Below, one piece after another: positions 1 to 64,000 of a DNA stretch of 64,000 nucleotides. The translations under genes were made by a program, and so were the position numbers. The stretch covers positions 3,162,001 through 3,226,000 of the forward strand of contig NZ_CP087134.1 in the NCBI RefSeq assembly GCF_020911925.1, given 5' to 3'. Under the pieces are notes generated by a model. That model saw nothing but the letters and a program-made list of their open reading frames with translations, searched no databases and was not told the origin of the DNA. Every line of letters starts with the position of its first letter. Positions within the stretch are counted from its first letter, which is position 1. This DNA comes from Flavobacterium cupriresistens (GTDB lineage: Bacteria > Bacteroidota > Bacteroidia > Flavobacteriales > Flavobacteriaceae).

Positions 1-910
1 CCTCTTGCATGAGGTTTGTTTCAGTTAATTCCTGCAAAGTTGCCAGACAGGCTGACGCAATGACAGGATGACCTCCAAAGGTGGTGATGTGTCCTAATTT
101 CGGATTTTCCGTTAAAAGATCCATTTTTTCTGCCGATGCCGTGAAAGCACCTACAGGCATTCCGCCACCCATTCCTTTTCCCATAACGACAATATCGGGA
201 ACGACATCGTAGTTTTGAAAACCAAACAGTTTTCCGGTTCTTCCAAATCCGGGTTGGATTTCATCCACAATCATCATGGCTCCAACTTCATCACAGCGTT
301 TGCGTACTTTTTGAAGGAAATTATCATGGGGTTGGATGAATCCTGCACCTCCTTGAATGGTTTCTAAAAGAATAGCAGCCGTTCGCGTGGTTATTTTTTG
401 TAAATCTTCTTCGTTATTGAATGTAATAAAATCTACATCAGGCAACAACGGACGAAAAGCTTGTTTGCGTTCCTCAAAACCCATAACACTCATAGAACCC
501 ATCGTGTTACCATGATACGCATTATGACACGATATAAGCTGACTGCGACCTGTTGTTCTTTTAGCCAATTTAAGCGCTCCTTCAATCGCTTCTGTACCTG
601 AATTGACCAAATAAGTTTTGTTCAGGGATTCGGGAAGGAGTGAAGCTAATAATTTGCAATATTCTACCGCAGGGCTTTGCGAATATTCGCCATAAACCAT
701 AACATGCGAATATTTGTCTAACTGGTCTTTTATAGCCTGATTGACTCTCGGATGCTGATGACCAAGCGTGCAGGCAGAAACTCCGGCCACAAAGTCTAAA
801 TATTTTTTATTGTTGGTATCGTATATGTAGGAACCAATGGCATGCGAAACCTCCATTCCTAAAGGATATGGGGATGTTTGTGCCTGGTATTTTATAAAAT
901 CGGGATTCAT
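1..910 (-). CDS. Class III PLP-dependent aminotransferase (3' end beyond window)
   Basis: About 303 residues are visible from the ATG at 910; the C-terminus lies left of the window. It is a fold-type I, class III (acetylornithine/ornithine-type) aminotransferase that would move an amino group between an omega-amino compound and a 2-oxo acid in the cytoplasm. Visible motifs are GTEAIEGALKLAK near residue 93, the PLP-ring aspartate in VDEIQPGFGRTGK near 215, the Schiff-base lysine in GKGMGGGMP near 244, and FGGHPV. The N-terminus with YPLGMEVSHAIGSYIYD is typical of the family in flavobacteria. The substrate cannot be told from sequence. It is separated by a repeat tract from the convergently placed OstA-like gene's 3' end. 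Confidence 0.9.
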   Translation of the reverse strand, partial: MNPDFIKYQAQTSPYPLGMEVSHAIGSYIYDTNNKKYLDFVAGVSACTLGHQHPRVNQAIKDQLDKYSHVMVYGEYSQSPAVEYCKLLASLLPESLNKTYLVNSGTEAIEGALKLAKRTTGRSQLISCHNAYHGNTMGSMSVMGFEERKQAFRPLLPDVDFITFNNEEDLQKITTRTAAILLETIQGGAGFIQPHDNFLQKVRKRCDEVGAMMIVDEIQPGFGRTGKLFGFQNYDVVPDIVVMGKGMGGGMPVGAFTASAEKMDLLTENPKLGHITTFGGHPVIASACLATLQELTETNLMQE

Positions 911-959
911 TTCTTTTTTAGGTGCTAAGTTGCTGAGATTCTGAGTTGCTGAGATTTTG

Positions 960-1272
960 GGTTTTTTGTTTCAGGTTTCAGGTTTCAGGTTTCAAGTTTC
1001 AGGTTTCAGGTTGCTGAAAACTGCTACTGCGATTGAAAACTACTTCTTGAGTTTCAAGTTTCAAGTTGCTGAAAACTGCTACTGCGACTGAAAACTACTT
1101 CTTGAGTTTCAAGTTTCAGGTTGCTGAAAACTGCGACTGCGACTGAAAACTACTTCTTGAGTTTCAAGTTTCAGGTTACTGAAAACTGCGACTGCGACTG
1201 AAAACTACTTCTTGAGTTTCAAGTTTCAGGTTGCCAAAAACTGCGACTGAGACTGAAAACTGCGACTGAAAA
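960..1272. repeat. 55-bp tandem repeat tract with TTTCAGG and CTGCGACTG words
   Basis: The 360-bp gap between two minus-strand genes holds a tandem array. The word TACTTCTTGAGTTTCAAG starts at 1041, 1096, 1151 and 1206, a period of exactly 55 bp over four copies. Each unit has TTTCAAGTTTCAGGTT, then CTGAAAACTGCGACTGCGACTGAAAAC. The left part (965-1010) is a run of 7-bp GTTTCAG units. The same words recur singly elsewhere in the window (about 15124-15180, 21930-22005, 22215-22300, 24420-24483, 27580-27605), so this is an expanded copy of a dispersed family. Confidence 0.9.
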
Positions 1273-2940
1273 CTATTTTTTCTCCTTGGTCTTCTCCTTA
1301 CTCTTTTGTTTAACAGTTGGCTTCTTTTTATCGTAATCTAATGTCTCTTTCATGATTTTCATGGGAACATTTTCTTTTGCATCATCTTGTTTTCCTTCTT
1401 TGACTAATTTATCGTTGAGTTCATTCTCTTCGGGGGTAAAAATATCGTCTTTAGATTTTATTCGTTCATCGCCTCGCCAGACTAGACCTCGCAGTTTTCT
1501 GGCATTTTCGGGCAGATCAGCTTCGGGGTAGATATCGCCATCTACTTTGTTGAAAAAAGTGATGGTTTCGAGCGCATTGTTTTCTAAAATCATATTGATT
1601 TTACTACTCACGTTTTTGTTGATACCGATAAGTTCATGGGCATCATTCCGCATATAATAAATAACTTCCGTGTTTTTTACGACATCGACATCATGTAGTT
1701 TTCCATCCCGGAATTTACCAAATAAATTGATACCCTTGACCTGATTATAACCCGTTCCGAGGGTATCCCGTGAGACCATAAAGGTATTGTTGAGTACTTT
1801 TAAAGAATCGATTTTTCGAGTTGTATTATTTCCGATAAGGTGCATGATGTCTCCTGTAATCTGACTTTCACCATTCCAAAGAATCGGATTTCCGATTAGT
1901 TTTGTTAACGCACTTTTAGAGTTGGAATGAATCGAATCGCATTTTCCGCTCATATCGGTTTTGTAAAAACGTGCATTGTTATAAGCCCTAAGGATTCGCT
2001 CGCCTTCTTTACCGGTAACCATCAGTTTTTTTCCGTGAATATAAACGGAATCATTGTCTACAAAGTTAACCGCAACGGCTCTTTTGGTAACAAACATCGA
2101 ATCTTTCAGTTTAAAGACTTCTGCATAATGTCCTTTTACGATTCCGCGATTGATTGAATCCGTAATTTTTACATTGCGCGTTGCCGATGCAAATTCGGTA
2201 TTCCGATTGTAGAATAAACTATCACCTTCTATGCGCCGATCATCGTATTTAATATAGGATTTTCGCAGTAAATGCGCCAGATTTTTCTTGGTGTCATAAA
2301 AACCATTTTCTGTATAGATATAATTGGTTTTACTGGTAATTGTCGACGGACCAAATAAATAACTGTGTCCTGAGTTACTGTAATAATCCAGGTGATTTGA
2401 TTTGATTACGTATTTCGGGTTGGTAAGCGTAACGGCTGTTAAAAACTTAAACTTTTTCTCCGTCACATAATACCTGCCTGATTTACTAACCAAAGTATTG
2501 TCTTTGTTGATGATAGTTCCTTTTGTGTTGTAAAAAACTTCCTGAACATTTCGGTCAAAATTGATCGTATCCGTTTGCAAAGTGGCATCCGGAGAAGTCA
2601 TTACAGCATTTCCGGTTGCAAAAGCTTTTTTCATATTACCATTGTACTCGGCATATTTACTGTTTAGAAACAAGGTGTCTCCTTGTACTAATTGTACATT
2701 TCCGAAAGCTTTCAGATAGTTTTCTTTTTGAAAAAAGTAAGCCTTGTTACAGGTTAGTACTACACCATCATGATTGACCTTCACATTTCCGGTTAACAAA
2801 AGAGCGTCCGGCATTAATATCTGATCGACATCAGAAAAATCAGCATTCTCGACAATGATTTTTTTTGGTGTTTGTGCAAAGATGCTTTGAACACTTAAAA
2901 GAAGCAAACAATAAGATATGAAAAGGAGTGATTTCTTCAA
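1273..2940 (-). CDS. OstA/LptA-like periplasmic protein
   Basis: 555 residues with an N-terminal signal peptide (cleavage probably after FAQ near residue 23). It has the repeated beta-strand pattern of the OstA/LptA fold, for example LLTGNVKVNHDGVVLTCNKAYF and later turns such as ATGNAVMTSPDATLQTDTI. Proteins of this family form the periplasmic bridge that carries lipopolysaccharide to the outer membrane; the Bacteroidota version is longer than E. coli LptA (about 185 residues) and resembles the N-terminal part of LptD. The C-terminus is lysine-rich (KKKPTVKQKSKEK) and its stop abuts the tandem repeat. Start ATG at 2940 gives a clean signal peptide. Confidence 0.85.
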   Translation of the reverse strand: MKKSLLFISYCLLLLSVQSIFAQTPKKIIVENADFSDVDQILMPDALLLTGNVKVNHDGVVLTCNKAYFFQKENYLKAFGNVQLVQGDTLFLNSKYAEYNGNMKKAFATGNAVMTSPDATLQTDTINFDRNVQEVFYNTKGTIINKDNTLVSKSGRYYVTEKKFKFLTAVTLTNPKYVIKSNHLDYYSNSGHSYLFGPSTITSKTNYIYTENGFYDTKKNLAHLLRKSYIKYDDRRIEGDSLFYNRNTEFASATRNVKITDSINRGIVKGHYAEVFKLKDSMFVTKRAVAVNFVDNDSVYIHGKKLMVTGKEGERILRAYNNARFYKTDMSGKCDSIHSNSKSALTKLIGNPILWNGESQITGDIMHLIGNNTTRKIDSLKVLNNTFMVSRDTLGTGYNQVKGINLFGKFRDGKLHDVDVVKNTEVIYYMRNDAHELIGINKNVSSKINMILENNALETITFFNKVDGDIYPEADLPENARKLRGLVWRGDERIKSKDDIFTPEENELNDKLVKEGKQDDAKENVPMKIMKETLDYDKKKPTVKQKSKEKTKEKK

Positions 2941-3225
2941 TGGTTTAAATTTTTGTCAAATTTATGAAAAAGGTTACAACCTTTAAGGATATTAGGATTA
3001 ATTTATAATTCATAAATTTCATTACAGGTTAAGCGAATTTTAAAAGTTTAAATTATGAACAAAAACCGCTACTCTCTCGTTGTAGTTTGTCTTTTTGAAT
3101 TGGAAACAGTATAAATTGATTTAAGTTTTCTTCGGATTTTAAAAATTAGTTTAAATTTAATAAATGGTTTCTAAATTATCGATTTAATCTTTCGGTTTAG
3201 AAAAAAATCAGTTTATAAAATCAAT

Positions 3226-5094
3226 ATGATAAGTAAAAGAATTTTTGTTGCAGGAATGGCTGTGACGATGCTGTTTTCGGCATGTAAAACAAAAGATTTG
3301 AAAATGAACAGAGACAAAGAGGAAGTTGCTGCAGCTAAGAAAATTGTCGTATATCAGGTTTTTACACGTTTATTCGGAAATAAAAACACCACCAATAAAC
3401 CATGGGGCACTATTGAAGAAAATGGGGTTGGAAAGTTTGATGATTTTACAGATAAAGCATTGCATGAAATTAAAGATTTAGGGGTGACTTATGTTTGGTA
3501 TACCGGAGTTCCACATCATGCTTTGGTTCGTGATTATACAGCTTATGGAATTTCAAACGATGATCCGGAAGTGGTAAAAGGAAGAGCAGGTTCTCCTTAT
3601 GCAGTGAAAGATTATTACAATGTAAACCCTGATTTAGCGGTGAATCCTGCGAATCGTTTACAGGAATTCGAAACTTTGATTGCGCGAACCCATAAAGCGG
3701 GTTTGAAAGTCATTATTGATATAGTACCCAATCATATTGCCAGAAAGTATGAAGGAAAAAGCAATCCGGAGGGTGTTCGGGATTTTGGCGCTGATGATAA
3801 TGTAAAGGTTGAATACAGTAAAAACAATAACTTCTATTATATTCCGAATCAACATTTTCAGATTCCTGATGGCGATATTCCGCTTAATGGAGAAAAAAGC
3901 CCTCTCGTTGATGGTGTTTTTGATGAAAACCCGGCAAAATGGACCGGTAATGGCTCCCGTAAAATAAAACCGGACCAAAACGATTGGTACGAAACCGTAA
4001 AAGTAAATTATGGAATTCGTCCGGATGGTTCAAAGGATTTTCCGGAACTTCCGGCTGGTTTTGATCAAAAAACCTATCAAGAGCATTTTGCCTTTTGGCA
4101 GGATAAAGACGTGCCGGATTCCTGGAAGAAATTTAAATCGATTGCCTTGTATTGGACAGCTAAAGGGGTTGATGGTTTTCGTTATGATATGGCCGAAATG
4201 GTTCCTTATGAATTTTGGAGTTATATGAATTCGGCAATCAAAATGAAAAACCCAAAAGCCTTTTTATTGGCTGAAGTTTATAATCCGAATGAATACCGAA
4301 ATTATATCCGTTTGGGGAAAATGGACTATTTGTATGATAAAGTAGAAACATACGATAAGCTAAAAGATATTATTCGTGGAAAATCTTCAACTGATGGTTT
4401 GTCTGAAATTCAAAACAGAATGTCGGATATCGAACATCATATGTTGCATTTTTTAGACAATCATGATGAACAGCGCTTGGCAAGTCCTGAATTTGCAGGA
4501 ACTCCGGAAAAAGGTAAACCATTGATGGTTGTTTCTACTACAATCAGCACATCGCCAACCATGGTGTATTTTGGACAGGAAGTAGGAGAGGCCGGAAATG
4601 AAAACGCCGGTTTCGGTACGCGTTCCCGAACTTCAATTTTTGATTATATAGGTGTCCCAAATCATCAGCGTTGGATGAATGAGGGAAAATTTGATGGTGG
4701 GCAGCTTTCAGAGTCAGAGAAGAGTCTTCGTGATTTTTATAAACGTTTATTGAATTTTTCGATTAACAGTCCGGCTTTGATGGGAAGTTTTCAGGAAATT
4801 CATTCTGTAAATCGTCAGAATACAGGTTATACCGATCTGATTTATTCCTATGTGCGTTGGTCCGAAAACCAGAAATTGATTGTTGTGGCTAATTTTTCTT
4901 CGGAAAAGACAAGCGAATTCGAATTAAAAGTTCCTTCTGATGTTATTTCTAAATGGAAATTAAAGGAGGGTTCTTACGTGCTTTTGGATCAGTTGTATTT
5001 GCAGAATAAAATCTATTTTACAGTAAAGAATGGTGAAGGCGTTGCACGAGTTAAAATAGGGCCTTCTGAGTCGTTTATTTATGAAGTGAAGTAA
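3226..5094 (+). CDS. GH13 alpha-amylase-family lipoprotein
   Basis: 622 residues starting with a lipoprotein signal (lipobox LFSAC, cysteine near residue 20), so it is probably anchored at the cell surface or in the periplasm. The four GH13 regions are present: region I DIVPNH, region II GFRYDMAE with the catalytic nucleophile Asp, region III LAEVYNP with the acid/base Glu, and region IV FLDNHDE with the transition-state Asp. It should hydrolyse or transfer alpha-glucosidic bonds. No SusC/SusD genes lie beside it, so it is not part of a visible utilisation locus. The exact specificity is not assignable. Confidence 0.92.
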   Translation: MISKRIFVAGMAVTMLFSACKTKDLKMNRDKEEVAAAKKIVVYQVFTRLFGNKNTTNKPWGTIEENGVGKFDDFTDKALHEIKDLGVTYVWYTGVPHHALVRDYTAYGISNDDPEVVKGRAGSPYAVKDYYNVNPDLAVNPANRLQEFETLIARTHKAGLKVIIDIVPNHIARKYEGKSNPEGVRDFGADDNVKVEYSKNNNFYYIPNQHFQIPDGDIPLNGEKSPLVDGVFDENPAKWTGNGSRKIKPDQNDWYETVKVNYGIRPDGSKDFPELPAGFDQKTYQEHFAFWQDKDVPDSWKKFKSIALYWTAKGVDGFRYDMAEMVPYEFWSYMNSAIKMKNPKAFLLAEVYNPNEYRNYIRLGKMDYLYDKVETYDKLKDIIRGKSSTDGLSEIQNRMSDIEHHMLHFLDNHDEQRLASPEFAGTPEKGKPLMVVSTTISTSPTMVYFGQEVGEAGNENAGFGTRSRTSIFDYIGVPNHQRWMNEGKFDGGQLSESEKSLRDFYKRLLNFSINSPALMGSFQEIHSVNRQNTGYTDLIYSYVRWSENQKLIVVANFSSEKTSEFELKVPSDVISKWKLKEGSYVLLDQLYLQNKIYFTVKNGEGVARVKIGPSESFIYEVK

Positions 5095-5096
5095 CT

Positions 5097-5460
5097 TTTT
5101 AACCGCAAGGGTCGCAAAGGGTTTACGCTAGGTTCGCTATGATTTTTTTTCTTAGACTTTATAAAAAGATATAATATTACTTAGTGCATTTTGCCGTAAA
5201 GTTATTGAAGCTTTAAAAAAAACAGTTTTGGTTTTCGGTTTAGAGTTGAAAATAGATTCATTTACAATTTGATATTTTTTTATCACGCAGATTTGGCAGA
5301 TTTTTTTGTTGCCGCGCAAAGTTAAAATAGCTACTGTTGTTTTGTTAGCAGTAAATAAATCAGCCTAATCTGCAAAATCTGCGTGCTAAAAAAAAATACA
5401 AAGCTATAAGTAAAACTTGCGTCCTTTGCGCAAACCCTTTGCGACCCTTGCGGTTAAACT
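5097..5460. repeat. Nested inverted repeat of two dispersed repeat words
   Basis: The gap after the GH13 gene is framed by inverted copies of one word: TTAACCGCAAGGGTCGCAAAGGG-like sequence at about 5097-5121 and its complement at about 5424-5457. Inside these lie inverted copies of a second word: ATCACGCAGATTTGGCAGAT at 5282-5301 and TCTGCAAAATCTGCGTGC at about 5370-5387. Both words recur elsewhere in the window (13647-13710, 22029-22068 and 27612-27652 for the first; 12086, 12150 and 13055 for the second). The nesting is seen directly. It looks like a palindromic dispersed element rather than a gene; no convincing ORF is present. Confidence 0.75.
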
Positions 5461-5485
5461 TTCTAACCTTAAAAGTTATAAGGAT

Positions 5486-5528
5486 AAAAAAAACAGGCTG
5501 TCTCTTAATGTAGAAACAGCCTGTTTTT
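5486..5528. terminator. Bidirectional Rho-independent terminator
   Basis: A perfect 9-bp stem AACAGGCTGT/ACAGCCTGTT extends into an A-tract on the left and a T-tract on the right, with a 13-base loop. It lies seven bases beyond the stop of the superoxide dismutase gene and would end that minus-strand operon. Confidence 0.85.
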
Positions 5529-5534
5529 TATGTT

Positions 5535-6314
5535 TTATACTTTTCTTACTTTCTTTAAAGCCTCAATATAATTTTCGTTTACTTTTTCCCAATTTATGTG
5601 TTGATAAAAAGCATCAATATAGGTTCCTTTTCGGTTTTGATAATCGAGATAATAAGCATGCTCCCAAAGGTCAATTCCCATAATGGGTGTTCCGGGAATC
5701 AAAGCATTTTTCATTAGTGGATTGTCCTGATTATCGGTCGTTGTGACCTGTAATTTCCCTAATTTGTCCACTACCAGCCAAACCCAGCCCGAACCAAATT
5801 GTTTTGTTGCCTGACTTTTAAATTGGTGTGTAAGATTATTAAACGAACCAAATTCTTTATTAATTGAACCTGCAAGCGTATCTTTTGGGGTTTGCTCTTT
5901 TGGTGTCAGAATATTAAAATAAAGCGTGTGATTGTAATACCCACCAGCATTTTGACGAAGTTTGGCATTGTTGAGATCTAATTTTTTCAGTATATCTTCA
6001 ATCGTCATATTCTCATATTCGGTAGAAACAATTTCTTTATTTAAAGTATTTGTATACGATAAATAATGTTTTGAATAATGTGTTTCTAAAGTAAGTGATC
6101 GTATGGCAGGGGCTAAACCGTCATAAGCAAAAGAAAGTTTGGTTAAAGCAAAAGATCCTGCGTCTGCTTTTACATCATCGGGTGTTCCTATGAGTATTTT
6201 CTCTTCTTTTGTTGGTAAAGGAACTTCTACAACTTCGGTTAGCTTATTGTCCTGACAAGAAAATAATGCTAAGAATGAAGTTAAAATACTGAAACGAACA
6301 ATGTTTTTCTTCAT
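5535..6314 (-). CDS. Fe/Mn superoxide dismutase, predicted lipoprotein
   Basis: 259 residues. A lipoprotein signal (LFSC, Cys20) precedes a linker and an Fe/Mn-SOD domain from about residue 55. The metal ligands are visible: His in ETHYSKHY, His in GGYYNHTLYF, and Asp and His in GIDLWEHAYYLDY. It converts superoxide to peroxide and oxygen; the lipid anchor places it outside the cytoplasm, probably in the periplasm, which is unlike the usual cytosolic SodA/SodB. It is last in the run LUD-cdsA-psd-ACBP-sod and begins 8 bp after the acyl-CoA-binding protein stop. Metal choice is not resolvable by eye. Confidence 0.92.
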   Translation of the reverse strand: MKKNIVRFSILTSFLALFSCQDNKLTEVVEVPLPTKEEKILIGTPDDVKADAGSFALTKLSFAYDGLAPAIRSLTLETHYSKHYLSYTNTLNKEIVSTEYENMTIEDILKKLDLNNAKLRQNAGGYYNHTLYFNILTPKEQTPKDTLAGSINKEFGSFNNLTHQFKSQATKQFGSGWVWLVVDKLGKLQVTTTDNQDNPLMKNALIPGTPIMGIDLWEHAYYLDYQNRKGTYIDAFYQHINWEKVNENYIEALKKVRKV

Positions 6315-6322
6315 AATAAAAA

Positions 6323-6592
6323 TTATTTTGCTGTTAGTGAATTAATGATTTCGATATAATTTTCTTTAGCCTCATCTCTTGATAAATGGCTTATTTGCAT
6401 CCATGCATTTGTTTTGAAAGCGTCTCTTAAATCAAAATTTTCAGATTGATTGTAAACGGCAGTTCCAAAAGTGGCTTGTTTGTAATAGGCATATAGCCTT
6501 AGTTGCACATCTTGCGGCAACGTGGCTTGTGTCATTTTTAATGCATTTTCTACAGCCTCAGAGAAACGTGTATCTAAATCTTTTATCGTCAT
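6323..6592 (-). CDS. Acyl-CoA-binding protein
   Basis: 89 residues, the full length of a classical ACBP domain. Residues LDTRFSEAVENALKM, LRLYAYYKQATFG and NAWMQISHLSRDEAKENYIEII match the four-helix acyl-CoA-binding fold, including the YYKQAT helix and the conserved K/W region. It would bind long-chain acyl-CoA in the cytosol. Its ATG directly follows the TAA of psd (no gap), indicating translational coupling and a link to phospholipid synthesis. ACBP is mostly known in eukaryotes but is common in Bacteroidota. Confidence 0.9.
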   Translation of the reverse strand: MTIKDLDTRFSEAVENALKMTQATLPQDVQLRLYAYYKQATFGTAVYNQSENFDLRDAFKTNAWMQISHLSRDEAKENYIEIINSLTAK

Positions 6593-7246
6593 TTAAGCTT
6601 TTGTAGCAATAATGGTTTTTCCTCCAATTGCTTTTTGGTTTAATTCCACATTAATTGGAGTACCTAAAGGTAAAAATAAATCTACTCTCGAACCAAATTT
6701 AATAAAACCTGCATCAGTTCCCTGAATAACCTGCATTCCTTCTTCGGCATAATTCACAATCCGACGTGCCAAAGCACCTGCAATTTGTCTGTATAATACC
6801 TGTCCGAAAGTATCATTTTCGATAACAACAGTTGTTCTTTCGTTTTCTTCACTTGCTTTTGGATGCCATGCAACTAAAAACTTTCCAGGGTGGTATTTGC
6901 TGAATTTGATAATACCGTTCATTGCGTAGCGCGTAACGTGCACGTTTATTGGTGACATAAAAATAGAAACCTGAAGACGTTTGTCTTTAAAGAATTCACC
7001 TTCGTAAACTTCTTCAATTACCACAACTTTTCCATCAACTGGAGCAAGAATGTGATCACTGTTTAAAACGGCGATTCTTTTTGGGTTTCTAAAAAATTGC
7101 AGAATAATAATCAAAATTAACAAAGCTGCTATTTGAACAAGCATTCTTAGCCAATTGATATCGATAAATTTTTCAGCAATTAAAAGTACGGCAACAGTAA
7201 AAACTGTACCTAATAAGATTGATGGGGCTCCTTCTTTATGAAACAT
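6593..7246 (-). CDS. psd: Phosphatidylserine decarboxylase
   Basis: 217 residues from the ATG at 7246; the longer open frame to 7297 is rejected because it runs into cdsA. It has one or two N-terminal membrane segments (residues 8-50) and the PSD core: ILAPVDGKVVVIEEV, MSPINVHVTRYAMNG, and the self-cleavage site FGSRVDLFLP near residue 188, whose serine becomes the pyruvoyl cofactor. The short length and FGSR motif fit the small PSD type. It makes phosphatidylethanolamine at the inner membrane. It overlaps the end of cdsA by 11 bp, so the two CDP-DAG-pathway genes are coupled; pssA is not in the window. Confidence 0.93.
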   Translation of the reverse strand: MFHKEGAPSILLGTVFTVAVLLIAEKFIDINWLRMLVQIAALLILIIILQFFRNPKRIAVLNSDHILAPVDGKVVVIEEVYEGEFFKDKRLQVSIFMSPINVHVTRYAMNGIIKFSKYHPGKFLVAWHPKASEENERTTVVIENDTFGQVLYRQIAGALARRIVNYAEEGMQVIQGTDAGFIKFGSRVDLFLPLGTPINVELNQKAIGGKTIIATKA

Positions 7247-8126
7247 AATATAAAATTTGGTAAAATAAAAATATAAATGGTGCAACAAATATAACACTAT
7301 CCAGGCGATCTAAGATGCCTCCGTGTCCCGGCATTATCGAACCGCTGTCTTTTACACCGGCGATTCTCTTAAATTTAGACTCGATCAAATCACCGATCGT
7401 TCCAAAAACACTTACTATTAAAGCAATAATCGTCCATATTAAAATAGATTTATTACTAAAAGCCGGACTAGGCTGAATGTAAAGTTTTGAAATTAAAAAA
7501 CCGGCAAAAGCAGCGAATACAACACCTCCCAGGAATCCTTCTATGGTCTTTTTTGGAGAAACACGCTCAAAAAGTTTGTGTTTTCCCATCGATTTTCCAA
7601 CCAGATAAGCAAAAGTATCATTGGTCCAGATCAGAACGAATAGTCCAATAATAATTTTCGGATTGTAATCGTTGGTTCCAAAAGAAATTTTGACAATAAA
7701 AAGAAAGGGTAGTGTAATATATCCCAGTAGGTAGAGATATTTTGAGGAAATGCTTACTTTTTGAACAGAGTCATAAAATAAGAATATAATACATTTAACT
7801 GATATCACTACTGTAACAGCAAGAAGTATCAGATTTAATTGTTGAATGTTGGTTTCTAAATCGAGGTTTGTTTGAAACAATTCATCCAGATAAGCAGTTG
7901 TCTGTTTGTTGTAATGACTTAGGAGTACAATAACAGCATATAACAAAACTCCGAATAGAATGGCGAAGATTTTATTAAGGCTTACCAAGTTGCAAAACTC
8001 GTAAATTGTAATGATCAGGAAAATACCAAAAAGGATAATAAAGCTTTCAGTAGAAAACAAGATCGAACTTAATAGTAAAGCAATATAAACAGCACCGGAA
8101 ATGGCTCGCTTGAGTGTTTCGTTCAT
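7236..8126 (-). CDS. cdsA: Phosphatidate cytidylyltransferase
   Basis: 296 residues, polytopic (about seven or eight hydrophobic segments). The family signature is complete near the C-terminus: SKFKRIAGVKDSGSIMPGHG followed by GILDRLDS. It makes CDP-diacylglycerol from phosphatidic acid and CTP at the inner membrane. It starts one base after the LUD gene's stop and overlaps psd by 11 bp, so it belongs to one transcription unit with them. Confidence 0.94.
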   Translation of the reverse strand: MNETLKRAISGAVYIALLLSSILFSTESFIILFGIFLIITIYEFCNLVSLNKIFAILFGVLLYAVIVLLSHYNKQTTAYLDELFQTNLDLETNIQQLNLILLAVTVVISVKCIIFLFYDSVQKVSISSKYLYLLGYITLPFLFIVKISFGTNDYNPKIIIGLFVLIWTNDTFAYLVGKSMGKHKLFERVSPKKTIEGFLGGVVFAAFAGFLISKLYIQPSPAFSNKSILIWTIIALIVSVFGTIGDLIESKFKRIAGVKDSGSIMPGHGGILDRLDSVIFVAPFIFLFYQILYYVS

Positions 8127-8127
8127 C

Positions 8128-8736
8128 TTAAAGATCCTCTAAGAGCAATAAATATAGATTTTTTGCAACACTTCCGTATTGTGTAAAATCTTCTTCTTTT
8201 GCTTTTTCGAAATATTTTATTGTGGTAATATTAGTTGGATAATCCCTTTCGTATTTGTGTTTAATAGCACTTAGACCATCGCTTTTTATAGCCAGGATCT
8301 GACTTGTGGTTGCTATTATGACAATGTTAGCAGGTAATTCGTTTGGTTTGTCTTGTCTGATTTGTTTGGATGAAAACAAGATCGAACCTTCATCGGCAAT
8401 AAGGTTTTCGCAAGAGGCAAGTAAAAATTTAGGATTTCTAGGAGAGATATAAAGTAATTTATTCTCTTCTAACAGGCTAAATAACCCCGGTTCATAACAT
8501 AAAACTTCGTTTTCGAACCAGTCGTTTTCTTCCAGAATATTTTCAAACTGTTCAGCAACTTCTTGTTTGTTTTCACAATACAAAAATTTACCGCCATTCT
8601 TCTTAAAATTAAAAATGAACCTCTCGTCAATTGACAAATGACTATCAGGACTTGCCGCACTTCCTCCATATTCGCTTTCATGTTCTTCATCAGAAGCGGA
8701 GTCACCGGAACCAAATATTTTTTTGAAAAAATTCAT
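8128..8736 (-). CDS. LUD-domain protein (LutC/YkgG-like)
   Basis: 202 residues with an acidic, serine-rich N-terminal tail (residues 10-35) and an LUD domain from about 40. Visible family features are NGGKFLYCENKQEVAEQFENIL, the LADEGSI-type strand LIADEGSILFSS, and NIVIIATTSQIL. LUD domains occur in LutB/LutC of lactate oxidation, but this single-domain protein beside cdsA/psd is the usual flavobacterial arrangement and there is no lutAB here, so a lactate role is not supported. Its promoter should lie in the 110 bp between it and the ftsH terminator. Confidence 0.8.
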   Translation of the reverse strand: MNFFKKIFGSGDSASDEEHESEYGGSAASPDSHLSIDERFIFNFKKNGGKFLYCENKQEVAEQFENILEENDWFENEVLCYEPGLFSLLEENKLLYISPRNPKFLLASCENLIADEGSILFSSKQIRQDKPNELPANIVIIATTSQILAIKSDGLSAIKHKYERDYPTNITTIKYFEKAKEEDFTQYGSVAKNLYLLLLEDL

Positions 8737-8782
8737 TTTATATGAAATACTTTACATGTTAATTGAAAACGTTCAAAGATAA

Positions 8783-8824
8783 AAAAATCTTAATTCAAAA
8801 GGCTATTTTGAATTAAGATTTTAA
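8783..8824. terminator. Terminator between ftsH and the LUD-cdsA operon
   Basis: An 15-16-bp stem AAAAATCTTAATTCAAAA / TTTTGAATTAAGATTTT with a short GGCTA loop lies 25 bp after the ftsH stop, flanked by A- and T-runs. It would separate rsfS-ftsH from the downstream phospholipid genes. Confidence 0.75.
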
Positions 8825-8849
8825 AAAATATTAAATATTTCTGTATAAT

Positions 8850-10775
8850 TTACGAAACTACTTCTTCAAGATTTTTATCAAAAGTACGTTTTCCGAAAAT
8901 TGTTTCTAAGTCATCTTTGAAAATAACTTCTTTTTCAATTAAGATATCAGCAAGCTGATTTAATTTGTCTTTGTTTTCTTCCAGAATTTGAATGGCTCTT
9001 TTGTATTGACCTTCAATTAATTCTGAAATTTCAGCATCGATAATCTTTGCTGTCTCATCAGAATAAGGTTTCGAGAAGTTGTATTCGCTTTGTCCACTTG
9101 AGTCGTAATAGGTAACATTTCCGATTTTATCATTCAAACCGTAAATCGTTACCATAGCACGAGCTTGGCGTGTTACTTTTTCCAAGTCACTTAATGCTCC
9201 GGTTGAAATTCTGTCAAAAGTTACTTTTTCAGCAGCTCTTCCACCCATAGTAGCACACATTTCGTCTAACATTTGATCTGTTCTAACGATTTGTCTTTCT
9301 TCCGGAAGGTACCAGGCAGCTCCTAAACTTTGTCCACGTGGCACAATAGTTACTTTAATAAGTGGTGCGGCATGTTCTAACATCCAGCTTACCGTTGCGT
9401 GACCCGCTTCGTGAATCGCAATTGCTCTTTTCTCTTCTGGAGTAATGATTTTGTTTTTCTTTTCAAGACCTCCGATGATTCTGTCAACAGCATCAAGGAA
9501 ATCTTGTTTGTCTACTGCAGTTTTGTTATTACGCGCCGCAATCAAAGCAGCTTCGTTACAAACATTTGCAATATCAGCACCTGAGAAACCAGGAGTTTGT
9601 TTGGCTAAGAAATCTAAATCAAGACCTTCTACTTTTTTGATAGGAGCTAAGTGTACTGCAAAGATTTCAGCTCTTTCGCGAATGTCCGGTAAGTCAACAA
9701 AAATTTGTCTGTCAAAACGACCAGCACGCATTAAAGCTTTATCAAGAACATCAGCTCTGTTGGTTGCAGCCAAAACGATTACGTTAGAGTTTGTACCAAA
9801 ACCATCCATTTCTGTAAGTAATTGGTTCAAAGTATTTTCTCTTTCGTCATTTCCGCCTGACATATTGCTTTTTCCTCTTGCTCTACCAACTGCATCAATT
9901 TCATCGATGAAGATAATAGCAGGAGATTTTTCTTTTGCTTGTTTAAACAAATCACGTACACGTGAAGCACCAACACCAACAAACATTTCTACAAAATCAG
10001 AACCTGATAAAGAGAAGAAAGGTACTTGAGCTTCACCCGCAACTGCTTTTGCAAGTAAGGTTTTACCAGTTCCCGGAGGTCCTACCAATAAGGCTCCTTT
10101 TGGAATTTTACCTCCAAGATTGGTGTATTTTTCAGGATTTTTAAGGAATTCTACAATTTCTTGTATTTCTTCTTTTGCACCTTCTAAACCAGCAACATCT
10201 TTGAATGTTGTTTTGATATCTGTTTTTTCATCAAACAGTTTTGCTTTCGATTTTCCAATGTTGAAAATTTGTCCTCCACCGCCACCGGCACCGCCTGACA
10301 TTTTACGCATAATGAAAATCCAAACACCAATAATAATGATGATAGGAAGTAAGCTGATCAGGATATCGCTCCAGTTGTTTTTTTGCAAGAAATTAAAATC
10401 TTTCAGTTTGCCTTCGCCAACTGCTTTCTCTAATTTCGTTTGAAAAATCTGGTCGTTACCAATTTCTAAAGTATAATGAGGACCTTTGTTAGGTCTTTCA
10501 AAAATATCTTTTGCTACTTTTTTATTCGCTGCATCTTTTAGTGCTGCTGTTGTAAGGTATACTTCAGCTTCCGCTTTGTTGTATACGATTACTTTTTCAA
10601 TTTGTCCTTTTTCTAATAAAGTATTGAATTTAGAAGAGGTCAATTGAGCGGGTTCGCTTAAGCTAGATCCTCCGGTTGCAAAACTTATAAATAAAAAAAC
10701 CAGAAGTATTGCAGTATATATTAACCAGGGACTTATTTTAAATTTACTCGGATTTGGATTATTATCTTTAGCCAT
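8850..10775 (-). CDS. ftsH: ATP-dependent zinc metalloprotease FtsH
   Basis: 641 residues. Two N-terminal membrane segments (about 15-35 and 137-157) flank a periplasmic domain. A glycine-rich linker leads to the AAA domain with Walker A GPPGTGKT, Walker B IIFIDEID and the SRH motif NRADVLDKALMRAGRFDRQ. The peptidase zinc site is HEAGH. It degrades membrane and short-lived cytosolic proteins at the inner membrane. It follows rsfS by 15 bp, so the two are likely co-transcribed. Confidence 0.97.
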   Translation of the reverse strand: MAKDNNPNPSKFKISPWLIYTAILLVFLFISFATGGSSLSEPAQLTSSKFNTLLEKGQIEKVIVYNKAEAEVYLTTAALKDAANKKVAKDIFERPNKGPHYTLEIGNDQIFQTKLEKAVGEGKLKDFNFLQKNNWSDILISLLPIIIIIGVWIFIMRKMSGGAGGGGGQIFNIGKSKAKLFDEKTDIKTTFKDVAGLEGAKEEIQEIVEFLKNPEKYTNLGGKIPKGALLVGPPGTGKTLLAKAVAGEAQVPFFSLSGSDFVEMFVGVGASRVRDLFKQAKEKSPAIIFIDEIDAVGRARGKSNMSGGNDERENTLNQLLTEMDGFGTNSNVIVLAATNRADVLDKALMRAGRFDRQIFVDLPDIRERAEIFAVHLAPIKKVEGLDLDFLAKQTPGFSGADIANVCNEAALIAARNNKTAVDKQDFLDAVDRIIGGLEKKNKIITPEEKRAIAIHEAGHATVSWMLEHAAPLIKVTIVPRGQSLGAAWYLPEERQIVRTDQMLDEMCATMGGRAAEKVTFDRISTGALSDLEKVTRQARAMVTIYGLNDKIGNVTYYDSSGQSEYNFSKPYSDETAKIIDAEISELIEGQYKRAIQILEENKDKLNQLADILIEKEVIFKDDLETIFGKRTFDKNLEEVVS

Positions 10776-10790
10776 TAGAAAAAATTTTCT

Positions 10791-11162
10791 TTAGTATTTG
10801 TTTTCGATTGTAGTTATTTTGGCATCACCCCAAAGGCTCTCGATATTATAGTATTCACGGATGTGTTTTTGGAAAACATGTACCACGATATGAACATAGT
10901 CCATCAGAACCCATTCTGCGTTATCGGTTCCTTCTACGTGCCAAGGTTTATCTTTTAAATCTTTGGATACTGTTTTCTGAATTGAGTTTACAATGGCGTT
11001 AACTTGAGTGTTAGAGCTTCCGTTGCAAATTACAAAATAGTCACAAACAGCCGTGTCTATTTCTCTTAAGTCAAGAATATCGATATCATTCCCTTTTACT
11101 TCTTCAATTCCTTTGATTATGTTCGCTAATAGAACGTCATTATTAATAGTCTTTTTCGCCAT
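10791..11162 (-). CDS. rsfS: Ribosome silencing factor RsfS
   Basis: 123 residues, normal for the RsfS/Iojap family. Typical stretches are DILDLREIDTAVCDYFVICNG, SNTQVNAIVNSI and KPWHVEGTDNAEWVLMDYVHIVVHVF. It binds uL14 on the 50S subunit and blocks subunit joining in starvation. It is first in an operon with ftsH and is divergent from birA, with 94 bp between the start codons. Confidence 0.93.
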   Translation of the reverse strand: MAKKTINNDVLLANIIKGIEEVKGNDIDILDLREIDTAVCDYFVICNGSSNTQVNAIVNSIQKTVSKDLKDKPWHVEGTDNAEWVLMDYVHIVVHVFQKHIREYYNIESLWGDAKITTIENKY

Positions 11163-11256
11163 GAATTATTTTATATGATTTTGTAAAGTTACCAATTTTT
11201 GTCATTAATTTTGAACCTTAACAAAATATTAAATTAAGTATAAATAAATTATTTAA

Positions 11257-11985
11257 ATGAAACTAATCAAACTCGATGCCATAGATTCTACAAACGATTT
11301 TCTTAAGGCATTGGCGAGCCAGGAAGAGCTTGATAATTTTACAGTGGTAACAGCTGAAAATCAGATAAAAGGCAAGGGGCAAATGGGCTCCAAATGGCAG
11401 TCTGAATCCGGTAAAAACTTAATTATGAGCGCCTTGGTGAAGGGTTTTTTGTTTGATAATGAACAGGTTTTTAATTTAAGTATAGTAGTTTCATTAGCCG
11501 TAATTGAAACTTTAAAATCATTGGATATTTCTGATTTAAGTATAAAATGGCCAAACGACATTATGTCATATAACAAGAAGATTGGTGGCATACTAATAGA
11601 AAATACTCTCAAAAGTGATGGCAGAATCGTGTCAGTTGTTGGATTAGGACTGAATGTTAATCAAACAAATTTCACCGAATTGCCTAATGCTTCCTCTTTA
11701 TCGGTAATTTCCGGAAGAACTTTTGATAAGGATGTTTTACCTTTTTTAATCACAGAAAAGATAGAACAGAAAATTGAGGCATGGAAAACCAATTCTAAAG
11801 TTTTCTGGGACGAATACTTTAATTCTTTGTTCAGAAAGGGGGTTCCAATGCCTTTTAAAAATCTCCAGAATCAAAACTTCATGGGAATTATTCAAGGGGT
11901 TTCTCCTGTTGGAAAAATACAAATAATGCTTGAGGACGACTCTGTGAAAGAGTTTGAGATTAAGGAGATTCAGATGCTTTATTAG
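11257..11985 (+). CDS. birA: Biotin--[acetyl-CoA-carboxylase] ligase
   Basis: 242 residues with only the ligase part; the N-terminal DNA-binding domain of E. coli BirA is absent, so it is monofunctional. Visible motifs are the biotinyl-AMP loop region KGKGQMGSKWQSESGKNL, the catalytic KWPNDI and KIGGILIE, and GLGLNVNQ. It attaches biotin to the carboxylase carrier protein. It stands alone on the plus strand, divergent from rsfS. Confidence 0.93.
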   Translation: MKLIKLDAIDSTNDFLKALASQEELDNFTVVTAENQIKGKGQMGSKWQSESGKNLIMSALVKGFLFDNEQVFNLSIVVSLAVIETLKSLDISDLSIKWPNDIMSYNKKIGGILIENTLKSDGRIVSVVGLGLNVNQTNFTELPNASSLSVISGRTFDKDVLPFLITEKIEQKIEAWKTNSKVFWDEYFNSLFRKGVPMPFKNLQNQNFMGIIQGVSPVGKIQIMLEDDSVKEFEIKEIQMLY

Positions 11986-11989
11986 GGAG

Positions 11990-12180
11990 GTGCTAAGGTT
12001 CTGAGGTTCTGAGTTGCTGAGTTTTTGGTTGTGAAAGGTTCAGAGGGAAGAATTGAAATTGAAAGATTTTAATTGTTGATAGAAATAAATCCGCTAAATC
12101 TGCGTGCTTAAAAAAAACTCATGACTTTTATACAAGATTTAAAAGAAATATCTAAATCTGTTCAATCTGCGTGCTGACAT
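11990..12180. repeat. Dispersed repeat words (GGTTCTGAG and AATCTGCGTGC families)
   Basis: After birA come GGTTCTGAGGTTCTGAGTTGCTGAG-like units (11996-12022) and two copies of the AAATCTGCGTGC word (12086-12107 and 12151-12175). The second copy forms the last codons of the neighbouring minus-strand membrane protein. The same words recur at 12922-12960, 13055-13090, 25610-25665 and 26521-26570. No gene is present here other than that tail. Confidence 0.7.
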
Positions 12181-12817
12181 TCTTTTTCGGTTCAATTTTT
12201 CTATTCCAGTAAATAATATAGATTGTTCCTAAGATTGACGGTGTGATCCAGGCTATTAAATTTCCAATTCCTAATCCGGCGACGATATAGGCCGTAATAG
12301 AGGCAATTAAAGCTCCAATCATCTTTCCGATATGTTTTGAAAGCCAGTTTCTATTGGTTTCCGAAAAGTTTTTATAGAAAATAAAATCTTTTACGGTCAT
12401 GTAAAATCCAAATCCACCAAAAAATGTAAATAGAATTCCGTTTGCAATGTTATTCAATTGACAATAAACGCCTAAAGAAATCATTAGTACTGAAAAGAAT
12501 AACATCGTTCCTGAGATTATTTTGTCTAATCTATCTGCTTTGGGTTTATGTTTAAAAGTCAAAGCTCTGTTTCCCGAAATAACAAGATAGATGGTAAACA
12601 ATCCAATTAGAAATAAAAATATATTTTGATGCTTTGGCATCCAGCAAATCGGTAACGAGATAAGAGAGCTGGTGATCATGCCAATAGAGAACAGTTTCCC
12701 CATTCTTTTATGCAGTTTTCCGCCTTTTCGGACTATAATACTCCCAATTCCGGTAATTAGTCCAAGTCCTCCAAAAAAAGCATGAATGTAAATTAAAATT
12801 TTAATAACTGGTTCCAT
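12152..12817 (-). CDS. Hypothetical polytopic membrane protein
   Basis: 221 residues from ATG 12817; a 13-codon longer start at 12856 would add a hydrophilic stub before the first membrane helix, so the shorter one is preferred. About seven hydrophobic segments, beginning IKILIYIHAFFGGLGLITGIG with GxG turns, suggest a DUF2306-like family, but I do not recognise a function. The last few residues (TQIEQI) are encoded by a dispersed AATCTGCGTGC repeat, so the native C-terminus may have been replaced. Confidence 0.7.
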   Translation of the reverse strand: MEPVIKILIYIHAFFGGLGLITGIGSIIVRKGGKLHKRMGKLFSIGMITSSLISLPICWMPKHQNIFLFLIGLFTIYLVISGNRALTFKHKPKADRLDKIISGTMLFFSVLMISLGVYCQLNNIANGILFTFFGGFGFYMTVKDFIFYKNFSETNRNWLSKHIGKMIGALIASITAYIVAGLGIGNLIAWITPSILGTIYIIYWNRKIEPKKNVSTQIEQI

Positions 12818-12856
12818 TTTGATGTGTTTTAGTTTAATGAGCCAAACTTCGATCAA

Positions 12857-13165
12857 TAATGCGGAGCGGAATAATTTATAGTTCTGAGTTGTGGTTTTTT
12901 GAGGATGAATTGGGTTTTTTTAAGGTTCTGAGGCGCTGAGATGCTGAGTTGCTAAGTTTTTAGCGAGAGGGGAGGCTGGGAGGTTCAAAGACTAAAAAGA
13001 GCAAAGGTTCAGAGAGGAAGAGCTAAAATTGGGGATTTTAATTTTGTTATAGATGTAAATCCGCTAAATCTGTAAAATCTGCGTGCATAAAAGACTTCAT
13101 GACGTTGTAATTTTACAAGCAAGACAAAACGAAAATCTGCCAAATCTGCGAGAGAAAATAAAACA
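12857..13165. repeat. Repeat-rich intergenic region
   Basis: The stretch upstream of the membrane protein contains GGTTCTGAGGCGCTGAGATG-type units (12921-12955) and AATCCGCTAAATCTGTAAAAT plus TCTGCGTGC (13055-13088), then a degenerate copy AAAATCTGCCAAATCTGCGA (13131-13150). I see no coding frame in it. Confidence 0.65.
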
Positions 13166-13202
13166 ATAAAAAAGTCCGATCGTAAAATCGGACTTTTTTA
13201 TT
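13166..13202. terminator. Bidirectional terminator after SRPBCC gene
   Basis: AAAAAAGTCCGAT / ATCGGACTTTTTT forms a perfect stem of at least 12 bp with a CGTAAA loop, 19 bp past the stop of the minus-strand SRPBCC gene. Confidence 0.88.
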
Positions 13203-13220
13203 ATGTGGGCTAATTTACAA

Positions 13221-13613
13221 TTAAAGCTTTGTCATATTAGTAGCCAAAGTTTCAATGAATTTGCTAATTGGTCCTTTGATCATCATGGCCATCATGGCAT
13301 TAAATTCACCTTCGAATTGCAATTGTACAGCACTTTCTGAGTCAGAAATACTATCAATGTTAGAAACCAATGTAAACGGAAGTTTATCACTAGCAGCACC
13401 CAAGACAATCTTGTTTGGAGCTGTTTTTTCTTTCATTTTTAGTTTTATTTCCGGCATCCCTTTTAATCCAAAAATAAAAGCATCTTCGCCAATTACTTCA
13501 AATTTAGCAATGTTATCCGGCATTAATTTTTCAAAATTCCTAACATCAGTCAATAAATCAAATAGATCTTGCGCTGATTTCTGAACAGTAACTTTTGGAC
13601 TTTCTAAGTTCAT
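13221..13613 (-). CDS. SRPBCC (START-like) family protein
   Basis: 130 residues. The pattern SAQDLFDLLTDVRNFEKLMPDNI then alternating strands (KLKMKEKTAPNKIVLGA, SAVQLQFEGEFNAMMAMMI) and a long C-terminal helix is that of the SRPBCC lipid-binding fold. Such proteins hold hydrophobic ligands, but the ligand is unknown. It is a stand-alone gene between pyrE and a terminator. Confidence 0.8.
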   Translation of the reverse strand: MNLESPKVTVQKSAQDLFDLLTDVRNFEKLMPDNIAKFEVIGEDAFIFGLKGMPEIKLKMKEKTAPNKIVLGAASDKLPFTLVSNIDSISDSESAVQLQFEGEFNAMMAMMIKGPISKFIETLATNMTKL

Positions 13614-13639
13614 ATTTTATTTTTTATTTAAGCTAAGTT

Positions 13640-13720
13640 GGTTGTTTAACCGCAAAGTTCGCAAGTTTTGTTCTATTGTAAAACGTTATAAACGCAAAGT
13701 TCGCAAAGGTTTTATGTTTA
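13640..13720. repeat. Two copies of the AACCGCAAAGTTCGCAA repeat word
   Basis: TTTAACCGCAAAGTTCGCAAG (13647-13667) and AAACGCAAAGTTCGCAAAGG (13690-13709) are tandem copies of a word also found at 5097, 5424, 22029 and 27612. They lie between the pyrE 3' end and the SRPBCC start. Confidence 0.75.
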
Positions 13721-13771
13721 AGTTGTAGAATCAAGACCAAGAATCTAAAATCTGCAATCTAAAATCTACAA

Positions 13772-14416
13772 TTACTCCTGTCTCCAAGTTGACGGACTCA
13801 CATTCCATTCTTTTAATGCAGCCATATCATCCTCAGAGATGTATTGTTTTTGTACCGCTAAATCCAATAAGTTCTCGTAATTACTTAGTGTGTACAAATC
13901 GATATTAGCGTTTTTAAAGTTTTCTTCGGCAACATTAAAGCCATAAGTAAAGGCTGCTGCCATTCCTTTAATAATAGCACCTTCATTGCGTAAAGCTTCA
14001 ACAGCCATAAGACTACTGTTTCCGGTACTAATTAAATCTTCTACGACAACTACACTCTGACCTTTTTGCAGGAAGCCTTCTACTTGATTCTGTCTTCCGT
14101 GTTTTTTTGCTTCCGGGCGTACATATACGAAAGGTAATCCAAGGCTTTCGGCCACTAAAATACCAATTCCTATTGCCCCCGTTGCGACACCGGCAATGAC
14201 ATCTGGTTTCCCAAATTGTTTTTCTATATTTTTCGCAAACTCATCACGAATGAAATTTCGGATGGCTGGAAATGAAAGAATTAACCTATTATCGCAGTAA
14301 ATAGGTGACTTCCATCCAGAAGCCCATGTAAAAGGATTTTCTGGATTCAATTTAATTGCATTTATTTGCAAAAGCAATTCGGCTGTTTTTTCGGCTGTAT
14401 CTTTATTAAAAATCAT
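13772..14416 (-). CDS. pyrE: Orotate phosphoribosyltransferase
   Basis: 214 residues from ATG 14416; the frame stays open upstream but overlaps the divergent Nudix gene. The PRPP-binding motif is VVVVEDLISTGNSS, with IAGVATGAIGIGILVAE and FVYVRPEAKKHGRQNQVEG typical of PyrE. It makes orotidine 5'-phosphate in pyrimidine synthesis. The start codon lies only four bases after a TACATTTG box (14428-14421), so the message may be leaderless. Confidence 0.95.
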   Translation of the reverse strand: MIFNKDTAEKTAELLLQINAIKLNPENPFTWASGWKSPIYCDNRLILSFPAIRNFIRDEFAKNIEKQFGKPDVIAGVATGAIGIGILVAESLGLPFVYVRPEAKKHGRQNQVEGFLQKGQSVVVVEDLISTGNSSLMAVEALRNEGAIIKGMAAAFTYGFNVAEENFKNANIDLYTLSNYENLLDLAVQKQYISEDDMAALKEWNVSPSTWRQE

Positions 14417-14420
14417 AGTA

Positions 14421-14450
14421 CAAATGTATAAAGTTTTTGTGAACGACAAA
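14421..14450 (-). promoter_or_regulatory. Bacteroidetes-type promoter for pyrE, leaderless spacing
   Basis: On the minus strand TTTG (14450-14447), an 18-base spacer and TACATTTG (14428-14421) match the -33/-7 consensus TTTG...TAnnTTTG. The ATG follows after four bases. The promoter lies within the first codons of the divergent Nudix gene. Confidence 0.6.
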
Positions 14451-15026
14451 CCACTTTTTTTGACAAATGAAATCTCAAGAGAGACCAATTTTCAATTATT
14501 TCTGTTAGAGAGCATTGATATTGAACAGCTTATTGTCAAAATTTTTCAGAATAAAATTCAAAAAGCGTATTTGTACCATCCTGATGAAAAGGAGATATTG
14601 AAGACGCTGAAGGCTAAAATTCCTGTAAACAAAGCCGGTGGAGGACTAGTTTACAATAAAAAAGGGGAAGTTTTATTTATTTTCAGAAACGGAAAGTGGG
14701 ATCTGCCAAAAGGCGGAATCGAAAAAGGAGAGGAAATAGAGAACACTGCCATGCGCGAAGTCGAAGAAGAGACTGGCGTAGGAAAATTAAGAATCACAAA
14801 TAAGCTTCAAAAAACCTATCACGTTTTTAAACGTAACGGAAAATACAAGCTCAAAATCACACACTGGTTCGAAATGCATTCCGATTTCGAAGGAACACCA
14901 CACGGACAACAGGAAGAAGGTATTGAAAAGGTCGCCTGGTTAAACCCTGAACAAATTAAAGAAGCCTTGAAGAATTCGTACGAAAACATCAAACTGTTAT
15001 TTGAAGAAGAAATTCAGTTCCAATAA
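14424..15026 (+). CDS. Nudix hydrolase
   Basis: 200 residues. The Nudix box is complete: GGIEKGEEIENTAMREVEEE followed by TGVG (pattern G-x5-E-x7-REVEEETG). An N-terminal segment of about 65 residues precedes the Nudix fold. It would hydrolyse a nucleoside diphosphate linked to another group; the substrate is unknown. It is divergent from pyrE with only seven bases between start codons, a pairing consistent with a pyrimidine or nucleotide-clean-up role, but that is inference. Confidence 0.92.
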   Translation: MYKVFVNDKPLFLTNEISRETNFQLFLLESIDIEQLIVKIFQNKIQKAYLYHPDEKEILKTLKAKIPVNKAGGGLVYNKKGEVLFIFRNGKWDLPKGGIEKGEEIENTAMREVEEETGVGKLRITNKLQKTYHVFKRNGKYKLKITHWFEMHSDFEGTPHGQQEEGIEKVAWLNPEQIKEALKNSYENIKLLFEEEIQFQ

Positions 15027-15051
15027 CTGCTGGTGTAAATTCCAAATCTTT

Positions 15052-15119
15052 AAAATTCCAAATTCCAATTTTATGTTGAACTTTTAGATTCAATTTCAAT
15101 TGGAATTTGGAATTTTTTT
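15052..15119. terminator. Long hairpin after Nudix gene
   Basis: AAAATTCCAAATTCCAATT (15052-15070) pairs with AATTGGAATTTGGAATTTT (15098-15116), followed by a T-run. The 27-base loop is unusual. It is followed by TTTCAAGTTTCAGGTTTCAGG and ACTGGGACTGAAAAC repeat words to about 15180. Confidence 0.65.
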
Positions 15120-15280
15120 AGGTTGTTTCAAGTTTCAGGTTTCAGGTTTTGTGAAAACAGGAACTGGGACTGAAAACTATTTCTTAGGGTTTGATTGCGC
15201 TCAGGAGTGAGAGACTTGTCTTAGGGAGGGCTTTATATAATTTTTTAATTTTAACTATTTCATGTCTCAAAAATCGTACT

Positions 15281-15312
15281 TTTGTTTACATATAAGCAAT
15301 ACTTTATCTTTG
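15281..15312 (+). promoter_or_regulatory. Bacteroidetes-type promoter of decayed XRE gene
   Basis: TTTG (15281-15284), exactly 20 bases, then TATCTTTG (15305-15312), a perfect fit to the Bacteroidetes -33/-7 consensus. The expected start codon (now ATT, 15317) lies four bases downstream, the same leaderless geometry as pyrE. Confidence 0.6.
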
Positions 15313-15316
15313 AATT

Positions 15317-15682
15317 ATTAGCACATTAGCAAAACCAAATCACGTAGAACGAAAAATTAGCCGAATTCGTGAGCTTAGAGATATAAAACAGGAAGCTTTA
15401 GGAGTAAGTATTGAAGCACTTAAGAATTTTTCAGAGGAAGCTGCAATTAATTATTTCGATAGTTTCACAGATAATAATGCAGGGACGTTTAATAACCATT
15501 GCACTTTTAATCCGTTAGACAAATTAATGGAATCTGTAGAAGAAAATAAAAAACTCTACGAACGTTTAGTTCAGTCTGAAAAAGACAAAGTTGAGTTTTT
15601 AGAAAAAATACTGAAGGATAATTTTTTTCTTCAATATTTTAAAAAAAGCCTAATAAATTATATGTTTATTAGGCTTTTTTAA
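15317..15682 (+). pseudogene. XRE-family regulator lacking its helix-turn-helix and start codon
   Basis: The open frame reads (I)STLAKPNHVERKISRIRE, then LRDIKQEALGVSIEALKNFS, an NPLDKLMESVEENKK-type segment and a coiled coil ending LEKILKDN. From memory of this flavobacterial family, the N-terminus is MSTLAKPNHV and a full XRE helix-turn-helix of about 35-40 residues lies between KQEAL and GVSIEAL. Here that block is missing in frame, with GAAGCTTTAG at the junction suggesting a short-repeat deletion. The start ATG is ATT. The frame runs into a terminator hairpin. No codon usable as a strong start is present, so it is probably not expressed; promoter and terminator remain. Confidence 0.7.
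15641..15681. terminator. Terminator after the XRE remnant
   Basis: AAAAAAAGCCTAATAAA / TTTATTAGGCTTTTTT is a near-perfect stem with a loop of about eight bases, followed by a T-run. Confidence 0.85.
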
Positions 15683-15833
15683 TGCTTTCAAGATTTTTAA
15701 GCTATTTTCTAAAATAGGTTAAAATCTTTCCCAAGTTTACACCGTTGTATTTGATAGTTTATTTCTTTCGCTAGCGCGAGTAGGGGTAAGTTTTTTTATC
15801 CCTCATACAAAGTTACATCTTGATTTGATATTA

Positions 15834-18449
15834 TTATATTAACATCAAGTCATATTTGTTGTGTTCTTTTTTAAATTTTTTAATTTTAATTTTTAATGTA
15901 TTTCCCAGAGAATATTTCACAAGAAAATCATTTGGTAATTCACTTATATGTAATAATCCAAAAAAGGGTGTGTCTACTATCGAACATATCATTCCATAAT
16001 GTTGAATGTTTAAAACAGATGCTTCATAATCTCTATCTTTAGATAAATTAGGTCTGGTATTTGTTTTTATGTTTTTATCAAAATCATCTATATCAGAGTT
16101 AACTTGATCAAAATCAATAGGTGTAAAATCAGTATCTATTATTTTACCTACAATAAATGAAAAATTACTGTTATAATATTTTTGTAAATAACTTATAAGA
16201 TTTCTTGAATGTAGTGATACGGATTGTATTGATAAATGTGCATACTCTCCATTTCCTGAAAGATTTGTAACAATTTTTTCTGCTAGAATATTATCTCTAT
16301 ACCACATATCTTCAGCAGCAGACGCTAAATAGTCAATATTTCGTATAATTTCATAATTCGCACAACCTGTTGATGTAATGGTTATTAGGTCTTGTTTGTT
16401 GAAGAAATCAGGGTTTAATGATTCATTCTCTATTAGATTGAATCTTAAAAAATATTTTAATTCTTCAATAATTCTGTTTTCATCGTGTCCAAGGGCATTT
16501 AAGAATTTAATTAGTAGATCTGTTTTTATGTAGCCCGTTAAATTTTTATGTGCATCAGTTGAAAATCGATTATCAAACAAGTATTTTAAAATAGAAACTC
16601 TAACAAACGGATCAGGAATTTCATCGCTAGGAACACTGAAAAATAAGTTTTTTATTCTTGAATTTGAATCGGTATAATATACTTTATTACCTCTGATAAA
16701 AACTTTACTTATTAAATGATTAGGAAGTACATATTCACTTTGAGATTTAATTATTTTTGTGATTTCAGCTTCATTTATATGGCCGCTTTTACAAAAATCT
16801 AAAAATATTTCAATTCCGTTTCGGATATTTCTACCTGCAAATCCTGAAATAAGCTTTTTGAAAAAATTATTATTAAATAAGGAACTTAGAATACTTTTTA
16901 AATATTTTTCTTCATCCTTCGAAGGGTATTTTACTTTTATGCCATTACTTAAATAATAAAAGCCATCTCTATTATTGTTACATAATTTAGAAACATATGA
17001 TATTCTCGATGAAAGAACTTGTTCTAAATTTGGAGGATTTATTTTGAAGATTAAATCTTTTACAACGGTATCCAGTGGTTTATCATATTTATGATTTTCA
17101 TATGTTGTATCCCGAAGAGGTAAAAAAACTATTGTTTTTATATTATCTTTTAACCAATTGGCTACTTCAAACATTAATAGTTGTTCTTCGATATTTCTTT
17201 TATCACAATTATCTAATACAATCACTAGTTCTTTGTTTTTTTCGTTGATTAATCTTAGAATAAGTTTTTCTAGTGTTAAATCAATATCATTTTGAAACCT
17301 TAATAAATTTTCTGCTAATAATTCTCTGTATTTTGTATCAGTTTCAATGAATAATGATAAGACACCTTTTTTTAGTGAACTAATTTCTTCTTTATATAAT
17401 TCCAGAATAAAAGATAAACTATCAAGTTCAATATCATTAAAATTATTTTTAATATTATCTATAATAGATTTTTTTATCCATTTATAAATTTCTTCTTTAT
17501 TTACTGGAGCGTCATTAAGATTTAAATTAATCCAATGAGTCGTGTCTCTAATTTGTTGATCTAAGGCTACCTCTTTTAAATATGTTGTAAATGTTGATTT
17601 ACCAGATCCAACGCTGCCAATTAATAATAGTACTTGGTTATTAAGAGTTTTAGGATTGTCAAATTTATTTATAATTTCGGAAGGATTTTCAAAGTTTGAA
17701 ATCAAAATTCCATCATTATTGAAAATTCGTTGTCTTATAATATTATCGATTGGTGAAATATGTGATTCAACTTTATTCAATTTTACGTAAGCATTTATTA
17801 CAATATCTTTTTTTTCTATTTCAAGCTTCGGATTAAAGAGATGTCTATATTGAATCGAAATATTTTCTCCAAAAGAATTACTGGATTCTAAATTTCTAAT
17901 ATTTTTTCCACCTAATAAATTTATTGGATTTTTGAATTTAGCATCAGTACGTATTTTTGATCTAAAATTTCTTGCATTAGTTTCTAATCTATTATAGTTG
18001 AACGTATTTAAAAAGTTATCAAAATCTAAATTAGTATTAATCCAATTAATTTTGTCAATTTTAAATTCAGGAGTACTTGTATCGCTAGTTCCTGCAAATA
18101 ATCTATTACCATCAGATGCAATAACTAATTGACACGGATTAACATTTTTTGGAAATTCCCTATTTATTTCATTTGCATATAAGCATGCTTGTCTATATGC
18201 TTCATCTAGATTTTCATTTGGTTTTTTGACTTCCACAATAAGTAACGGAACTCCTAAAATTGTTATTGCAAAATCGGGATAATATAATTTTTGAGAAGTA
18301 CCTTTGTCGATTAAGATTTTTTTTAGACTTGCTTTGGTTTGAATATGATAATCTTCTAAGCCAAGGCCGTTTGGCAATGTATTTTTTAAAAGAGGTAGAA
18401 TTATTTTCATTTCTACATCGCTTTCTGTAAAATGATTGATATTTGTCAT
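15834..18449 (-). CDS. HsdR_N nuclease / P-loop NTPase / S1-domain fusion, putative defence protein
   Basis: 871 residues, orphan. Residues 10-150 are a type I restriction HsdR N-terminal (HSDR_N) domain with the PD-(D/E)xK nuclease core: YPD59 then IVE73VK75KP, followed by ACLYANEI and QLVIASDGNRLFAG. Residues 270-480 are a STAND/KAP-like P-loop NTPase: Walker A GSVGSGKST near 278-286, Walker B LVIVLDNCD near 411, and an arginine in FLPLRD near 440. Residues 490-800 are helical with winged-helix-like parts. The last 65 residues (YGMICSIVDTPFFGLLHISE then LGNTLKIKIKKF) look like an S1 RNA-binding domain. It has no helicase motor, so it is not a type I R subunit. Nuclease plus NTPase plus nucleic-acid sensor suggests abortive or restriction-type phage defence; this is inference. 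Confidence 0.75.
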   Translation of the reverse strand: MTNINHFTESDVEMKIILPLLKNTLPNGLGLEDYHIQTKASLKKILIDKGTSQKLYYPDFAITILGVPLLIVEVKKPNENLDEAYRQACLYANEINREFPKNVNPCQLVIASDGNRLFAGTSDTSTPEFKIDKINWINTNLDFDNFLNTFNYNRLETNARNFRSKIRTDAKFKNPINLLGGKNIRNLESSNSFGENISIQYRHLFNPKLEIEKKDIVINAYVKLNKVESHISPIDNIIRQRIFNNDGILISNFENPSEIINKFDNPKTLNNQVLLLIGSVGSGKSTFTTYLKEVALDQQIRDTTHWINLNLNDAPVNKEEIYKWIKKSIIDNIKNNFNDIELDSLSFILELYKEEISSLKKGVLSLFIETDTKYRELLAENLLRFQNDIDLTLEKLILRLINEKNKELVIVLDNCDKRNIEEQLLMFEVANWLKDNIKTIVFLPLRDTTYENHKYDKPLDTVVKDLIFKINPPNLEQVLSSRISYVSKLCNNNRDGFYYLSNGIKVKYPSKDEEKYLKSILSSLFNNNFFKKLISGFAGRNIRNGIEIFLDFCKSGHINEAEITKIIKSQSEYVLPNHLISKVFIRGNKVYYTDSNSRIKNLFFSVPSDEIPDPFVRVSILKYLFDNRFSTDAHKNLTGYIKTDLLIKFLNALGHDENRIIEELKYFLRFNLIENESLNPDFFNKQDLITITSTGCANYEIIRNIDYLASAAEDMWYRDNILAEKIVTNLSGNGEYAHLSIQSVSLHSRNLISYLQKYYNSNFSFIVGKIIDTDFTPIDFDQVNSDIDDFDKNIKTNTRPNLSKDRDYEASVLNIQHYGMICSIVDTPFFGLLHISELPNDFLVKYSLGNTLKIKIKKFKKEHNKYDLMLI

Positions 18450-18635
18450 AGATTATTAATTATTTGTAATTAAAGTTAACTAAAAAAAGACAGAAGTATT
18501 TATATATAACTATTTTAAAATTATTTCAAAAAGAATAAGATTATAATAAAATGATTTTTTGGGAAATAATAATTTTGAATTTATATTTTAAAAAATTATT
18601 ATTTTAATATCGTTTTGAGAGAAAAATAAAAAAAC

Positions 18636-20363
18636 TCAAAGCACCCGATAAACCGGATACTGCAAATGCGCCTTCTCATAATATGCAGAATGTTTGTAAA
18701 TCCATTCTAATTGTGCTTCAGGACTTTTAGCAAATGTTGCGTCGTTTTGTTTTTTAGATTCTAATTCCGCTTTCAATTGCGGGTTTTCTTTTAGCAGTTT
18801 TGCAGCAGTATCTTCAAAAACATATTCAGAATAATGTTCTTTTTGCTGTAAAATAGCGTCAAAGAAATTCCAATTGAAGAACGAATCCACACCTTCCGGT
18901 TCAAAAGCTTCCAATAAATATTTTGCGCCTTTTTGATTTGTTGGCACAAGGTAATCTCCTTTCGCGAAAGCAACTTTTACGATTTTAGAAGTTATCGTTG
19001 TGTTTCGATGTATATAATGCCCTTCATAAGCGGATGGAGCCGTTTTGAAATCAGCGATTTTATAACTTTCAACCTCAACAATTGTGTCGTTTTTTAGTTG
19101 AGAATAGGCAATTCCGTTATTTTTCAAAAGATCAATGATGTTCCAGTAACCACGTGGAATGATATAAGCGGTTGGAATCACAACTTCTTTAACCGATTTG
19201 AATTCTTTGATGTACGGAACGTCTTTTTTGTACGGTTTGCTTCGATCATAGTACAAACGGTCTCCGGTTGTAGCATCACTTTTTTTGTACCCCGCTTCAT
19301 AGCCTAAAAAGGAGAATTTAGTGGTTTTGGTACTGTCCATTTCCCACTTCAAAGTATAAGACTTTTTAGGTAGATATTGTGCTTCGTTTTTTGCTCTAAG
19401 CTGTTTGATTTTTAAATAATTCGCCTCCATGAAGTCAATTGTCGATTTCATGTATTCGTAGGTTACTTTTACACGATCGGCATACTTTTTAAGCATGTGC
19501 GTTTCAACTACAAAACCGATTGTATTAAATAGTGAAGTATAACCCGTAGTATACCTCGGACTGTCTGTAAACTGGCCAAAACCTTTGTCCGGTGTGTCTT
19601 TAAAAGAATCTACATAAGGGGTTGTTTCAATTTTTTTATTTTGTAAATCTTTCACTAAAGCCGGCATCATTTCGGTATTCATAAAATCACCCAAAACGGT
19701 TCCCAGTTTATTGTGTTGCGTCATAATATACGTTAGCTTGTATTGATAATCTGATCCGTTACTTACGTGATTGTCAATAAAAACATCAGGATTTGTTTTC
19801 TGGAAAATTTCGACAAAACTTTTGGTATTTCGAGTGTCGGACTTTATTAAATCCCTATTTAAGTCATAGTTTCGGGCATTTCCGCGGAAACCATAAATTT
19901 CCGGACCATCCTGATTGGCTCTTGTCGTTGAGTTTCTGTTTAAAGCACCTCCAATATTATACACCGGAATCGTTACAATAACCGTGTTTTTTGGCGCTTT
20001 AATTTTTCCTAAAGCCAAATCTCTGAACAATTGCATGGTGGCGTCAATTCCGTCCGGTTCTCCGGCGTGGATTCCGTTGTTGACAAGAAGAACAGCTTTG
20101 TTTTTTTGAATGGCGTTAAAATCAAATGCCGCATCCGGATTGAAAGTAATCATGTGCAAAGGATATCCCGAGTCTGTCAACCCCATTTCCTGCATTTGAA
20201 CCGTTGGAAAATCTTGGGACAAAAGAGTGTAGTACTTTATAGTTTCGTGATAATCGGCCGCTTGATTTCCATTGCCTTTTTCGAAAAAAGTATCGTATTT
20301 TTTTGTGTTTTGCGCGAAAATTGTAAGGGTGAAAAGTAAAATGGGAATTGTGAAAAGTCTCAT
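18636..20363 (-). CDS. Secreted M14-family zinc carboxypeptidase
   Basis: 575 residues with a signal peptide ending near FAQ (residue 18). The M14 zinc ligands are HAGEPDG (HxxE) near residue 98 and the later His in FIDNHVSNGSDYQ; the catalytic Glu is in GFVVETHMLKKY. It trims C-terminal residues from peptides outside the cytoplasm. It is longer than a bare peptidase domain, with a C-terminal extension of about 230 residues. It is separated on both sides by AT-rich gaps of 185-205 bp and appears monocistronic. Confidence 0.9.
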   Translation of the reverse strand: MRLFTIPILLFTLTIFAQNTKKYDTFFEKGNGNQAADYHETIKYYTLLSQDFPTVQMQEMGLTDSGYPLHMITFNPDAAFDFNAIQKNKAVLLVNNGIHAGEPDGIDATMQLFRDLALGKIKAPKNTVIVTIPVYNIGGALNRNSTTRANQDGPEIYGFRGNARNYDLNRDLIKSDTRNTKSFVEIFQKTNPDVFIDNHVSNGSDYQYKLTYIMTQHNKLGTVLGDFMNTEMMPALVKDLQNKKIETTPYVDSFKDTPDKGFGQFTDSPRYTTGYTSLFNTIGFVVETHMLKKYADRVKVTYEYMKSTIDFMEANYLKIKQLRAKNEAQYLPKKSYTLKWEMDSTKTTKFSFLGYEAGYKKSDATTGDRLYYDRSKPYKKDVPYIKEFKSVKEVVIPTAYIIPRGYWNIIDLLKNNGIAYSQLKNDTIVEVESYKIADFKTAPSAYEGHYIHRNTTITSKIVKVAFAKGDYLVPTNQKGAKYLLEAFEPEGVDSFFNWNFFDAILQQKEHYSEYVFEDTAAKLLKENPQLKAELESKKQNDATFAKSPEAQLEWIYKHSAYYEKAHLQYPVYRVL

Positions 20364-20570
20364 GATTTGGGTTTTTAATAGGAGTCAAATATAATTATTT
20401 GTTGTAAATGTTTTAATGCTTTTGTAGTTATCAGGAGTGTTTCTTTAAAATTTAATTTTCCGAAATTGAATCTGGACTAGTTGTTTGTTTTAAAACTGTA
20501 CCACTTGCATAGTCCAAAGTTGAAGTAGTTTTGAAAATGCAATACTGCAGTAAACAAAATTTCAAAAATT

Positions 20571-21029
20571 ATGGAAACTAAAGAACAATTTTCATCAAAA
20601 GATTTTCACCAAACTTTTGCCCGACCAACATTTGTGAAACCGGAAAAATTAATTCACAGAAATGTAGAAGATGCCGGAGTACACAATCAATTTTCTACCG
20701 AAAGAAAACACCCGGTTTTTTTCGTTGATCTTCCCAGTAAAAATGTAAGCATGACAATTGGAGGTTTGTTACCGGATCAGATGACAAACAGACACAGACA
20801 TACTTATGAAACCGTATTGTATGTTATAGAAGGGCATGGATACACAGAAGTTGAAGACGAAAGGGTAGAGTGGAAGGCCGGAGATGCCGTTTATATTCCG
20901 AGTTGGGCATGGCACAGACATAAGAACCTGAGTAGTGAAGCGTCTGCAAAATATATCGCTTGTGAGAACGCACCGCAACTTCAAAATTTGGGTGTTGCCT
21001 TGAGAGAGGAAGAGGGAAGAGATCTTTAA
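20571..21029 (+). CDS. Cupin-domain protein
   Basis: 152 residues. Cupin motif 1 is NRHRHTYETVLYVIEGHGYT and motif 2 is KAGDAVYIPSWAWHRHKN, giving a likely three-His/one-Glu metal site. It starts 16 bp before the DapA-like gene's start region and is clearly co-transcribed with it, so it probably acts on the same small molecule (isomerase or dioxygenase), but the substrate is unknown. Confidence 0.85.
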   Translation: METKEQFSSKDFHQTFARPTFVKPEKLIHRNVEDAGVHNQFSTERKHPVFFVDLPSKNVSMTIGGLLPDQMTNRHRHTYETVLYVIEGHGYTEVEDERVEWKAGDAVYIPSWAWHRHKNLSSEASAKYIACENAPQLQNLGVALREEEGRDL

Positions 21030-21045
21030 CAAGCTAAAAAAACAA

Positions 21046-21924
21046 ATGAAAAATAACTTATTTAAAGGCATTATAGCTTATCCGATTACTCCTTTTGATA
21101 AAGAAGAGAAAGTAGATATTTCGTTGTATAAAAAACTATTGGAGCGATTGCTTGTTTCAGGTTCACATGCAGTTGCGCCATTAGGCAGCACGGGTGTAAT
21201 GCCTTATTTGACAGACGAAGAGAAAGAAGCCGTTACGGAGGCAACCATACAACAAGTCAAAGGCAGGGTTCCGGTTTTGGTTGGAGTATCAAACTTAACG
21301 ACCGAAAGAACGATTTATCATGCGAAATTTGCAGAGAAAGCAGGCGCCGATGCGGTCATGATTATTCCGATGAGTTACTGGAAATTATCGGATGATGAAA
21401 TTGTAAAACATTTTGATACTGTGGCAAAACAAATAACAGTACCAATCATGGCGTACAATAATCCGGCGACCGGAGGAGTAGACATGTCACCGGCCTTGCT
21501 TAAAAGAATCCTTGAAATTCCCAATGTTACCATGATAAAAGAGAGTACGGGAGATGTTCAGAGAATGCATTATTTGAAAAGAGAACTGGGAGACGATGTG
21601 GCATTTTATAACGGCTCAAATCCGTTGGCATTGGCTGCGTTTGCTGCCGGGGCTACGGGATGGTGTACGGCAGCACCCAATTTGATTCCCAATTTAAATA
21701 CGGATTTGTATAATGCGATTCAGAATAATGACTTGAATGAAGCTCAGAAGGTGTTTTACAAGCAATTAAATCTTTTGAAGTTTATAGTGAATAAAGGTTT
21801 GCCAAGAGCGATAAAAGCAGGTCTGGGAATTCAAGGAATCGATGGAGGTTTTTTGAGGAGTCCCTTGAAGCCATTGACTGAGAGTGAAGTTAAGGAGTTG
21901 GGATTGATTTTGGAGGAGGTTTAA
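21046..21924 (+). CDS. Dihydrodipicolinate synthase/N-acetylneuraminate lyase family protein
   Basis: 292 residues, a full TIM-barrel of the DapA family. Visible are GSTGVMPYLTDEEK (phosphate/carboxylate-binding turn), the catalytic tyrosine in MAYNNPA and the Schiff-base lysine in NVTMIKESTGD. These enzymes cleave or form a C-C bond with pyruvate. The operon partner is a cupin, not lysine-pathway genes, so a catabolic aldolase/dehydratase role is more likely than DapA itself. Confidence 0.88.
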   Translation: MKNNLFKGIIAYPITPFDKEEKVDISLYKKLLERLLVSGSHAVAPLGSTGVMPYLTDEEKEAVTEATIQQVKGRVPVLVGVSNLTTERTIYHAKFAEKAGADAVMIIPMSYWKLSDDEIVKHFDTVAKQITVPIMAYNNPATGGVDMSPALLKRILEIPNVTMIKESTGDVQRMHYLKRELGDDVAFYNGSNPLALAAFAAGATGWCTAAPNLIPNLNTDLYNAIQNNDLNEAQKVFYKQLNLLKFIVNKGLPRAIKAGLGIQGIDGGFLRSPLKPLTESEVKELGLILEEV

Positions 21925-21929
21925 AAAGA

Positions 21930-22300
21930 TTCAGGTTTGAAGTTTCATGTTTCAAGTTTCAGGTTTAAAAGTTTGAAGTTTGAAGTTTGAAGTTTCAGGT
22001 TTGAAACGGGGGTGGATTTGGATGGCGTGTTTAACCGCAAGGTTCGCAAAGGTTTTTCGCAAAGGCGCAATGCTGTGCTTAAGATGTTTTTTGACTTCGT
22101 TTGGGTGATCTTTGATTTGACTCAGAGAGAGCTTCGGCTTTGGTCAGGACGCCCTTCGACTTCGCTCAGGACTATACCGTATGTCAAGCTGAGCGGAGTC
22201 GAAGCCTTTTACGGAAAACCTGAAACCTGAAACTTCAAACCTGAAACCTGAAACATGAAACTTGAACCTTCAAACTTGAACCTCCAAACCTGAAAAAAAA
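21930..22300. repeat. Long inverted repeat of GTTTCAGG/CCTGAAAC runs enclosing other repeat words
   Basis: GTTTGAAGTTTCATGTTTCAAGTTTCAGGTTT runs at 21930-22005 face CCTGAAACCTGAAACTTCAA-type runs at 22218-22300 in opposite orientation. Between them are AACCGCAAGGTTCGCAAAGG (22032-22051) and an inverted pair CCTTCGACTTCGCTCAGG (22151-22168) / CTGAGCGGAGTCGAAGCC (22189-22206). So three separate dispersed repeat families are nested in one 400-bp gap. There is no credible gene. Confidence 0.8.
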
Positions 22301-22330
22301 CTTTACCCCCATAAACAACACTATTTTGTT

Positions 22331-22338
22331 TACTTTTG
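22331..22338 (+). promoter_or_regulatory. -7 box TACTTTTG at leaderless distance from helicase start
   Basis: TACTTTTG fits TAnnTTTG and ends four bases before the ATG at 22343, the same spacing as at pyrE and the XRE remnant. No good TTTG lies 19-21 bp upstream, so this is weaker. Confidence 0.4.
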
Positions 22339-22342
22339 CAAA

Positions 22343-23692
22343 ATGAATAAAAAACACCATTCCAATAATATACTTTCGAATTTAGGTATTGAGAGCCTGA
22401 ACGAAATGCAGGAAGTTGCACAAGATGCAATTCTTAACGATAATAATGTTTTACTGCTTTCTCCAACGGGATCGGGAAAAACACTGGCTTTTTTATTGCC
22501 GGTTTTAGAATTATTGCAGCCTGAAGTGCTTTCGGTTCAATGTTTGATTTTGGTTCCTTCTCGTGAATTAGGATTACAGATCGAACAGGTTTGGAAGAAA
22601 ATGGGGACTGATTATAAGGTGAATATCTGTTATGGAGGTCACTCGATTGACACTGAAATTAAAAATTTAAGTAATCCACCGGCTGTTTTAATCGGAACTC
22701 CGGGGAGAATTGCAGACCATATAGAAAGAGGAACTTTCCGAATGGACAAAATTCAGACTTTAATTTTGGATGAATTTGATAAGTCATTGCAATTGGGTTT
22801 TCATGAGCAAATGTCTTTTATCATTGGCAAGCTAACGAAATTAAACAAACGTGTTTTGGTATCGGCTACTTCAGATATTGAGATTCCGAGATATACCCGC
22901 GTGGTTAATCCGACCGTTTTAGATTTTATTCCGGAGGAAGAAGAAAAAGCCAATCTTTCGATGAAAATGGTGGTTTCTCCTGCGAAAGATAAATTAGGGA
23001 GTTTATTCAATTTAATTTGTTCTCTAAAGTCGCAATCGGCTATTGTTTTCTGTAATCATCGTGATGCCGCTGAACGTATTAGTGATACATTAAATGAAAA
23101 AGGAATTTACTCAGTGTATTATCATGGCGGAATGGACCAGGATGAGCGTGAACGTGCTTTGATTCAGTTCAGAAATGGAAGTGTGAGTTATCTGATTACA
23201 ACTGATCTGGCTGCCCGTGGTTTGGATATTCCGGAAATGAAACACGTTATACATTATCATTTACCTTTAAAAGAAGACGAATTTACCCATAGAAATGGTC
23301 GTACGGCACGTATGCAGGCTTCGGGTACGGCTTATATACTCATTCACGAAAGTGAAAAAAAATTAGATTACATCGATTACGGAATGGATGTTTTGAATGT
23401 TGAAAATACAACAACACTACCAAAACCACCTGAATTTCAAACAATCTACATTAGCGGAGGAAAGAAAACAAAATTGAATAAAATTGATATTGTGGGGTTC
23501 TTTTCGCAAAAAGGAAAACTGGAAAAAGGAGATCTGGGATTGATTGAAGTAAAAGATTTTATTTCTTTCGCAGCAGTAAAATATAACAAAGTGACAGAGC
23601 TCCTTAAGAATATTAAAGAGGAGAAAATGAAAGGGAAGAAATTTAAAATTGAAGTAGCCAGAAAGGTAGTTAAGAAAGAAGAAGAGCGATAG
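22343..23692 (+). CDS. DbpA-like DEAD-box RNA helicase
   Basis: 449 residues. Motifs in order: Q-motif region LNEMQEVAQDAI, motif I SPTGSGKT, Ia PSRELG, motif II as DEFD rather than DEAD, III SAT, V DLAARGLD, VI HRNGRTAR. After about residue 370 a C-terminal domain (SGGKKTKLNKIDIVGFFSQK, then KFKIEVARK) resembles the DbpA RNA-binding domain, which targets 23S rRNA in the E. coli protein. Probable role is 50S assembly. It is monocistronic. Confidence 0.88.
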   Translation: MNKKHHSNNILSNLGIESLNEMQEVAQDAILNDNNVLLLSPTGSGKTLAFLLPVLELLQPEVLSVQCLILVPSRELGLQIEQVWKKMGTDYKVNICYGGHSIDTEIKNLSNPPAVLIGTPGRIADHIERGTFRMDKIQTLILDEFDKSLQLGFHEQMSFIIGKLTKLNKRVLVSATSDIEIPRYTRVVNPTVLDFIPEEEEKANLSMKMVVSPAKDKLGSLFNLICSLKSQSAIVFCNHRDAAERISDTLNEKGIYSVYYHGGMDQDERERALIQFRNGSVSYLITTDLAARGLDIPEMKHVIHYHLPLKEDEFTHRNGRTARMQASGTAYILIHESEKKLDYIDYGMDVLNVENTTTLPKPPEFQTIYISGGKKTKLNKIDIVGFFSQKGKLEKGDLGLIEVKDFISFAAVKYNKVTELLKNIKEEKMKGKKFKIEVARKVVKKEEER

Positions 23693-23916
23693 TTTTTTTG
23701 AATTTGAAGAACTTTTTGTAAAGCTTTATCTCTTAAATAAGTGTGGTTTTTGAGTTTAAATTATTGATTATTAATCTGTTGTGGTTCGTTTGTTGAGGAA
23801 TGAAAAGCTTTTGAACAAAATCAACAATTTAATGTTAATAAAATAGCAGTTTTAGAGGTAATTTTTCCTAATTTCGGCGTTTAATAATATAAGTAAAAAT
23901 TAACCCCAAATTCATT

Positions 23917-24363
23917 ATGAAAAACATTATTACCCTTGCCCTTATGCTCTTTAGTTTTGTTTCGTTTGCGCAAATTAAAGTCCTTGAAACTGTACCAGTT
24001 GAAAAATTGGGAAAAGTAAATAACAACTATATTCAAAAAATTGGAGATGAGTATACGGTTTATTACACTAGTATTCAAAATGAGGACGAATCGTCAAGTT
24101 TAAGAAAGTTTACTTTCAAAAACGTAAATAACGATTACACTAATTTGTACAATATTATTTTAAATGGTTTTACAGCAAGCCCTTTATATGATATCAAATT
24201 AGAGTTGCCAAACAATTACATTTGGTTGCACTACACAGGAAGTGTTCTTCCGGAAAAAGCGACTGTTCAGTTTATGGTTTCTACTAAAGATGCTTCTTCT
24301 GCAACTAGCAGTGTTTCTGAGCCATTCGTTAAAGATCAGATTAATAAATTGTTTCAAAAATAA
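23917..24363 (+). CDS. Small secreted protein of unknown function
   Basis: 148 residues with a signal peptide (MKNIITLALMLFSFVSFAQ). The mature part is beta-rich and has no motif I recognise. It has its own downstream terminator, so it is a single-gene unit between the helicase and phnA. Confidence 0.7.
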   Translation: MKNIITLALMLFSFVSFAQIKVLETVPVEKLGKVNNNYIQKIGDEYTVYYTSIQNEDESSSLRKFTFKNVNNDYTNLYNIILNGFTASPLYDIKLELPNNYIWLHYTGSVLPEKATVQFMVSTKDASSATSSVSEPFVKDQINKLFQK

Positions 24364-24385
24364 TTTGTTAGCAGACACTATATTA

Positions 24386-24420
24386 AAAAGGCCGTTCAGT
24401 TTTCTGAACGGCCTTTTTTA
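24386..24420. terminator. Terminator after secreted protein gene
   Basis: AAAAAGGCCGTTCAG / CTGAACGGCCTTTTT is a perfect 15-bp stem with a short TTTT loop; strong in both directions. Confidence 0.93.
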
Positions 24421-24483
24421 GTTTTCAGTCGCAGTCGCAGTTTACAGAAATGTACTGAAACCGAAGACTGCGACTGAAAACTT
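24421..24483. repeat. Inverted pair of the CAGTCGCAGTTTTC repeat word
   Basis: GTTTTCAGTCGCAGTCGCAGT (24421-24441) is followed 25 bases later by GAAGACTGCGACTGAAAAC, its inverted copy. It belongs to the same family as the tandem tract at 1010-1270 and the single copy near 15150-15180. Its right arm touches the phnA stop. Confidence 0.75.
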
Positions 24484-25060
24484 ATATCTTCTTAACGTAC
24501 TGTGTGATAATTACAATCTGTTGTCCGTCTACTTTTCCTTCAATGTATTCGGCATTTTCATGATCTAAACGAATGTTACGTACAGCAGTTCCTTGTTTGG
24601 CAACCATGCTGGATCCTTTTACTTTTAAATCTTTAATTAAAACCACAGAATCTCCGTGCTCTAAAATTACGCCATTACTGTCACGGTGAATTAGTTTATT
24701 TTCGTCCTCTTCACCTTCTCCTGTTGCTTGTGCCCATGCCAAAGTATCTTCGTCTAAGTACATCATGTCAAGCAATTCTTGCGGCCATCCTGCAGCACGC
24801 ATACGACTTAACATTCTCCAGGCTACGACTTGTACAGCAACATTCTCGTTCCACATACTGTCGTTTAAGCATCTCCAGTGATTTAAATCGACATTATCCG
24901 GATTTTCGATTTGATCTATACAAGTAGTGCAAGCGAATATACTTTCATCAATTCCGCCTTTTTGTGTAGGTAAAACGGTATATACTTTTAGGTTTTCGGT
25001 TGCGCCACAAAGTTCACATTTCGATCCGCTTCGTTTGTTTAATTCTCTTTCTATGCTCAT
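24482..25060 (-). CDS. PhnA-domain (YjdM-like) zinc-ribbon protein
   Basis: 192 residues. An N-terminal zinc ribbon (CELCG near residue 15 and CTTC near 44) is followed by a helical part and a C-terminal PhnA domain (DSNGVILEHGDSVVLIKDLK, GTAVRNIRL, IEGKVDGQQIVIITQYVKK). Despite the name, this family is not shown to use phosphonates; no phn genes are nearby. Confidence 0.88.
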   Translation of the reverse strand: MSIERELNKRSGSKCELCGATENLKVYTVLPTQKGGIDESIFACTTCIDQIENPDNVDLNHWRCLNDSMWNENVAVQVVAWRMLSRMRAAGWPQELLDMMYLDEDTLAWAQATGEGEEDENKLIHRDSNGVILEHGDSVVLIKDLKVKGSSMVAKQGTAVRNIRLDHENAEYIEGKVDGQQIVIITQYVKKI

Positions 25061-25143
25061 TTTTTGTAATTTATTTGTAGAGACAAAATTACCTTTTAAT
25101 AGCTTTGCTTACAAATTTATGTTTTTAGGTTTTTTACTTTAGA

Positions 25144-25602
25144 TTATTTCTGCACCCTAACAGCATCCGGAACCAACATTTCATACTCGCCACCATTTCG
25201 CAATACGTCACGAACAATACTGGAACTGATATAGGATGTTTTGGCTGCTGTCAGCAAGAATACGGTTTCTATTTTTGAAAGACGTCTGTTGGTATGTGCA
25301 ATTGCTTTTTCGAATTCGAAATCGGCTGGGTTGCGCAACCCTCTTAAAATAAAGTTCGCTTTTAGTTTATGACATAAGTCGATGGTAAGACCTTCATAGG
25401 TAATAACCGTTATTTTTGGTTCGTCTTTGAAAGTTTCTTCAATAAATCGTTTTCTTTCTTCCAATGAAAACATGTATTTTTTTTCAGCATTAACACCAAT
25501 CGCAATGACAATTTCATCAAACAGAGAAATTCCTCTTTTGATAATGTCTTCGTGACCTAGTGTAATGGGATCAAATGATCCGGGGAATATGGCTTTTCTC
25601 AT
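25144..25602 (-). CDS. coaD: Phosphopantetheine adenylyltransferase
   Basis: 152 residues, normal size. The nucleotidyltransferase motif FPGSFDPITLGHEDII, substrate loop FILRGLRNPADFEFE and the ISSS(I/L)VR motif are present. It makes dephospho-CoA. It lies next to ddl, PASTA and rluD, with a decayed gene in between. Confidence 0.96.
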   Translation of the reverse strand: MRKAIFPGSFDPITLGHEDIIKRGISLFDEIVIAIGVNAEKKYMFSLEERKRFIEETFKDEPKITVITYEGLTIDLCHKLKANFILRGLRNPADFEFEKAIAHTNRRLSKIETVFLLTAAKTSYISSSIVRDVLRNGGEYEMLVPDAVRVQK

Positions 25603-25670
25603 TTTTTTTGAGGTTCTGAGTTTCTAAGATTCTAAGGTTCTGAGTTTTTGAGGTTCAGAGGTTTTTATTT
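25603..25670. repeat. GGTTCTGAG-family repeat
   Basis: Repeated GGTTCTGAGTTTCTAAGATTC-like units upstream of coaD, matching tracts at 11996, 12921 and (inverted) 26521-26570. Confidence 0.6.
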
Positions 25671-25791
25671 TGATTGTGGAGTTTCTAGTATGATGTTTTC
25701 TTTTTTGAAATGACAATATTGAGTTATTTTAGTTTTTTTACGTTTCTAAAGAATACACCTTTCGTTATTTAGATAATAAGCATAGAATAGC

Positions 25792-26400
25792 TTAGTTGCG
25801 ATCTATTTGATAAATTATATTTTTGTCATAGAGGTCTTTCAAGTCTTGTTTTGTAAAATTTTGTGTTTTATTATAATTCTTATCAATATTAATGTCATTA
25901 ATACCAGTATAATTATCTACTTCCATATCGTTAAGATAATACCAACACTATCTTTTGATACTGATTTTACTTTCAAAGTAGTATAATGTCCGTCATTGTT
26001 TACAAGGCAAATATCACCGGTTAAAGGGCTTTTAATGTAATTTTTTTCGGCTTTTTTTGCCTGAATACCTGTATAAATACCAAATGAGAGTACAGACATT
26101 AGAATGATAGAACCCGTATATTGCCATAAAGGGGTTTTTACGGGATTCTTTTTATATTGTTTCTTGAAATTGTCCTTAATATCAATTGGTAATTCTTTTA
26201 ATTTCCATGTTTTTTTACAATGATCACATTCGACTATTATTGTACGTTTTATTAGGTGCAGCAGGTATAATAACAATATTTACGAAACCACCATAAATTG
26301 AAAAATTTAACCCGTTTTTATTATTACAGTTTGGACATGAAGCATTTTCAATCGTTCCTGTTTGTAATTGTTTTATGTTACGGCCTATATTTATTATCAT
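25792..26400 (-). pseudogene. Zinc-ribbon membrane protein gene broken by two frameshifts
   Basis: Three frames join into one coherent protein of about 200 residues. Part 1 from ATG 26400 reads MIINIGRNIKQLQTGTIENA then SCPNCNN and ends PAAPNKT; an extra base near 26240 shifts the frame. Part 2 (to 25917) carries VECDHCKKTWKLKELP, a membrane segment (YTGSIILMSVLSFGIYTGI) and KSVSKDSV. Another shift near 25940 leads to part 3, YYLNDMEVDNYTGINDINID and a stop at 25792. Two CxxC pairs suggest a zinc ribbon before the membrane helix. It interrupts the coaD-ddl interval. Two sequencing errors would be an alternative explanation. Confidence 0.7.
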
Positions 26401-26520
26401 ATATTCTGAGTTTATTTTCTTTTTTGATTGATTTTTTTGTGTGATTTGCTCTAAGGGTCAAGAAAGCTATCTTAGCCAGGCTTTACTCGAAATAGCAATT
26501 CAGGTTTTAAAAAAAAACTA

Positions 26521-26572
26521 AAAAAGGTTCCGAAATCTTAGTAACTTAGAATCTCAGAACCTCAGTAACTTT
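26521..26572. repeat. Inverted GGTTCTGAG-family repeat after ddl
   Basis: AAGGTTCCGAAATCTTAGTAAC, then TTAGAATCTCAGAACCTCAG, is the complement of the word found upstream of coaD. The two copies bracket the frameshifted zinc-ribbon gene in opposite orientation. Confidence 0.6.
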
Positions 26573-26573
26573 T

Positions 26574-27545
26574 TTAAACTAACGCCAGCTCAATCGCATT
26601 GGTGAATAAATCTTCCAGAGAGATTCCCGCTGCTCTGGCTTGCTGTGGAATCAAACTTTCTGTTGTTAGTCCCGGAATGGTGTTCATTTCGAGCATATAA
26701 GGCTCGTTGTCTACGATAATGAATTCGCTTCTGGAGAAACCTTTCATTTTTAAAACTTCGTAAGCACGTTTGGCTGTTTCAGCTACTTTTTGAGTTAATT
26801 CGTCTGAGATTCTTGCCGGTGTTATTTCTTGTGATTTTCCTTCGTATTTGGCCTCATAATCAAAGAAATCATTATCAGATACAATTTCTGTAATTGGTAA
26901 AACTTTAATTTCACCTTTATAATTGATTACACCAACCGAAACTTCTGTTCCGTCAAGGAAACTTTCGATGATGATTTCATTGTCTTCTTTATAAGCTACC
27001 TCAATAGCAATTGGCAATTCGGCGGCGGTTTTTACTTTTGAAATTCCGAAACTTGATCCTGCTTTGTTTGGTTTTACGAAACAAGGTAAACCTACTTTTT
27101 TTACAATTTCTTCGGTATTGATAACATCGCCTTTATTTAGGTAATAAGAAATGGCTGTTTTGATTCCGTATGGTTTTAAAACCGAAAGTAAATCACGTTT
27201 GTTGAAGGTAAGTGCAGATTGGTAATAATCGCAGGAAGATTGTGGAATGTTTAACAATTCGAAATAAGCCTGCATTAATCCATCCTCACCCGGAGTTCCG
27301 TGAATGGCATTGAAAACACAGTCAAAAGTAATTTTTTGCCCGTTTACAGTTACGGAGAAATCATTTTTATCAATTGGAAATTCAGCTTCATTTTCGTCTA
27401 CATATACCCATTTTTCTTTGAAAATATGAATACGAAAACCAACGTATTTTGTTTTGTCAAGATATTGGTGCACAACATTTCCGCTGATAAGAGAAATTTT
27501 ATATTCGCTTGAATATCCGCCCATGATGATGGCTATGTTTTTCAT
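26574..27545 (-). CDS. ddl: D-alanine--D-alanine ligase
   Basis: 323 residues, ATP-grasp. Visible are the N-terminal GGYSSEYKISLISG, HGTPGEDG, the ATP-grasp loop KPNKAGSSFGISKV, and the C-terminal LEMNTIPGLT with metal-binding Glu/Asn. It makes the dipeptide for peptidoglycan. It is divergent from the PASTA-rluD pair. Confidence 0.96.
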   Translation of the reverse strand: MKNIAIIMGGYSSEYKISLISGNVVHQYLDKTKYVGFRIHIFKEKWVYVDENEAEFPIDKNDFSVTVNGQKITFDCVFNAIHGTPGEDGLMQAYFELLNIPQSSCDYYQSALTFNKRDLLSVLKPYGIKTAISYYLNKGDVINTEEIVKKVGLPCFVKPNKAGSSFGISKVKTAAELPIAIEVAYKEDNEIIIESFLDGTEVSVGVINYKGEIKVLPITEIVSDNDFFDYEAKYEGKSQEITPARISDELTQKVAETAKRAYEVLKMKGFSRSEFIIVDNEPYMLEMNTIPGLTTESLIPQQARAAGISLEDLFTNAIELALV

Positions 27546-27574
27546 TTTTTTATGTTTAGTATGTTTTGTTCGTT

Positions 27575-27655
27575 TTTTTGTTTCAAGTTTCAGGTTTCAA
27601 GTTCGACAATTTTGTGAACTTTGCGTGAAATCTTTGCGGCCTTTGCGGTTAAATT
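27575..27655. repeat. TTTCAGG and TTTGCGG repeat words
   Basis: GTTTCAAGTTTCAGGTTTCAAG (27580-27601) followed by GAACTTTGCGTGAAATCTTT and GCGGCCTTTGCGGTTAAA (27614-27651), the inverted form of the AACCGCAAAG word. They lie between divergent ddl and the PASTA gene. Confidence 0.65.
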
Positions 27656-27754
27656 TTAACGTAGCGTTTTTTTACCACTTTCTTGTTTTAAACAAAATTA
27701 TCATTTTTTTTGAAACGAAATAGGTTTATCTTTGCCACAACTAAAAATAATTTT

Positions 27755-28378
27755 ATGAGTTTACGTAAGTATTTAACAAGCCGTGTGTTCTTTTTGCAAG
27801 TATTAGGTGCGGCTGCTATTATTGCAGTTTTGGGTTATTTGTTTATGCATTGGTTGACTTTTACAACTGATCACGGGCATGAAATCGCTGTTCCGAATCT
27901 ATCTAAACTAACCGAAGAGCAAGTAGAAGCAAAATTAGACGAGCTGGACTTAGATTATGTGCTTTTGGATAGTGTTGATTACCGAAGTGAATTTCCAAAA
28001 TACAGTGTAGTGGAGCAGGATCCATTGCCTGGAACAAAGGTAAAAGTTGGTAGAAAAATATATATAAAAATTAATGCTTCCGGATTTTCGTCTGTTCGAA
28101 TTCCGGATTTAATAGAAAAAACGTATCGTGAAGCAGTTCCTACGCTAAAGGCTTTAGGACTTGAAGCAGGAACAATTACCTATATTCCGAATCTTGGAAA
28201 AGATATGGTTTTGGAAATGCGTTACAAAGGAAGAAATTTAAAAGTAGGTGACCGTGTATTGAAAGCTTCTAAAATTGATTTGGTTTTAGGAGACGGAAAA
28301 GCAACGTATGCAGATGACAGTCAGGCGACAGATAGTTTAGCTGTGCCACCAACTGAAACCCCAAAAGATGAACAATAA
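27755..28378 (+). CDS. PASTA-domain membrane protein
   Basis: 207 residues from ATG 27755 (an earlier ATG at 27710 would add a tail before the membrane segment and overlap the promoter box TATCTTTG at 27727-27734). One membrane helix (residues 14-34) is followed by two or three PASTA units: VPNLSKLTEEQVEAKLDEL, VVEQDPLPGTKVKVGR, then IPDLIEKTYREAVPTLKALG. PASTA domains bind peptidoglycan fragments or penicillin-binding proteins; here there is no kinase domain. It overlaps rluD by 11 bp. Confidence 0.88.
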   Translation: MSLRKYLTSRVFFLQVLGAAAIIAVLGYLFMHWLTFTTDHGHEIAVPNLSKLTEEQVEAKLDELDLDYVLLDSVDYRSEFPKYSVVEQDPLPGTKVKVGRKIYIKINASGFSSVRIPDLIEKTYREAVPTLKALGLEAGTITYIPNLGKDMVLEMRYKGRNLKVGDRVLKASKIDLVLGDGKATYADDSQATDSLAVPPTETPKDEQ

Positions 28379-29411
28379 TATTGAAAATTTAGATCTGGAA
28401 GACGAATTATTCGAACATTTCAGATTTGAAGTCCCTAAAGGTCAAGCGCTCTTGCGTATTGACAAATATTTAATGAATTTGATTCAGAATGCGACTAGAA
28501 ATAAAATTCAGAACGCAGCTACTGAAGGAAACATTTTTGTAAATGATATTCCGGTAAAATCAAATTATAAAGTAAAACCATTAGATGTGGTAACCGTGAT
28601 GTTATCGCACCCGCCTTTTGAAAATCATATTCTTCCGGAAGATCTTCCGTTGAATATTGTTTATGAAGATGATGCTTTGTTGTTAATCAACAAGGAACCG
28701 GGGATGGTAGTACATCCGGGTCACGGAAATTACACCGGAACCTTGGTGAATGCTTTGGCACATCATTTTGATAATCTGCCAATGAATAGCAGCGAACGCC
28801 CTGGTTTGGTTCACAGAATCGACAAGGATACTTCAGGACTTTTGGTTGTAGCCAAAACTGAAGCTGCCATGACACATTTGGCAAAGCAATTTGAAGCCAA
28901 AACTTCTGAACGTGAGTATATCGCTCTTGTTTGGGGTAATGTAGCGGAAGAAGCGGGAACGATTGAAGGAAATCTGGCCCGACACTTAAAAGACCGTATG
29001 CAAATGGCTGTTTTTGCTGATCCTGAAATCGGGAAACCTGCAATTACACATTATAAAGTGTTGGAACGTTTTGGTTATGTAACGCTTATTTCTTGTAAAT
29101 TGGAAACAGGCAGAACACACCAAATCCGTGCGCACCTGAAACATATAGGACATCCGTTGTTTAATGACGAACGTTACGGGGGGCATTTGATTCTGAAAGG
29201 AACCACTTTTACAAAATACAAACAATTTATAGACAATTGTTTCAAAGCATTACCACGTCAGGCGTTGCATGCTAAAACACTTGGTTTTGTGCATCCGACT
29301 ACGGGAGAAATGATGCGTTTTGATACCGAATTACCGCAAGATTTTCAAGATTGTATTGAGAAATGGCGCAATTATGGAAAAACGCATAATATGGAAGACG
29401 AAGAGAATTAA
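28368..29411 (+). CDS. rluD: RluD-family 23S rRNA pseudouridine synthase
   Basis: 347 residues. N-terminal S4 domain (RIDKYLMNLIQNATRNKIQN) and the RluA/RluD catalytic motif HRIDKDTSGLLVVAKT with the nucleophile Asp, followed by GRTHQIRAHLKHIGHP. It isomerises uridines in 23S rRNA. It overlaps the PASTA gene, a conserved flavobacterial pair. Confidence 0.94.
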   Translation: MNNNIENLDLEDELFEHFRFEVPKGQALLRIDKYLMNLIQNATRNKIQNAATEGNIFVNDIPVKSNYKVKPLDVVTVMLSHPPFENHILPEDLPLNIVYEDDALLLINKEPGMVVHPGHGNYTGTLVNALAHHFDNLPMNSSERPGLVHRIDKDTSGLLVVAKTEAAMTHLAKQFEAKTSEREYIALVWGNVAEEAGTIEGNLARHLKDRMQMAVFADPEIGKPAITHYKVLERFGYVTLISCKLETGRTHQIRAHLKHIGHPLFNDERYGGHLILKGTTFTKYKQFIDNCFKALPRQALHAKTLGFVHPTTGEMMRFDTELPQDFQDCIEKWRNYGKTHNMEDEEN

Positions 29412-29454
29412 TTAGATAATTTGTCAATTAGAAAATTAAATAATTTTGTAATAT

Positions 29455-29480
29455 AAAAAGCTCCTATTGGAGCTTTTTTA
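29455..29480. terminator. Terminator between rluD and the convergent lipoprotein gene
   Basis: AAAAAGCTCC / GGAGCTTTTT perfect 10-bp stem with a TATT loop. Confidence 0.9.
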
Positions 29481-29481
29481 T

Positions 29482-30093
29482 TTAGATACTTTTTACAATA
29501 AAGTCGGTTATTTTTACTTCTCCATTTGTTAAGAGACCCAATTTTCCATGTTGGCTTAAATTGCTTTTTTCTAGGGAACATTCCAGTTTAGTGTCATTAT
29601 CCACAGAAAAGAATAATTGATTGTTTAAAACCCGAATTTTGACCGAATACCAATGATTATTTTTTAAGCTGATTGATTTGGTAAATAAACTTGGTCCGCC
29701 ACGTTTGTCGTATTCGTTACTTCCTTTGTTGTAGGTGCCTCTGCCAATGACGATATTCTGATCAATCTGATAAAGGTAAGTTCTGATGTATTTATCCTGA
29801 TCGATATGGAGCATTATTTCAAATAAAGATTCTTTTGTCATATTGACTTTCAAATCAATTTCGAAATTTTTCGGAAGTTGTTTTTTAGATTCCATAACAC
29901 CCCACACCATAGGACCTCCGGTACCCATTAAGGTATCTTTTTGTAAAGACCAACTTTTTGAATTTTGCTTCCAGTCGGATTTAATTTGTGCTGTTTTGGT
30001 TAATTGATATTCTTTTTTTGGTGTTGAAATTACGCTGGAGCAAGAAATTAGTAATAAGGACAACAGGAAGAATATAAGGTATTTAAATGTCAT
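29482..30093 (-). CDS. Lipoprotein with concanavalin-like (DUF1080-type) fold
   Basis: 203 residues with lipobox LLISC. The beta-rich body has FEIDLKVNMTKESLFEIMLH, NHWYSVKIRVLNNQLFFSVD and LGLLTNGEVKITDFIVKSI, the jelly-roll pattern of DUF1080/3-keto-disaccharide hydrolase-like domains, which handle sugars. The active function here is not evident. Confidence 0.65.
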   Translation of the reverse strand: MTFKYLIFFLLSLLLISCSSVISTPKKEYQLTKTAQIKSDWKQNSKSWSLQKDTLMGTGGPMVWGVMESKKQLPKNFEIDLKVNMTKESLFEIMLHIDQDKYIRTYLYQIDQNIVIGRGTYNKGSNEYDKRGGPSLFTKSISLKNNHWYSVKIRVLNNQLFFSVDNDTKLECSLEKSNLSQHGKLGLLTNGEVKITDFIVKSI

Positions 30094-30154
30094 AAGTTTG
30101 GTTTTTAATTCAATTTCAGCATGGTATTTTCAATCCATCAAGCCTTTTTTTGTA

Positions 30155-30265
30155 GCTCTGTCAATTTCGACGAAGGAGAAATTGCACTCTCAAATCAATA
30201 AAGATTGGCGATTTTCTATGCGGAATTCCTTGTGTGATTTCTCCTTCGTCGAAAGGACAAATGAC
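30155..30265. repeat. Inverted repeat TTTCGACGAAGGAGAAAT
   Basis: AATTTCGACGAAGGAGAAATT (30164-30184) and GATTTCTCCTTCGTCGAAA (30237-30255) are inverted copies about 50 bases apart in the 324-bp gap upstream of the lipoprotein gene. Words of this kind are common dispersed repeats in flavobacteria. The rest of 30094-30417 has no gene that I can support. Confidence 0.7.
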
Positions 30266-30417
30266 GTTTTTTTTAGTAAACCAAATTTTTAGATCCAATT
30301 TTTTACACCTGATCCTTTTTTTAGGCAAGTAACGCAAAGTAAATTTAAAATGAACTTACATTACTTATATGGTTTAAAAATATACTTTTACTTGATTATC
30401 AACTTTTGCACCGGATG

Positions 30418-31641
30418 CTATTTTACTTTTCCAATCGAACCTGTTGGTGTCGGTACCAATTCAAATACGGAGGTAGGAGCGAGGCCTGATTCGATGCGGT
30501 GCGAAACGTAGATGATCGCCACGCTGGTTTCCTGTTTTATGGTATTGATAAGCTGAATTACCAGATCTACATTTTCGTCGTCTAAACCTTCGACAGGTTC
30601 GTCCAGAATTAATAATGGCGGATGTTTTAAAACGGCACGAACAATCAACGCCACTCTTTGCTGGCCGATTGACAGTTCTGTAAAACGTTTGTTTTTTAAT
30701 GGACTCATTTCGATTACTTCAAGCCATTGTGCTACGTTTTGCTTTTGAAAAGTTGTAGGTTCTGTATATAATCCGATAGAATCGAAGAATCCGGACAGTA
30801 TCATTTGTTCTAAAGTGTGGCCTTTTTGAAACAAATCGGTCATCGAAGTGGTGAAGATTCCGATTTGTTTTTTAATGTCCCAGACACTTTCTCCCGTTCC
30901 TTTTTTTCTTCCAAATAAAAATAAATCCTGACCAAATCCTTTTGGATTGTCTCCTGTAATTAAAGAAAGAATAGTGCTTTTTCCGGAACCATTAGGACCG
31001 ATAAGTTGCCAGAACTCACCCGGTTTTATGGTCCACGAGATTTGATCTACAATTTTTCTTTCTTCATAACTTACCGAAACGTTTTCCATTTTTATTAATA
31101 TACTTTCGTGAAAGGAATGCGGTTCTATGGCTTTTGGAATTGAAGTAGTCTGTAACGTTTTAAAATGGTTTTCGACTTTTGATAATGGATGTAAGGCAAA
31201 TGAATTGTCCATAATTTGAGCTTTATTCGGAACAAAATCAAGAACATCTACATATCGATTAACCAATTGAATAATAGCAATACTATCGGTCAGCTTTTTT
31301 AGAGATTCCGCCAAAACAACACGGGAGGCCTGATCTAAATGATCAAAAGGATTGTCGAAAATGATGAAATCAGGTTTTTGATTGATACAGTATCGAAGAA
31401 ACTCTTTTTTACGCTCGCCCGAAGAAAAGGTTCGCAATTGTCGGTGCGAATCCGGAGAAGCTTCTACAATGTCGTATTGGTATTCTTTTTCAATAAATTT
31501 CTCTATCGCCATGTCGGAGAAAAGAATGCCTTTCTGGTCTTTAAAAACGGCCAGTTCTCCTTCAATAGTACCGGAAAGTAATGTGTCAATAAAAGCTTTT
31601 TTGTTTACTTTATTTGATAAAAGGATATCCCAATGCTGCAT
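30418..31641 (-). CDS. Double ABC ATPase with degenerate first P-loop
   Basis: 407 residues, two ABC halves and no membrane segment. The second half has all motifs: Walker A GPNGSGKST, signature LSIGQQRVAL, Walker B LLILDEP, H-loop YVSHR. The first half has a signature FSSGERKKE and Walker B DFIIFDNP but begins MQHWDILLSNKVNKKAFIDT with no recognisable Walker A, so it probably cannot bind ATP normally. The architecture recalls E. coli ModF (PhrA). No transporter permease is nearby; it sits 18 bp after the sulfurtransferase gene, so they may be co-transcribed. Confidence 0.82.
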   Translation of the reverse strand: MQHWDILLSNKVNKKAFIDTLLSGTIEGELAVFKDQKGILFSDMAIEKFIEKEYQYDIVEASPDSHRQLRTFSSGERKKEFLRYCINQKPDFIIFDNPFDHLDQASRVVLAESLKKLTDSIAIIQLVNRYVDVLDFVPNKAQIMDNSFALHPLSKVENHFKTLQTTSIPKAIEPHSFHESILIKMENVSVSYEERKIVDQISWTIKPGEFWQLIGPNGSGKSTILSLITGDNPKGFGQDLFLFGRKKGTGESVWDIKKQIGIFTTSMTDLFQKGHTLEQMILSGFFDSIGLYTEPTTFQKQNVAQWLEVIEMSPLKNKRFTELSIGQQRVALIVRAVLKHPPLLILDEPVEGLDDENVDLVIQLINTIKQETSVAIIYVSHRIESGLAPTSVFELVPTPTGSIGKVK

Positions 31642-31658
31642 TTTTATTTCTTAAAAGA

Positions 31659-32516
31659 TTAATTGTTTTCTTTGGTTGCCATCGGACGATCGTTACGTGA
31701 CCATTCGCTCCAGGAACCTACGTATAATTTTGGAATCGGAATTCCGGCATAATCCATTGCTAATAAAGTATGACAAGCCGTAACGCCCGAACCACAATGG
31801 ACTATTGTATTTTCGGGTTTTGCAGGACCTAAAACTTCAGTATATTTTTTTGCTAATATTTCAGCAGCATGATAAAAGCCATTTTCGTCTAAGTTTTCAC
31901 TAAAAGGAACATTAGTGGCTCCCGGTATATGTCCTGCGATTAAATCCAGGGGCTCTGTGAGACCATCAAAACGATTTTTATCTCTAACATCAATAACGAT
32001 AAATTCGTCATTATTTCGAGCCGTTTCAACTTGGTTTATGTCCGCTAAACCCAATTGCCATTCTTTAATCGGATAATTTTCTACGGTGTCAAAATGTTCA
32101 ATTTCTGAACTTATTGGAAAGCCACTTTTGATAGAAGCCTGTAAACCACCATTTAAAACTTGTACTTTTTCATGTCCGACAGCTCTGAGCATCCACCAAA
32201 ATCTGGCGGCGGCATTGGAGCCGTTTTTGTCATCATAAATTACAACATGGCTTGAGGGTTGAATTCCAAGGTTTGATAGTGTTTTTGAAAATTTCTCAAA
32301 AGAAGGTAAAGGATGTCTTCCACCGTTTGCAGGTTCGGTTGTGATCGTGGCTAAATCGTGGTTTAAGTCAACGTAACCGGCACCTTTTAAATGCTCTTTT
32401 TTATAATTTTCTTCCGCACCGATTCCGGCTCTCGCATCTATTAGGATGATTTTTTGAGAAGCATGTAATTCCAGTAGTTCATTGGGATTTATAAGAGGCG
32501 AAATTTTAGTTGACAT
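31659..32516 (-). CDS. Sulfurtransferase (rhodanese, 3-mercaptopyruvate type)
   Basis: 285 residues, two rhodanese domains. The catalytic cysteine is in HCGSGVTACHT near residue 240, the CGSGVTA loop being typical of 3-mercaptopyruvate sulfurtransferases. The N-terminal domain (IILIDARAGIGAEENYKKEH) is the inactive half. It transfers sulfur to cyanide or thiols. Confidence 0.92.
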   Translation of the reverse strand: MSTKISPLINPNELLELHASQKIILIDARAGIGAEENYKKEHLKGAGYVDLNHDLATITTEPANGGRHPLPSFEKFSKTLSNLGIQPSSHVVIYDDKNGSNAAARFWWMLRAVGHEKVQVLNGGLQASIKSGFPISSEIEHFDTVENYPIKEWQLGLADINQVETARNNDEFIVIDVRDKNRFDGLTEPLDLIAGHIPGATNVPFSENLDENGFYHAAEILAKKYTEVLGPAKPENTIVHCGSGVTACHTLLAMDYAGIPIPKLYVGSWSEWSRNDRPMATKENN

Positions 32517-32643
32517 GGCTTTGGCGTTTTTTGGTTTTATAAAGGATTGAAAATTGGCGATTTGTGTTCGGTGCTTCCTTTTTTTGCCACGAATTGTATG
32601 AATTGGCGCGAATTGAATTTGTTGGTTTGTTTGGTGACTGAGG

Positions 32644-33033
32644 TTAACTTGGGATTTTTTCGATCAGGATTTCATTATCTGATTGATCAAAATAAGTACA
32701 GGTCATTTCGACTATATCAACACGCCATTTTGCAATACCACATTGCGCACAATGGCCGCAGAATGTTATATAATCGGTTTCACCATACTGATGTTTTACC
32801 AAAAACTCAATAAAAAGTTCTTTGTTCGGAAAAGGGGCAACTTTAATTTCGGCATATTTTTCATCAGCAGTCACATTGTAATTATTTACGCCGTAATATT
32901 CTACATGACCGTCGTGCACAAAAGTATCGTATCCTTTAACACCCAGAATAATTAAGTCTTGTATATAGTTTGGAAAATCGGCACCCGATTTTACTTTAGA
33001 ATGCGCTTCTTTTATTTGTTCGATTGTAAACAT
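32644..33033 (-). CDS. DUF1398-family protein
   Basis: 129 residues. FTIEQIKEAHSKVKSGADFP, VKGYDTFVHDGHVEYYG and VDIVEMTCTYFDQSDNEIL match the DUF1398 family. CGHCAQCGIAKW carries three close cysteines. Function is unknown. Confidence 0.8.
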   Translation of the reverse strand: MFTIEQIKEAHSKVKSGADFPNYIQDLIILGVKGYDTFVHDGHVEYYGVNNYNVTADEKYAEIKVAPFPNKELFIEFLVKHQYGETDYITFCGHCAQCGIAKWRVDIVEMTCTYFDQSDNEILIEKIPS

Positions 33034-33390
33034 ATTGTCAGTTTTTTAAGATTGCTATTATATTTCAAAAATACGATTAATGGATCAAAAAACGGATTCC
33101 GTTTTTATTATCTGATCGAATTTGAATTGATACTTATAAAAGTAAAGAGAACCATTTTTAAAACAAAGAGTAAAATGCTAAAGTTATCTGAAAAAGCAAA
33201 GGACTGCGAATTACCGTGACTTCTAATTTTTGTAGGTTTCTTTTTAGTTTCGTTTAATTTGAAGTTAACTTCTTGATTTTTAAAATGTTGTATTTTGGCG
33301 ATGAATAATGCACTTAAAAGGATATTTTTTTTAAATAGCAAGGTTTTTCGTAAATTTAATAGTAGAATGTTGTAAGCTAAAATTGATATT
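33034..33390. other. Intergenic stretch, no gene seen
   Basis: 357 bp between DUF1398 and the secreted protein gene. It is AT-rich with scattered stops in all frames; no hairpin terminator, repeat word or coding frame could be supported. The promoter of the plus-strand gene at 33391 should lie at its right end. Confidence 0.5.
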
Positions 33391-34083
33391 ATGAAAAGAA
33401 CAATACTTCTATTCCTGTTGACAGCCCCTACATTTGCCCAGGAAATCAATACATTTGATTTTGCCGTTATAAACTCAACCTTAATTTCACCCAATATCGA
33501 TCTTGATAAAGGACGTAGTGTTGTTGCGGGCAATGAAAATCAATATTCGACTTACTTTCAGTACGCCTTTACGATGTGTGAGGACGATGTTATTTTGGGA
33601 GCTGGCATCGATAAGTCTGATATTGATCGGTCTTATGTTGGTTATATCGGTAAGATATGTGAAAAGTTCAGAGCTACAATCGCTATAGGTTACTTAGAGT
33701 CGAGGAGTGGTTATGACGGAACATTTACGGGATTTAGTGTGTCGTGGCATTTTAAGGAGAACACTTTTATTGGTGGTAGTCTCGAGAATCTGCATTCAAC
33801 AAGCATTAGTTATGATACCGATGAAAGTTCCGATTATTACAGAAAGCTGGTTCCAAAAGTTTTTGCGAGTTACGAAATTATCCCACATGTGATTGTTTTT
33901 GGTCAGTTAAGCAGCAGAGTTAATGATATTGCTTTAAAATATCAGAACGATGGTTTCGCGGCGGGAGGGTTTTATTCCGGTCAGGGAGAAGAAGGAATTT
34001 TTGGAACGGTAAACTTTGGTCGTTTTGCAGTTTCCTGCAGTACAACTTTTGATAAAGTAAATTTTGGATTGAAGTTTCAATAA
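33391..34083 (+). CDS. Secreted beta-rich protein of unknown function
   Basis: 230 residues with a signal peptide ending TFAQ (residue 17). Alternating strands such as RATIAIGYLESRSGYDGTFT, FSVSWHFKENTFIGGSLENL and a C-terminal phenylalanine-containing end (VNFGLKFQ) suggest a small outer-membrane barrel or porin-like protein; I do not recognise the family. Confidence 0.65.
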   Translation: MKRTILLFLLTAPTFAQEINTFDFAVINSTLISPNIDLDKGRSVVAGNENQYSTYFQYAFTMCEDDVILGAGIDKSDIDRSYVGYIGKICEKFRATIAIGYLESRSGYDGTFTGFSVSWHFKENTFIGGSLENLHSTSISYDTDESSDYYRKLVPKVFASYEIIPHVIVFGQLSSRVNDIALKYQNDGFAAGGFYSGQGEEGIFGTVNFGRFAVSCSTTFDKVNFGLKFQ

Positions 34084-34125
34084 ACTAACAACGTCTTGCA
34101 CAAGAAAATTTATTTCTAACGCAAA

Positions 34126-34962
34126 TCATTTCTTTAACGTGACAACCTGTTGCGGATAAGGGATATCAATATTGGCCTCGTCAAAACGTTTTTTGATGCT
34201 TTGCAATAAATCGCAATACATAATAAAACCGTCCGTAGAGTTTTTTGCCCATGCCCAGGTTTTTATATTGACACTTGATGCACCGAGTTCAACTACTCTT
34301 GCATTAACTAAAGGCGTGTTTTTCTTTTTTTCTTCGGCAGTTCGATTATCAATAGAAAGGGGATGTTTGCTGACTTCCTCTTTCATGATTTCCAGCGCTT
34401 TTTCGATATCCGATTCGTAACCGATACCAATTTGGATTATTTTGCAACACTTGGTATCGTGCATGTTGGTGTTTACAATAATTTGATTGCTAATGATCGA
34501 ATTAGGAATAATGATTCGGTTGTTTTCCGCATCTTTCAGAACGACCTGTCTTAGATTTATATCTTCAACGGTACCTACAAAATTGTTGATGGTAATTTTG
34601 TCATTGATTCGAAAAGGCTTAAAAATTACAAGAAAAATACCGCTTACAATGTTACTTAACGCTTGTTGCGAAGCCAAACCGGCCACGATCGAAATAACGC
34701 CGGCACCTGCCAAAAAAGAATGTCCGATAATTTTAAATTCCGGAATTTGTATTAAGGCAAATGCAAATCCCAAAATATAAATAACCGTAATGATTAAGTG
34801 TTTTAAAAACTTAAAACCTGTCGCATCGTATTCTTTATCGCTGAGTTTGCGATAGAGAAACATTTTTAAGGCTCTATCTGTAATGGCTCCCAAAACGATG
34901 GTTACAATCACTATAATAGCGACAAAAATGCCTATCCTAAAATCTGTTATATAATCAATCAT
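34126..34962 (-). CDS. MscS-family mechanosensitive channel
   Basis: 278 residues with three membrane segments. The pore-lining helix is in FLAGAGVISIVAGLASQQAL, followed by the beta domain KPFRINDKITINNFVGTVED and PNSIISNQIIVN. It releases solutes on hypo-osmotic shock at the inner membrane. Confidence 0.93.
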   Translation of the reverse strand: MIDYITDFRIGIFVAIIVIVTIVLGAITDRALKMFLYRKLSDKEYDATGFKFLKHLIITVIYILGFAFALIQIPEFKIIGHSFLAGAGVISIVAGLASQQALSNIVSGIFLVIFKPFRINDKITINNFVGTVEDINLRQVVLKDAENNRIIIPNSIISNQIIVNTNMHDTKCCKIIQIGIGYESDIEKALEIMKEEVSKHPLSIDNRTAEEKKKNTPLVNARVVELGASSVNIKTWAWAKNSTDGFIMYCDLLQSIKKRFDEANIDIPYPQQVVTLKK

Positions 34963-34982
34963 TCGTTGTAAATAGGAGCTTA

Positions 34983-35426
34983 TTATTCGTCGAAATTGTC
35001 GTAGTAGGTAAAATCTTTTGTGATCAAACCGTTTTCAATTGTAAAAATGGTACAAATCGGAAGTTCAAAAGTTGAATCGTCTTCGGCAGTTCCGGAAGAC
35101 ACAAATTCAACGATAACATTATTTTCGCCTGAAGGATAGATCTGAATGACTTTATCAGTCAAATCCGGAAACATCTGATTTAATTCGCTGTATTTTTTTA
35201 GGGTTTCGGCACGAGTTTGTTTTACAATCCCTGTTCCTAGTGACGGGTCTTTAAAATCGGCAGTCGGGGTATACATTTCGGATATTTCTTTCCATTTGTG
35301 GTTGTTGAAATGCTCGAAATATTGTTTGACTAAGGCTGTATTTTTTGACTCCATATTTTGCGGTTTTTGGTTGTTACAAGAGATTAAAATTAATAGTGTA
35401 AAAAAACTTAAGATTGCTTTTTTCAT
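34983..35426 (-). CDS. SnoaL/NTF2-like lipoprotein
   Basis: 147 residues with lipobox LISC. The body ALVKQYFEHFNNHKWKEISE, MYTPTADFKDPS and FTIENGLITKDFTYYDNFDE has the NTF2-like alpha/beta cone pattern. It starts 20 bp upstream of the MscS start, on the same strand. Substrate unknown. Confidence 0.78.
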   Translation of the reverse strand: MKKAILSFFTLLILISCNNQKPQNMESKNTALVKQYFEHFNNHKWKEISEMYTPTADFKDPSLGTGIVKQTRAETLKKYSELNQMFPDLTDKVIQIYPSGENNVIVEFVSSGTAEDDSTFELPICTIFTIENGLITKDFTYYDNFDE

Positions 35427-35506
35427 AGTTATCGTTTTAATTATGGTTGAAACATTCGTTTAACTGTAAGCACAAAATGGAGTCAATTTATTACATAGGA
35501 GTTGTT

Positions 35507-35944
35507 TTAAAGCGCTATAAAATCTTCACTTTTCGGGAAAATACTCAAAGCATCAACTGCAATTTGTGGAGTTGGAGTAGCTAATTTACGCAATTTAGTA
35601 TCCATCCAGGCACCATCAACGGTAATAACGGCACAAAGCGTATCATCTTCCTTTCTAAATTCGTGAATGATAGACCAGCGCGAAGCATCCGCTTTCATTT
35701 TGGAGGTTTTGGTATGAATGAATATTTTATCTGAAAGTTTTAGCTCTTTTCTAAAAACGCACTCTTCTCTAAATAAAATGGGACCAAAGCCCTCTGTCTG
35801 CATTATTCTTAAAGTTAACCCCAATTGTTCTAAAACTTCAATACGATGTTGTGCGCCAAAATCGTAATAAGCACTATGGCGAACGTGAAAATTTGGGTCA
35901 AGATCTGACCAGCGAAAAGATAATTCTTTAGTAAATGAAACCAT
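35507..35944 (-). CDS. Acyl-CoA thioesterase, hot-dog fold
   Basis: 145 residues. FRWSDLDPNFHVRHSAYYDF is the 4HBT active-site helix with the catalytic Asp (DxDPNxHV), then a hot-dog sheet (IFIHTKTSKMKADASRWSI). It would hydrolyse acyl-CoA or acyl-ACP thioesters. Confidence 0.87.
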   Translation of the reverse strand: MVSFTKELSFRWSDLDPNFHVRHSAYYDFGAQHRIEVLEQLGLTLRIMQTEGFGPILFREECVFRKELKLSDKIFIHTKTSKMKADASRWSIIHEFRKEDDTLCAVITVDGAWMDTKLRKLATPTPQIAVDALSIFPKSEDFIAL

Positions 35945-36081
35945 TTGTTTTTTTAATTTTAATGTTAATCGGAACTGTTTTTTGAGTTTTGTTTCTCGGA
36001 AAAACGGTTATTGTCAGAAATCGAAATTACAAATAAAAACCGGAAAAGTTCTTTATGAAAACTTAAAGTATCAGCGACAGC

Positions 36082-36672
36082 TTAATAAAATTCTGTTTGA
36101 AAAGAGACGAAATCCTGTAATTTCGGTAATGGTCTGATAAGGACTTTCTTCTGGGAATGAGTTGGCTTTTCATTTTCGTCGTCATAACGTTCTGTATCCT
36201 TAATTCGGATTCCGGTAGATAAATTAAAATCTATTGTGGTCATTGTACCTATGCCGTCAGAATAGGCTTCGGAGAAACCGATAAGTTCGAAATTACCATT
36301 TTGAAATCGGAATTTATGTTCATAATGGCCTCTTGTAAGTTCAATATTAATACTGAGAATCCCTTTTTTGATCGTAATTTCTGAAAAAGCATTCCCTGAG
36401 TAATAACCTTTTTTGCCCTCAGGAAATGCTGGGTCTATTGCTTTTGTTGAAGAAATAATTGGTTTGAATTTTCCATTTGATTCAGCAAAATAGATTTCGA
36501 GTTTATAAGGTCCTTCATCATTTAAGGTGTCTTGTGAGACCAAAACATAATCGATTAAACCGTCTTTGTTTAAATCGCCTTTTACTTTGGTAATCTCTTT
36601 ATTGAAATTATCTTTTTGAGCAAAGAGCAACGTGGAGAAAAGGATAAAGTATAGTGAAATCAATTTTGCCAT
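36082..36672 (-). CDS. Secreted protein with calcium-binding FG-GAP/VCBS-like motif
   Basis: 196 residues, signal peptide to FAQ (residue 19). The loop GDLNKDGLIDYVLV is a DxNxDGxxD calcium-binding motif as in FG-GAP/VCBS repeats. The rest is beta-rich. Function unknown. Confidence 0.7.
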   Translation of the reverse strand: MAKLISLYFILFSTLLFAQKDNFNKEITKVKGDLNKDGLIDYVLVSQDTLNDEGPYKLEIYFAESNGKFKPIISSTKAIDPAFPEGKKGYYSGNAFSEITIKKGILSINIELTRGHYEHKFRFQNGNFELIGFSEAYSDGIGTMTTIDFNLSTGIRIKDTERYDDENEKPTHSQKKVLIRPLPKLQDFVSFQTEFY

Positions 36673-36694
36673 TGGGTAATGCAGTAATTTATTT

Positions 36695-37723
36695 TTAATT
36701 CAGTTGAGATTCTTTTATGGCTGATATTTGGATGTCATCTTCATCTAAAGTTTGTAAAAAATCTGCTGCGTCATAAACTTCTCCCATTGTTGTCACTCCG
36801 GTCTTTTTTACTCTGCCGGACAAAATTCTATTTATTCCTTCTACTACCAACGGAGCGGTAACGGAATAAATATCCTGTCCCTGAGCGGTAATGATTCTTA
36901 TTTGGTTGTCTTTTGTTGCAACAACATCAACACAGAATTGTTGTGAGGATCTGTTTTTCCCGTCTACAGCTTTAGGTTCCGGAGTATCATCATTTCTAAG
37001 ATCATTCAAAGAGTTTTGACTAAGATAAGTATTAACACTGCTAACATTTAAATGACGTGAAATAGTAATGATTTCAGAAAGCGGCAAAGCAACAACTTCC
37101 TTAATCCCAATTGGACTTTTAAAATCCCATTCTTGCGAAGGACTTGCTTCAAGTTCTTGTAAACGATTGTCTTTGAACGTTAATCTTTTATAGTGATTTC
37201 GGTCTCCTGTTAGCCTTGTTCCTTTTGTTGGATGCCACGAGTCCAATCCGATATAAACATTTATTTCATCGATCTGGTTCCAATCGTGGGTTAGGGCAGT
37301 ACTCAATAAATCTGCTAAACCGCCATAGAAAGCAGAGGCTGGAATTATGAGGATTTTATCGTTTTTTGCCTGTTCAGAAAACTGTTCGAAGATGTCTAAA
37401 ACAGGTTTTTGTTCCGCCGTTAAATCAATGTAATGGCTGCCCAGTCGCAAAGCAGATTTTATGATCGGTTCTGCAGTGTCTAAGTAAGGGCCGGCACAGT
37501 TTATAATAATTTCTGCACCTGAAAATGCATCATCTAATGTTTTCGGATCATGAATAGATGCTGCTTGTATTTTTAAATCTGGATATTCTTGATTTAAAAG
37601 CACTAATTTTTCCTGATCTCTTCCCGAAAGAATAAGATTTGTATAACCTTGTCTGTAAAGTTCGGAGACAATAAATTTTCCGGTGTGTCCGTAGGCACCA
37701 TAAATTGCAATTCTATTTTTCAT
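36695..37723 (-). CDS. Saccharopine dehydrogenase-like NAD(P)-binding protein
   Basis: 342 residues from ATG 37723. The longer frame to 37963 is rejected because its first 80 residues lie over the antiporter gene. Rossmann motif YGAYGHTGKFIVSEL at the N-terminus, then INCAGPYLDTAEPIIKSAL and YIDLTAEQ typical of the trans-acting enoyl reductase/saccharopine dehydrogenase group. Substrate unknown. It starts 38 bp after the antiporter stop. Confidence 0.85.
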   Translation of the reverse strand: MKNRIAIYGAYGHTGKFIVSELYRQGYTNLILSGRDQEKLVLLNQEYPDLKIQAASIHDPKTLDDAFSGAEIIINCAGPYLDTAEPIIKSALRLGSHYIDLTAEQKPVLDIFEQFSEQAKNDKILIIPASAFYGGLADLLSTALTHDWNQIDEINVYIGLDSWHPTKGTRLTGDRNHYKRLTFKDNRLQELEASPSQEWDFKSPIGIKEVVALPLSEIITISRHLNVSSVNTYLSQNSLNDLRNDDTPEPKAVDGKNRSSQQFCVDVVATKDNQIRIITAQGQDIYSVTAPLVVEGINRILSGRVKKTGVTTMGEVYDAADFLQTLDEDDIQISAIKESQLN

Positions 37724-37761
37724 AAGGGTTAGTTGGTTTAGTAATGTATAAAAAATATATT

Positions 37762-39027
37762 TTAAGAACGATTCGTTTCTTTTGGAGTTAATTTTTTTAC
37801 AATCCAGGGCAAAGTAAGTCCTTGTCCGATAAGGGTTAATAATACAACCGCAACTGAAATAAAAATAATAGCATTTCTTTGAGGGAATGGCGTTCCGTTT
37901 TCCAGAAATTTGGGCAATCCGATCGCGATTGCCAACGAAACAATACCGCGCATACCGGACCAACCCAAAATGATACTGTTGTTGAAGTCTAAAAGTGCAT
38001 GTTCACTTACTTTTCTTTTTCCTTTTGTATCTAGAAAAGCTTTTTGAAGGTTTATTTTTTGCAGAAAAACTCTTCCCATCCTAATTAACAGTGCTGCGAT
38101 GGTAATAATCGCAGCATACCCAATATAAGGTAAAATCATGGTATTGTCTATGTCTTTGAGGATGTAGCGGAAATTAAGACCAATTAAAATAAAGATTAAT
38201 CCGTTAAGGAGAAAAATAATAATATCCCAAAGCGTTCTGGAGTTGTTTTTTAAACTTTCGGGGAAGATTTTATTACTGAATCGGGCAATAGACAATCCTA
38301 AAACGACTACCGCGATAACGCCTGAGACGTGCAGATGTTCAGCAACAAGATAGGCTACAAAGGGCATTAAGAGCATAAAACTAATCGTAACGTTCACATT
38401 TTTATGCACTTTGGTTAGGATGTAAGCGAGAATTTTGGCCATGATAAAACCAACCAAAAAACCACCTCCAAGCAATAACATAAACTGTAAGGTAGCTTTC
38501 CAGATTACAAAAGCAGATCCCATTACAGCCGCCACAGCAAAGCGGTAAGCAACAAATGCCGATGCATCGTTAATAAGGCTTTCTCCCTCAAGGATTGTGA
38601 TGGTTTTGTGTGAAATTTTCAGCCCTTTTGTGATACTTATTGCCGCTACAGCATCGGTGGCAGAAAGGATTGCGCCAAGTACAAACGAAAGCGGCCAGGT
38701 CATTCCGGGAATCAGGTAATGGGCAACAATGGCAATTCCTAAAGTGGTAACAAAAACTAATGTAATGGCCAATGTACCAATTGTATTGATATTGGTTTTA
38801 AAATCATTAGGCGAAATATTAAAAGAAGCATCGTATAAAAGTGGAGGCAGAAAAATCAAAAAAATAATCTCGGGATTAATCTCAATTTCGCCCATGCTTG
38901 GAAAAAAGCCGATTATGATTCCAACAATAACCAATAAAATAGGGTAGGGTAACTTAATTTTATCTGCAAAAGCAGAAAGTCCAATTACGATGGCCAGGAT
39001 AAAAATGATGATGCTGTAATTTTCCAT
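37762..39027 (-). CDS. Na+/H+ antiporter, CPA1 (NhaP) type
   Basis: 421 residues, about 12 membrane segments, without the long cytosolic tail of larger NhaP proteins. The ion-binding region GAILSATDAVAAISI matches the ATDP/ND site of CPA1 exchangers, and LIGLNFRYIL, GWSGMRGIVSLAIAIGLP are family motifs. It exchanges sodium (or potassium) for protons. Its first 52 codons and upstream region are duplicated at 41914-42177. Confidence 0.93.
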   Translation of the reverse strand: MENYSIIIFILAIVIGLSAFADKIKLPYPILLVIVGIIIGFFPSMGEIEINPEIIFLIFLPPLLYDASFNISPNDFKTNINTIGTLAITLVFVTTLGIAIVAHYLIPGMTWPLSFVLGAILSATDAVAAISITKGLKISHKTITILEGESLINDASAFVAYRFAVAAVMGSAFVIWKATLQFMLLLGGGFLVGFIMAKILAYILTKVHKNVNVTISFMLLMPFVAYLVAEHLHVSGVIAVVVLGLSIARFSNKIFPESLKNNSRTLWDIIIFLLNGLIFILIGLNFRYILKDIDNTMILPYIGYAAIITIAALLIRMGRVFLQKINLQKAFLDTKGKRKVSEHALLDFNNSIILGWSGMRGIVSLAIAIGLPKFLENGTPFPQRNAIIFISVAVVLLTLIGQGLTLPWIVKKLTPKETNRS

Positions 39028-39135
39028 TATTTGGCTTTTACTGAATGAGGTATTTTTTGAGATTACTAATTTAGTTATTTCTTAAAATAAAAAATTCACA
39101 AAGTTTCTTAAATTATCCTGTTTTAGTTTTATTGG
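38872..39135. repeat. Source copy of 264-bp duplication
   Basis: Covers the antiporter's first 52 codons and 108 bp of its upstream region. It is nearly identical (about seven mismatches by eye) and in the same orientation as 41914-42177, an offset of 3042 bp. Confidence 0.93.
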
Positions 39136-39322
39136 TTTTAAATTTTGATTTTATAACATAAGAATTACAATTTCTGACCTTAGTAAAAAAGGAGAAACTC
39201 CCTATTTGGCTAGAAGAGGAATATGAAAAACAAGTATTTTTGGCAGAGTGTAAATGGAATTGAAAAAGGGGGGGGATTATTAAAATTACGGACTGATAAA
39301 AATAAAGAATAATTCATTCCTA

Positions 39323-39676
39323 TCAATTTGTTTTTGAAAGTGGGTGTTGCAGATAAATGATTATCATATTGAGTAAGAGAAAAGGCAATTCAATAGCAAC
39401 ACCTTTTAAATCTTTATCTAAAAGACGAAGACAAATAATCATAAGGATCCCGGCTCCCATTAAAAAATTACCCCAAACAAATGTTCTTGGAAAAGGTATT
39501 AGCAAAGCACTAATAATTGTAACGGCTCCATTTATAATTAGCGCTGTTCTGTTGAAGTTCCATTTACTGAATATTTCGAGCATTTCAGGTTTAACGGTGA
39601 GCATTGCATACCCTTGTTTAAGTCCCATAAAAATAGCAATAAGCATCAAGATGGTATTAATAATTTTCAGTATCAT
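39323..39676 (-). CDS. Small membrane protein, DoxX-like
   Basis: 117 residues with four hydrophobic segments (IINTILMLIAIFMGLKQGYA, TALIINGAVTIISALLIPFP, FLMGAGILMIICLRL, LPFLLLNMIIIYL). The layout resembles DoxX-like proteins. It lies 71 bp downstream of the SDR gene on the same strand and may be co-transcribed. Confidence 0.65.
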   Translation of the reverse strand: MILKIINTILMLIAIFMGLKQGYAMLTVKPEMLEIFSKWNFNRTALIINGAVTIISALLIPFPRTFVWGNFLMGAGILMIICLRLLDKDLKGVAIELPFLLLNMIIIYLQHPLSKTN

Positions 39677-39747
39677 AGAATGGTTTTTTTACTGTAAAAG
39701 GCAAACAACAACGTCATCTGCCTTTTGTAAAGTTATTGAATTAATTC

Positions 39748-40503
39748 TTATCTTGTTGTGTAACCACCATTTGCAAAGATAGTTTGCCCGGTTATCCACC
39801 AACCTTCAGTTATTAAAAATTCTATTAAGGGAGCAATATCATTAATGTTGGTTAACCCACCTAATGCCGATGCCGATTTATGATAGGCAACCGCTTCAGG
39901 AGCTTCCTGCCCATAGAAGAAAGGAGTATCCATAGGTCCGGGAGCAACAGCTGTTACTGAAATACCTCTATTTCCAAATTCTTTAGAAGCAGCTCTGGTG
40001 AAGTGTTCTACCGGTGCTTTCATTCCTTCGTAGGTTGAATACAAGCCAGTGTAGGCAGCTAGTAAGGAAGTAACGATGGTATTAATTTTTCCATTGTCGT
40101 TTAATTTTTTCCCGGCTTCCTGAATAAAAAAATAAGCTACTTTAGAATTTATATCTGCCATACTATCGTATTCCTCTTCTGTGGTTTCAACATAAGGTTT
40201 TTTTAATACTTTGCCAATTGTATTAATAGCAATGTCTATACCTCCAAATTTTGCAATTGTTGCATCAAAAAATTGAGTAATGTTTTTAACATCAGTCATA
40301 TCTCCTTGAAATAAAAATGCTTCGCCTCCTTTATTTATGATCTCTTCCAATGTTTGTTCGGCGTCTGCTTTGGTGCTTTCGCTGTTGTAATGTATTGCCA
40401 CTTTAGCCCCCTTTGCTGCAAAATTACGGCTTAATAAACCACCTAAGTTTTTTGCACCACCTGTTATTAAAACTACTTTTTCATTTAAATCATTTCGTAT
40501 CAT
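39748..40503 (-). CDS. SDR-family oxidoreductase
   Basis: 251 residues. Cofactor motif TGGAKNLGG, NTIG in place of NNAG, catalytic YEGMK (YxxxK), and C-terminal ITGQTIFANGGYT. A NAD(P)-dependent reductase or dehydrogenase of unknown substrate. The AraC-type gene just upstream, on the same strand, is its likely regulator. Confidence 0.92.
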   Translation of the reverse strand: MIRNDLNEKVVLITGGAKNLGGLLSRNFAAKGAKVAIHYNSESTKADAEQTLEEIINKGGEAFLFQGDMTDVKNITQFFDATIAKFGGIDIAINTIGKVLKKPYVETTEEEYDSMADINSKVAYFFIQEAGKKLNDNGKINTIVTSLLAAYTGLYSTYEGMKAPVEHFTRAASKEFGNRGISVTAVAPGPMDTPFFYGQEAPEAVAYHKSASALGGLTNINDIAPLIEFLITEGWWITGQTIFANGGYTTR

Positions 40504-40594
40504 AATAATCGTTTTTTAATTATTTTATACGTCAAAATTGAGCAAATGGAATTGTTCTATCGTGGTGAACTTTTCGGAACTTTTGAAATAGGTT

Positions 40595-40984
40595 TTATTT
40601 TTTTAATTGCCGGCGAAACTTCCCGGCTGTTTTTCCAGTAAATTTTTTAAAAAACTTGGAAAAGTTGGAAGGATCGTAAGTTAATATTTTTGCTATTTCT
40701 GCAATAGATAAATTGGTTTCTGTCAGTAATGATTTTGCTTTGTTTACAATTTTTAAATCGTAAAAATGACAAGGATGATGTCCTGTTACTTCTTGTAAAG
40801 TATCAGAGAGATGCGAATGAGAAATAAATAATTTGCTTGCAATTTGATTGAGTTCCATAAAATCGGAAACTTTTCCTTGCACAACATCTTCTATATGTAG
40901 GTCTAAAAAATCGAAATAAAGTGCTGTAATTTCCTGACCTCTGTTTTGGCTATTATTTTGCGTCTCTTTCATACTGGATGTCAA
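40595..40984 (-). CDS. AraC-family DNA-binding protein
   Basis: 129 residues, only the double helix-turn-helix domain with a short N-terminal part. NQIASKLFISHSHLSDTLQE is the first HTH and LSIAEIAKILTYDPSNFSKF then FKKFTGKTAGKFRR the second, with the AraC signature. No sensor domain is attached. It probably controls the adjacent SDR gene. Confidence 0.88.
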   Translation of the reverse strand: MTSSMKETQNNSQNRGQEITALYFDFLDLHIEDVVQGKVSDFMELNQIASKLFISHSHLSDTLQEVTGHHPCHFYDLKIVNKAKSLLTETNLSIAEIAKILTYDPSNFSKFFKKFTGKTAGKFRRQLKK

Positions 40985-41033
40985 TTCAACATAGTGTTTT
41001 TCACAAAGTTATGAATAACCTTTTGGTAATTAA

Positions 41034-41128
41034 TAACTTTGTGAGTAAAGATGCTGGTTTTTACCATTATGCGCGAATTACGCAGTACAAAAGGGTCTTT
41101 AAATTTAGCCCAAATTGAACGGCTGTTA
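41034..41128. repeat. attC-like repeat, first copy
   Basis: Subtype 1 centre (GATGCTGGTTTTTACCATTA, CGCAGTACAAAA) with right arm CCCAAATTGAACGGCTGTTAT, just after the stop of the PH-like membrane protein. It marks the left edge of the array, next to the AraC gene. Confidence 0.65.
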
Positions 41129-41147
41129 TAGCCACTTTTTATATTAG

Positions 41148-41684
41148 TTAATTAAGGTTTGTTTTACTTTGCATTAGTTTTTTTAGTTTTATAGCCTCTG
41201 TAAGGTCTATTCCGCCAGTAGCTGTTATAGTTTCGTATCCATAAAAGAAAGTTATTTTTATTTTGTCGGTAATTCTTAGAAGTTGGAGCATTGCTATTGG
41301 TCCTTCAGATACTGCTTCATCTTTAATATCAATTGTTTTAACTTCTGAAAGTTTATATGTTTTTGTTTTTGTCCAAAGAGGGGATAGTTTACTTAATTTT
41401 AATTCTCCATTACTAATACTTATTTCTCTTATTCCTTTTAGTTGCCATAGTAGCCCTCTTAGTGTAAAATAAACGACGGTTATGGATAATACCAAAATCA
41501 TAATTCGACTTATCAAAGGTAAGTTGTTGGTAAAAAATAAGGATTGAATAATTCCATTTGTAAATTGAAGTGTTATTAATGATAAGAAAATTATCAAGAC
41601 CCAACTTCTCTTTTTTGGAGTAGATATAATTATTTCTGAATTCGTCTCTATAATTTCAGAGATCATTTTTTTTGGTTCTTCCAT
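41148..41684 (-). CDS. Membrane protein with PH-like C-terminal domain, unknown function
   Basis: 178 residues. Two membrane helices (about 28-47 and 57-77) precede a soluble part (IREISISNGELKLSKLSP, TYKLSEVKTIDIKD) with the strand pattern of bacterial PH-like domains. First gene of the array; not recognised further. Confidence 0.65.
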   Translation of the reverse strand: MEEPKKMISEIIETNSEIIISTPKKRSWVLIIFLSLITLQFTNGIIQSLFFTNNLPLISRIMILVLSITVVYFTLRGLLWQLKGIREISISNGELKLSKLSPLWTKTKTYKLSEVKTIDIKDEAVSEGPIAMLQLLRITDKIKITFFYGYETITATGGIDLTEAIKLKKLMQSKTNLN

Positions 41685-41712
41685 ATTGTCTTGATGTCTT
41701 ATAAAATTGGTT

Positions 41713-41786
41713 ATAACGTTATGACGCTATACTTGGTTGGGAATTAATGATTGCGGTTTTGTCCATTATGTACAAATTCTCCGTTG
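41713..41786. repeat. attC-like repeat, left half only
   Basis: TAACGTTATGACGCTATACTTGG and the subtype 1 centre GTCCATTATGTACAAATTCTCC are present, then the sequence switches to GTTCGAAGTCTCCCGACTTCG and other repeat words. The right half is missing, replaced by the antiporter duplication. Confidence 0.65.
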
Positions 41787-41913
41787 TTCGAAGTCTCCCG
41801 ACTTCGTACCTGCTCCAATGAGCTAAAAAAGTTGTAGCCGAATATAGTAGTGTTTGCGAAGCCAAAAGACTTCGCACAGCGATCGCAATATTGAAAGAAC
41901 ACTTCGAAGAGCT

Positions 41914-42177
41914 GGGATTAATCTCAATTTCGCCCATACTTGGAAAAAAGCCGATTATGATTCCAACAATAACCAATAAAATAGGGTAGGGTAACTTAAT
42001 TTTATCTGCAAAAGCAGAAAGTCCAATTACGATGGCCAGGATAAAAATGATGATGCTGTAATTTTCCATTAGTTGGCTTTTACTAAATGAGGTATTTTTT
42101 GAGATTACTAATTTAGTTATTTCTTAAAATAAAAAATTCACAAACTTTCTTAGATTATCCTGTTTCTATTTTATTGG
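41914..42177 (-). pseudogene. Duplicated 5' fragment of the antiporter gene
   Basis: A copy of 38872-39135 carrying the first 52 codons of the Na+/H+ antiporter and its upstream sequence. After the conserved EIEINP the frame runs into unrelated repeat sequence (SSSKCSFNIAIAVRSLLASQ) and stops at 41719, so any product would be a junk-tailed fragment of 116 residues. It sits inside the array. Confidence 0.92.
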
Positions 42178-42214
42178 TAGTTGATTTTTGATGTTGTGTG
42201 TTAGATGATGGTTT

Positions 42215-42535
42215 TTATTTTTCTGAAAGTACACTCCGATTTAATACATCTTCCAGATTTCCAATTTCTAGTAAATCTGCAATAGTTTTTTCAATACACT
42301 CCCTTGTAAGTTCCTTTACAAATAAATCTGGCGTACATTGATATAAACCATTTAAATTGTCGCCGCTTTTTTCATTCAGCTTTTTTACAGTTTCTAAAAA
42401 CTTATACGTCCAAATGTTTATTCCGTAATGTTTTCCATTTGGCAAATCAACATGAATGTTACAAGATTCATTTTCCATATCAGAATTGCTAAAATCGACA
42501 TGTTCAAATTCAAGCCAAAGTTTAAAGTTGGTCAT
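42215..42535 (-). CDS. Small cytosolic protein of unknown function
   Basis: 106 residues, acidic, no signal peptide. It begins MTNFKLWLEFEHVDFSN and has a middle IHVDLPNGKHYGINIWTYKF. The size and acidity recall immunity-type proteins but nothing ties it to a toxin. Single gene of one cassette unit. Confidence 0.65.
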   Translation of the reverse strand: MTNFKLWLEFEHVDFSNSDMENESCNIHVDLPNGKHYGINIWTYKFLETVKKLNEKSGDNLNGLYQCTPDLFVKELTRECIEKTIADLLEIGNLEDVLNRSVLSEK

Positions 42536-42647
42536 TGGAGATTTATATGTTTTATGTTCAGTTAGTTCGGTTATTTAAAATTATCTATAAACGCTTGTTA
42601 GTGGATGTAATTTTGATTGTATTATATTTTGACTCTGTGTTAAATTT

Positions 42648-42768
42648 GTTAATAGCGATCTAGTGCTTGAAAGGGTTAGGGATTTCGAAGCTGAGTATTT
42701 TTGACTAAACGTATATAGCAATAAAAATTATAATTGCACTAAAGTCCCAATCTCTTCAAGCTGTTAGG
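42648..42768. repeat. attC-like repeat, subtype 2
   Basis: Left arm GTGCTTGAAAGGGTTAGGGA pairs with right arm TCCCAATCTCTTCAAGC, ending CTGTTAGG just before the next gene's stop. The centre has GATTTCGAAGCTGAG and CGTATATAGCAATAAAAATT. Confidence 0.72.
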
Positions 42769-42774
42769 ATCAAT

Positions 42775-43137
42775 TTAGCCTTGCCAGACATTAATTTCTG
42801 CAACTTTTTCGTTTTCAAATGTTATGGTTAAACTTCCGGTGTTTATTCCGGTTTTACTATATCCAAGATAATATCTAAATTCTTTTTCTGTTGAAAAATT
42901 GCTAGCAGGTTTTCCGAGCAAATTAACAATCTCGTTTTTGGACATTCCGATTAGTTTATAATTATTTCGCAAACTGTTCATCATATCCCAACGCATAGTC
43001 ATGTTCTCTTCAAGGTTTAAATTTGCATTTTTCCATTTGCGAGAATCAAATTTTTCACCAGAAATTTTTCCACGTAATCCTAAAGCGCAAACAAATACGA
43101 TAATAAGGACATTTAAGAATATATTCAGTTTTTTCAT
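42775..43137 (-). CDS. SmpA/BamE-like small membrane-anchored protein
   Basis: 120 residues from ATG 43137; the open frame continues to a TTG at 43194, but that part runs into the repeat. One N-terminal helix (NIFLNVLIIVFVCALGL), then GMSKNEIVNLLGKPASNFST, the motif of SmpA/OmlA-type domains (MTxxEVxxLLGxP), and GSLTITFENEKVAEINVW. Role unknown. Confidence 0.68.
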   Translation of the reverse strand: MKKLNIFLNVLIIVFVCALGLRGKISGEKFDSRKWKNANLNLEENMTMRWDMMNSLRNNYKLIGMSKNEIVNLLGKPASNFSTEKEFRYYLGYSKTGINTGSLTITFENEKVAEINVWQG

Positions 43138-43195
43138 TTTGTTATTTGTTGCAAATGCTTCTATTTTATTCTGCTCTTCAAAAAGATCGTCCAAT

Positions 43196-43274
43196 GTTTT
43201 GCTTTTGAAGTGATTGGGATTTAAAGGCGCGTTTTTTTCATTAAACTTAAAGACCTAATCACTGCAAGCCGTTA
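43196..43274. repeat. Short attC-like repeat
   Basis: GTGATTGGG (43210-43218) pairs with CCTAATCAC (43254-43262), flanked by TTTTGCTTTTGAA and TGCAAGCCGTTAAC. At about 80 bp it is the shortest complete copy; the centre is TTTAAAGGCGCGTTTTTTTC. Confidence 0.62.
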
Positions 43275-43285
43275 ACCATTGGATT

Positions 43286-43720
43286 TTATTTGTTTTTAAG
43301 ATTATTATACCAATACATTATTTTTTCACTTTCTTTTTTGTCAACTTTAGGATTAGAATTCAGACCGAGTTCTATTTTTGAATTTGTAATGTAAGAGTTT
43401 AAAAAAATAATTGCAAATCCACCAACTTCGGCATTATCTCCTGAAATAAATGAAGAAAAAGGATTCATATAACCACAGCACTTTTGATTAGAATTAAGTA
43501 TACTAATCAAATATTCTACATCCTCTTTTTTGACCCAATTTTTAGGAAAGTCTCCCGAAAGAGTTACACAATTAAGCCCTCGCTTTTGGTCATACTTCTC
43601 TATAAATAGTTGTATGAATTTTCTTGCGTTTAAGTCTTTAATGTTTAAAGTTTTATTTGTGTCAATTTGAGTTTTAGGTTTAAAAATTTCATTTTTAGTA
43701 AGGAAGTATGGAATAGACAA
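43286..43720 (-). CDS. Exported protein of unknown function with doubtful start
   Basis: At least 144 residues. The only possible start in frame is TTG at 43720, but the frame upstream of it reads KKKIFYLLLFCFILSIPYFL, a natural signal or membrane segment, before a TAA in a ten-A run near 43760. So the true start has been lost, probably by a change in that A-run (an ATA lies where ATG would be expected after removing one A). Body: NCVTLSGDFPKNWVKKEDVE, IELGLNSNPKVDKKESEKI. It may be a recent pseudogene. Confidence 0.55.
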   Translation of the reverse strand: MSIPYFLTKNEIFKPKTQIDTNKTLNIKDLNARKFIQLFIEKYDQKRGLNCVTLSGDFPKNWVKKEDVEYLISILNSNQKCCGYMNPFSSFISGDNAEVGGFAIIFLNSYITNSKIELGLNSNPKVDKKESEKIMYWYNNLKNK

Positions 43721-43805
43721 AATGAAACAAAAAAGTAGTAAGTAAAAAATCTTTTTTTTTTATAATTTTCTTTGTTTATTGTTTGTTCGGTTAAATTAAC
43801 GATTT

Positions 43806-44405
43806 TTAGTATTGCTCTATCGTTTTTGAGAATGTTATCTTTCCTTTTTTGGTTATAGTTCCGTCTTTAAAGTGAGTATAGTTTCTTTTGGTATTTAAAA
43901 TAGGCCCGAGACTGTCGCATTGATGACTTGTAATGGAATCAACAGAATGTATTTTTAGATTACGGTCAATTTTGATATATGCTGCGCAGGTAAATCCACA
44001 GTCAGCCCCGCATCCGCCAACACCTAATTCTTCAGTACTTATTTTTTTACCCTCTTTTGTATAAGTTGCAATTACGGGTATATGAGTTTCAGCGGGAAGC
44101 AGATAAATGACTTTATAAGCTTCTAAAGTGTCTGGCAATATACCATAAGGATAGACATTGTCGAGATCAGGATCGATATTATTTAAATCTAAAAACTTTA
44201 AATCGTTTTTTGTAAAAGCCTTTAAATTCTCAATCTGTATGTCTGAAGTTTTAATGTTTAAGGGGAATTTCAGGGTTTTAAATTTCTTTAGAAACACTTC
44301 GAAATCTTTCGATTGTATGGAAAGTTCTTTTTTGGTGTTTGTTTCTTTGTTTTTACAGCTTAATAAAGTTACTGTTAGTAAAAAGAAAATAATTTTGAAT
44401 TTCAT
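43806..44405 (-). CDS. Lipoprotein of unknown function
   Basis: 199 residues, lipobox LLSC (Cys17). The centre has GVGGCGADCGFTCAAYIKID, a cysteine-rich loop that may be disulfide-bonded after export. No known family recognised. Confidence 0.7.
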   Translation of the reverse strand: MKFKIIFFLLTVTLLSCKNKETNTKKELSIQSKDFEVFLKKFKTLKFPLNIKTSDIQIENLKAFTKNDLKFLDLNNIDPDLDNVYPYGILPDTLEAYKVIYLLPAETHIPVIATYTKEGKKISTEELGVGGCGADCGFTCAAYIKIDRNLKIHSVDSITSHQCDSLGPILNTKRNYTHFKDGTITKKGKITFSKTIEQY

Positions 44406-44445
44406 ATTTTTATGTTTTCGGTTTGGAGATAATAGTCACTAATAT

Positions 44446-44567
44446 TACAGTGCTTGATATGTTTGGGGATTGAGGAGGTAGGTTTTTTCCATTTTGCAAA
44501 AAATTAGAAGTACATAGTGATCTTCAAAATTATTGTAATATTACAATCTCGCCAAACGTCAGTTACG
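44446..44567. repeat. attC-like repeat, subtype 1
   Basis: Left ACAGTGCTTGATATGTTTGG, centre GTTTTTTCCATTTTGCAAAA and AGAAGTACATAGTG, right ACAATCTCGCCAAACGTCAG ending GTTACG, directly before the next stop. Confidence 0.62.
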
Positions 44568-45057
44568 TGCTGGTTTTATTAATAGCTTCTATAATATTTT
44601 TAAGAGGATTTATATTTAAGTTTAACCATTCTTTTTTGTTAAAACCATTTTCAATCATCCAGTTTTTCATTAACTTTAATTCGCTTATTTTATTTGAATT
44701 ACTAGTATTTATAAAAAAACTGTTAAAGGCAATTTCATATTTTTGATCAAAATTATCTAAAAAAATAAACATATCTAGTAAAAAGTTTCCGGCATTTGGA
44801 ATTAATCTTTCATGTAAACATGGAACAAACATTCCGTCAAAACCGAAAGTAATAGATACTAATATAATATCAATATAATCATTATCCCATTTAACAATTT
44901 CGGTTTTTAAATTACTCCAATCTTCATCAAGAAATGTATTTAATTTTTTTTGGATTTCATTGCTACCACCACCCATAGACCAAAAATCACTATCTTCAGA
45001 ATTATGATCTAGAATGTAATTGTAGATTGATTTTATTTTATGATTTTCGTTTGTCAT
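44563..45057 (-). CDS. Cytosolic protein of unknown function
   Basis: 164 residues without signal peptide, acidic, with GGGSNEIQKKLNTFLDEDWS and IDIILVSITFGFDGMFVPCL. It resembles immunity-type proteins in size and composition only. Its stop overlaps the end of the repeat. Confidence 0.65.
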   Translation of the reverse strand: MTNENHKIKSIYNYILDHNSEDSDFWSMGGGSNEIQKKLNTFLDEDWSNLKTEIVKWDNDYIDIILVSITFGFDGMFVPCLHERLIPNAGNFLLDMFIFLDNFDQKYEIAFNSFFINTSNSNKISELKLMKNWMIENGFNKKEWLNLNINPLKNIIEAINKTST

Positions 45058-45101
45058 TATTACTCAATTAACCTTTTATTCTCTAGTTTTTTAAGTACAC
45101 A

Positions 45102-45209
45102 GTTAGCATTCCGACGTTTGGGAAGGTTATTCATTAAATACAAATTTTAATACAAAAAACCAACTGCAAATTCGACCAAAAGTCCCATATTACGACAAAT
45201 GCCTGTTAG
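45102..45209. repeat. attC-like repeat
   Basis: Left GTTAGCATTCCGACGTTTGGGA, centre AATACAAAAAACCAACTGCAAATT, right GTCCCATATTACGACAAATG ending CTGTTAG. TTTGGGA pairs with TCCCATA-type sequence. Confidence 0.62.
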
Positions 45210-45218
45210 TAAATGATT

Positions 45219-45662
45219 CTATTTTAACTCTAATTCAATTTTTTCTTTAGATACTTTTTTCAGTAAACTTTTTTCAGCTAAACTCCAAATAATTAAAATG
45301 TTATCTTTTACAAAAAAATCTTCCGGATGCTCCTTTGTAGATTTTTTTCCGCCCCAAAGTAGACCTTCGAGGAAACCTTGCATTTCAAAATTATTTTCAA
45401 ATTCAAAATACATAATGCTTCCACTGTCAGTTTTGTTTTCAAAATTTTGAACTTCTTTATGTTTTACTTTTCCAATCAAAGCAGAATATAGATCAGGATT
45501 ATTGTAGAATGTGCAAGCTTGTATTGAGATACATTTTGGTTTATTTGTCAAATGATAATCTACAGGAATTTCATTTTCATTAAGTTTTAACTTTTCAAAA
45601 TTCTGCGCAAATACATTTGTACTTAAAAATAAGCAAGAAAGAAATAAAATTGTTTTTTTCAT
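45219..45662 (-). CDS. Secreted protein of unknown function
   Basis: 147 residues from ATG 45662, which places a signal peptide (MKKTILFLSCLFLSTNVFAQ) at the N-terminus; the upstream ATG-less extension to 45698 is ignored. The body IMYFEFENNFEMQGFLEGLL and DNILIIWSLAEKSLLKKV is not recognised. Confidence 0.68.
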   Translation of the reverse strand: MKKTILFLSCLFLSTNVFAQNFEKLKLNENEIPVDYHLTNKPKCISIQACTFYNNPDLYSALIGKVKHKEVQNFENKTDSGSIMYFEFENNFEMQGFLEGLLWGGKKSTKEHPEDFFVKDNILIIWSLAEKSLLKKVSKEKIELELK

Positions 45663-45765
45663 TAAATAGGTTTTATATATAGTTTTTTCGTAATTCAACC
45701 ATACTTAAATTCGTTAGGAACTCATTCTGGTTGTAGAATTCTATTCGGTTACAGTAAACTTGTTG

Positions 45766-46320
45766 TTATCTGATGTTTTTTCTTTTCAATTGTGAATAGG
45801 ATTCCACAGTAATTATTGAGAGATTAAAAAGTAATAAGTAGTATCCACTCTTTATTTGTTCAACATCTTCAAAAATTTTCCCGAAATATAACATTATCAG
45901 TGGGATTATAAGTAAGAATATATTTAGAATGCCTAAAATAAAAGTTGTTTTTGGCTTGTCTTTAAACGAATAAAATATTATAAGTAGATCTATTAAAATA
46001 GAAACCGAAAACGGCATTAATGGCCATTGAGGAGTTTCAATATCATCAATGAATAGTTTCCCGATTTGATAACCGTTTAGTGTTAATTTTTTTTTGAGTT
46101 TTACAAAATCAGTAATTGCATTTTGCTTTTTTACGGTCAGTTCTGCGAAAGTTAAATTGTACTCTTTTTCATTAAGTTCCGTTTTAGAGACGCTTTTTAC
46201 CTCTTCCCATAATGGACTATTTTTTAAGTTTCTATTTTCAGAAATATTTTTGTCTGAACAAGTTTGAAAAAAGGGGAGGAATAGAATCAATAAACTAATT
46301 ATGGAGAGTTTCTTTAACAT
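45766..46320 (-). CDS. Lipoprotein with two C-terminal membrane helices
   Basis: 184 residues. Lipobox-like FQTC near residue 21, a charged middle (LKKKLTLNGYQIGKLFIDD), then hydrophobic segments FSVSILIDLLIIFYSF, FILGILNIFLLIIPLIML and YYLLLFNLSIITV. Not recognised. Confidence 0.65.
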   Translation of the reverse strand: MLKKLSIISLLILFLPFFQTCSDKNISENRNLKNSPLWEEVKSVSKTELNEKEYNLTFAELTVKKQNAITDFVKLKKKLTLNGYQIGKLFIDDIETPQWPLMPFSVSILIDLLIIFYSFKDKPKTTFILGILNIFLLIIPLIMLYFGKIFEDVEQIKSGYYLLLFNLSIITVESYSQLKRKNIR

Positions 46321-46345
46321 ATTTTGTTGTTTTATGGTTGTTCAT

Positions 46346-46400
46346 TGGTTATTTTCGGTGCTCTGTGTGAAAATGCCAGGAACGGTTAGCGGTAGTATTT
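46346..46400. repeat. Short, degenerate attC-like end
   Basis: GTTATTTTCGGTGCTCTGTG, then GCCAGGAACGGTTAGCGG, in a 65-bp gap; only the arms remain and the centre is missing. Confidence 0.4.
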
Positions 46401-46763
46401 TTTATAATCCTTTTTGGCTTCAATTATTGTGATTCCAAGTAAAATAAATCCGCCAATGAGAGCAATATACGCACCTAGTCTTTGTTTTTCAATATATTCT
46501 GCTGCGCTATATACAACTTCATTTTTTTTCTCAATTTGAAAGATATCCAAATTTAAGTTTGTTGAATTATTATCATTAAAATAAACTAGTACTTCATCGT
46601 TTAAATTCAACTTTTTAGCAAGCAAATCATAATTCTGTTCTTTATTATAAACTCCAAAAACTTTTTCATTTCCCTCAATTTTGAAAGTAAATACTTTTGA
46701 GGCAATTTTATACTTTCCGGCTACTGATGAATTGGAAACTAAAACGGCTGTCGACTGTAATTT
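46386..46763 (-). pseudogene. 5'-truncated small membrane protein gene
   Basis: The frame following the TAA of the TPR-like gene reads straight on as LQSTAVLVSNSSVAGKYKIA, SKVFTFKIEGNEKVFGVYNK and ends with a membrane helix (LGAYIALIGGFILLGITII). There is no ATG; the first usable codon is a TTG at 46625. No repeat lies between it and the preceding gene, so its 5' end and a cassette boundary seem to have been deleted together. Confidence 0.65.
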
Positions 46764-47864
46764 TTATTTCCACATTGATTTATACTGTTCCATTTTATTC
46801 ATTTCTTCACTCATAAATGAATTGTCTTTATTTTGTATTCTTAATTGATTTATAGCGTCAATGTTTGCCAATACACCAGATTCATACCAAGGAAATTCAT
46901 TTGCTAAGGAGCCAAGTTTAGCTAATGCTCTTAGACTTTCTCCATTTTGTGACAGAAAAACCGAATGTTCGTATCTAAATGTTGGACACCAATAATATTC
47001 TTCGGCTAATTTTTCCCAAGTTTCTTCATCACAATTTCCTGCTTTAAGAAAATTAATTGCAAAAATAGATGAATCGATATAATTAACAGAAAAAGCAAAA
47101 TAATTTAATAATGGAATTTCTTTCTCGTTAGCATCGTTTTTGATTCTATTTTCGATTACTTCGTTAATTAATTTATGGGATAGTTCTTTATCTTCATATG
47201 AATTGGATAAATGTAATAAATTAGCGTATTCGGTTTTGACAATATCTAAATCCGGTCTCAATTCGTAAGCGCCTTTTGAATAATGTAAAGCTTGAGGAAT
47301 GGAGTTTAAAACACGATAAAGTTTTGATAGTGCAACAATCAATCTTATATCTTGAAAATCATCTTGTTTTATATTGGTTTCTTGAAAATTTAAAGCTTTT
47401 AGAGCGTATCTGTCTTTTACAAATCGTTCAATTATTTGCCATTTTTGTAATTTGTTAAGTTCAGTTTCATCCCATTGTTCAAATAAAATTGCTCTTCGGT
47501 CCCAAATTGATCTGACTTTTTTCCATTCATTAAAAGTGAAATTAAAAGCTTCGTGTTCTTCAAACAAATTCCCTTGTTCGTCTTCTAAACTAAGCTCAAT
47601 TCTAAATTCAGGAGATGAATAGTATCGATTTATTGAATCATACAATTCCGTTTTAAAAAGATCAGGTGTATTTGTACTAATTTCATTAGAACTGGATAAT
47701 TTATTCATCATTTCTAAAAATAAATCTTGGTCATTTTGTGGCGAAGATTTAAGTTCATCCATTGCTTTTTTTTCATGCTCCTCAGCATTCTTTTCAATTA
47801 TTGATGAATTTCTTTCTTGTTCTTTGTTTTCGGTTTTTCCGAATAATCGTTTAAATAGGCTCAT
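46764..47864 (-). CDS. TPR-like protein of unknown function
   Basis: 366 residues, the longest of the array. After a charged N-terminus (MSLFKRLFGKTENKEQERNS) the protein is helical, with TPR-like pairs around residues 175-230 (SKLYRVLNSIPQALHYSKGA, YELRPDLDIVKTEYANLLHL). No catalytic motif is seen. Stop TAA is shared in frame with the truncated gene that follows. Confidence 0.7.
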   Translation of the reverse strand: MSLFKRLFGKTENKEQERNSSIIEKNAEEHEKKAMDELKSSPQNDQDLFLEMMNKLSSSNEISTNTPDLFKTELYDSINRYYSSPEFRIELSLEDEQGNLFEEHEAFNFTFNEWKKVRSIWDRRAILFEQWDETELNKLQKWQIIERFVKDRYALKALNFQETNIKQDDFQDIRLIVALSKLYRVLNSIPQALHYSKGAYELRPDLDIVKTEYANLLHLSNSYEDKELSHKLINEVIENRIKNDANEKEIPLLNYFAFSVNYIDSSIFAINFLKAGNCDEETWEKLAEEYYWCPTFRYEHSVFLSQNGESLRALAKLGSLANEFPWYESGVLANIDAINQLRIQNKDNSFMSEEMNKMEQYKSMWK

Positions 47865-47899
47865 AGTTGTTGTTTTTCTAAAATTACAGCTTACGGCTG

Positions 47900-48037
47900 T
47901 TAGCGTTTATTGTTTGTTTTTATAGCGTATTGGTCAAATTTATACTTAATTTTTTTTGTTATAAAGTTTGAAATAAATAACGAGCCTGCCCCTAAAAAAA
48001 CAAAAGATGTTCCCATTTTTAATGGGGAAATATCCAT
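47900..48037 (-). CDS. Small membrane protein, 45 residues
   Basis: ATG at 48037 to TAA at 47900: MDISPLKMGTSFVFLGAGSL then FISNFITKKIKYKF and a basic tail KTNNKR. One membrane helix (about residues 7-25) followed by a lysine-rich tail is a plausible small protein, and it fills an otherwise empty 450-bp gap in the same orientation as its neighbours. Its stop lies in a repeat-end sequence TTACGGCTGTTAGCG, like the stops of other array genes. Confidence 0.5.
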   Translation of the reverse strand: MDISPLKMGTSFVFLGAGSLFISNFITKKIKYKFDQYAIKTNNKR

Positions 48038-48313
48038 TTTTCACTCCACCAAAAATTATATGTAAGTGAATAGATGTTTTTCATTTGTTTTTTTAAGCCG
48101 TTACGATGTTTAATTCTATTTAATATTAAATTTCATGTGTAATTGGGATTTCTAAAATATAAAAAAGGATATTATCATTTTTTACATATTTTTTGTAAAC
48201 TTCAGGTTTCCACTTCAGGATTTAATGTGTAAACAGAGATGTGTAAAAAGATGCTTTTATTTTTGCTGTTAATAGTAGTCAAATTATTCAGATCAATATG
48301 TATGGTTAATAAT

Positions 48314-48820
48314 TTATTTCTCAATTTTTTCAAAGTAAATACTTTCCCCACTATCCGGGTCACCAATTATAAATTCAATTCTATAATTCCCTAAACCTCT
48401 ATCAATATGAGCAGAAGTAAAAAGATTTGGGCATTCTAAAGACAATTCATTATATTTAAATTCGTAGTCAACTTCATATTTTCCATTTTGACATATGTCA
48501 ATAGATGGAGTTGTGGTCAATTTAAAAGTGCCGTTTTCATACAATTGAAGTTTATATTTATCGTAAGTATTTTTGTCAATATTAAGACGAGTGACCTTTA
48601 CGATATGATATTTTCCAACTAAATCTTTAGTTTTTGATCTACTTGTGAATAGCCCACTAAACAAACCAAACAGTAGAAAAGCTATAACAATGATTGAAGA
48701 AGTTTTTATAAGTATTAATCCTTTTCTTCGTGTATTCTTTTTCAGCAGAAAAAAAAGCCCAGGAAAAAAGCCCAAACCTATGATGAAAAGAATTAAAGAC
48801 AGAAGTATGTTAAATGTCAT
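48314..48820 (-). CDS. Membrane-anchored protein of unknown function
   Basis: 168 residues. Two N-terminal helices (LLSLILFIIGLGFFPGLFFL, IIVIAFLLFGLFSGLF) and a soluble beta-rich domain (GKYHIVKVTRLNIDKNTYDK, LQLYENGTFKLTTTPS) like lipocalin-type copper-resistance or DUF4488 proteins. Not assigned. Confidence 0.65.
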   Translation of the reverse strand: MTFNILLSLILFIIGLGFFPGLFFLLKKNTRRKGLILIKTSSIIVIAFLLFGLFSGLFTSRSKTKDLVGKYHIVKVTRLNIDKNTYDKYKLQLYENGTFKLTTTPSIDICQNGKYEVDYEFKYNELSLECPNLFTSAHIDRGLGNYRIEFIIGDPDSGESIYFEKIEK

Positions 48821-48884
48821 TTTTGGATTTGTATTTCAGTTGAAGTTTCTTCTGAGAATTGGGTTTCAGTTTGCATTTTTGGAG

Positions 48885-49005
48885 TTTGAAGAGGTTAGGT
48901 ATTAAAAAGTTGATTTTTTTCCATTTGACGCACATTTTCCTAGTACAAAACCATTTTTAAATTCTGGGCAATGTTCAAATCTCGTATAAGAGCTCTTAGC
49001 GGCTG
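48885..49005. repeat. attC-like repeat, degenerate left end
   Basis: Centre TTTTTTTCCATTTGACGCACA, TTTTCCTAGTACAAAACC (subtype 1); right CAAATCTCGTATAAGAGCTC then TTAGCGGCTG, 5 bp before the next stop. The left arm is weak. Confidence 0.6.
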
Positions 49006-49006
49006 C

Positions 49007-49468
49007 TTATTTTAATGCAGCTATTTTTCCGTCAGTAATAGTTACCATTATATTGGTTTTATTTTCGGAACTATCATCATGAAATTTTACTTGAAATTTA
49101 TTTTTTTGTCCCACTACATTTTCTATAGATAATGATTCTATCATTTTTTCAGAGACATCCTGAGCATTTATAAATGGGTCATAATCCAATTCATTATTTT
49201 CAAATTCATTCGAAATACTGTCTAATAAAGTCTTTTTACAATATTTGTTTTTTAAAGAATCTAATTTTCTCTCGGATTCTTTGAGATTTGAATTAGTAAA
49301 TTCATGTAAATAAGCTACATAAAATGCATTTAATATTTCTTTCGAATTAGATTCATCTGCAATTTTTGTGTCCGTACTTGATAATTCGGTTTTGTTTTTT
49401 TCGTCGTTTTTTTTACAACTTATTATAAGTAGTACTATTACTATGAAAAATAGATGTCTTCTTTTCAT
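49007..49468 (-). CDS. Lipoprotein, DUF3828-like
   Basis: 153 residues, lipobox IISC (Cys18). The helix SKEILNAFYVAYLHEFTNSN and LDYDPFINAQDVSEKMIESL, then QVKFHDDSSENKTNIMVTIT, follow the DUF3828 pattern. Only 24 bp and no repeat separate it from the next gene, so both may form one unit. Confidence 0.68.
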   Translation of the reverse strand: MKRRHLFFIVIVLLIISCKKNDEKNKTELSSTDTKIADESNSKEILNAFYVAYLHEFTNSNLKESERKLDSLKNKYCKKTLLDSISNEFENNELDYDPFINAQDVSEKMIESLSIENVVGQKNKFQVKFHDDSSENKTNIMVTITDGKIAALK

Positions 49469-49492
49469 TTTGACTTTCTGTTTTTGTTATTA

Positions 49493-49969
49493 TTACAACC
49501 GAGTAATAGGAATAAAATTAATAGAATATTTTTCTCCTTTACGAACTAATTTATCTGTTTGTGTATTATATGATTGTAGTTTACCTTTTGAGATTTTGTA
49601 TTTCAAATGATATTCTATCTCATTTTCCTTTTTTAACTCATAAGAATGAGTTTTTCCAAAATTTCCAAAATTTACAATGGTATCTTTTCCGTTAATTTTG
49701 ACAATTTCACTTTCAGTTTCGTCTTTCAGTTTGTTAAATCGTAAATATAATTTCTTTTTTTTGATTATGTATTTTCCATCAAGTTCTTGGTGTGATAAAT
49801 CGCCTGAAAATTCATAGTGAAAAGTACTATCAGATTTCAACTCAATTTTTGTTATAAAGAAACCTAAATCCGCAAAGTTTGATCGATACTTTCCATCAAT
49901 TTTTTCGCTAACATTACACGACATTAAAAAAATAGAAAAGCAAATAAGTAAAATAATTTTCGGTTTCAT
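49493..49969 (-). CDS. Lipoprotein of unknown function
   Basis: 158 residues, lipobox LMSC (Cys18). Lipocalin-like strands: IDGKYRSNFADLGFFITKIE, LKSDSTFHYEFSGDLSHQEL, DGKYIIKKKKLYLRFNKLKD. Such small lipocalin-fold lipoproteins are common in flavobacteria. Confidence 0.68.
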   Translation of the reverse strand: MKPKIILLICFSIFLMSCNVSEKIDGKYRSNFADLGFFITKIELKSDSTFHYEFSGDLSHQELDGKYIIKKKKLYLRFNKLKDETESEIVKINGKDTIVNFGNFGKTHSYELKKENEIEYHLKYKISKGKLQSYNTQTDKLVRKGEKYSINFIPITRL

Positions 49970-49995
49970 TTTCGTTTTTTTTGAGATATAGCTAT

Positions 49996-50124
49996 TAACG
50001 GTTTGACATTTGTGGCAGCTAGGGAATATAAGGTGCGCTTTTATTGTATTATGTATAAGTTTTACAAGTACAAAACCAGCTGCAAATTAAATTAAATACC
50101 CGAATCTCATGTAAAAGTTGTTAA
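49996..50124. repeat. attC-like repeat, subtype 1
   Basis: Left TTAACGGTTTGACATTTGTG, centre TTTTACAAGTACAAAACCAG then CTGCAAATTAAATT, right CCCGAATCTCATGTAAAAGTTG ending GTTAAC. It lies just after the next gene's stop. Confidence 0.68.
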
Positions 50125-50612
50125 CTGCTGGCTTGTTTCAATAAACTTCTGGACTTTTCAATAATCTCTAACTCATATTTTAGATTGTATTCTTTACTTG
50201 AAAACGTTGGAGAAATCAAAATGTCATTTTCATAGTAAAATCTTTTTTTGATAAACTTTTTTTTCTTTCTACGACTAATTATTGATTCTATGTAAATAAG
50301 TTTCGAATTGGAATAGTAAAAACTCATGTCTTCGTCTGTTTCTTGATTCCTTCGTGTATAACAAATCCTGATAACTAGACCATTAGTTTTTAATAACCGC
50401 GTATTGTTATACATTCTTCTTGTAGGTTTTCCATCAATTCGACCATGTGTAAATACAAATTCTTCATTAGACACTTCTTCTGTAAGGAAACTAGAAATAC
50501 TGTCCGTATATTTTACATGTGATTCTATAGTTTTTATTTTGCTCGCATCTGTTTCGCCTGTTTGTCCAAACATTAGGATTGGAGATAATAATAGTAGAAT
50601 TTTAAATTTCAT
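50121..50612 (-). CDS. Secreted protein of unknown function
   Basis: 163 residues, signal peptide MKFKILLLLSPILMFGQ. Mature part: FVFTHGRIDGKPTRRMYNNT, lysine-rich ISRRKKKKFIKKRFYYENDI. No family recognised. Confidence 0.67.
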   Translation of the reverse strand: MKFKILLLLSPILMFGQTGETDASKIKTIESHVKYTDSISSFLTEEVSNEEFVFTHGRIDGKPTRRMYNNTRLLKTNGLVIRICYTRRNQETDEDMSFYYSNSKLIYIESIISRRKKKKFIKKRFYYENDILISPTFSSKEYNLKYELEIIEKSRSLLKQASS

Positions 50613-50645
50613 GTTTTATGTTTGAAATGTACTGAAGCTTACAAC

Positions 50646-50772
50646 TAACGTTCTGGCGCTATACGAGGTTTGGGATTAACGATGTGAGTTTTTTCCATTA
50701 AGCAAAAATTTTCCAAGTACAAAACCAGCTATAAATTAAGCCAAGTACCCAAATCTCTTTTAACGACTGTTG
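50646..50772. repeat. attC-like repeat, subtype 1, best-preserved copy
   Basis: Left TAACGTTCTGGCGCTATACG then AGGTTTGGGA; centre GTTTTTTCCATTAAGCAAAA and CCAAGTACAAAACCAGCTAT; right ACCCAAATCTCTTTTAACGA then CTGTTGG. GAGGTTTGGG pairs with CCCAAATCTC; AAC and GTT sit at the ends. The next gene's stop is 13 bp away and the previous gene's start is 33 bp away. Confidence 0.78.
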
Positions 50773-50784
50773 GTAGTTGTATTT

Positions 50785-51378
50785 TTAAACCCAATTAATA
50801 TCAGTTGAACTAACTAATTGGCGACTACCGTTTTCATAAACAAAGTTAAAGGTAAATGTTTGCGGTAAATTATCATTAGGTTTTCCCATTAGAATTAACT
50901 TTAAAAAATATGGATTACCGCCTATAAAAAATGAACTTTGATTTAAAGCAATTACTAATGAATCTATTGTTTTTTGTTGCCCATCCCATTGAACATCATG
51001 CCATTTAAATAAATCTTTAATGTCTGTACCTGCTGGTTTACCATTAAAATTATTATTACTGAATATTTCAATTGTTTTCAATTTATCTTTCAGTCCGTCA
51101 ATACCTGGGGTGCCTTTTGAAAAAGCATAAGCTGAAGTTGTAAAGTTGAACCACTGTCTTGATTTTTCAATATTTGCAACGTAGGTATAAGACATGTTAA
51201 TTTTAAAGTATACTTTATTTTCTGAAATTATATCTATAGGCTTAACAACATTTGTTAATGCTTCGTCCTTAAAAGCCTGACAAGTCAAATTGTCAATTTT
51301 ATAATATGGGTCTACACTTTCACATGAGATTGGTATAATTCCTAAGAAAAACACTAATATTAATATATTACGTTTCAT
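50785..51378 (-). CDS. Lipoprotein of unknown function
   Basis: 197 residues, lipobox PISC (Cys19), then a beta-rich body (INMSYTYVANIEKSRQWFNF, LKTIEIFSNNNFNGKPAGTD). It has the look of DUF5034-type flavobacterial lipoproteins, but I cannot assign it. Bounded by good repeat copies on both sides, so a clean single-gene unit. Confidence 0.68.
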   Translation of the reverse strand: MKRNILILVFFLGIIPISCESVDPYYKIDNLTCQAFKDEALTNVVKPIDIISENKVYFKINMSYTYVANIEKSRQWFNFTTSAYAFSKGTPGIDGLKDKLKTIEIFSNNNFNGKPAGTDIKDLFKWHDVQWDGQQKTIDSLVIALNQSSFFIGGNPYFLKLILMGKPNDNLPQTFTFNFVYENGSRQLVSSTDINWV

Positions 51379-51462
51379 AAATTACTCATTGTTTAAAAAT
51401 TTAATTTTCTGATTCTATGCTATGGATTACAATTATGTCTAATTTTTCGGTAATAGTACTAC

Positions 51463-51561
51463 CAACGTCTTGGCACTATACGAGTATGGGGATTTAGAAG
51501 GCCGAATATAGGAATAAAACGATAATTCAAGAAAGGCTCAATCACGACAAACGACTGTTGT
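51463..51561. repeat. attC-like repeat, subtype 2
   Basis: Left CCAACGTCTTGGCACTATACG; centre GGATTTAGAAGGCCGAATAT and AGGAATAAAACGATAATTC; right AATCACGACAAACGACTGTTG. The left arm is shared with subtype 1 copies while the centre is not. Confidence 0.7.
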
Positions 51562-51584
51562 GCGATCGGTTATTTTATTTACTA

Positions 51585-52148
51585 TTACTCTCCAATATAT
51601 TTTGTTCGTATAAATTTTGAACAATCATTTTCAAACTCATTGCATGAATCAAATAAGATTGTAGCTCCATTTTTATTTTTGTTACTTTTCAAGATTTGAT
51701 AAATTTCAACTCCTCCAATTGGGTCGACTCCAACTAAATCAATAATAATATTCTTTGTAAAAGTTAACGTTTTGTATAAGCTTAGTATTCTTCTAGGACT
51801 TCCTGCTAATGTGTTCACTTTTATTTTTGGTTTCATCCAATTAAGTTCATATATTTTATTTCTGTAAAATATATTTGAGCCAGAATTCTTAAGATACTTT
51901 TCAACTGTTAGAGGAAAGATAAAACTTAAAAGTGAATCTGTTTGTATGTGTTCAACATATTTGAAACTTGAGTTTTGATTTGTAAAAATACTATTTAATT
52001 TAAGAGTTAAGTCCCTAAATTTAGCACCTCCAAGAATTTCAATTATAATAATTTCTCCTTCATTTATAGTAAAAGCAGGGATTATAAAATCGTCAATAAT
52101 TTGTTCAGGGAAATTTAATAACATTGTAAATTTGTTATTTGTAAACAT
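51585..52148 (-). CDS. Degenerate ABC-ATPase-like protein
   Basis: 187 residues. The order of parts follows an ABC ATPase: a P-loop region FTINEGEIIIIEILGGAKFR without GK[ST], a signature-like LAGSPRRILSLYKTL, a Walker B-like IIIDLVGVDPIGGVEIYQIL with the catalytic Glu missing, and an H-loop strand GATILFDSC without His. So it is either a pseudo-ATPase that kept the fold or a chance resemblance. A second ATG (M9) is an alternative start. It lies between two good repeat copies. Confidence 0.6.
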   Translation of the reverse strand: MFTNNKFTMLLNFPEQIIDDFIIPAFTINEGEIIIIEILGGAKFRDLTLKLNSIFTNQNSSFKYVEHIQTDSLLSFIFPLTVEKYLKNSGSNIFYRNKIYELNWMKPKIKVNTLAGSPRRILSLYKTLTFTKNIIIDLVGVDPIGGVEIYQILKSNKNKNGATILFDSCNEFENDCSKFIRTKYIGE

Positions 52149-52193
52149 TCATAAATTTGGTCTTTTTTTTTACTTCTGCGGTTAACTGTGGCG

Positions 52194-52324
52194 CAACGTT
52201 CTGGCACTACAAGAGGTTGGGGAATAAAGATGCGGGATTTTCTCCATTATGCACAAGTTTTCCAAGTACAAAACTAGCTGTAAATTCATACTAATGTCCA
52301 AATCTCGTGTAACGGTTATTAGTT
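52194..52324. repeat. attC-like repeat, subtype 1
   Basis: Left CAACGTTCTGGCACTACAAG then AGGTTGGGGA; centre TTTTCTCCATTATGCACAAG and CCAAGTACAAAACTAGCTG; right GTCCAAATCTCGTGTAACGG ending ATTAGTTAG. Arm pairing AAC-N7-C-N2-TAC-N2-GAG is seen on both sides. Confidence 0.75.
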
Positions 52325-52342
52325 AGCCGGGCTTTGTTCTTA

Positions 52343-52936
52343 TTATTTTGTAGTTGTTATTATTATAGCTCCGTAAACTTCATCTTTTCCATATATAACA
52401 TTACTACTGTTTTTATTTAAAATGGTAACATCTGATATAATTTCTTTTTTTATAGGTAGAACTATTGTGTTAAGAGTTTTATTATATTTAAAAGGCTCTC
52501 CATCTATGACTATTAATGGAGGATTAGCAATTTCATCTTTTTGGAAAGCGGTTTTGATTTTGTCAACCAAATAATATTGTGATTCATCTTCATTTTCCAG
52601 TAAAAATATTTTCGTTTTTGAGGTTGTAATTATTAAAACTCCTGCTTCGCCGAAATTACCATAAATACTAATGCCTTTCTGTTTATCAATTGCTACAATC
52701 TTTTCAATAGCAACTTTTGACAATGGTAATTTTTCTTTTTCTAAATCTTGGTAACGAAATGGTATTCCATTAACAACAACAATAGGGCGATTTGTTATTA
52801 ATCCACTTTCAGCCATTTTTGAAATTGAATCTGAAAGAAATAATTTCTCTTTTCCGTTTTCAAGAAGCTCATATCTGTTTTGTGAATACATTGAAAATGA
52901 TATGATAGAGATAATTCCGAGAAAAATTTTTTTCAT
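52343..52936 (-). CDS. Secreted protein with two TonB-plug-like repeats
   Basis: 197 residues from ATG 52936 (ATG 52957 is an alternative), signal peptide to MYSQ. Two tandem copies of one motif are visible: RPIVVVNGIPFRYQDLE then GISIYGNFGEAGVLIITT, and PPLIVIDGEPFKYNK then NVIYGKDEVYGAIIITT. The VxDG...IYGxxGxxGxIIITT pattern is that of the plug domain of TonB-dependent (SusC/RagA) receptors, here without a barrel. Confidence 0.75.
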   Translation of the reverse strand: MKKIFLGIISIISFSMYSQNRYELLENGKEKLFLSDSISKMAESGLITNRPIVVVNGIPFRYQDLEKEKLPLSKVAIEKIVAIDKQKGISIYGNFGEAGVLIITTSKTKIFLLENEDESQYYLVDKIKTAFQKDEIANPPLIVIDGEPFKYNKTLNTIVLPIKKEIISDVTILNKNSSNVIYGKDEVYGAIIITTTK

Positions 52937-52957
52937 ACTGATTTTTTTAGATTTCAT

Positions 52958-53075
52958 AACGCCTTGTTACTAAAATTTCGGCGCTTGTCATGGTTAGGGG
53001 TTTAGAAGCCGAGTATTTTCGGCTCGACGAATATAGGAATAAAAACGATAATTCAACTAAAGCGCTACTGGAAGT
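52958..53075. repeat. attC-like repeat, subtype 2, last copy
   Basis: Left TAACGCCTTGTTACTAAAAT, CGGCGCTTGTCATGGTTAGGG; centre TTTAGAAGCCGAGTATTTTC and GAATATAGGAATAAAAACG. The right arm is replaced by GGAAGTCGGGAGGCTTCGCA and other sequence to 53243, so the copy is incomplete. Confidence 0.6.
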
Positions 53076-53243
53076 CGGGAGGCTTCGCATAGCGAGGGAT
53101 ATAGATTTCGGTTGTTTTACTATTGTTGTGTACTAAGAACGATTGGGTATATCTTAAACCTGTTCAGCCTTAAAGCAAATGAATGACATAATGATAACGT
53201 AGCCAATGCAGAGGTGCAGGTTTTTAAACCTTAATTATTCTGC

Positions 53244-53630
53244 TTAAATTTTCACCATTACAGTCCCACTAAGAATATCATGAAGGGCTCGTTTCTTTGA
53301 GTTTGAAAAAATAGTGATAAAAGAAAGCCAGCCGAATAGTAATTTGATGAAATATCGAATCAGCGCCTGGAAAATATTGATTCGTTTTGTGCTGTCGGAA
53401 TTTTTTCTGACTCTTATGCTTTTTATGTTATTACCTATTGTGCCACCAAAAGTAGTGGCTATTGGTTCGTATAAAAATAGAGCTATCAGCAAAACAGCCC
53501 TTAGCCAATCGGGTACATTTTTGAAATTAGATAGAATATCAGAGAAAATGATCATGCAAGCTACTATTAAAACCGAGTCAATTAGAATAGATTGTATTCT
53601 CTCGAGTAAAAAAGGGTATTTTTCGTTCAT
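53244..53630 (-). CDS. RDD-family membrane protein
   Basis: 128 residues from ATG 53630. The RDD pattern is ERIQSILIDSVLIVACMIIF then GGTIGNNIKSIRVRKNSD and RALHDILSGTVMV, with three membrane helices. RDD proteins are small transporters or regulators of unclear role. It is the right-most minus-strand gene of the array block. Confidence 0.85.
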   Translation of the reverse strand: MNEKYPFLLERIQSILIDSVLIVACMIIFSDILSNFKNVPDWLRAVLLIALFLYEPIATTFGGTIGNNIKSIRVRKNSDSTKRINIFQALIRYFIKLLFGWLSFITIFSNSKKRALHDILSGTVMVKI

Positions 53631-53700
53631 CGTTTTTTTTTTGACGAATGTACTTATTTTAATGGTATTCACAGAACTTTTTTTAACACAACCAAGTGCC

Positions 53701-53795
53701 CTAGCCCTGATGGGAGCGGCATCCTTTTTCTTGCTTCTTTAGCAAGGAAAAGATAGAGCAGACAGCAGGAATCAGCTCCTGATAATGACACTTAA
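53701..53795 (+). ncRNA. Flavo-1-like structured RNA candidate
   Basis: Starts CTAGCCCTGATGGGAGCGGC and ends GCAGACAGCAGGAATCAGCTCC. A central hairpin TTTTCTTGCT / AGCAAGGAAAA has a TCTT loop; CTGAT and ATCAG-like ends can pair. As far as I recall this sequence type is the Flavo-1 RNA motif, widespread in flavobacteria between genes; function unknown. The call is from memory of the motif, not a search. Confidence 0.55.
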
Positions 53796-53856
53796 AGTAC
53801 TGATATGCCATGAATGTCAGGTTTTAAAAATGTCATGTTGTCATATTTTTTTGGTG

Positions 53857-53912
53857 TGTCAATAGTAAACTGACAATTTACTTTGGTTTTTTATATTGGC
53901 ACAAAGATTGAC
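53857..53912 (+). promoter_or_regulatory. Possible regulatory sites upstream of dnaK
   Basis: TGTCA (53857-53861) and TGACA (53871-53875) form an inverted repeat with nine bases between. Downstream, TGGCAC-N5-TTGAC (53897-53912) is close to a sigma-54 site (GG-N10-GC) but has GA for GC. Either could govern dnaK; neither is certain. Confidence 0.3.
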
Positions 53913-53964
53913 TTATGCCACATGAGTTTAAAAATTAGTATATCAAAAATAAATTATATAAAAA

Positions 53965-55848
53965 ATGGGTAAAATAATCGGAATTGACTTAGGTACGACG
54001 AACTCTTGTGTTTCTGTAATGGAAGGTAATGAAGCAGTTGTTATTCCTAACGCAGAAGGAAAAAGAACTACACCATCTATCATCGCTTTTGTTGAAGGTG
54101 GAGAAATTAAAGTGGGTGATCCTGCAAAAAGACAAGCGGTAACTAATCCAACTAAGACTATTGCTTCTATCAAACGTTTTATGGGACAAGGTTTTGGTGA
54201 GGTTTCGGCTGAAGCAAAAAGAGTTTCTTATTCAATCGTAAAAGGAGATAACAATACACCACGTGTTGACATTGATGGTCGTTTGTACTCTGCACAAGAA
54301 TTGTCAGCTATGACACTTCAAAAAATGAAAAAAACTGCTGAAGACTATTTAGGTCAAACAGTTACTGAAGCGGTTATTACTGTTCCTGCTTACTTTAATG
54401 ATGCACAACGTCAAGCTACAAAAGAAGCTGGAGAGATTGCTGGTCTTAAAGTTATGCGTATCATCAATGAGCCAACTGCAGCTGCATTAGCTTACGGATT
54501 AGATAAAAAAGGAACAGATCAAAAAATTGCTGTTTATGATTTAGGTGGAGGTACTTTTGATATCTCTGTTCTTGAATTAGGAGACGGTGTATTCGAAGTA
54601 TTGTCTACAAATGGTGATACTCACCTTGGAGGAGATGATTTTGACCACGAAATTATTGACTGGTTAGCTGACGAATTTAAAGCTGAAGAAGGTATTGATT
54701 TACGTTTAGATCCAATGTCTTTGCAACGTTTGAAAGAAGCTGCTGAGAAAGCTAAAATTGAATTGTCATCTTCTGCTGAAACTGAAATCAACTTACCTTA
54801 CGTAACTGCTACAGCTTCAGGACCAAAACACTTAGTTAAAAAATTAACTAGAGCTCAATTCGAAAAATTAACTGATTCTTTAGTAAAACGTTCTATGGAA
54901 CCAGTTGCTAAAGCATTAAAAGATGCAGGTTTATCTGTTTCTGATATTGACGAAGTTATCTTGGTAGGTGGTTCTACTCGTATGCCAAGAATTGCTGACG
55001 AAGTTGAAAAATTCTTCGGTAAAAAAGCGTCTAAAGGAGTTAACCCTGATGAGGTTGTTGCAATTGGAGCAGCTATTCAAGGTGGAGTTCTTTCTGGAGA
55101 TGTAAAAGATGTATTGTTATTAGACGTTACTCCTTTATCTTTAGGTATCGAAACTATGGGTGGAATTATGACTATCTTAATTGAGTCTAACACAACTATC
55201 CCAACTAAAAAATCTCAAGTTTTCTCTACTGCTGCAGATTCTCAACCAACTGTTGAATTGCACGTATTACAAGGAGCTAGAGCAATGGCTGCTGATAACA
55301 AAACTATCGGTCGTTTTAACTTAGACGGTATTCCACCAGCACCAAGAGGAGTTCCTCAAATCGAGGTTTCTTTTGATATTGATGCGAATGGTATCATCAA
55401 AGTTTCTGCAACTGACAAAGGAACTGGAAAATCTCACGATATCCGTATCGAAGCTTCTTCTGGTTTAACAGCTGAAGAAATCGAGAAAATGAAAAAAGAC
55501 GCTGAAGCTAACGCTGAGTCTGATAAAGTAGCTAGAGAAAGAGCTGAAAAATTGAACGAAGCTGATGGAATGATCTTCCAAACTGAGTCTCAATTGAAAG
55601 AACTTGGATCTAAATTAGCTGATGATCACAAAGTTGCTGTAGAGTACGCTTTAACTGAATTGAGAATGGCTCACCAATCTCAAGACATTCCAGCTATTCA
55701 AACTGCTCTTGACAACATCAATGCAGCTTGGAAAACAGCTACAGAAGCGATGTACGCTCAAGGTGAACAAGGTCAACAAGCGGCTCCTCAACAAGAGCAG
55801 TCTCAAGGTGACAATGTTGAAGACGTTGAATTCGAAGAAGTAAAATAA
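53965..55848 (+). CDS. dnaK: Molecular chaperone DnaK
   Basis: 627 residues, full length. Phosphate-binding [51 protein letters not shown], the [18 protein letters not shown] linker, and a C-terminal substrate domain ending in a Gln-rich tail ([14 protein letters not shown]) and [15 protein letters not shown] end. ATP-driven Hsp70. No dnaJ or grpE is adjacent. Codon use looks strongly biased (GTT, GAA, AAA), as expected for a highly expressed gene. Confidence 0.98.
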
Positions 55849-55883
55849 TTGCTGATTAAAAATAATCAGTAATAAGTGTTAAG

Positions 55884-55918
55884 CCGCTGTAAATATATGT
55901 TTACAGCGGTTTTTTCTT
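55884..55918 (+). terminator. Terminator after dnaK
   Basis: CCGCTGTAAA / TTTACAGCGG perfect 10-bp stem with a short loop followed by TTTTTTC. Confidence 0.92.
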
Positions 55919-56053
55919 TTTTGTCCTTTTCTGTTTCTGCTGTTTTTTAATCCTTTTTTGCCGCATATTTGTGCCACATTTGTACCGGCACTTAAAAGGA
56001 GATAAAGCGGTATTTATGTATACTTATGGTTCCTTAATCAGGAGATATGGGCG

Positions 56054-56604
56054 ATGAAAGATAAATAATCAATTCTTGTCTGTGGCGGGGAATTTCTGCC
56101 CAAAAGAGTGGCTTCAGTTTACTGCTCGGCTAAATGCAGTAAGAAAGTATACAAACAGAAGATGCTGCGGCTTAAAAATGAAGTGGAACTCAAAGTGCTG
56201 GCAGATAAAATACCACAAAATAATGCTTTTATTTCTGTTGCGGAAGCTGGCGTACTTTTTGGCATTTTAAAAAGAACCCTTTACCGGCTTGTGTACAAAG
56301 GAAAAATTCAGTCAGTTAATCTGGGAATTCGCCTTGTAAGGATAGACCGCAGCGCTATGGGTGAGATGTTGCCCCTACCCGCAGCGGGCCTGAGGGTGAA
56401 AACGCACCGAAGAAAAAATTTTACAGCCTTGAAAAAGAAGACAGCTATTCCATTGGCGAAATAGACGGGAGATTTCAAATATCTGAAGGTTCTGTCTAAA
56501 GGCATATCAGGAAATATTCAATCCCGACCAGACAGATTGGAAAGCATGTATATGCTCAAAAAACGGAAATTGATAATTTGTATAACGGAAATGATTTTAT
56601 ATGA
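56054..56604 (+). pseudogene. Decayed excisionase-like HTH protein of an integrative element
   Basis: From ATG 56054 the frame has an early TAA (56066-56068), then reads VCGGEFLPKRVASVYCSAKC (zinc-ribbon-like), AFISVAEAGVLFGILKRTLY, RLVYKGKIQSVNLGIRLVRI (excisionase-type HTH). A frameshift near 56385 follows, then ENAPKKKFYSLEKED and QISEGSV-stop (56497-56499), and RHIRKYSIPTRQIGKHVYAQ to TGA 56604. Proteins like this sit directly before tyrosine recombinases in Bacteroidetes integrative elements. Three defects show it is dead. Confidence 0.8.
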
Positions 56605-56873
56605 AGCAATTAGCAAAAACCAAGGTGACCGTGCGCCTGCGAAAAGCAGAAGACCGAAAGGAATGGTATGTCTACATAGAAAGCTATCCTGTTGAGGTTT
56701 GTGGAAAGAAAACGCCCCAGAGAATCCGTGAATATTTAAACCGAAGCATCACAACAGTGGAGTGTGCCAAAAGAGCCTTAGCAGGAATTGAAGTGGTAAA
56801 CATGTTGAGAAAGAATCAGATGCTTAAGCTAGGCACAAGTATGTTTAAATCATTTTGTAAATTGGCAGCATAA
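56601..56873 (+). pseudogene. Tyrosine recombinase N-terminus joined to IS6-like transposase C-terminus
   Basis: Residues 1-51 (LAKTKVTVRLRKAEDRKEWY, then PQRIREYLNRSITTVE) are the start of a Bacteroidetes phage-type integrase and overlap the preceding pseudogene by ATGA. From about 56755 the frame changes to CAKRALAGIEVVNMLRKNQM then FKSFCKLAA, which resembles the C-terminus of IS6-family transposases. The catalytic integrase domain is missing. So one 90-residue ORF is a fusion of two mobile-element fragments. Confidence 0.7.
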
Positions 56874-56910
56874 TTTTCAGCTCTGAAATTTCTTTCTGTT
56901 TTATATGGCA

Positions 56911-56925
56911 GATGCGACAGAACCC
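56911..56925. mobile_element. IS6-like terminal inverted repeat remnant
   Basis: GATGCGACAGAACCC is the complement of GGGTTCTGTCGCATC, like IS6-family ends (GGTTCTGTTGCAAA type). It lies 38 bp after the transposase-like stop, the right place for a right end. The other end was not found in the window. Confidence 0.6.
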
Positions 56926-56937
56926 AAAAAAGTAATT

Positions 56938-57636
56938 TTACAACATAAAAAAGGCTTTGGCCTCTTCACTAAATCCATTGAGAGGGAATAATTTAATATT
57001 TTTGTGAAGACTTTCAGAAAGTGAACACAAAGAAAATTTATATCCGGCTATACATTCTAATATCTGAAAATAAGCGTCTATGGTATTTTCATCTTTTAGG
57101 ATATGTATAATCCCATTGTCAGTTGAAATTCTTAACGTATTTAATCCCTCAGATAAACCTTTTCCGGTAGCCTTAGAATAACTTTCTTTTAAAGTCCATA
57201 ATTCAAAAAAATACGCATTTCTTTCCGTTTCATTTAGTTTCCGGAATTTTTCGATCTCCTCAGCTGTTAATGCCAATGAAGATGCGTCAGTTTTTAAATC
57301 CGTTATTTTTTCAATATCAATTCCCACTAAAGATGTGGAGACTACACCCACGACCCAGTCTCCGGAATGTGAGATATTAAAATGATAATGAGGATGCAAT
57401 GGAAGATAAGGTTTACCGAATTCCTGATACTCATACCTTATTTCGTTATTGTGCAAGCCATAATGCTTGCACAAAATGTAACGTATAATTAAATCCCCAA
57501 ATAAAGACCGTACTTGATCAACTGGTTTTCGGAACCGATGGATCTTGGCCTTTTTTTCAGGAGAAACATATTGGGTCATTTCTTTAAACAAAGTTTCGTA
57601 CAAATTGTGGTTAATATTGACACCGTATATATGCAT
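56938..57636 (-). CDS. 4'-phosphopantetheinyl transferase, Sfp type
   Basis: 232 residues. Visible are the Sfp motifs: VGIDIEKITD (magnesium-binding), FELWTLKESYSKATGKGLSE (WxxKEAxxK type) and an N-terminal FRKPVDQVRSLFGDLIIRY. It adds phosphopantetheine to carrier domains and would activate the PCP domain of the synthetase in this operon. Last gene of the operon, one base from the HAD gene. Confidence 0.9.
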   Translation of the reverse strand: MHIYGVNINHNLYETLFKEMTQYVSPEKKAKIHRFRKPVDQVRSLFGDLIIRYILCKHYGLHNNEIRYEYQEFGKPYLPLHPHYHFNISHSGDWVVGVVSTSLVGIDIEKITDLKTDASSLALTAEEIEKFRKLNETERNAYFFELWTLKESYSKATGKGLSEGLNTLRISTDNGIIHILKDENTIDAYFQILECIAGYKFSLCSLSESLHKNIKLFPLNGFSEEAKAFFML

Positions 57637-57637
57637 T

Positions 57638-58315
57638 CTAAGACCAAATTAGAGAATCCCAGTTATTTTTTTGAGCAAATGAAATCAATCCTTTGTCGGG
57701 ATTAATTGCCACAGGGTACTTTACCGAGCACAACATAGGGATATCATCAGTCGAATTTCCGAAGGAGGCGCAGTGCTCCAAATCGAATTGGTTTTTATGC
57801 GCGTGTTCGTTGACTAGTTCTGCTTTCCATTTTCCGGAAACGGTGCGACCTTCAATTTCTCCGGTGTAGATTCCGTTTTTTATTTGCAAAGAGGTTGCAA
57901 TTAGTGTTGCATCTAATTCTTCTGCTAATGGTTGTAAAAAAATATCTAAGGAACCTGAAACCAAAACAATCTGAATGCCTTGTTCTTTGAATAAATTGAC
58001 AGTTTCAAATGCTTTCAAATAGAGTTTCTTTTTATATTTTTCCTGATAACATGGGTTTTGTAATGTAGCCATTTTTTCAACAGCAATACCTTTGTATTGC
58101 CTATAAATGGAGGCCGTTGACATTTCACGATTGATCTTGTCAAGGATCGTCCAATAAATAAAACGAATTGGGAGAATCGCTTTCCAGAGTTTGTATTTAG
58201 AGGGAGACATTACGTGTTTTTTGATGTACATTAAAGGTTCGACAATGTTGCTTTTAGTTAGTGTACCATCTACATCAAAATAAGCGGCGTGTAGGTCATT
58301 AGGTAAGTTTTTCAT
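57638..58315 (-). CDS. HAD-superfamily IB phosphatase
   Basis: 225 residues. HAD motif I FDVDGTLTKS, motif II VLVSGSLD, motif III lysine in SGKWKAELV, motif IV FGNSTDDIPML. Such IB hydrolases act as phosphoserine- or phospholipid-type phosphatases; in the NRPS operon it may dephosphorylate a precursor or a carrier-bound substrate. Cytosolic. Confidence 0.87.
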   Translation of the reverse strand: MKNLPNDLHAAYFDVDGTLTKSNIVEPLMYIKKHVMSPSKYKLWKAILPIRFIYWTILDKINREMSTASIYRQYKGIAVEKMATLQNPCYQEKYKKKLYLKAFETVNLFKEQGIQIVLVSGSLDIFLQPLAEELDATLIATSLQIKNGIYTGEIEGRTVSGKWKAELVNEHAHKNQFDLEHCASFGNSTDDIPMLCSVKYPVAINPDKGLISFAQKNNWDSLIWS

Positions 58316-58383
58316 CGTATTGATATTGATTGTTTAAGAGGGGTAATGATAAAATTAATAGCTCATTTTAGAGTTAATTTTGT

Positions 58384-59733
58384 CTATAGTCTATTCATTT
58401 GTCTTAATTCGCGGACAACCATTATAATAGCAATAACAGCTACTATATATTCGATTGCACTGGAAGCAAGGTAAATCCAATTTATTCCAAACAGGACGGG
58501 TAAAATAAGCATGGCAGGCACATAAAAAATGATTTGTCTGGTAATCGCCAGAAGTACTGCCGGTTTGCCCTTGCCAATGGAGGGATAAAAACTCATAGTC
58601 ATAAACAGAAACGGAATGATAGGAGTGGCCCACAATAAAACTTGGAAATTCTGATAATGCAGGTTTTTTAATAAATCCACATTGATCATAGAAGATAGTA
58701 TTTGTCCGGGATACGCCATAATAAGAATCCATACGGGCAAAATGAGTACCGTCGATAAAACGACAAAAATCATATAGGCATTTACGGTTCGAGTATATTT
58801 TCCTGCACCGTAATTAATTCCAACGATAGGTTGAAGTGCCCGCATAAAGCCGGCAATAGGCATCAATAATAAGGTATATACGCGGTAGGCTGCGCCATAA
58901 ACAGCCAAATCGACCGTGTTGCCGTATCGTGAAATACTCTGAAAGATTGCTATTGCCTGTATCAGACTCATGACGACCATAACAAAGGAGGCCATTCCTA
59001 GAGAAGCAATGGTTTTTAAAATGGCATTATCATATGTAAAGGAAAGAGGCTGAGCGGGAAAAGAAACCTTTTTGCTGCGAAAATAACAGTATCCAAAGAC
59101 AGAATAGACAAACATTCCGATATTCATGCCCCAGGCAGCACCTGTTATCCCAAGTTTCCATACTTCTATAAGGAAATAACTAACCAGTACATTCACCACT
59201 AAGCCCGTTCCCATGATAAGTGCGGCAAGTTTCATTTTGCCTTCTGCCCGCACAATCATATTGGCAGCAAAACCATATACCCAAAAGAAAACACCAAAGA
59301 GAGTATGTTGAAAATAAGTATGGGCAAGGTTTAATACTTCGCCTTCAGCACCCATAAATCGTAAAATGATTCTATCGGCAAAGAAGACAAAAAACAGATA
59401 GGCTAAAGACAAGACAACGCATAAAAAATTGACATTACCCAATAGAGTAGCCTGTTTTTGATGGTCTTTTTCGCCAATAGCAATGCTGAGTATAGAACCG
59501 GCTCCCACACCAATGAGGGAGCCGATACCCATAGTTAAAGAAACTACCGGATATGTAATAACAACGGCAGCCAAAGCATTTTCACCGATAAATAAACCGA
59601 CCAATACAGCATCTAAAACCATATTAAGTCCATACAATACCATGGCAATGATGATGGGCCAGGACAAGCTCAATGCGAGATTCCATAAGTTTCCATTCAG
59701 GATTTTGTCTTTGTGTTCCATACTATTATTCAT
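58384..59733 (-). CDS. MATE-family efflux transporter
   Basis: 449 residues, 12 membrane segments in two halves, with family regions LSWPIIIAMVLYGLNMVLDA, GIGSLIGVGAGSILSIAIGE and PTTIIN-like MPIAGFMRALQPIVGINYGA. It uses a sodium or proton gradient to export small molecules. Placed 12 bp after the synthetase stop, it is the probable exporter of the product. Confidence 0.93.
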   Translation of the reverse strand: MNNSMEHKDKILNGNLWNLALSLSWPIIIAMVLYGLNMVLDAVLVGLFIGENALAAVVITYPVVSLTMGIGSLIGVGAGSILSIAIGEKDHQKQATLLGNVNFLCVVLSLAYLFFVFFADRIILRFMGAEGEVLNLAHTYFQHTLFGVFFWVYGFAANMIVRAEGKMKLAALIMGTGLVVNVLVSYFLIEVWKLGITGAAWGMNIGMFVYSVFGYCYFRSKKVSFPAQPLSFTYDNAILKTIASLGMASFVMVVMSLIQAIAIFQSISRYGNTVDLAVYGAAYRVYTLLLMPIAGFMRALQPIVGINYGAGKYTRTVNAYMIFVVLSTVLILPVWILIMAYPGQILSSMINVDLLKNLHYQNFQVLLWATPIIPFLFMTMSFYPSIGKGKPAVLLAITRQIIFYVPAMLILPVLFGINWIYLASSAIEYIVAVIAIIMVVRELRQMNRL

Positions 59734-59745
59734 AATGCTGAAGGA

Positions 59746-62700
59746 TTATTTAAGTGAAATCTCTCGTAAATGGTTTGCAAGATCGGGAGCATATTCTTCT
59801 CCGACACAACCCAAATGATCGCCTTCAATTTCTGTGATATGCAGTTTGCCAAGGCTTATTTCAGACCATAATTCAACGATATCGTCATTGATTCCGGTTG
59901 CTGTTGTCGCCCCTTGTTCTTTTGCTTTAAAATAGCGTATGTCACCAAAATAGGGAGGTGAGGTAAATCTGGAAGCTTTAAAATTTTGGGCAAAAGTGCT
60001 GTAAGTTCGTTCCAGCAGTTCTTTAGGCATTTCTCTCCCCGATAAACGTTTCATAGCAGAGAGATAAGCATCAAAACGGTCTGATTGGCTTACTGCTTTC
60101 ATGTTGTTAAAAACCGAGCTGATTCCGGCCAATTCGCTGTTGCCTTGCATAGTAAAAATCGCTCCCTCAGGAAGTTCGTTTTTGTTTTCCTGTAAAGTAG
60201 TGGTGACCCATTCCATTAATAAGTTTCCATTCATCGTACCAAAACCGGCATCGGCAGGGGTAAGACCTAAATTAGGAAGGAAGCGGAATTCAACAAATAA
60301 ATCATCGTATACTTTGAAAGGAACACGAATAGCATCGATAATGCACAAATCAACGACTTCAATTCCTTTTTCGCTTAATCTTCGGGCCATTTCTACAGCG
60401 ACCATACTACCAATGGAATAACCAATAAGTTGTATTTTTTTCGCACCATTTTCAATAATGGAAACACAATAATCATCTGCAATGCGTTCGACCAATTGAT
60501 CGCTTTCTATCGCACAATAGGCATCAAAATCACCTACTGAAATCCCATATACTGCGCCGGAATATTGGTTGACCATTTCACGAATCAGGTGTTTGTATCT
60601 GTCCAATGTACCGCCACCGGCATGAAGTATAATACGATGTGTCTCGGATTGATCGCCACCAAAATAGGTTAGCGTTCCAATACGAACCGGTTTTTTGGTC
60701 TCCTGAACCTTTTCCTGAATACCACTATTTTGTTCCTGATCCCTAAAGAAATCGGCTAAACCGACAATAGTAGGAGAAGTCAGAATTTGTCTTAAAATCA
60801 GGTCAAAACTTAGATTTTGGTGTCCTCGGTCTGTAAAAAGATCACGTAGTTTTCCGGCCATTTGAGCCGATATTAAAGAATCTGCCCCAAAGTCATTAAG
60901 GTTCTGGTGTTTTCCAATCGTGTCTATGCCCAGGGAACTACACCATAAGTCGTGGATGGTTTTTTCAATCTCATCCTGAAAATCCTGATTTCCGATACCG
61001 TTTTTATCCGCTTCAAAAACACAAAGTTCTTCCAGTTTTTTGGCATCCACTTTACCGTTGGCTGTTACGGGTATTTTTTCCATTATTTGAATGTGAGAAG
61101 GTACCATATAAGACGGCACTTTTTTGCCCAGCAGCTGAAACAATTCGGAAACTAGATCTGTATAAGGTTGATTTTTCGCAGGAACGATAAAACCAAATAA
61201 GGTTTTGATTTTATTATTTTCGGTGTTGGCTTTTGCAATGACTACGGCGTTGGAAACATCAGCATGTAATGTTAGAGCCGATTCTATTTCGCCCAATTCA
61301 ATACGGTGTCCTCTTATTTTTACCTGTTTGTCTCTTCTTCCTAGAAATTCAATTTCACCTCCGGGAGCATAACGGCCTAAGTCTCCGGTTTTGTACATTC
61401 TTTCACCATTGGCAAAATGAGGGAAGAAACGTTCGTTGGTAAGTACAGGATCGTTAAAATATTCCAGAGCCAATCCGGTACCGGTGATAAATAAATCTCC
61501 GGATTTCCATTCCGGACAATCGCGAAGTTGTTCATCTAAAATGCGGAAACCCTGATTAGAAAGTGGTCTGCCATAAGGTATACTGTTCCAATCCGGTTGT
61601 AAACCTTTATAAATATGAAAATTAGACCAAATAGAAGCTTCGGTAGCGCCACCAAGACTTATTAATTGCACGGTAGGTACAAGCTGTAGTAAAGTATCAG
61701 GAAGATTCAAAGGAATCCAATCTCCCGATAGCATCGCTAATCTGAAAGAAGTAAGGGACGAGCCGATGCTTTGTTTTTCACTTTCAAGAAAATTGATAAA
61801 CATTTGCATAAGAGCCGGAGCGGTGTTCCACAATGTTATTTGGTAGTTTTGTAGTAGTTCCAACCAATGAGAAGGGTCACGCTGACGATCGGGGTGAGGG
61901 TAAATGATTGTACCACCAAGTCCCAACAGTCCAAAAATATCGTAAACAGATAAATCAAAACCGAGTTGTGACAGCGCAAGAACACTATCTTTTTGATCAA
62001 TTTTGAAACGTCTGTTTATATCTTCAATCGTGTTCAGAGCACCCAAATGTGAAATGACTACACCTTTTGGTTCTCCGGTAGAGCCCGAAGTATAAATCAC
62101 ATAAGCAGGCGCATTACGATCCTGTTTTATTTTCGTTGAAATGGTTTCAAGATCAATTTCGGTATTGTTTTGCAAGCCATCTACGGCGATAACATTTACA
62201 TCATCTTCGACTCCGTACCCTTCTTGCATAATTTCGTCACTGGTAAGTACATAACGAATGCCTGCATTTTTTATGATTTTGGCGCGTCGCTCAATGGGTT
62301 GATTTTCGTCTATTGGCACATAGACACCGCCCAAAGCAAGTACCGCTAATATAGAGGTTACCTGATGGTGTGATTTGGGAAGCGTAATGGCTACCTTATC
62401 TTGTTCGGAACAACCTAATTGGCTTAATTTTAAAGCGATGGCGACCGATTTTTGCTCTATGTTTTTATAAGTGAAGGAACCATATTGATCAACGATAGCT
62501 ACTTTGTCTGCTAAAGTTTTTAAATTTTTAATAATAGGTTCGTGTAATAAATCCTCCGGTAATTTTGCGGGTTCATGATTCAGTTGATTTCTTTCCTGCT
62601 GGTGTCGAACGGGTAATGCAATCAGCTCTTTTTTATTCCAGTGCCCCGCGTTATCGGCAAGTTCATTGAGTACTGCTTCAAAAGTAGAGAACATATCGTC

Positions 62701-64000
62701 GATCATATTTTCAGGGAAAATACCATCGCGGGTATCCCAGTTTACAGACAGTCCTTGTGCGGTATCTACTACCTGACAATCAATAAAAACCTGTGGTGTC
62801 TGACTGATGTTATAATCACCAATCTGACCTTTTAATCCCGCTTCTTCACCCGTATCAAGTAATCCGATGGCACTGGTCAGTACAACCGGCAGAAGTACTC
62901 TTCCGTTTTGTTGCTTTTTGGTCATTTCACGAAGTACTTCTACTCCGGTAAACAAGGTATGATCCAAGTCGTCAAACAACTGGAGATTCATTTCTTTTGC
63001 TTTTTCGGTGAATGTTTTTTGCTCCCTCCAATCTACTTCGAGCAAACTAACGGAAGTAAAATCACCTACGATTTGATGCACTTCGGGATGAAGGGGCATG
63101 CGATTGAGCACGGTAAGATTCAAGCAAAAATGCTGGGTTTCGCTCCAGCGTTCCAGTACGGAAGCATACACTGCGGCCACTGCCGAAGTAGGAGTAATAC
63201 CGTATGAATTGGCTGTTGCTTTAAAACTTTCCCATTTCTTTTTTTCAATAAGCGTACTGTTTCTTGTAAAGTGATTGGAGGAGGTATTTTCACGTCGCGC
63301 AATTGGCAGATTTGGACCTGCCGGTAATGTTTCTACACGATTCAGCCAATAGTTACGATCTTTGGCATAAGCTGCCGTTTCACGTACACCTCTTTCTGCA
63401 ATTGCATAATCTCTGAAACTGAGGTTTAAGGGTAAAAGTGATGTGGTAGGATTGAAATATAGTTTTTCAAATTCTGCCATGAGCATCCACATGCTAATCC
63501 AATCGGCGATGAGGAATTCCATTGAAAAATGAAGCACAGATTCTTTCTGTTGTTTCGACTGCGTTGTAGTGACCGCAATATCAAATAATGGCCATTGCTC
63601 GGTATCGTAAACGCGATGGCTCATACGTGCCCGTACCTCATCAAGAACAATAGCTTGTTTTGAAACGTCTAACACAGAAGCATCCTGATAACTTACCTTA
63701 AAACGGGGTGTTTCTTTGTGAATGGTTTGAAAACCTTGATTACTAACCGTAGCTCGTAACATTTCATGCCTTTGTACCAAAGTGTTCCAGGTACTTTCGA
63801 CAAGGTTATGATCCAGAGCGTTATATTTTAGTTCCATGTAGAGATGGCAGGCCACACCGCCATATCGGAAGCCTTGGTTTCTGCCCAAAAGATAGGCCGA
63901 CTGCACGTCTGTAAGTGGAAATGGTTTGTAACGATTAGGCAGGTCATTATGGATTGTAATGGCCTTGATCTCTGACTCTAGATACTCAAGGATTTTAGTT
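59746..64000 (-). CDS. Non-ribosomal peptide synthetase Cy-A-PCP-TE (5' end beyond window)
   Basis: At least 1417 residues; the frame is open to the window edge (FPLTDVQSAYLLGR precedes the internal Met at 63906, numbered 1 here). Domains in order: heterocyclization (Cy), about 1-430, with EFLIADWIS near 131 in place of DxxxxDxxS; adenylation, about 455-960, with YTSGSTGEPKG near 602, FDLSVYD near 653, GGATEASIWS and TGDLGR; PCP with FGADSLIS near 1007; thioesterase with GYSIGS near 1163 and GDH near 1364. The A-domain residues D, L, Y (FDLSVYD), N (WNTAPAL) and I, W (ASIW) fit the cysteine code DLYNLSLIW. A Cy-A(Cys) module makes a thiazoline, as in pyochelin- and yersiniabactin-type siderophores. 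No methyltransferase or epimerase is inserted. Confidence 0.9.
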   Translation of the reverse strand, partial: TKILEYLESEIKAITIHNDLPNRYKPFPLTDVQSAYLLGRNQGFRYGGVACHLYMELKYNALDHNLVESTWNTLVQRHEMLRATVSNQGFQTIHKETPRFKVSYQDASVLDVSKQAIVLDEVRARMSHRVYDTEQWPLFDIAVTTTQSKQQKESVLHFSMEFLIADWISMWMLMAEFEKLYFNPTTSLLPLNLSFRDYAIAERGVRETAAYAKDRNYWLNRVETLPAGPNLPIARRENTSSNHFTRNSTLIEKKKWESFKATANSYGITPTSAVAAVYASVLERWSETQHFCLNLTVLNRMPLHPEVHQIVGDFTSVSLLEVDWREQKTFTEKAKEMNLQLFDDLDHTLFTGVEVLREMTKKQQNGRVLLPVVLTSAIGLLDTGEEAGLKGQIGDYNISQTPQVFIDCQVVDTAQGLSVNWDTRDGIFPENMIDDMFSTFEAVLNELADNAGHWNKKELIALPVRHQQERNQLNHEPAKLPEDLLHEPIIKNLKTLADKVAIVDQYGSFTYKNIEQKSVAIALKLSQLGCSEQDKVAITLPKSHHQVTSILAVLALGGVYVPIDENQPIERRAKIIKNAGIRYVLTSDEIMQEGYGVEDDVNVIAVDGLQNNTEIDLETISTKIKQDRNAPAYVIYTSGSTGEPKGVVISHLGALNTIEDINRRFKIDQKDSVLALSQLGFDLSVYDIFGLLGLGGTIIYPHPDRQRDPSHWLELLQNYQITLWNTAPALMQMFINFLESEKQSIGSSLTSFRLAMLSGDWIPLNLPDTLLQLVPTVQLISLGGATEASIWSNFHIYKGLQPDWNSIPYGRPLSNQGFRILDEQLRDCPEWKSGDLFITGTGLALEYFNDPVLTNERFFPHFANGERMYKTGDLGRYAPGGEIEFLGRRDKQVKIRGHRIELGEIESALTLHADVSNAVVIAKANTENNKIKTLFGFIVPAKNQPYTDLVSELFQLLGKKVPSYMVPSHIQIMEKIPVTANGKVDAKKLEELCVFEADKNGIGNQDFQDEIEKTIHDLWCSSLGIDTIGKHQNLNDFGADSLISAQMAGKLRDLFTDRGHQNLSFDLILRQILTSPTIVGLADFFRDQEQNSGIQEKVQETKKPVRIGTLTYFGGDQSETHRIILHAGGGTLDRYKHLIREMVNQYSGAVYGISVGDFDAYCAIESDQLVERIADDYCVSIIENGAKKIQLIGYSIGSMVAVEMARRLSEKGIEVVDLCIIDAIRVPFKVYDDLFVEFRFLPNLGLTPADAGFGTMNGNLLMEWVTTTLQENKNELPEGAIFTMQGNSELAGISSVFNNMKAVSQSDRFDAYLSAMKRLSGREMPKELLERTYSTFAQNFKASRFTSPPYFGDIRYFKAKEQGATTATGINDDIVELWSEISLGKLHITEIEGDHLGCVGEEYAPDLANHLREISLK

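Follow-up and report, generated by a model that had tools for sequence, protein, structure and literature searches.

Xer proteins resolve dimers at dif. Integrons of the IntI type, including the chromosomal superintegrons, combine an integrase, an attI site and a one-way array of small orphan genes that can reach dozens of cassettes; their sites have AAC and GTT ends with covarying arms, cassette boundaries fall at GTT, and the bottom strand is mostly the more stable one. The flavobacterial arrays considered here share these features. They depart from the IntI type in that their integrase lacks the I2 insertion and carries about 70 extra N-terminal residues in Flavobacterium, and from Xer systems in that the integrase gene sits at a cassette array. 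Three further differences may also occur in IntI integrons: the array integrase gene reads with the cassettes and has attI behind its 3′ end, the flavobacterial attI has covarying inverted arms, and the pairing of private R-boxes is about 10 bp long.

Clusters of attC sites without an integrase are known as CALIN (PMC8618304, excerpt). Excerpts from PMC8138268 describe the CAT insertion as incompletely conserved within an integron-like subgroup of tyrosine recombinases, so that relatives without the insertion may already be counted there; the same excerpts call the insertion essential for integron function and make no mention of arrays in Flavobacteria. In the ancestral model, as excerpted from PMC4792948, IntI arose when a Xer-like ancestor gained I2, a solution for reading the extrahelical bases of folded attC; unlike in this excerpted model, the attC-like sites reported here occur with an I2-less enzyme. 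No description of such arrays in Flavobacteria was found among the entries listed in searches of a PMC collection.

The cassette array beside dnaK

The window, a stretch of 64,000 nucleotides from Flavobacterium cupriresistens, contains a decayed gene-cassette array adjoining dnaK. It is very probably what remains of an integron-like system run in relatives by an I2-less tyrosine recombinase. A preliminary description had reported about 17 mostly unrecognised minus-strand genes and an inverted repeat with two centre subtypes on the same arms. Both observations were borne out: the ORF listing gives 18 minus-strand ORFs between 41148 and 52957, none of them nested and each 60 aa or longer, 1 of the 18 exceeds the Pfam cut-off, and two centre types are seen on arms common to both.

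We built a site model, R1, from ten window sites, so that its re-finding of those ten is circular. All sites lie on the minus strand. R1 matches the five copies previously judged best, at 50645–50775 (130.7 bits, the best of the window), 52193–52324 (119.9 bits), 49995–50126 (97.1 bits), and, with the second centre type, 42652–42772 (80.9 bits) and 51462–51563 (63.2 bits). It also matches 48871–49001 (107.3 bits), 44439–44568 (99.8 bits), two sites with a shortened centre at 45103–45211 (70.5 bits) and 43191–43280 (55.6 bits), and the last site of the array at 41015–41131 (82.6 bits). The first site, at 52970–53073 (25.6 bits, E 0.063; repeat family D3), is decayed and recognisable mainly in its 3′ half. 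A partial site at 41710–41841, missed by R1, belongs to repeat family D1 (74% over 47 nt); its 3′ half is intact and its 5′ half replaced. The array thus comprises ten good sites and one weak site, with ten gaps of 419–3660 bp between neighbours. AAC stands at the 5′ end of 9 of 11 window sites, as described earlier, and the GTT also claimed for the 3′ end in only 5 of 11; the end motifs are partly decayed. With sites less than 4 kb apart and no working integrase found, the array resembles a CALIN, its sites being defined by R1 and not by IntegronFinder's model; unlike a CALIN, its site type is tied to another integrase family, whose remnant is still present.

The cassette ORFs, taken from the ORF listing and the Pfam search and likewise on the minus strand, begin with those at 52343–52957 (204 aa), 51585–52148 (187 aa), 50785–51378 (197 aa, lipoprotein-like) and 50121–50612 (163 aa). 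A lipoprotein-like ORF at 49493–49969 (158 aa) is followed, with no site between them, by the one recognised by Pfam (49007–49468, 153 aa, DUF3828). Five ORFs then span 45219–48820 (48314–48820, 46764–47864, 46386–46625, 45766–46320 and 45219–45698) with no R1-detected site among them, which makes this the widest site-free interval of the array (3660 bp). Beyond these lie the ORF at 44563–45057 (164 aa), two ORFs within 43286–44405 (43806–44405 and 43286–43720), one at 42775–43194 (139 aa) with a weak likeness to BamE below the cut-off, and those at 42215–42535 (106 aa) and 41148–41684 (178 aa, a membrane protein). A tRNA scan of the window found none. PADLOC, run on 10 window proteins, returned one marginal helicase match (E 0.00093) that we judged to be due to chance.

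The array had been thought to lack an integrase, which needs correcting to the extent that a remnant of one is present. At its upstream end, 53098–53232 on the minus strand encodes the C-terminal part (residues 286–330) of a tyrosine recombinase of the array-associated family (58% identity, E 6.7e-11), interrupted by three stop codons (one TGA, two TAA); TIGR02249 also matches this remnant (E 0.0019). An RDD-family membrane protein gene (53244–53672, minus strand; PF06271, 47.9 bits) separates it from dnaK (53965–55848, plus strand). dnaK anchors the locus, as an intact integrase adjoins it divergently in F. fryxellicola and F. xanthum: at loci L154 and L153 the DnaK proteins are 95% and 94% identical, and their genes lie on the upstream side of the integrase at 0.7 and 1.0 kb. 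Among the integrase loci compared from L069 on, dnaK was found at none besides these two. Searched at gathering scores, Rfam reported a single element in the whole window, a Flavo-1 RNA at 53699–53776. No attI was recognised in the window. The window array should now be immobile, because the genome shows only remnants, two in number, of the array-associated family, its other recombinases being at most 31% identical. The same genome holds a second platform, with an integrase remnant, a readable attI and a first cassette with exactly matching 10-nt ends.

A search of other Flavobacterium genomes, proposed in the preliminary description, was productive: at E ≤0.01, R1 matches 28 of the 36 other genomes of the genus, with 57 copies in G030 and 47 in G009, and none of 23 genomes from the order's other families, which supports the sites independently of the ten used to build it. 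Over 199 family genomes it matched only in this genome, in G186 of the same genus and at one place in G245, since site sequences differ from genus to genus. Within this genome 14 of the 24 R1 copies lie outside the window. Copies between unrelated genes, which had been named as evidence against recombination sites, do occur in part (e.g. C1:5.107–5.110 Mb); paired cassette ends of at least 6/7 bases accompany 2 of 13 outside copies tested (12 of the 14 and one weaker match).

The array recombinase and its attI in relatives

In relatives with intact arrays, the recombinase gene is followed by a candidate promoter, one attI and cassettes in one direction, with up to 63 cassettes detected over 70 kb. 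The preliminary description had suggested looking for an IntI with the patch III insertion; the family found at the arrays lacks it. These recombinases are without the 41–44 residue I2 insertion that defines IntI and, at the place of a stretch of about 59 residues in VchIntIA (2a3v), have about 15. The DR-to-LRH distance is 60–61 in 22 of 23 array-recombinase rows (L209 gave 23, the pattern having matched elsewhere), compared with 102 in the one of ten IntI rows fitted by the pattern and 66 and 68 in two Xer proteins. TIGR02249 gives four array recombinases 204–212 bits against a cut-off of 265. Their best sequence and fold matches are XerA-like (NCBIfam NF040815; PDB 5hxy, 4a8e), one set of integrase match rows spanning residues 68–339; the same four straddle the curated NF040815 cut-off of 220 bits (218.3, 222.2, 216.4 and 212.3). 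A structure model of the integrase reached a mean pLDDT of 81.4 and a pTM of 0.49, with a poor C-terminal end. In a tree whose ten IntI rows come, all but one, from a single family, IntI forms one clade (100/100); several branches are long and the I2-less group is not placed relative to IntI and Xer.

The array recombinase belongs to a large family, mostly named generic integrase or XerD, with homologues in 104 of 199 Flavobacteriaceae genomes. Ten of 20 stretches beside an integrase homologue or its continuation contain fewer than 5 blastn-detectable repeats; five of these ten are chromosomal and 20 kb long, of which L128, L132 and L133 show no repeats and L125 and L130 show two or three. Not every integrase homologue therefore serves a visible array.

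An attI-like motif was found in 73 of 76 loci at a median of 104 bp (quartiles 101–105) after the integrase stop. Fixed distance and arm pairing served as its controls, the arms being paired at 0.572 versus 0.362 when shuffled (maximum 0.395). The R-box of the first cassette recurs between the integrase stop and the first site, with at least 6/7 bases, in 10 of 13 loci. Nine of these stand at the attI distance; the match in L127 is 1.1 kb away from the integrase and belongs to an internal site. The motif TAnnTTTG occurs within 50 nt after the integrase stop in 52 of 79 loci versus 1.8 expected, its upstream TTG lying in conserved coding sequence. This candidate promoter between integrase and attI would drive the first cassettes.

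Cassette boundaries, site structure and competing explanations

Each cassette, a gene with its attC, starts with GTT-N7 and ends with N7-AAC-site, the two N7 being private to the cassette and reverse-complementary. Across nine loci (site anchors picked by a heuristic, outliers kept), the bases after the GTT of one site match R″ of the next at a mean of 5.90/8 (104 pairs), against 2.63 for 1663 other pairs (0/5000 permutations); six Flavobacterium loci give 6.34 (44 pairs) against 2.68 (0/5000 permutations). In the window the pairing is weak (3.3 against 2.55, 10 pairs), with one pair still perfect over 9 nt, where GTTGGTAGT at the 3′ end of the site at 51462–51563 matches the 5′ end of the next site, at 50645. 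An exact 10-nt end pair standing alone is no more frequent than chance would give, occurring downstream in 45 of 80 loci and upstream in 52 of 80, and opposite-strand chains were discarded as a control because paired ends are symmetric. The longest ORF is forward in 417 and reverse in 19 of 463 cassettes.

The sites are about 125 bp long in intact relatives. AAC/GTT ends and paired arms conserved in structure more than in sequence were found on 40 sites, 2 of them from the window. Changes on both sides support 14 of 21 arm pairs, with 135 covariation cells versus 37.5 when shuffled and at most 27 when slid. As a measure of strand bias, A.C cells number 62 versus 17 for G.T; most of this excess is due to one invariant pair, which gives 40 and leaves 22 versus 17. 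Of 136 sites, 118 have the more stable fold on the bottom strand, a bias that is weaker in Flavobacterium (22 of 35 sites, L084–L086) and that agrees with the recombination predicted for a folded bottom strand, the putative substrate. None of 7 window folds (five sites, two on both strands) was clearly better than shuffles (z −0.30 to +1.55), so that the case for site structure rests on covariation in relatives.

At the sequence level, cassettes are common to different species and are also duplicated within genomes. Junctions away from the GTT end had been named in advance as one of the refuting findings, and boundaries do fall at that end, resolved to GTT and not to the base inside it. Five pairs of cassettes, from four events, are 100% identical within a genome; each pair includes the whole identical site and stops at the next GTT. 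Among the matches listed, one cassette, 93.7% alike over 1327 bp and starting precisely at GTT, follows an attC in G009 and the attI in F. denitrificans, and L230 and L181 have body and site in common up to GTT. Several cross-species pairs have the body in common and not the site (site identity 0.60 for L241/L179, 0.69 for G099/G180), which classical cassette transfer does not predict. Such pairs would suit a mobile element that consists of the gene body alone and is bounded by 10-bp terminal inverted repeats, with the 125-bp sites as fixed separators belonging to the host; we consider this unlikely, as it is contradicted by the identical pairs and by L230/L181, and the end pairing is a consequence of R″/R′ pairing in a circular cassette.

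It is very unlikely that the repeats are common intergenic sequences (terminators, RNA elements or REP-like repeats) which homologous recombination has spread with no site-specific recombinase. The unremarkable window folds and the copies between ordinary genes with unpaired ends are what this reading would expect; the private paired ends, the boundaries at GTT, the attI fixed behind one recombinase gene and the one-way orientation are not, and no Rfam family reaches its gathering score on the repeats. We give hardly any credence to a canonical integron in which a true IntI elsewhere acts on window-type sites. The attC-like geometry would fit, and 105 of 395 genomes in the phylum have a TIGR02249 match above its cut-off; among the same-class genomes sampled only G291 has one, with none in this genome or in 22 same-genus genomes, and the gene beside the arrays is of another recombinase family.

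The preferred reading, of a decayed array from an I2-less system, accords with the integron-like interpretation first proposed, which stands up to those of its refuting conditions that were examined and is strengthened by the GTT boundaries, the private paired ends and the attI of relatives. Because of the array layout, private ends, GTT boundaries and covarying arms in relatives, we infer that the flavobacterial system works like an integron and that its sites recombine. The array-adjoining recombinase would do the cutting, recombining attC-like sites, by crossover at GTT, with an attI that keeps its place about 104 bp past the end of the recombinase gene. Cassettes, usually one small ORF and its site, would enter the array behind the integrase, all in the same orientation, and could then be excised, copied or moved.

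On balance we lean slightly towards a wider proposal, that the class Bacteroidia possesses a separate integron lineage, which is either ancestral to the IntI integrons or of independent origin. It would recombine folded attC-like sites without I2, with an attI bearing hairpin-like arms, and would assemble arrays of some 60 cassettes; an incoming cassette would exchange its site for another type and keep its private R-box. Such a lineage has probably escaped notice because the I2 patch is a requirement in surveys and because assemblies are interrupted at arrays; of 80 loci, 41 have a contig end within 2.5 kb on the downstream side of the integrase and 4 on the upstream side. If this is true, widespread environmental bacteria own a gene-capture platform that for the most part goes by the name of a generic integrase or of XerD, and the need for I2 in recombining folded single-stranded sites becomes directly testable, with a bearing on the origin of integrons from Xer-like enzymes. 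The cross-species mosaics of body and site would inform on how the sites of a single genome come to be alike, and a store of orphan mobile genes would be opened. A Pfam search of 80 of the 166 cassette proteins of G099 and G127 found 14 families at E ≤1e-5, mostly DUFs and including one WapI-like immunity protein.

Window array, integrase remnants and the dnaK locus

Between 41 and 53 kb of the window, 18 consecutive minus-strand ORFs were found, only one of which reached the Pfam cut-off, in agreement with the preliminary description of about 17 minus-strand, mostly unrecognised genes; the inverted repeats reported in the gaps are also present. The proposed covariance-model search of this and other genomes was carried out with a model, R1, built from ten window repeats. 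Re-finding those ten is circular, and the independent test is provided by other genomes. The source genome is a single contig, C1, of 5.74 Mb, on which the window occupies C1:3162001-3226000. At E ≤ 3.7e-4, R1 matched 24 copies in it, 10 inside the window and 14 outside. At E ≤ 0.01, matches occurred in 28 of 36 other genomes of the genus, with 57 in G030 and 47 in G009, and in none of 23 genomes from other families. On two G030 contigs the sites all point in the same direction, with a spacing of 355 to 3472 bp.

The array had been described as lacking an integrase. A search with TIGR02249, the profile of integron integrases, followed by direct protein search, revealed instead a stop-ridden tyrosine recombinase piece at 53098-53232, immediately upstream of the first site and 58% identical to integrase residues 286-330 (E 6.7e-11). 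Other genomes of the genus carry an intact gene of this family, 347 aa long in several of them, directly upstream of such arrays. It is located 0.7 kb from dnaK in F. fryxellicola and 1.0 kb in F. xanthum, and the window remnant is likewise near dnaK; given this common location, the window array is very probably the decayed counterpart of intact arrays at the same locus. dnaK was absent from all other examined loci (L069 onward), indicating that the integrase platform is located elsewhere in most. A second remnant in the source genome (C1:3872712-3872819, 81% identity) retains a readable attI, the fixed site behind the integrase gene, and the 10-nt ends of its first cassette match exactly. Two tyrosine recombinase gene pairs with identical scores, 6.7 kb apart (C1:5349549-5351194 and 5356261-5357906), have no relation to the arrays. 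A Flavo-1 RNA (RF01705, 72 bits) adjoins dnaK on the plus strand, at window 53699-53776.

Cassette ends and intact systems in relatives

Each cassette, usually one small ORF with its attC-like site, starts with GTT-N7 and ends with N7-AAC followed by the site, the two N7 being reverse complements private to that cassette. Over nine loci, eight from other genera plus L120, the 3' flank of a site and the 5' end of the next one matched at a mean of 5.90 of 8 positions (104 pairs), versus 2.63 for other pairs (1663) and 2.95 within sites; none of 5000 permutations reached 5.90. Six Flavobacterium loci gave 6.34 (44 pairs) versus 2.68. Such private paired ends are predicted by R''/R' pairing in an excised circle, if crossover occurs at GTT. 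Only a trace persists in the window (3.3 versus 2.55 over 10 pairs), where one perfect end pair is left, GTTGGTAGT. In 10 of 13 loci the stretch from the integrase to the first site holds a further copy of the first cassette's box, matching at 6 or more of its 7 bases; the L127 match was rejected as attI, being an internal site 1.1 kb from the integrase, which leaves nine loci marking attI. An attI-like motif was found in 73 of 76 named loci, at a median of 104 bp past the integrase stop codon.

Integrase homologues (E ≤ 1e-60) occur in 104 of 199 family genomes, sampled at about one per genus. Among 20 stretches fetched beside homologues or as their continuation, ten held at least five repeat copies and ten fell below that, some homologues having no visible array nearby. 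Fourteen stretches gave a total of 260 paired-end cassettes, versus 31 in the same sequences reversed. G099 carries 63 in four chains over about 70 kb, G127 carries 60 in six chains and G218 carries 38 in three. In 80 named loci, from Flavobacterium, Pedobacter, Kaistella, Pelobium and others, chains of at least two cassettes with exact 10-nt ends lay downstream of the integrase in 19 and upstream in 2, although the upstream stretches searched were twice as long; exact 10-nt end pairs occurring singly were at chance level (45/80 downstream, 52/80 upstream). Contigs ended within 2.5 kb of the integrase downstream in 41 of 80 loci and upstream in 4, as expected where assemblies break at repeats.

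The integrase with an attI-like stretch is also found on similar ParA-bearing backbones with differing cargo in two Chryseobacterium plasmids (L269 and L270); plasmid-borne versions therefore exist. L269, from Chryseobacterium sp. SNU WT5, contains at least three copies of a gene-less, cassette-like hairpin beginning GTTGGGAAAA, one of them at attI (offsets about +104, +2199 and +4580 after 13044). In G016, a 588-aa relative with a long N-terminal extension (L077:6691-8457) has weak site matches nearby.

Site structure

In 40 Flavobacterium sites, 38 from relatives and two from the window, 14 of 21 base pairs showed changes on both sides (135 cells, versus 37.5 shuffled and at most 27 slid). 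Top-strand mismatches were more often A.C (62) than G.T (17); one invariant pair accounts for 40 of the 62, leaving 22 versus 17 without it. Folding is more stable for the bottom strand than for the top in 118 of 136 sites, comprising 96 of 101 from seven other-genus loci and 22 of 35 from three Flavobacterium loci. The inverted arms of attI covary as well (0.572 paired versus 0.362 shuffled; double changes 249 versus 108). That the recombinase is active, which strand it uses and that a promoter is in use are inferred. A weak eleventh window site, matched by R1 at 52970-53073, shows a second centre type, TTG-N18-TATATTCG, close to the Bacteroidota promoter pattern; the sites may carry promoters. 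Where two window sites lost their 5' halves, GAAGTCGGGAG-type inverted stretches are found (53071-53094 and 41782-41805), perhaps inserted copies of another repeat family.

Cassette mobility and possible site replacement

Related bodies formed 30 pairs among 463 cassettes. Five within-genome pairs are 100% identical, site included in all five; two of them belong to one duplicated G218 block, so that four events are represented. Exact identity ends downstream at a GTT in every pair, which, with the private end pairing, agrees with the earlier expectation that junctions fall at the GTT end. Its upstream limit lies ahead of GTT by 1 base in the G218 cases, by 8 in G227 and by 44 in G099, where the sites preceding the copies also resemble each other.

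Between species, L241:1359-2677 (G009) and L179:11146-12465 (F. denitrificans) are 93.7% alike over 1327 bp, the similarity setting in precisely at GTT; one of the copies lies behind an attC, the other behind attI. A 637-bp cassette, 92% alike, occurs in both G099 and G180, at the first position in one of them and inside the array in the other. Several such pairs have differing sites. In these two, with bodies 92-94% alike, the downstream sites have an identity of 0.60-0.69, and sites may have been replaced after transfer.

Within the window, 133 bases are identical between 41939-42071 and 38897-39029: the array contains a second copy of the beginning of the antiporter gene (37762-39027), which is fused into a chimeric ORF at 41719-42069.
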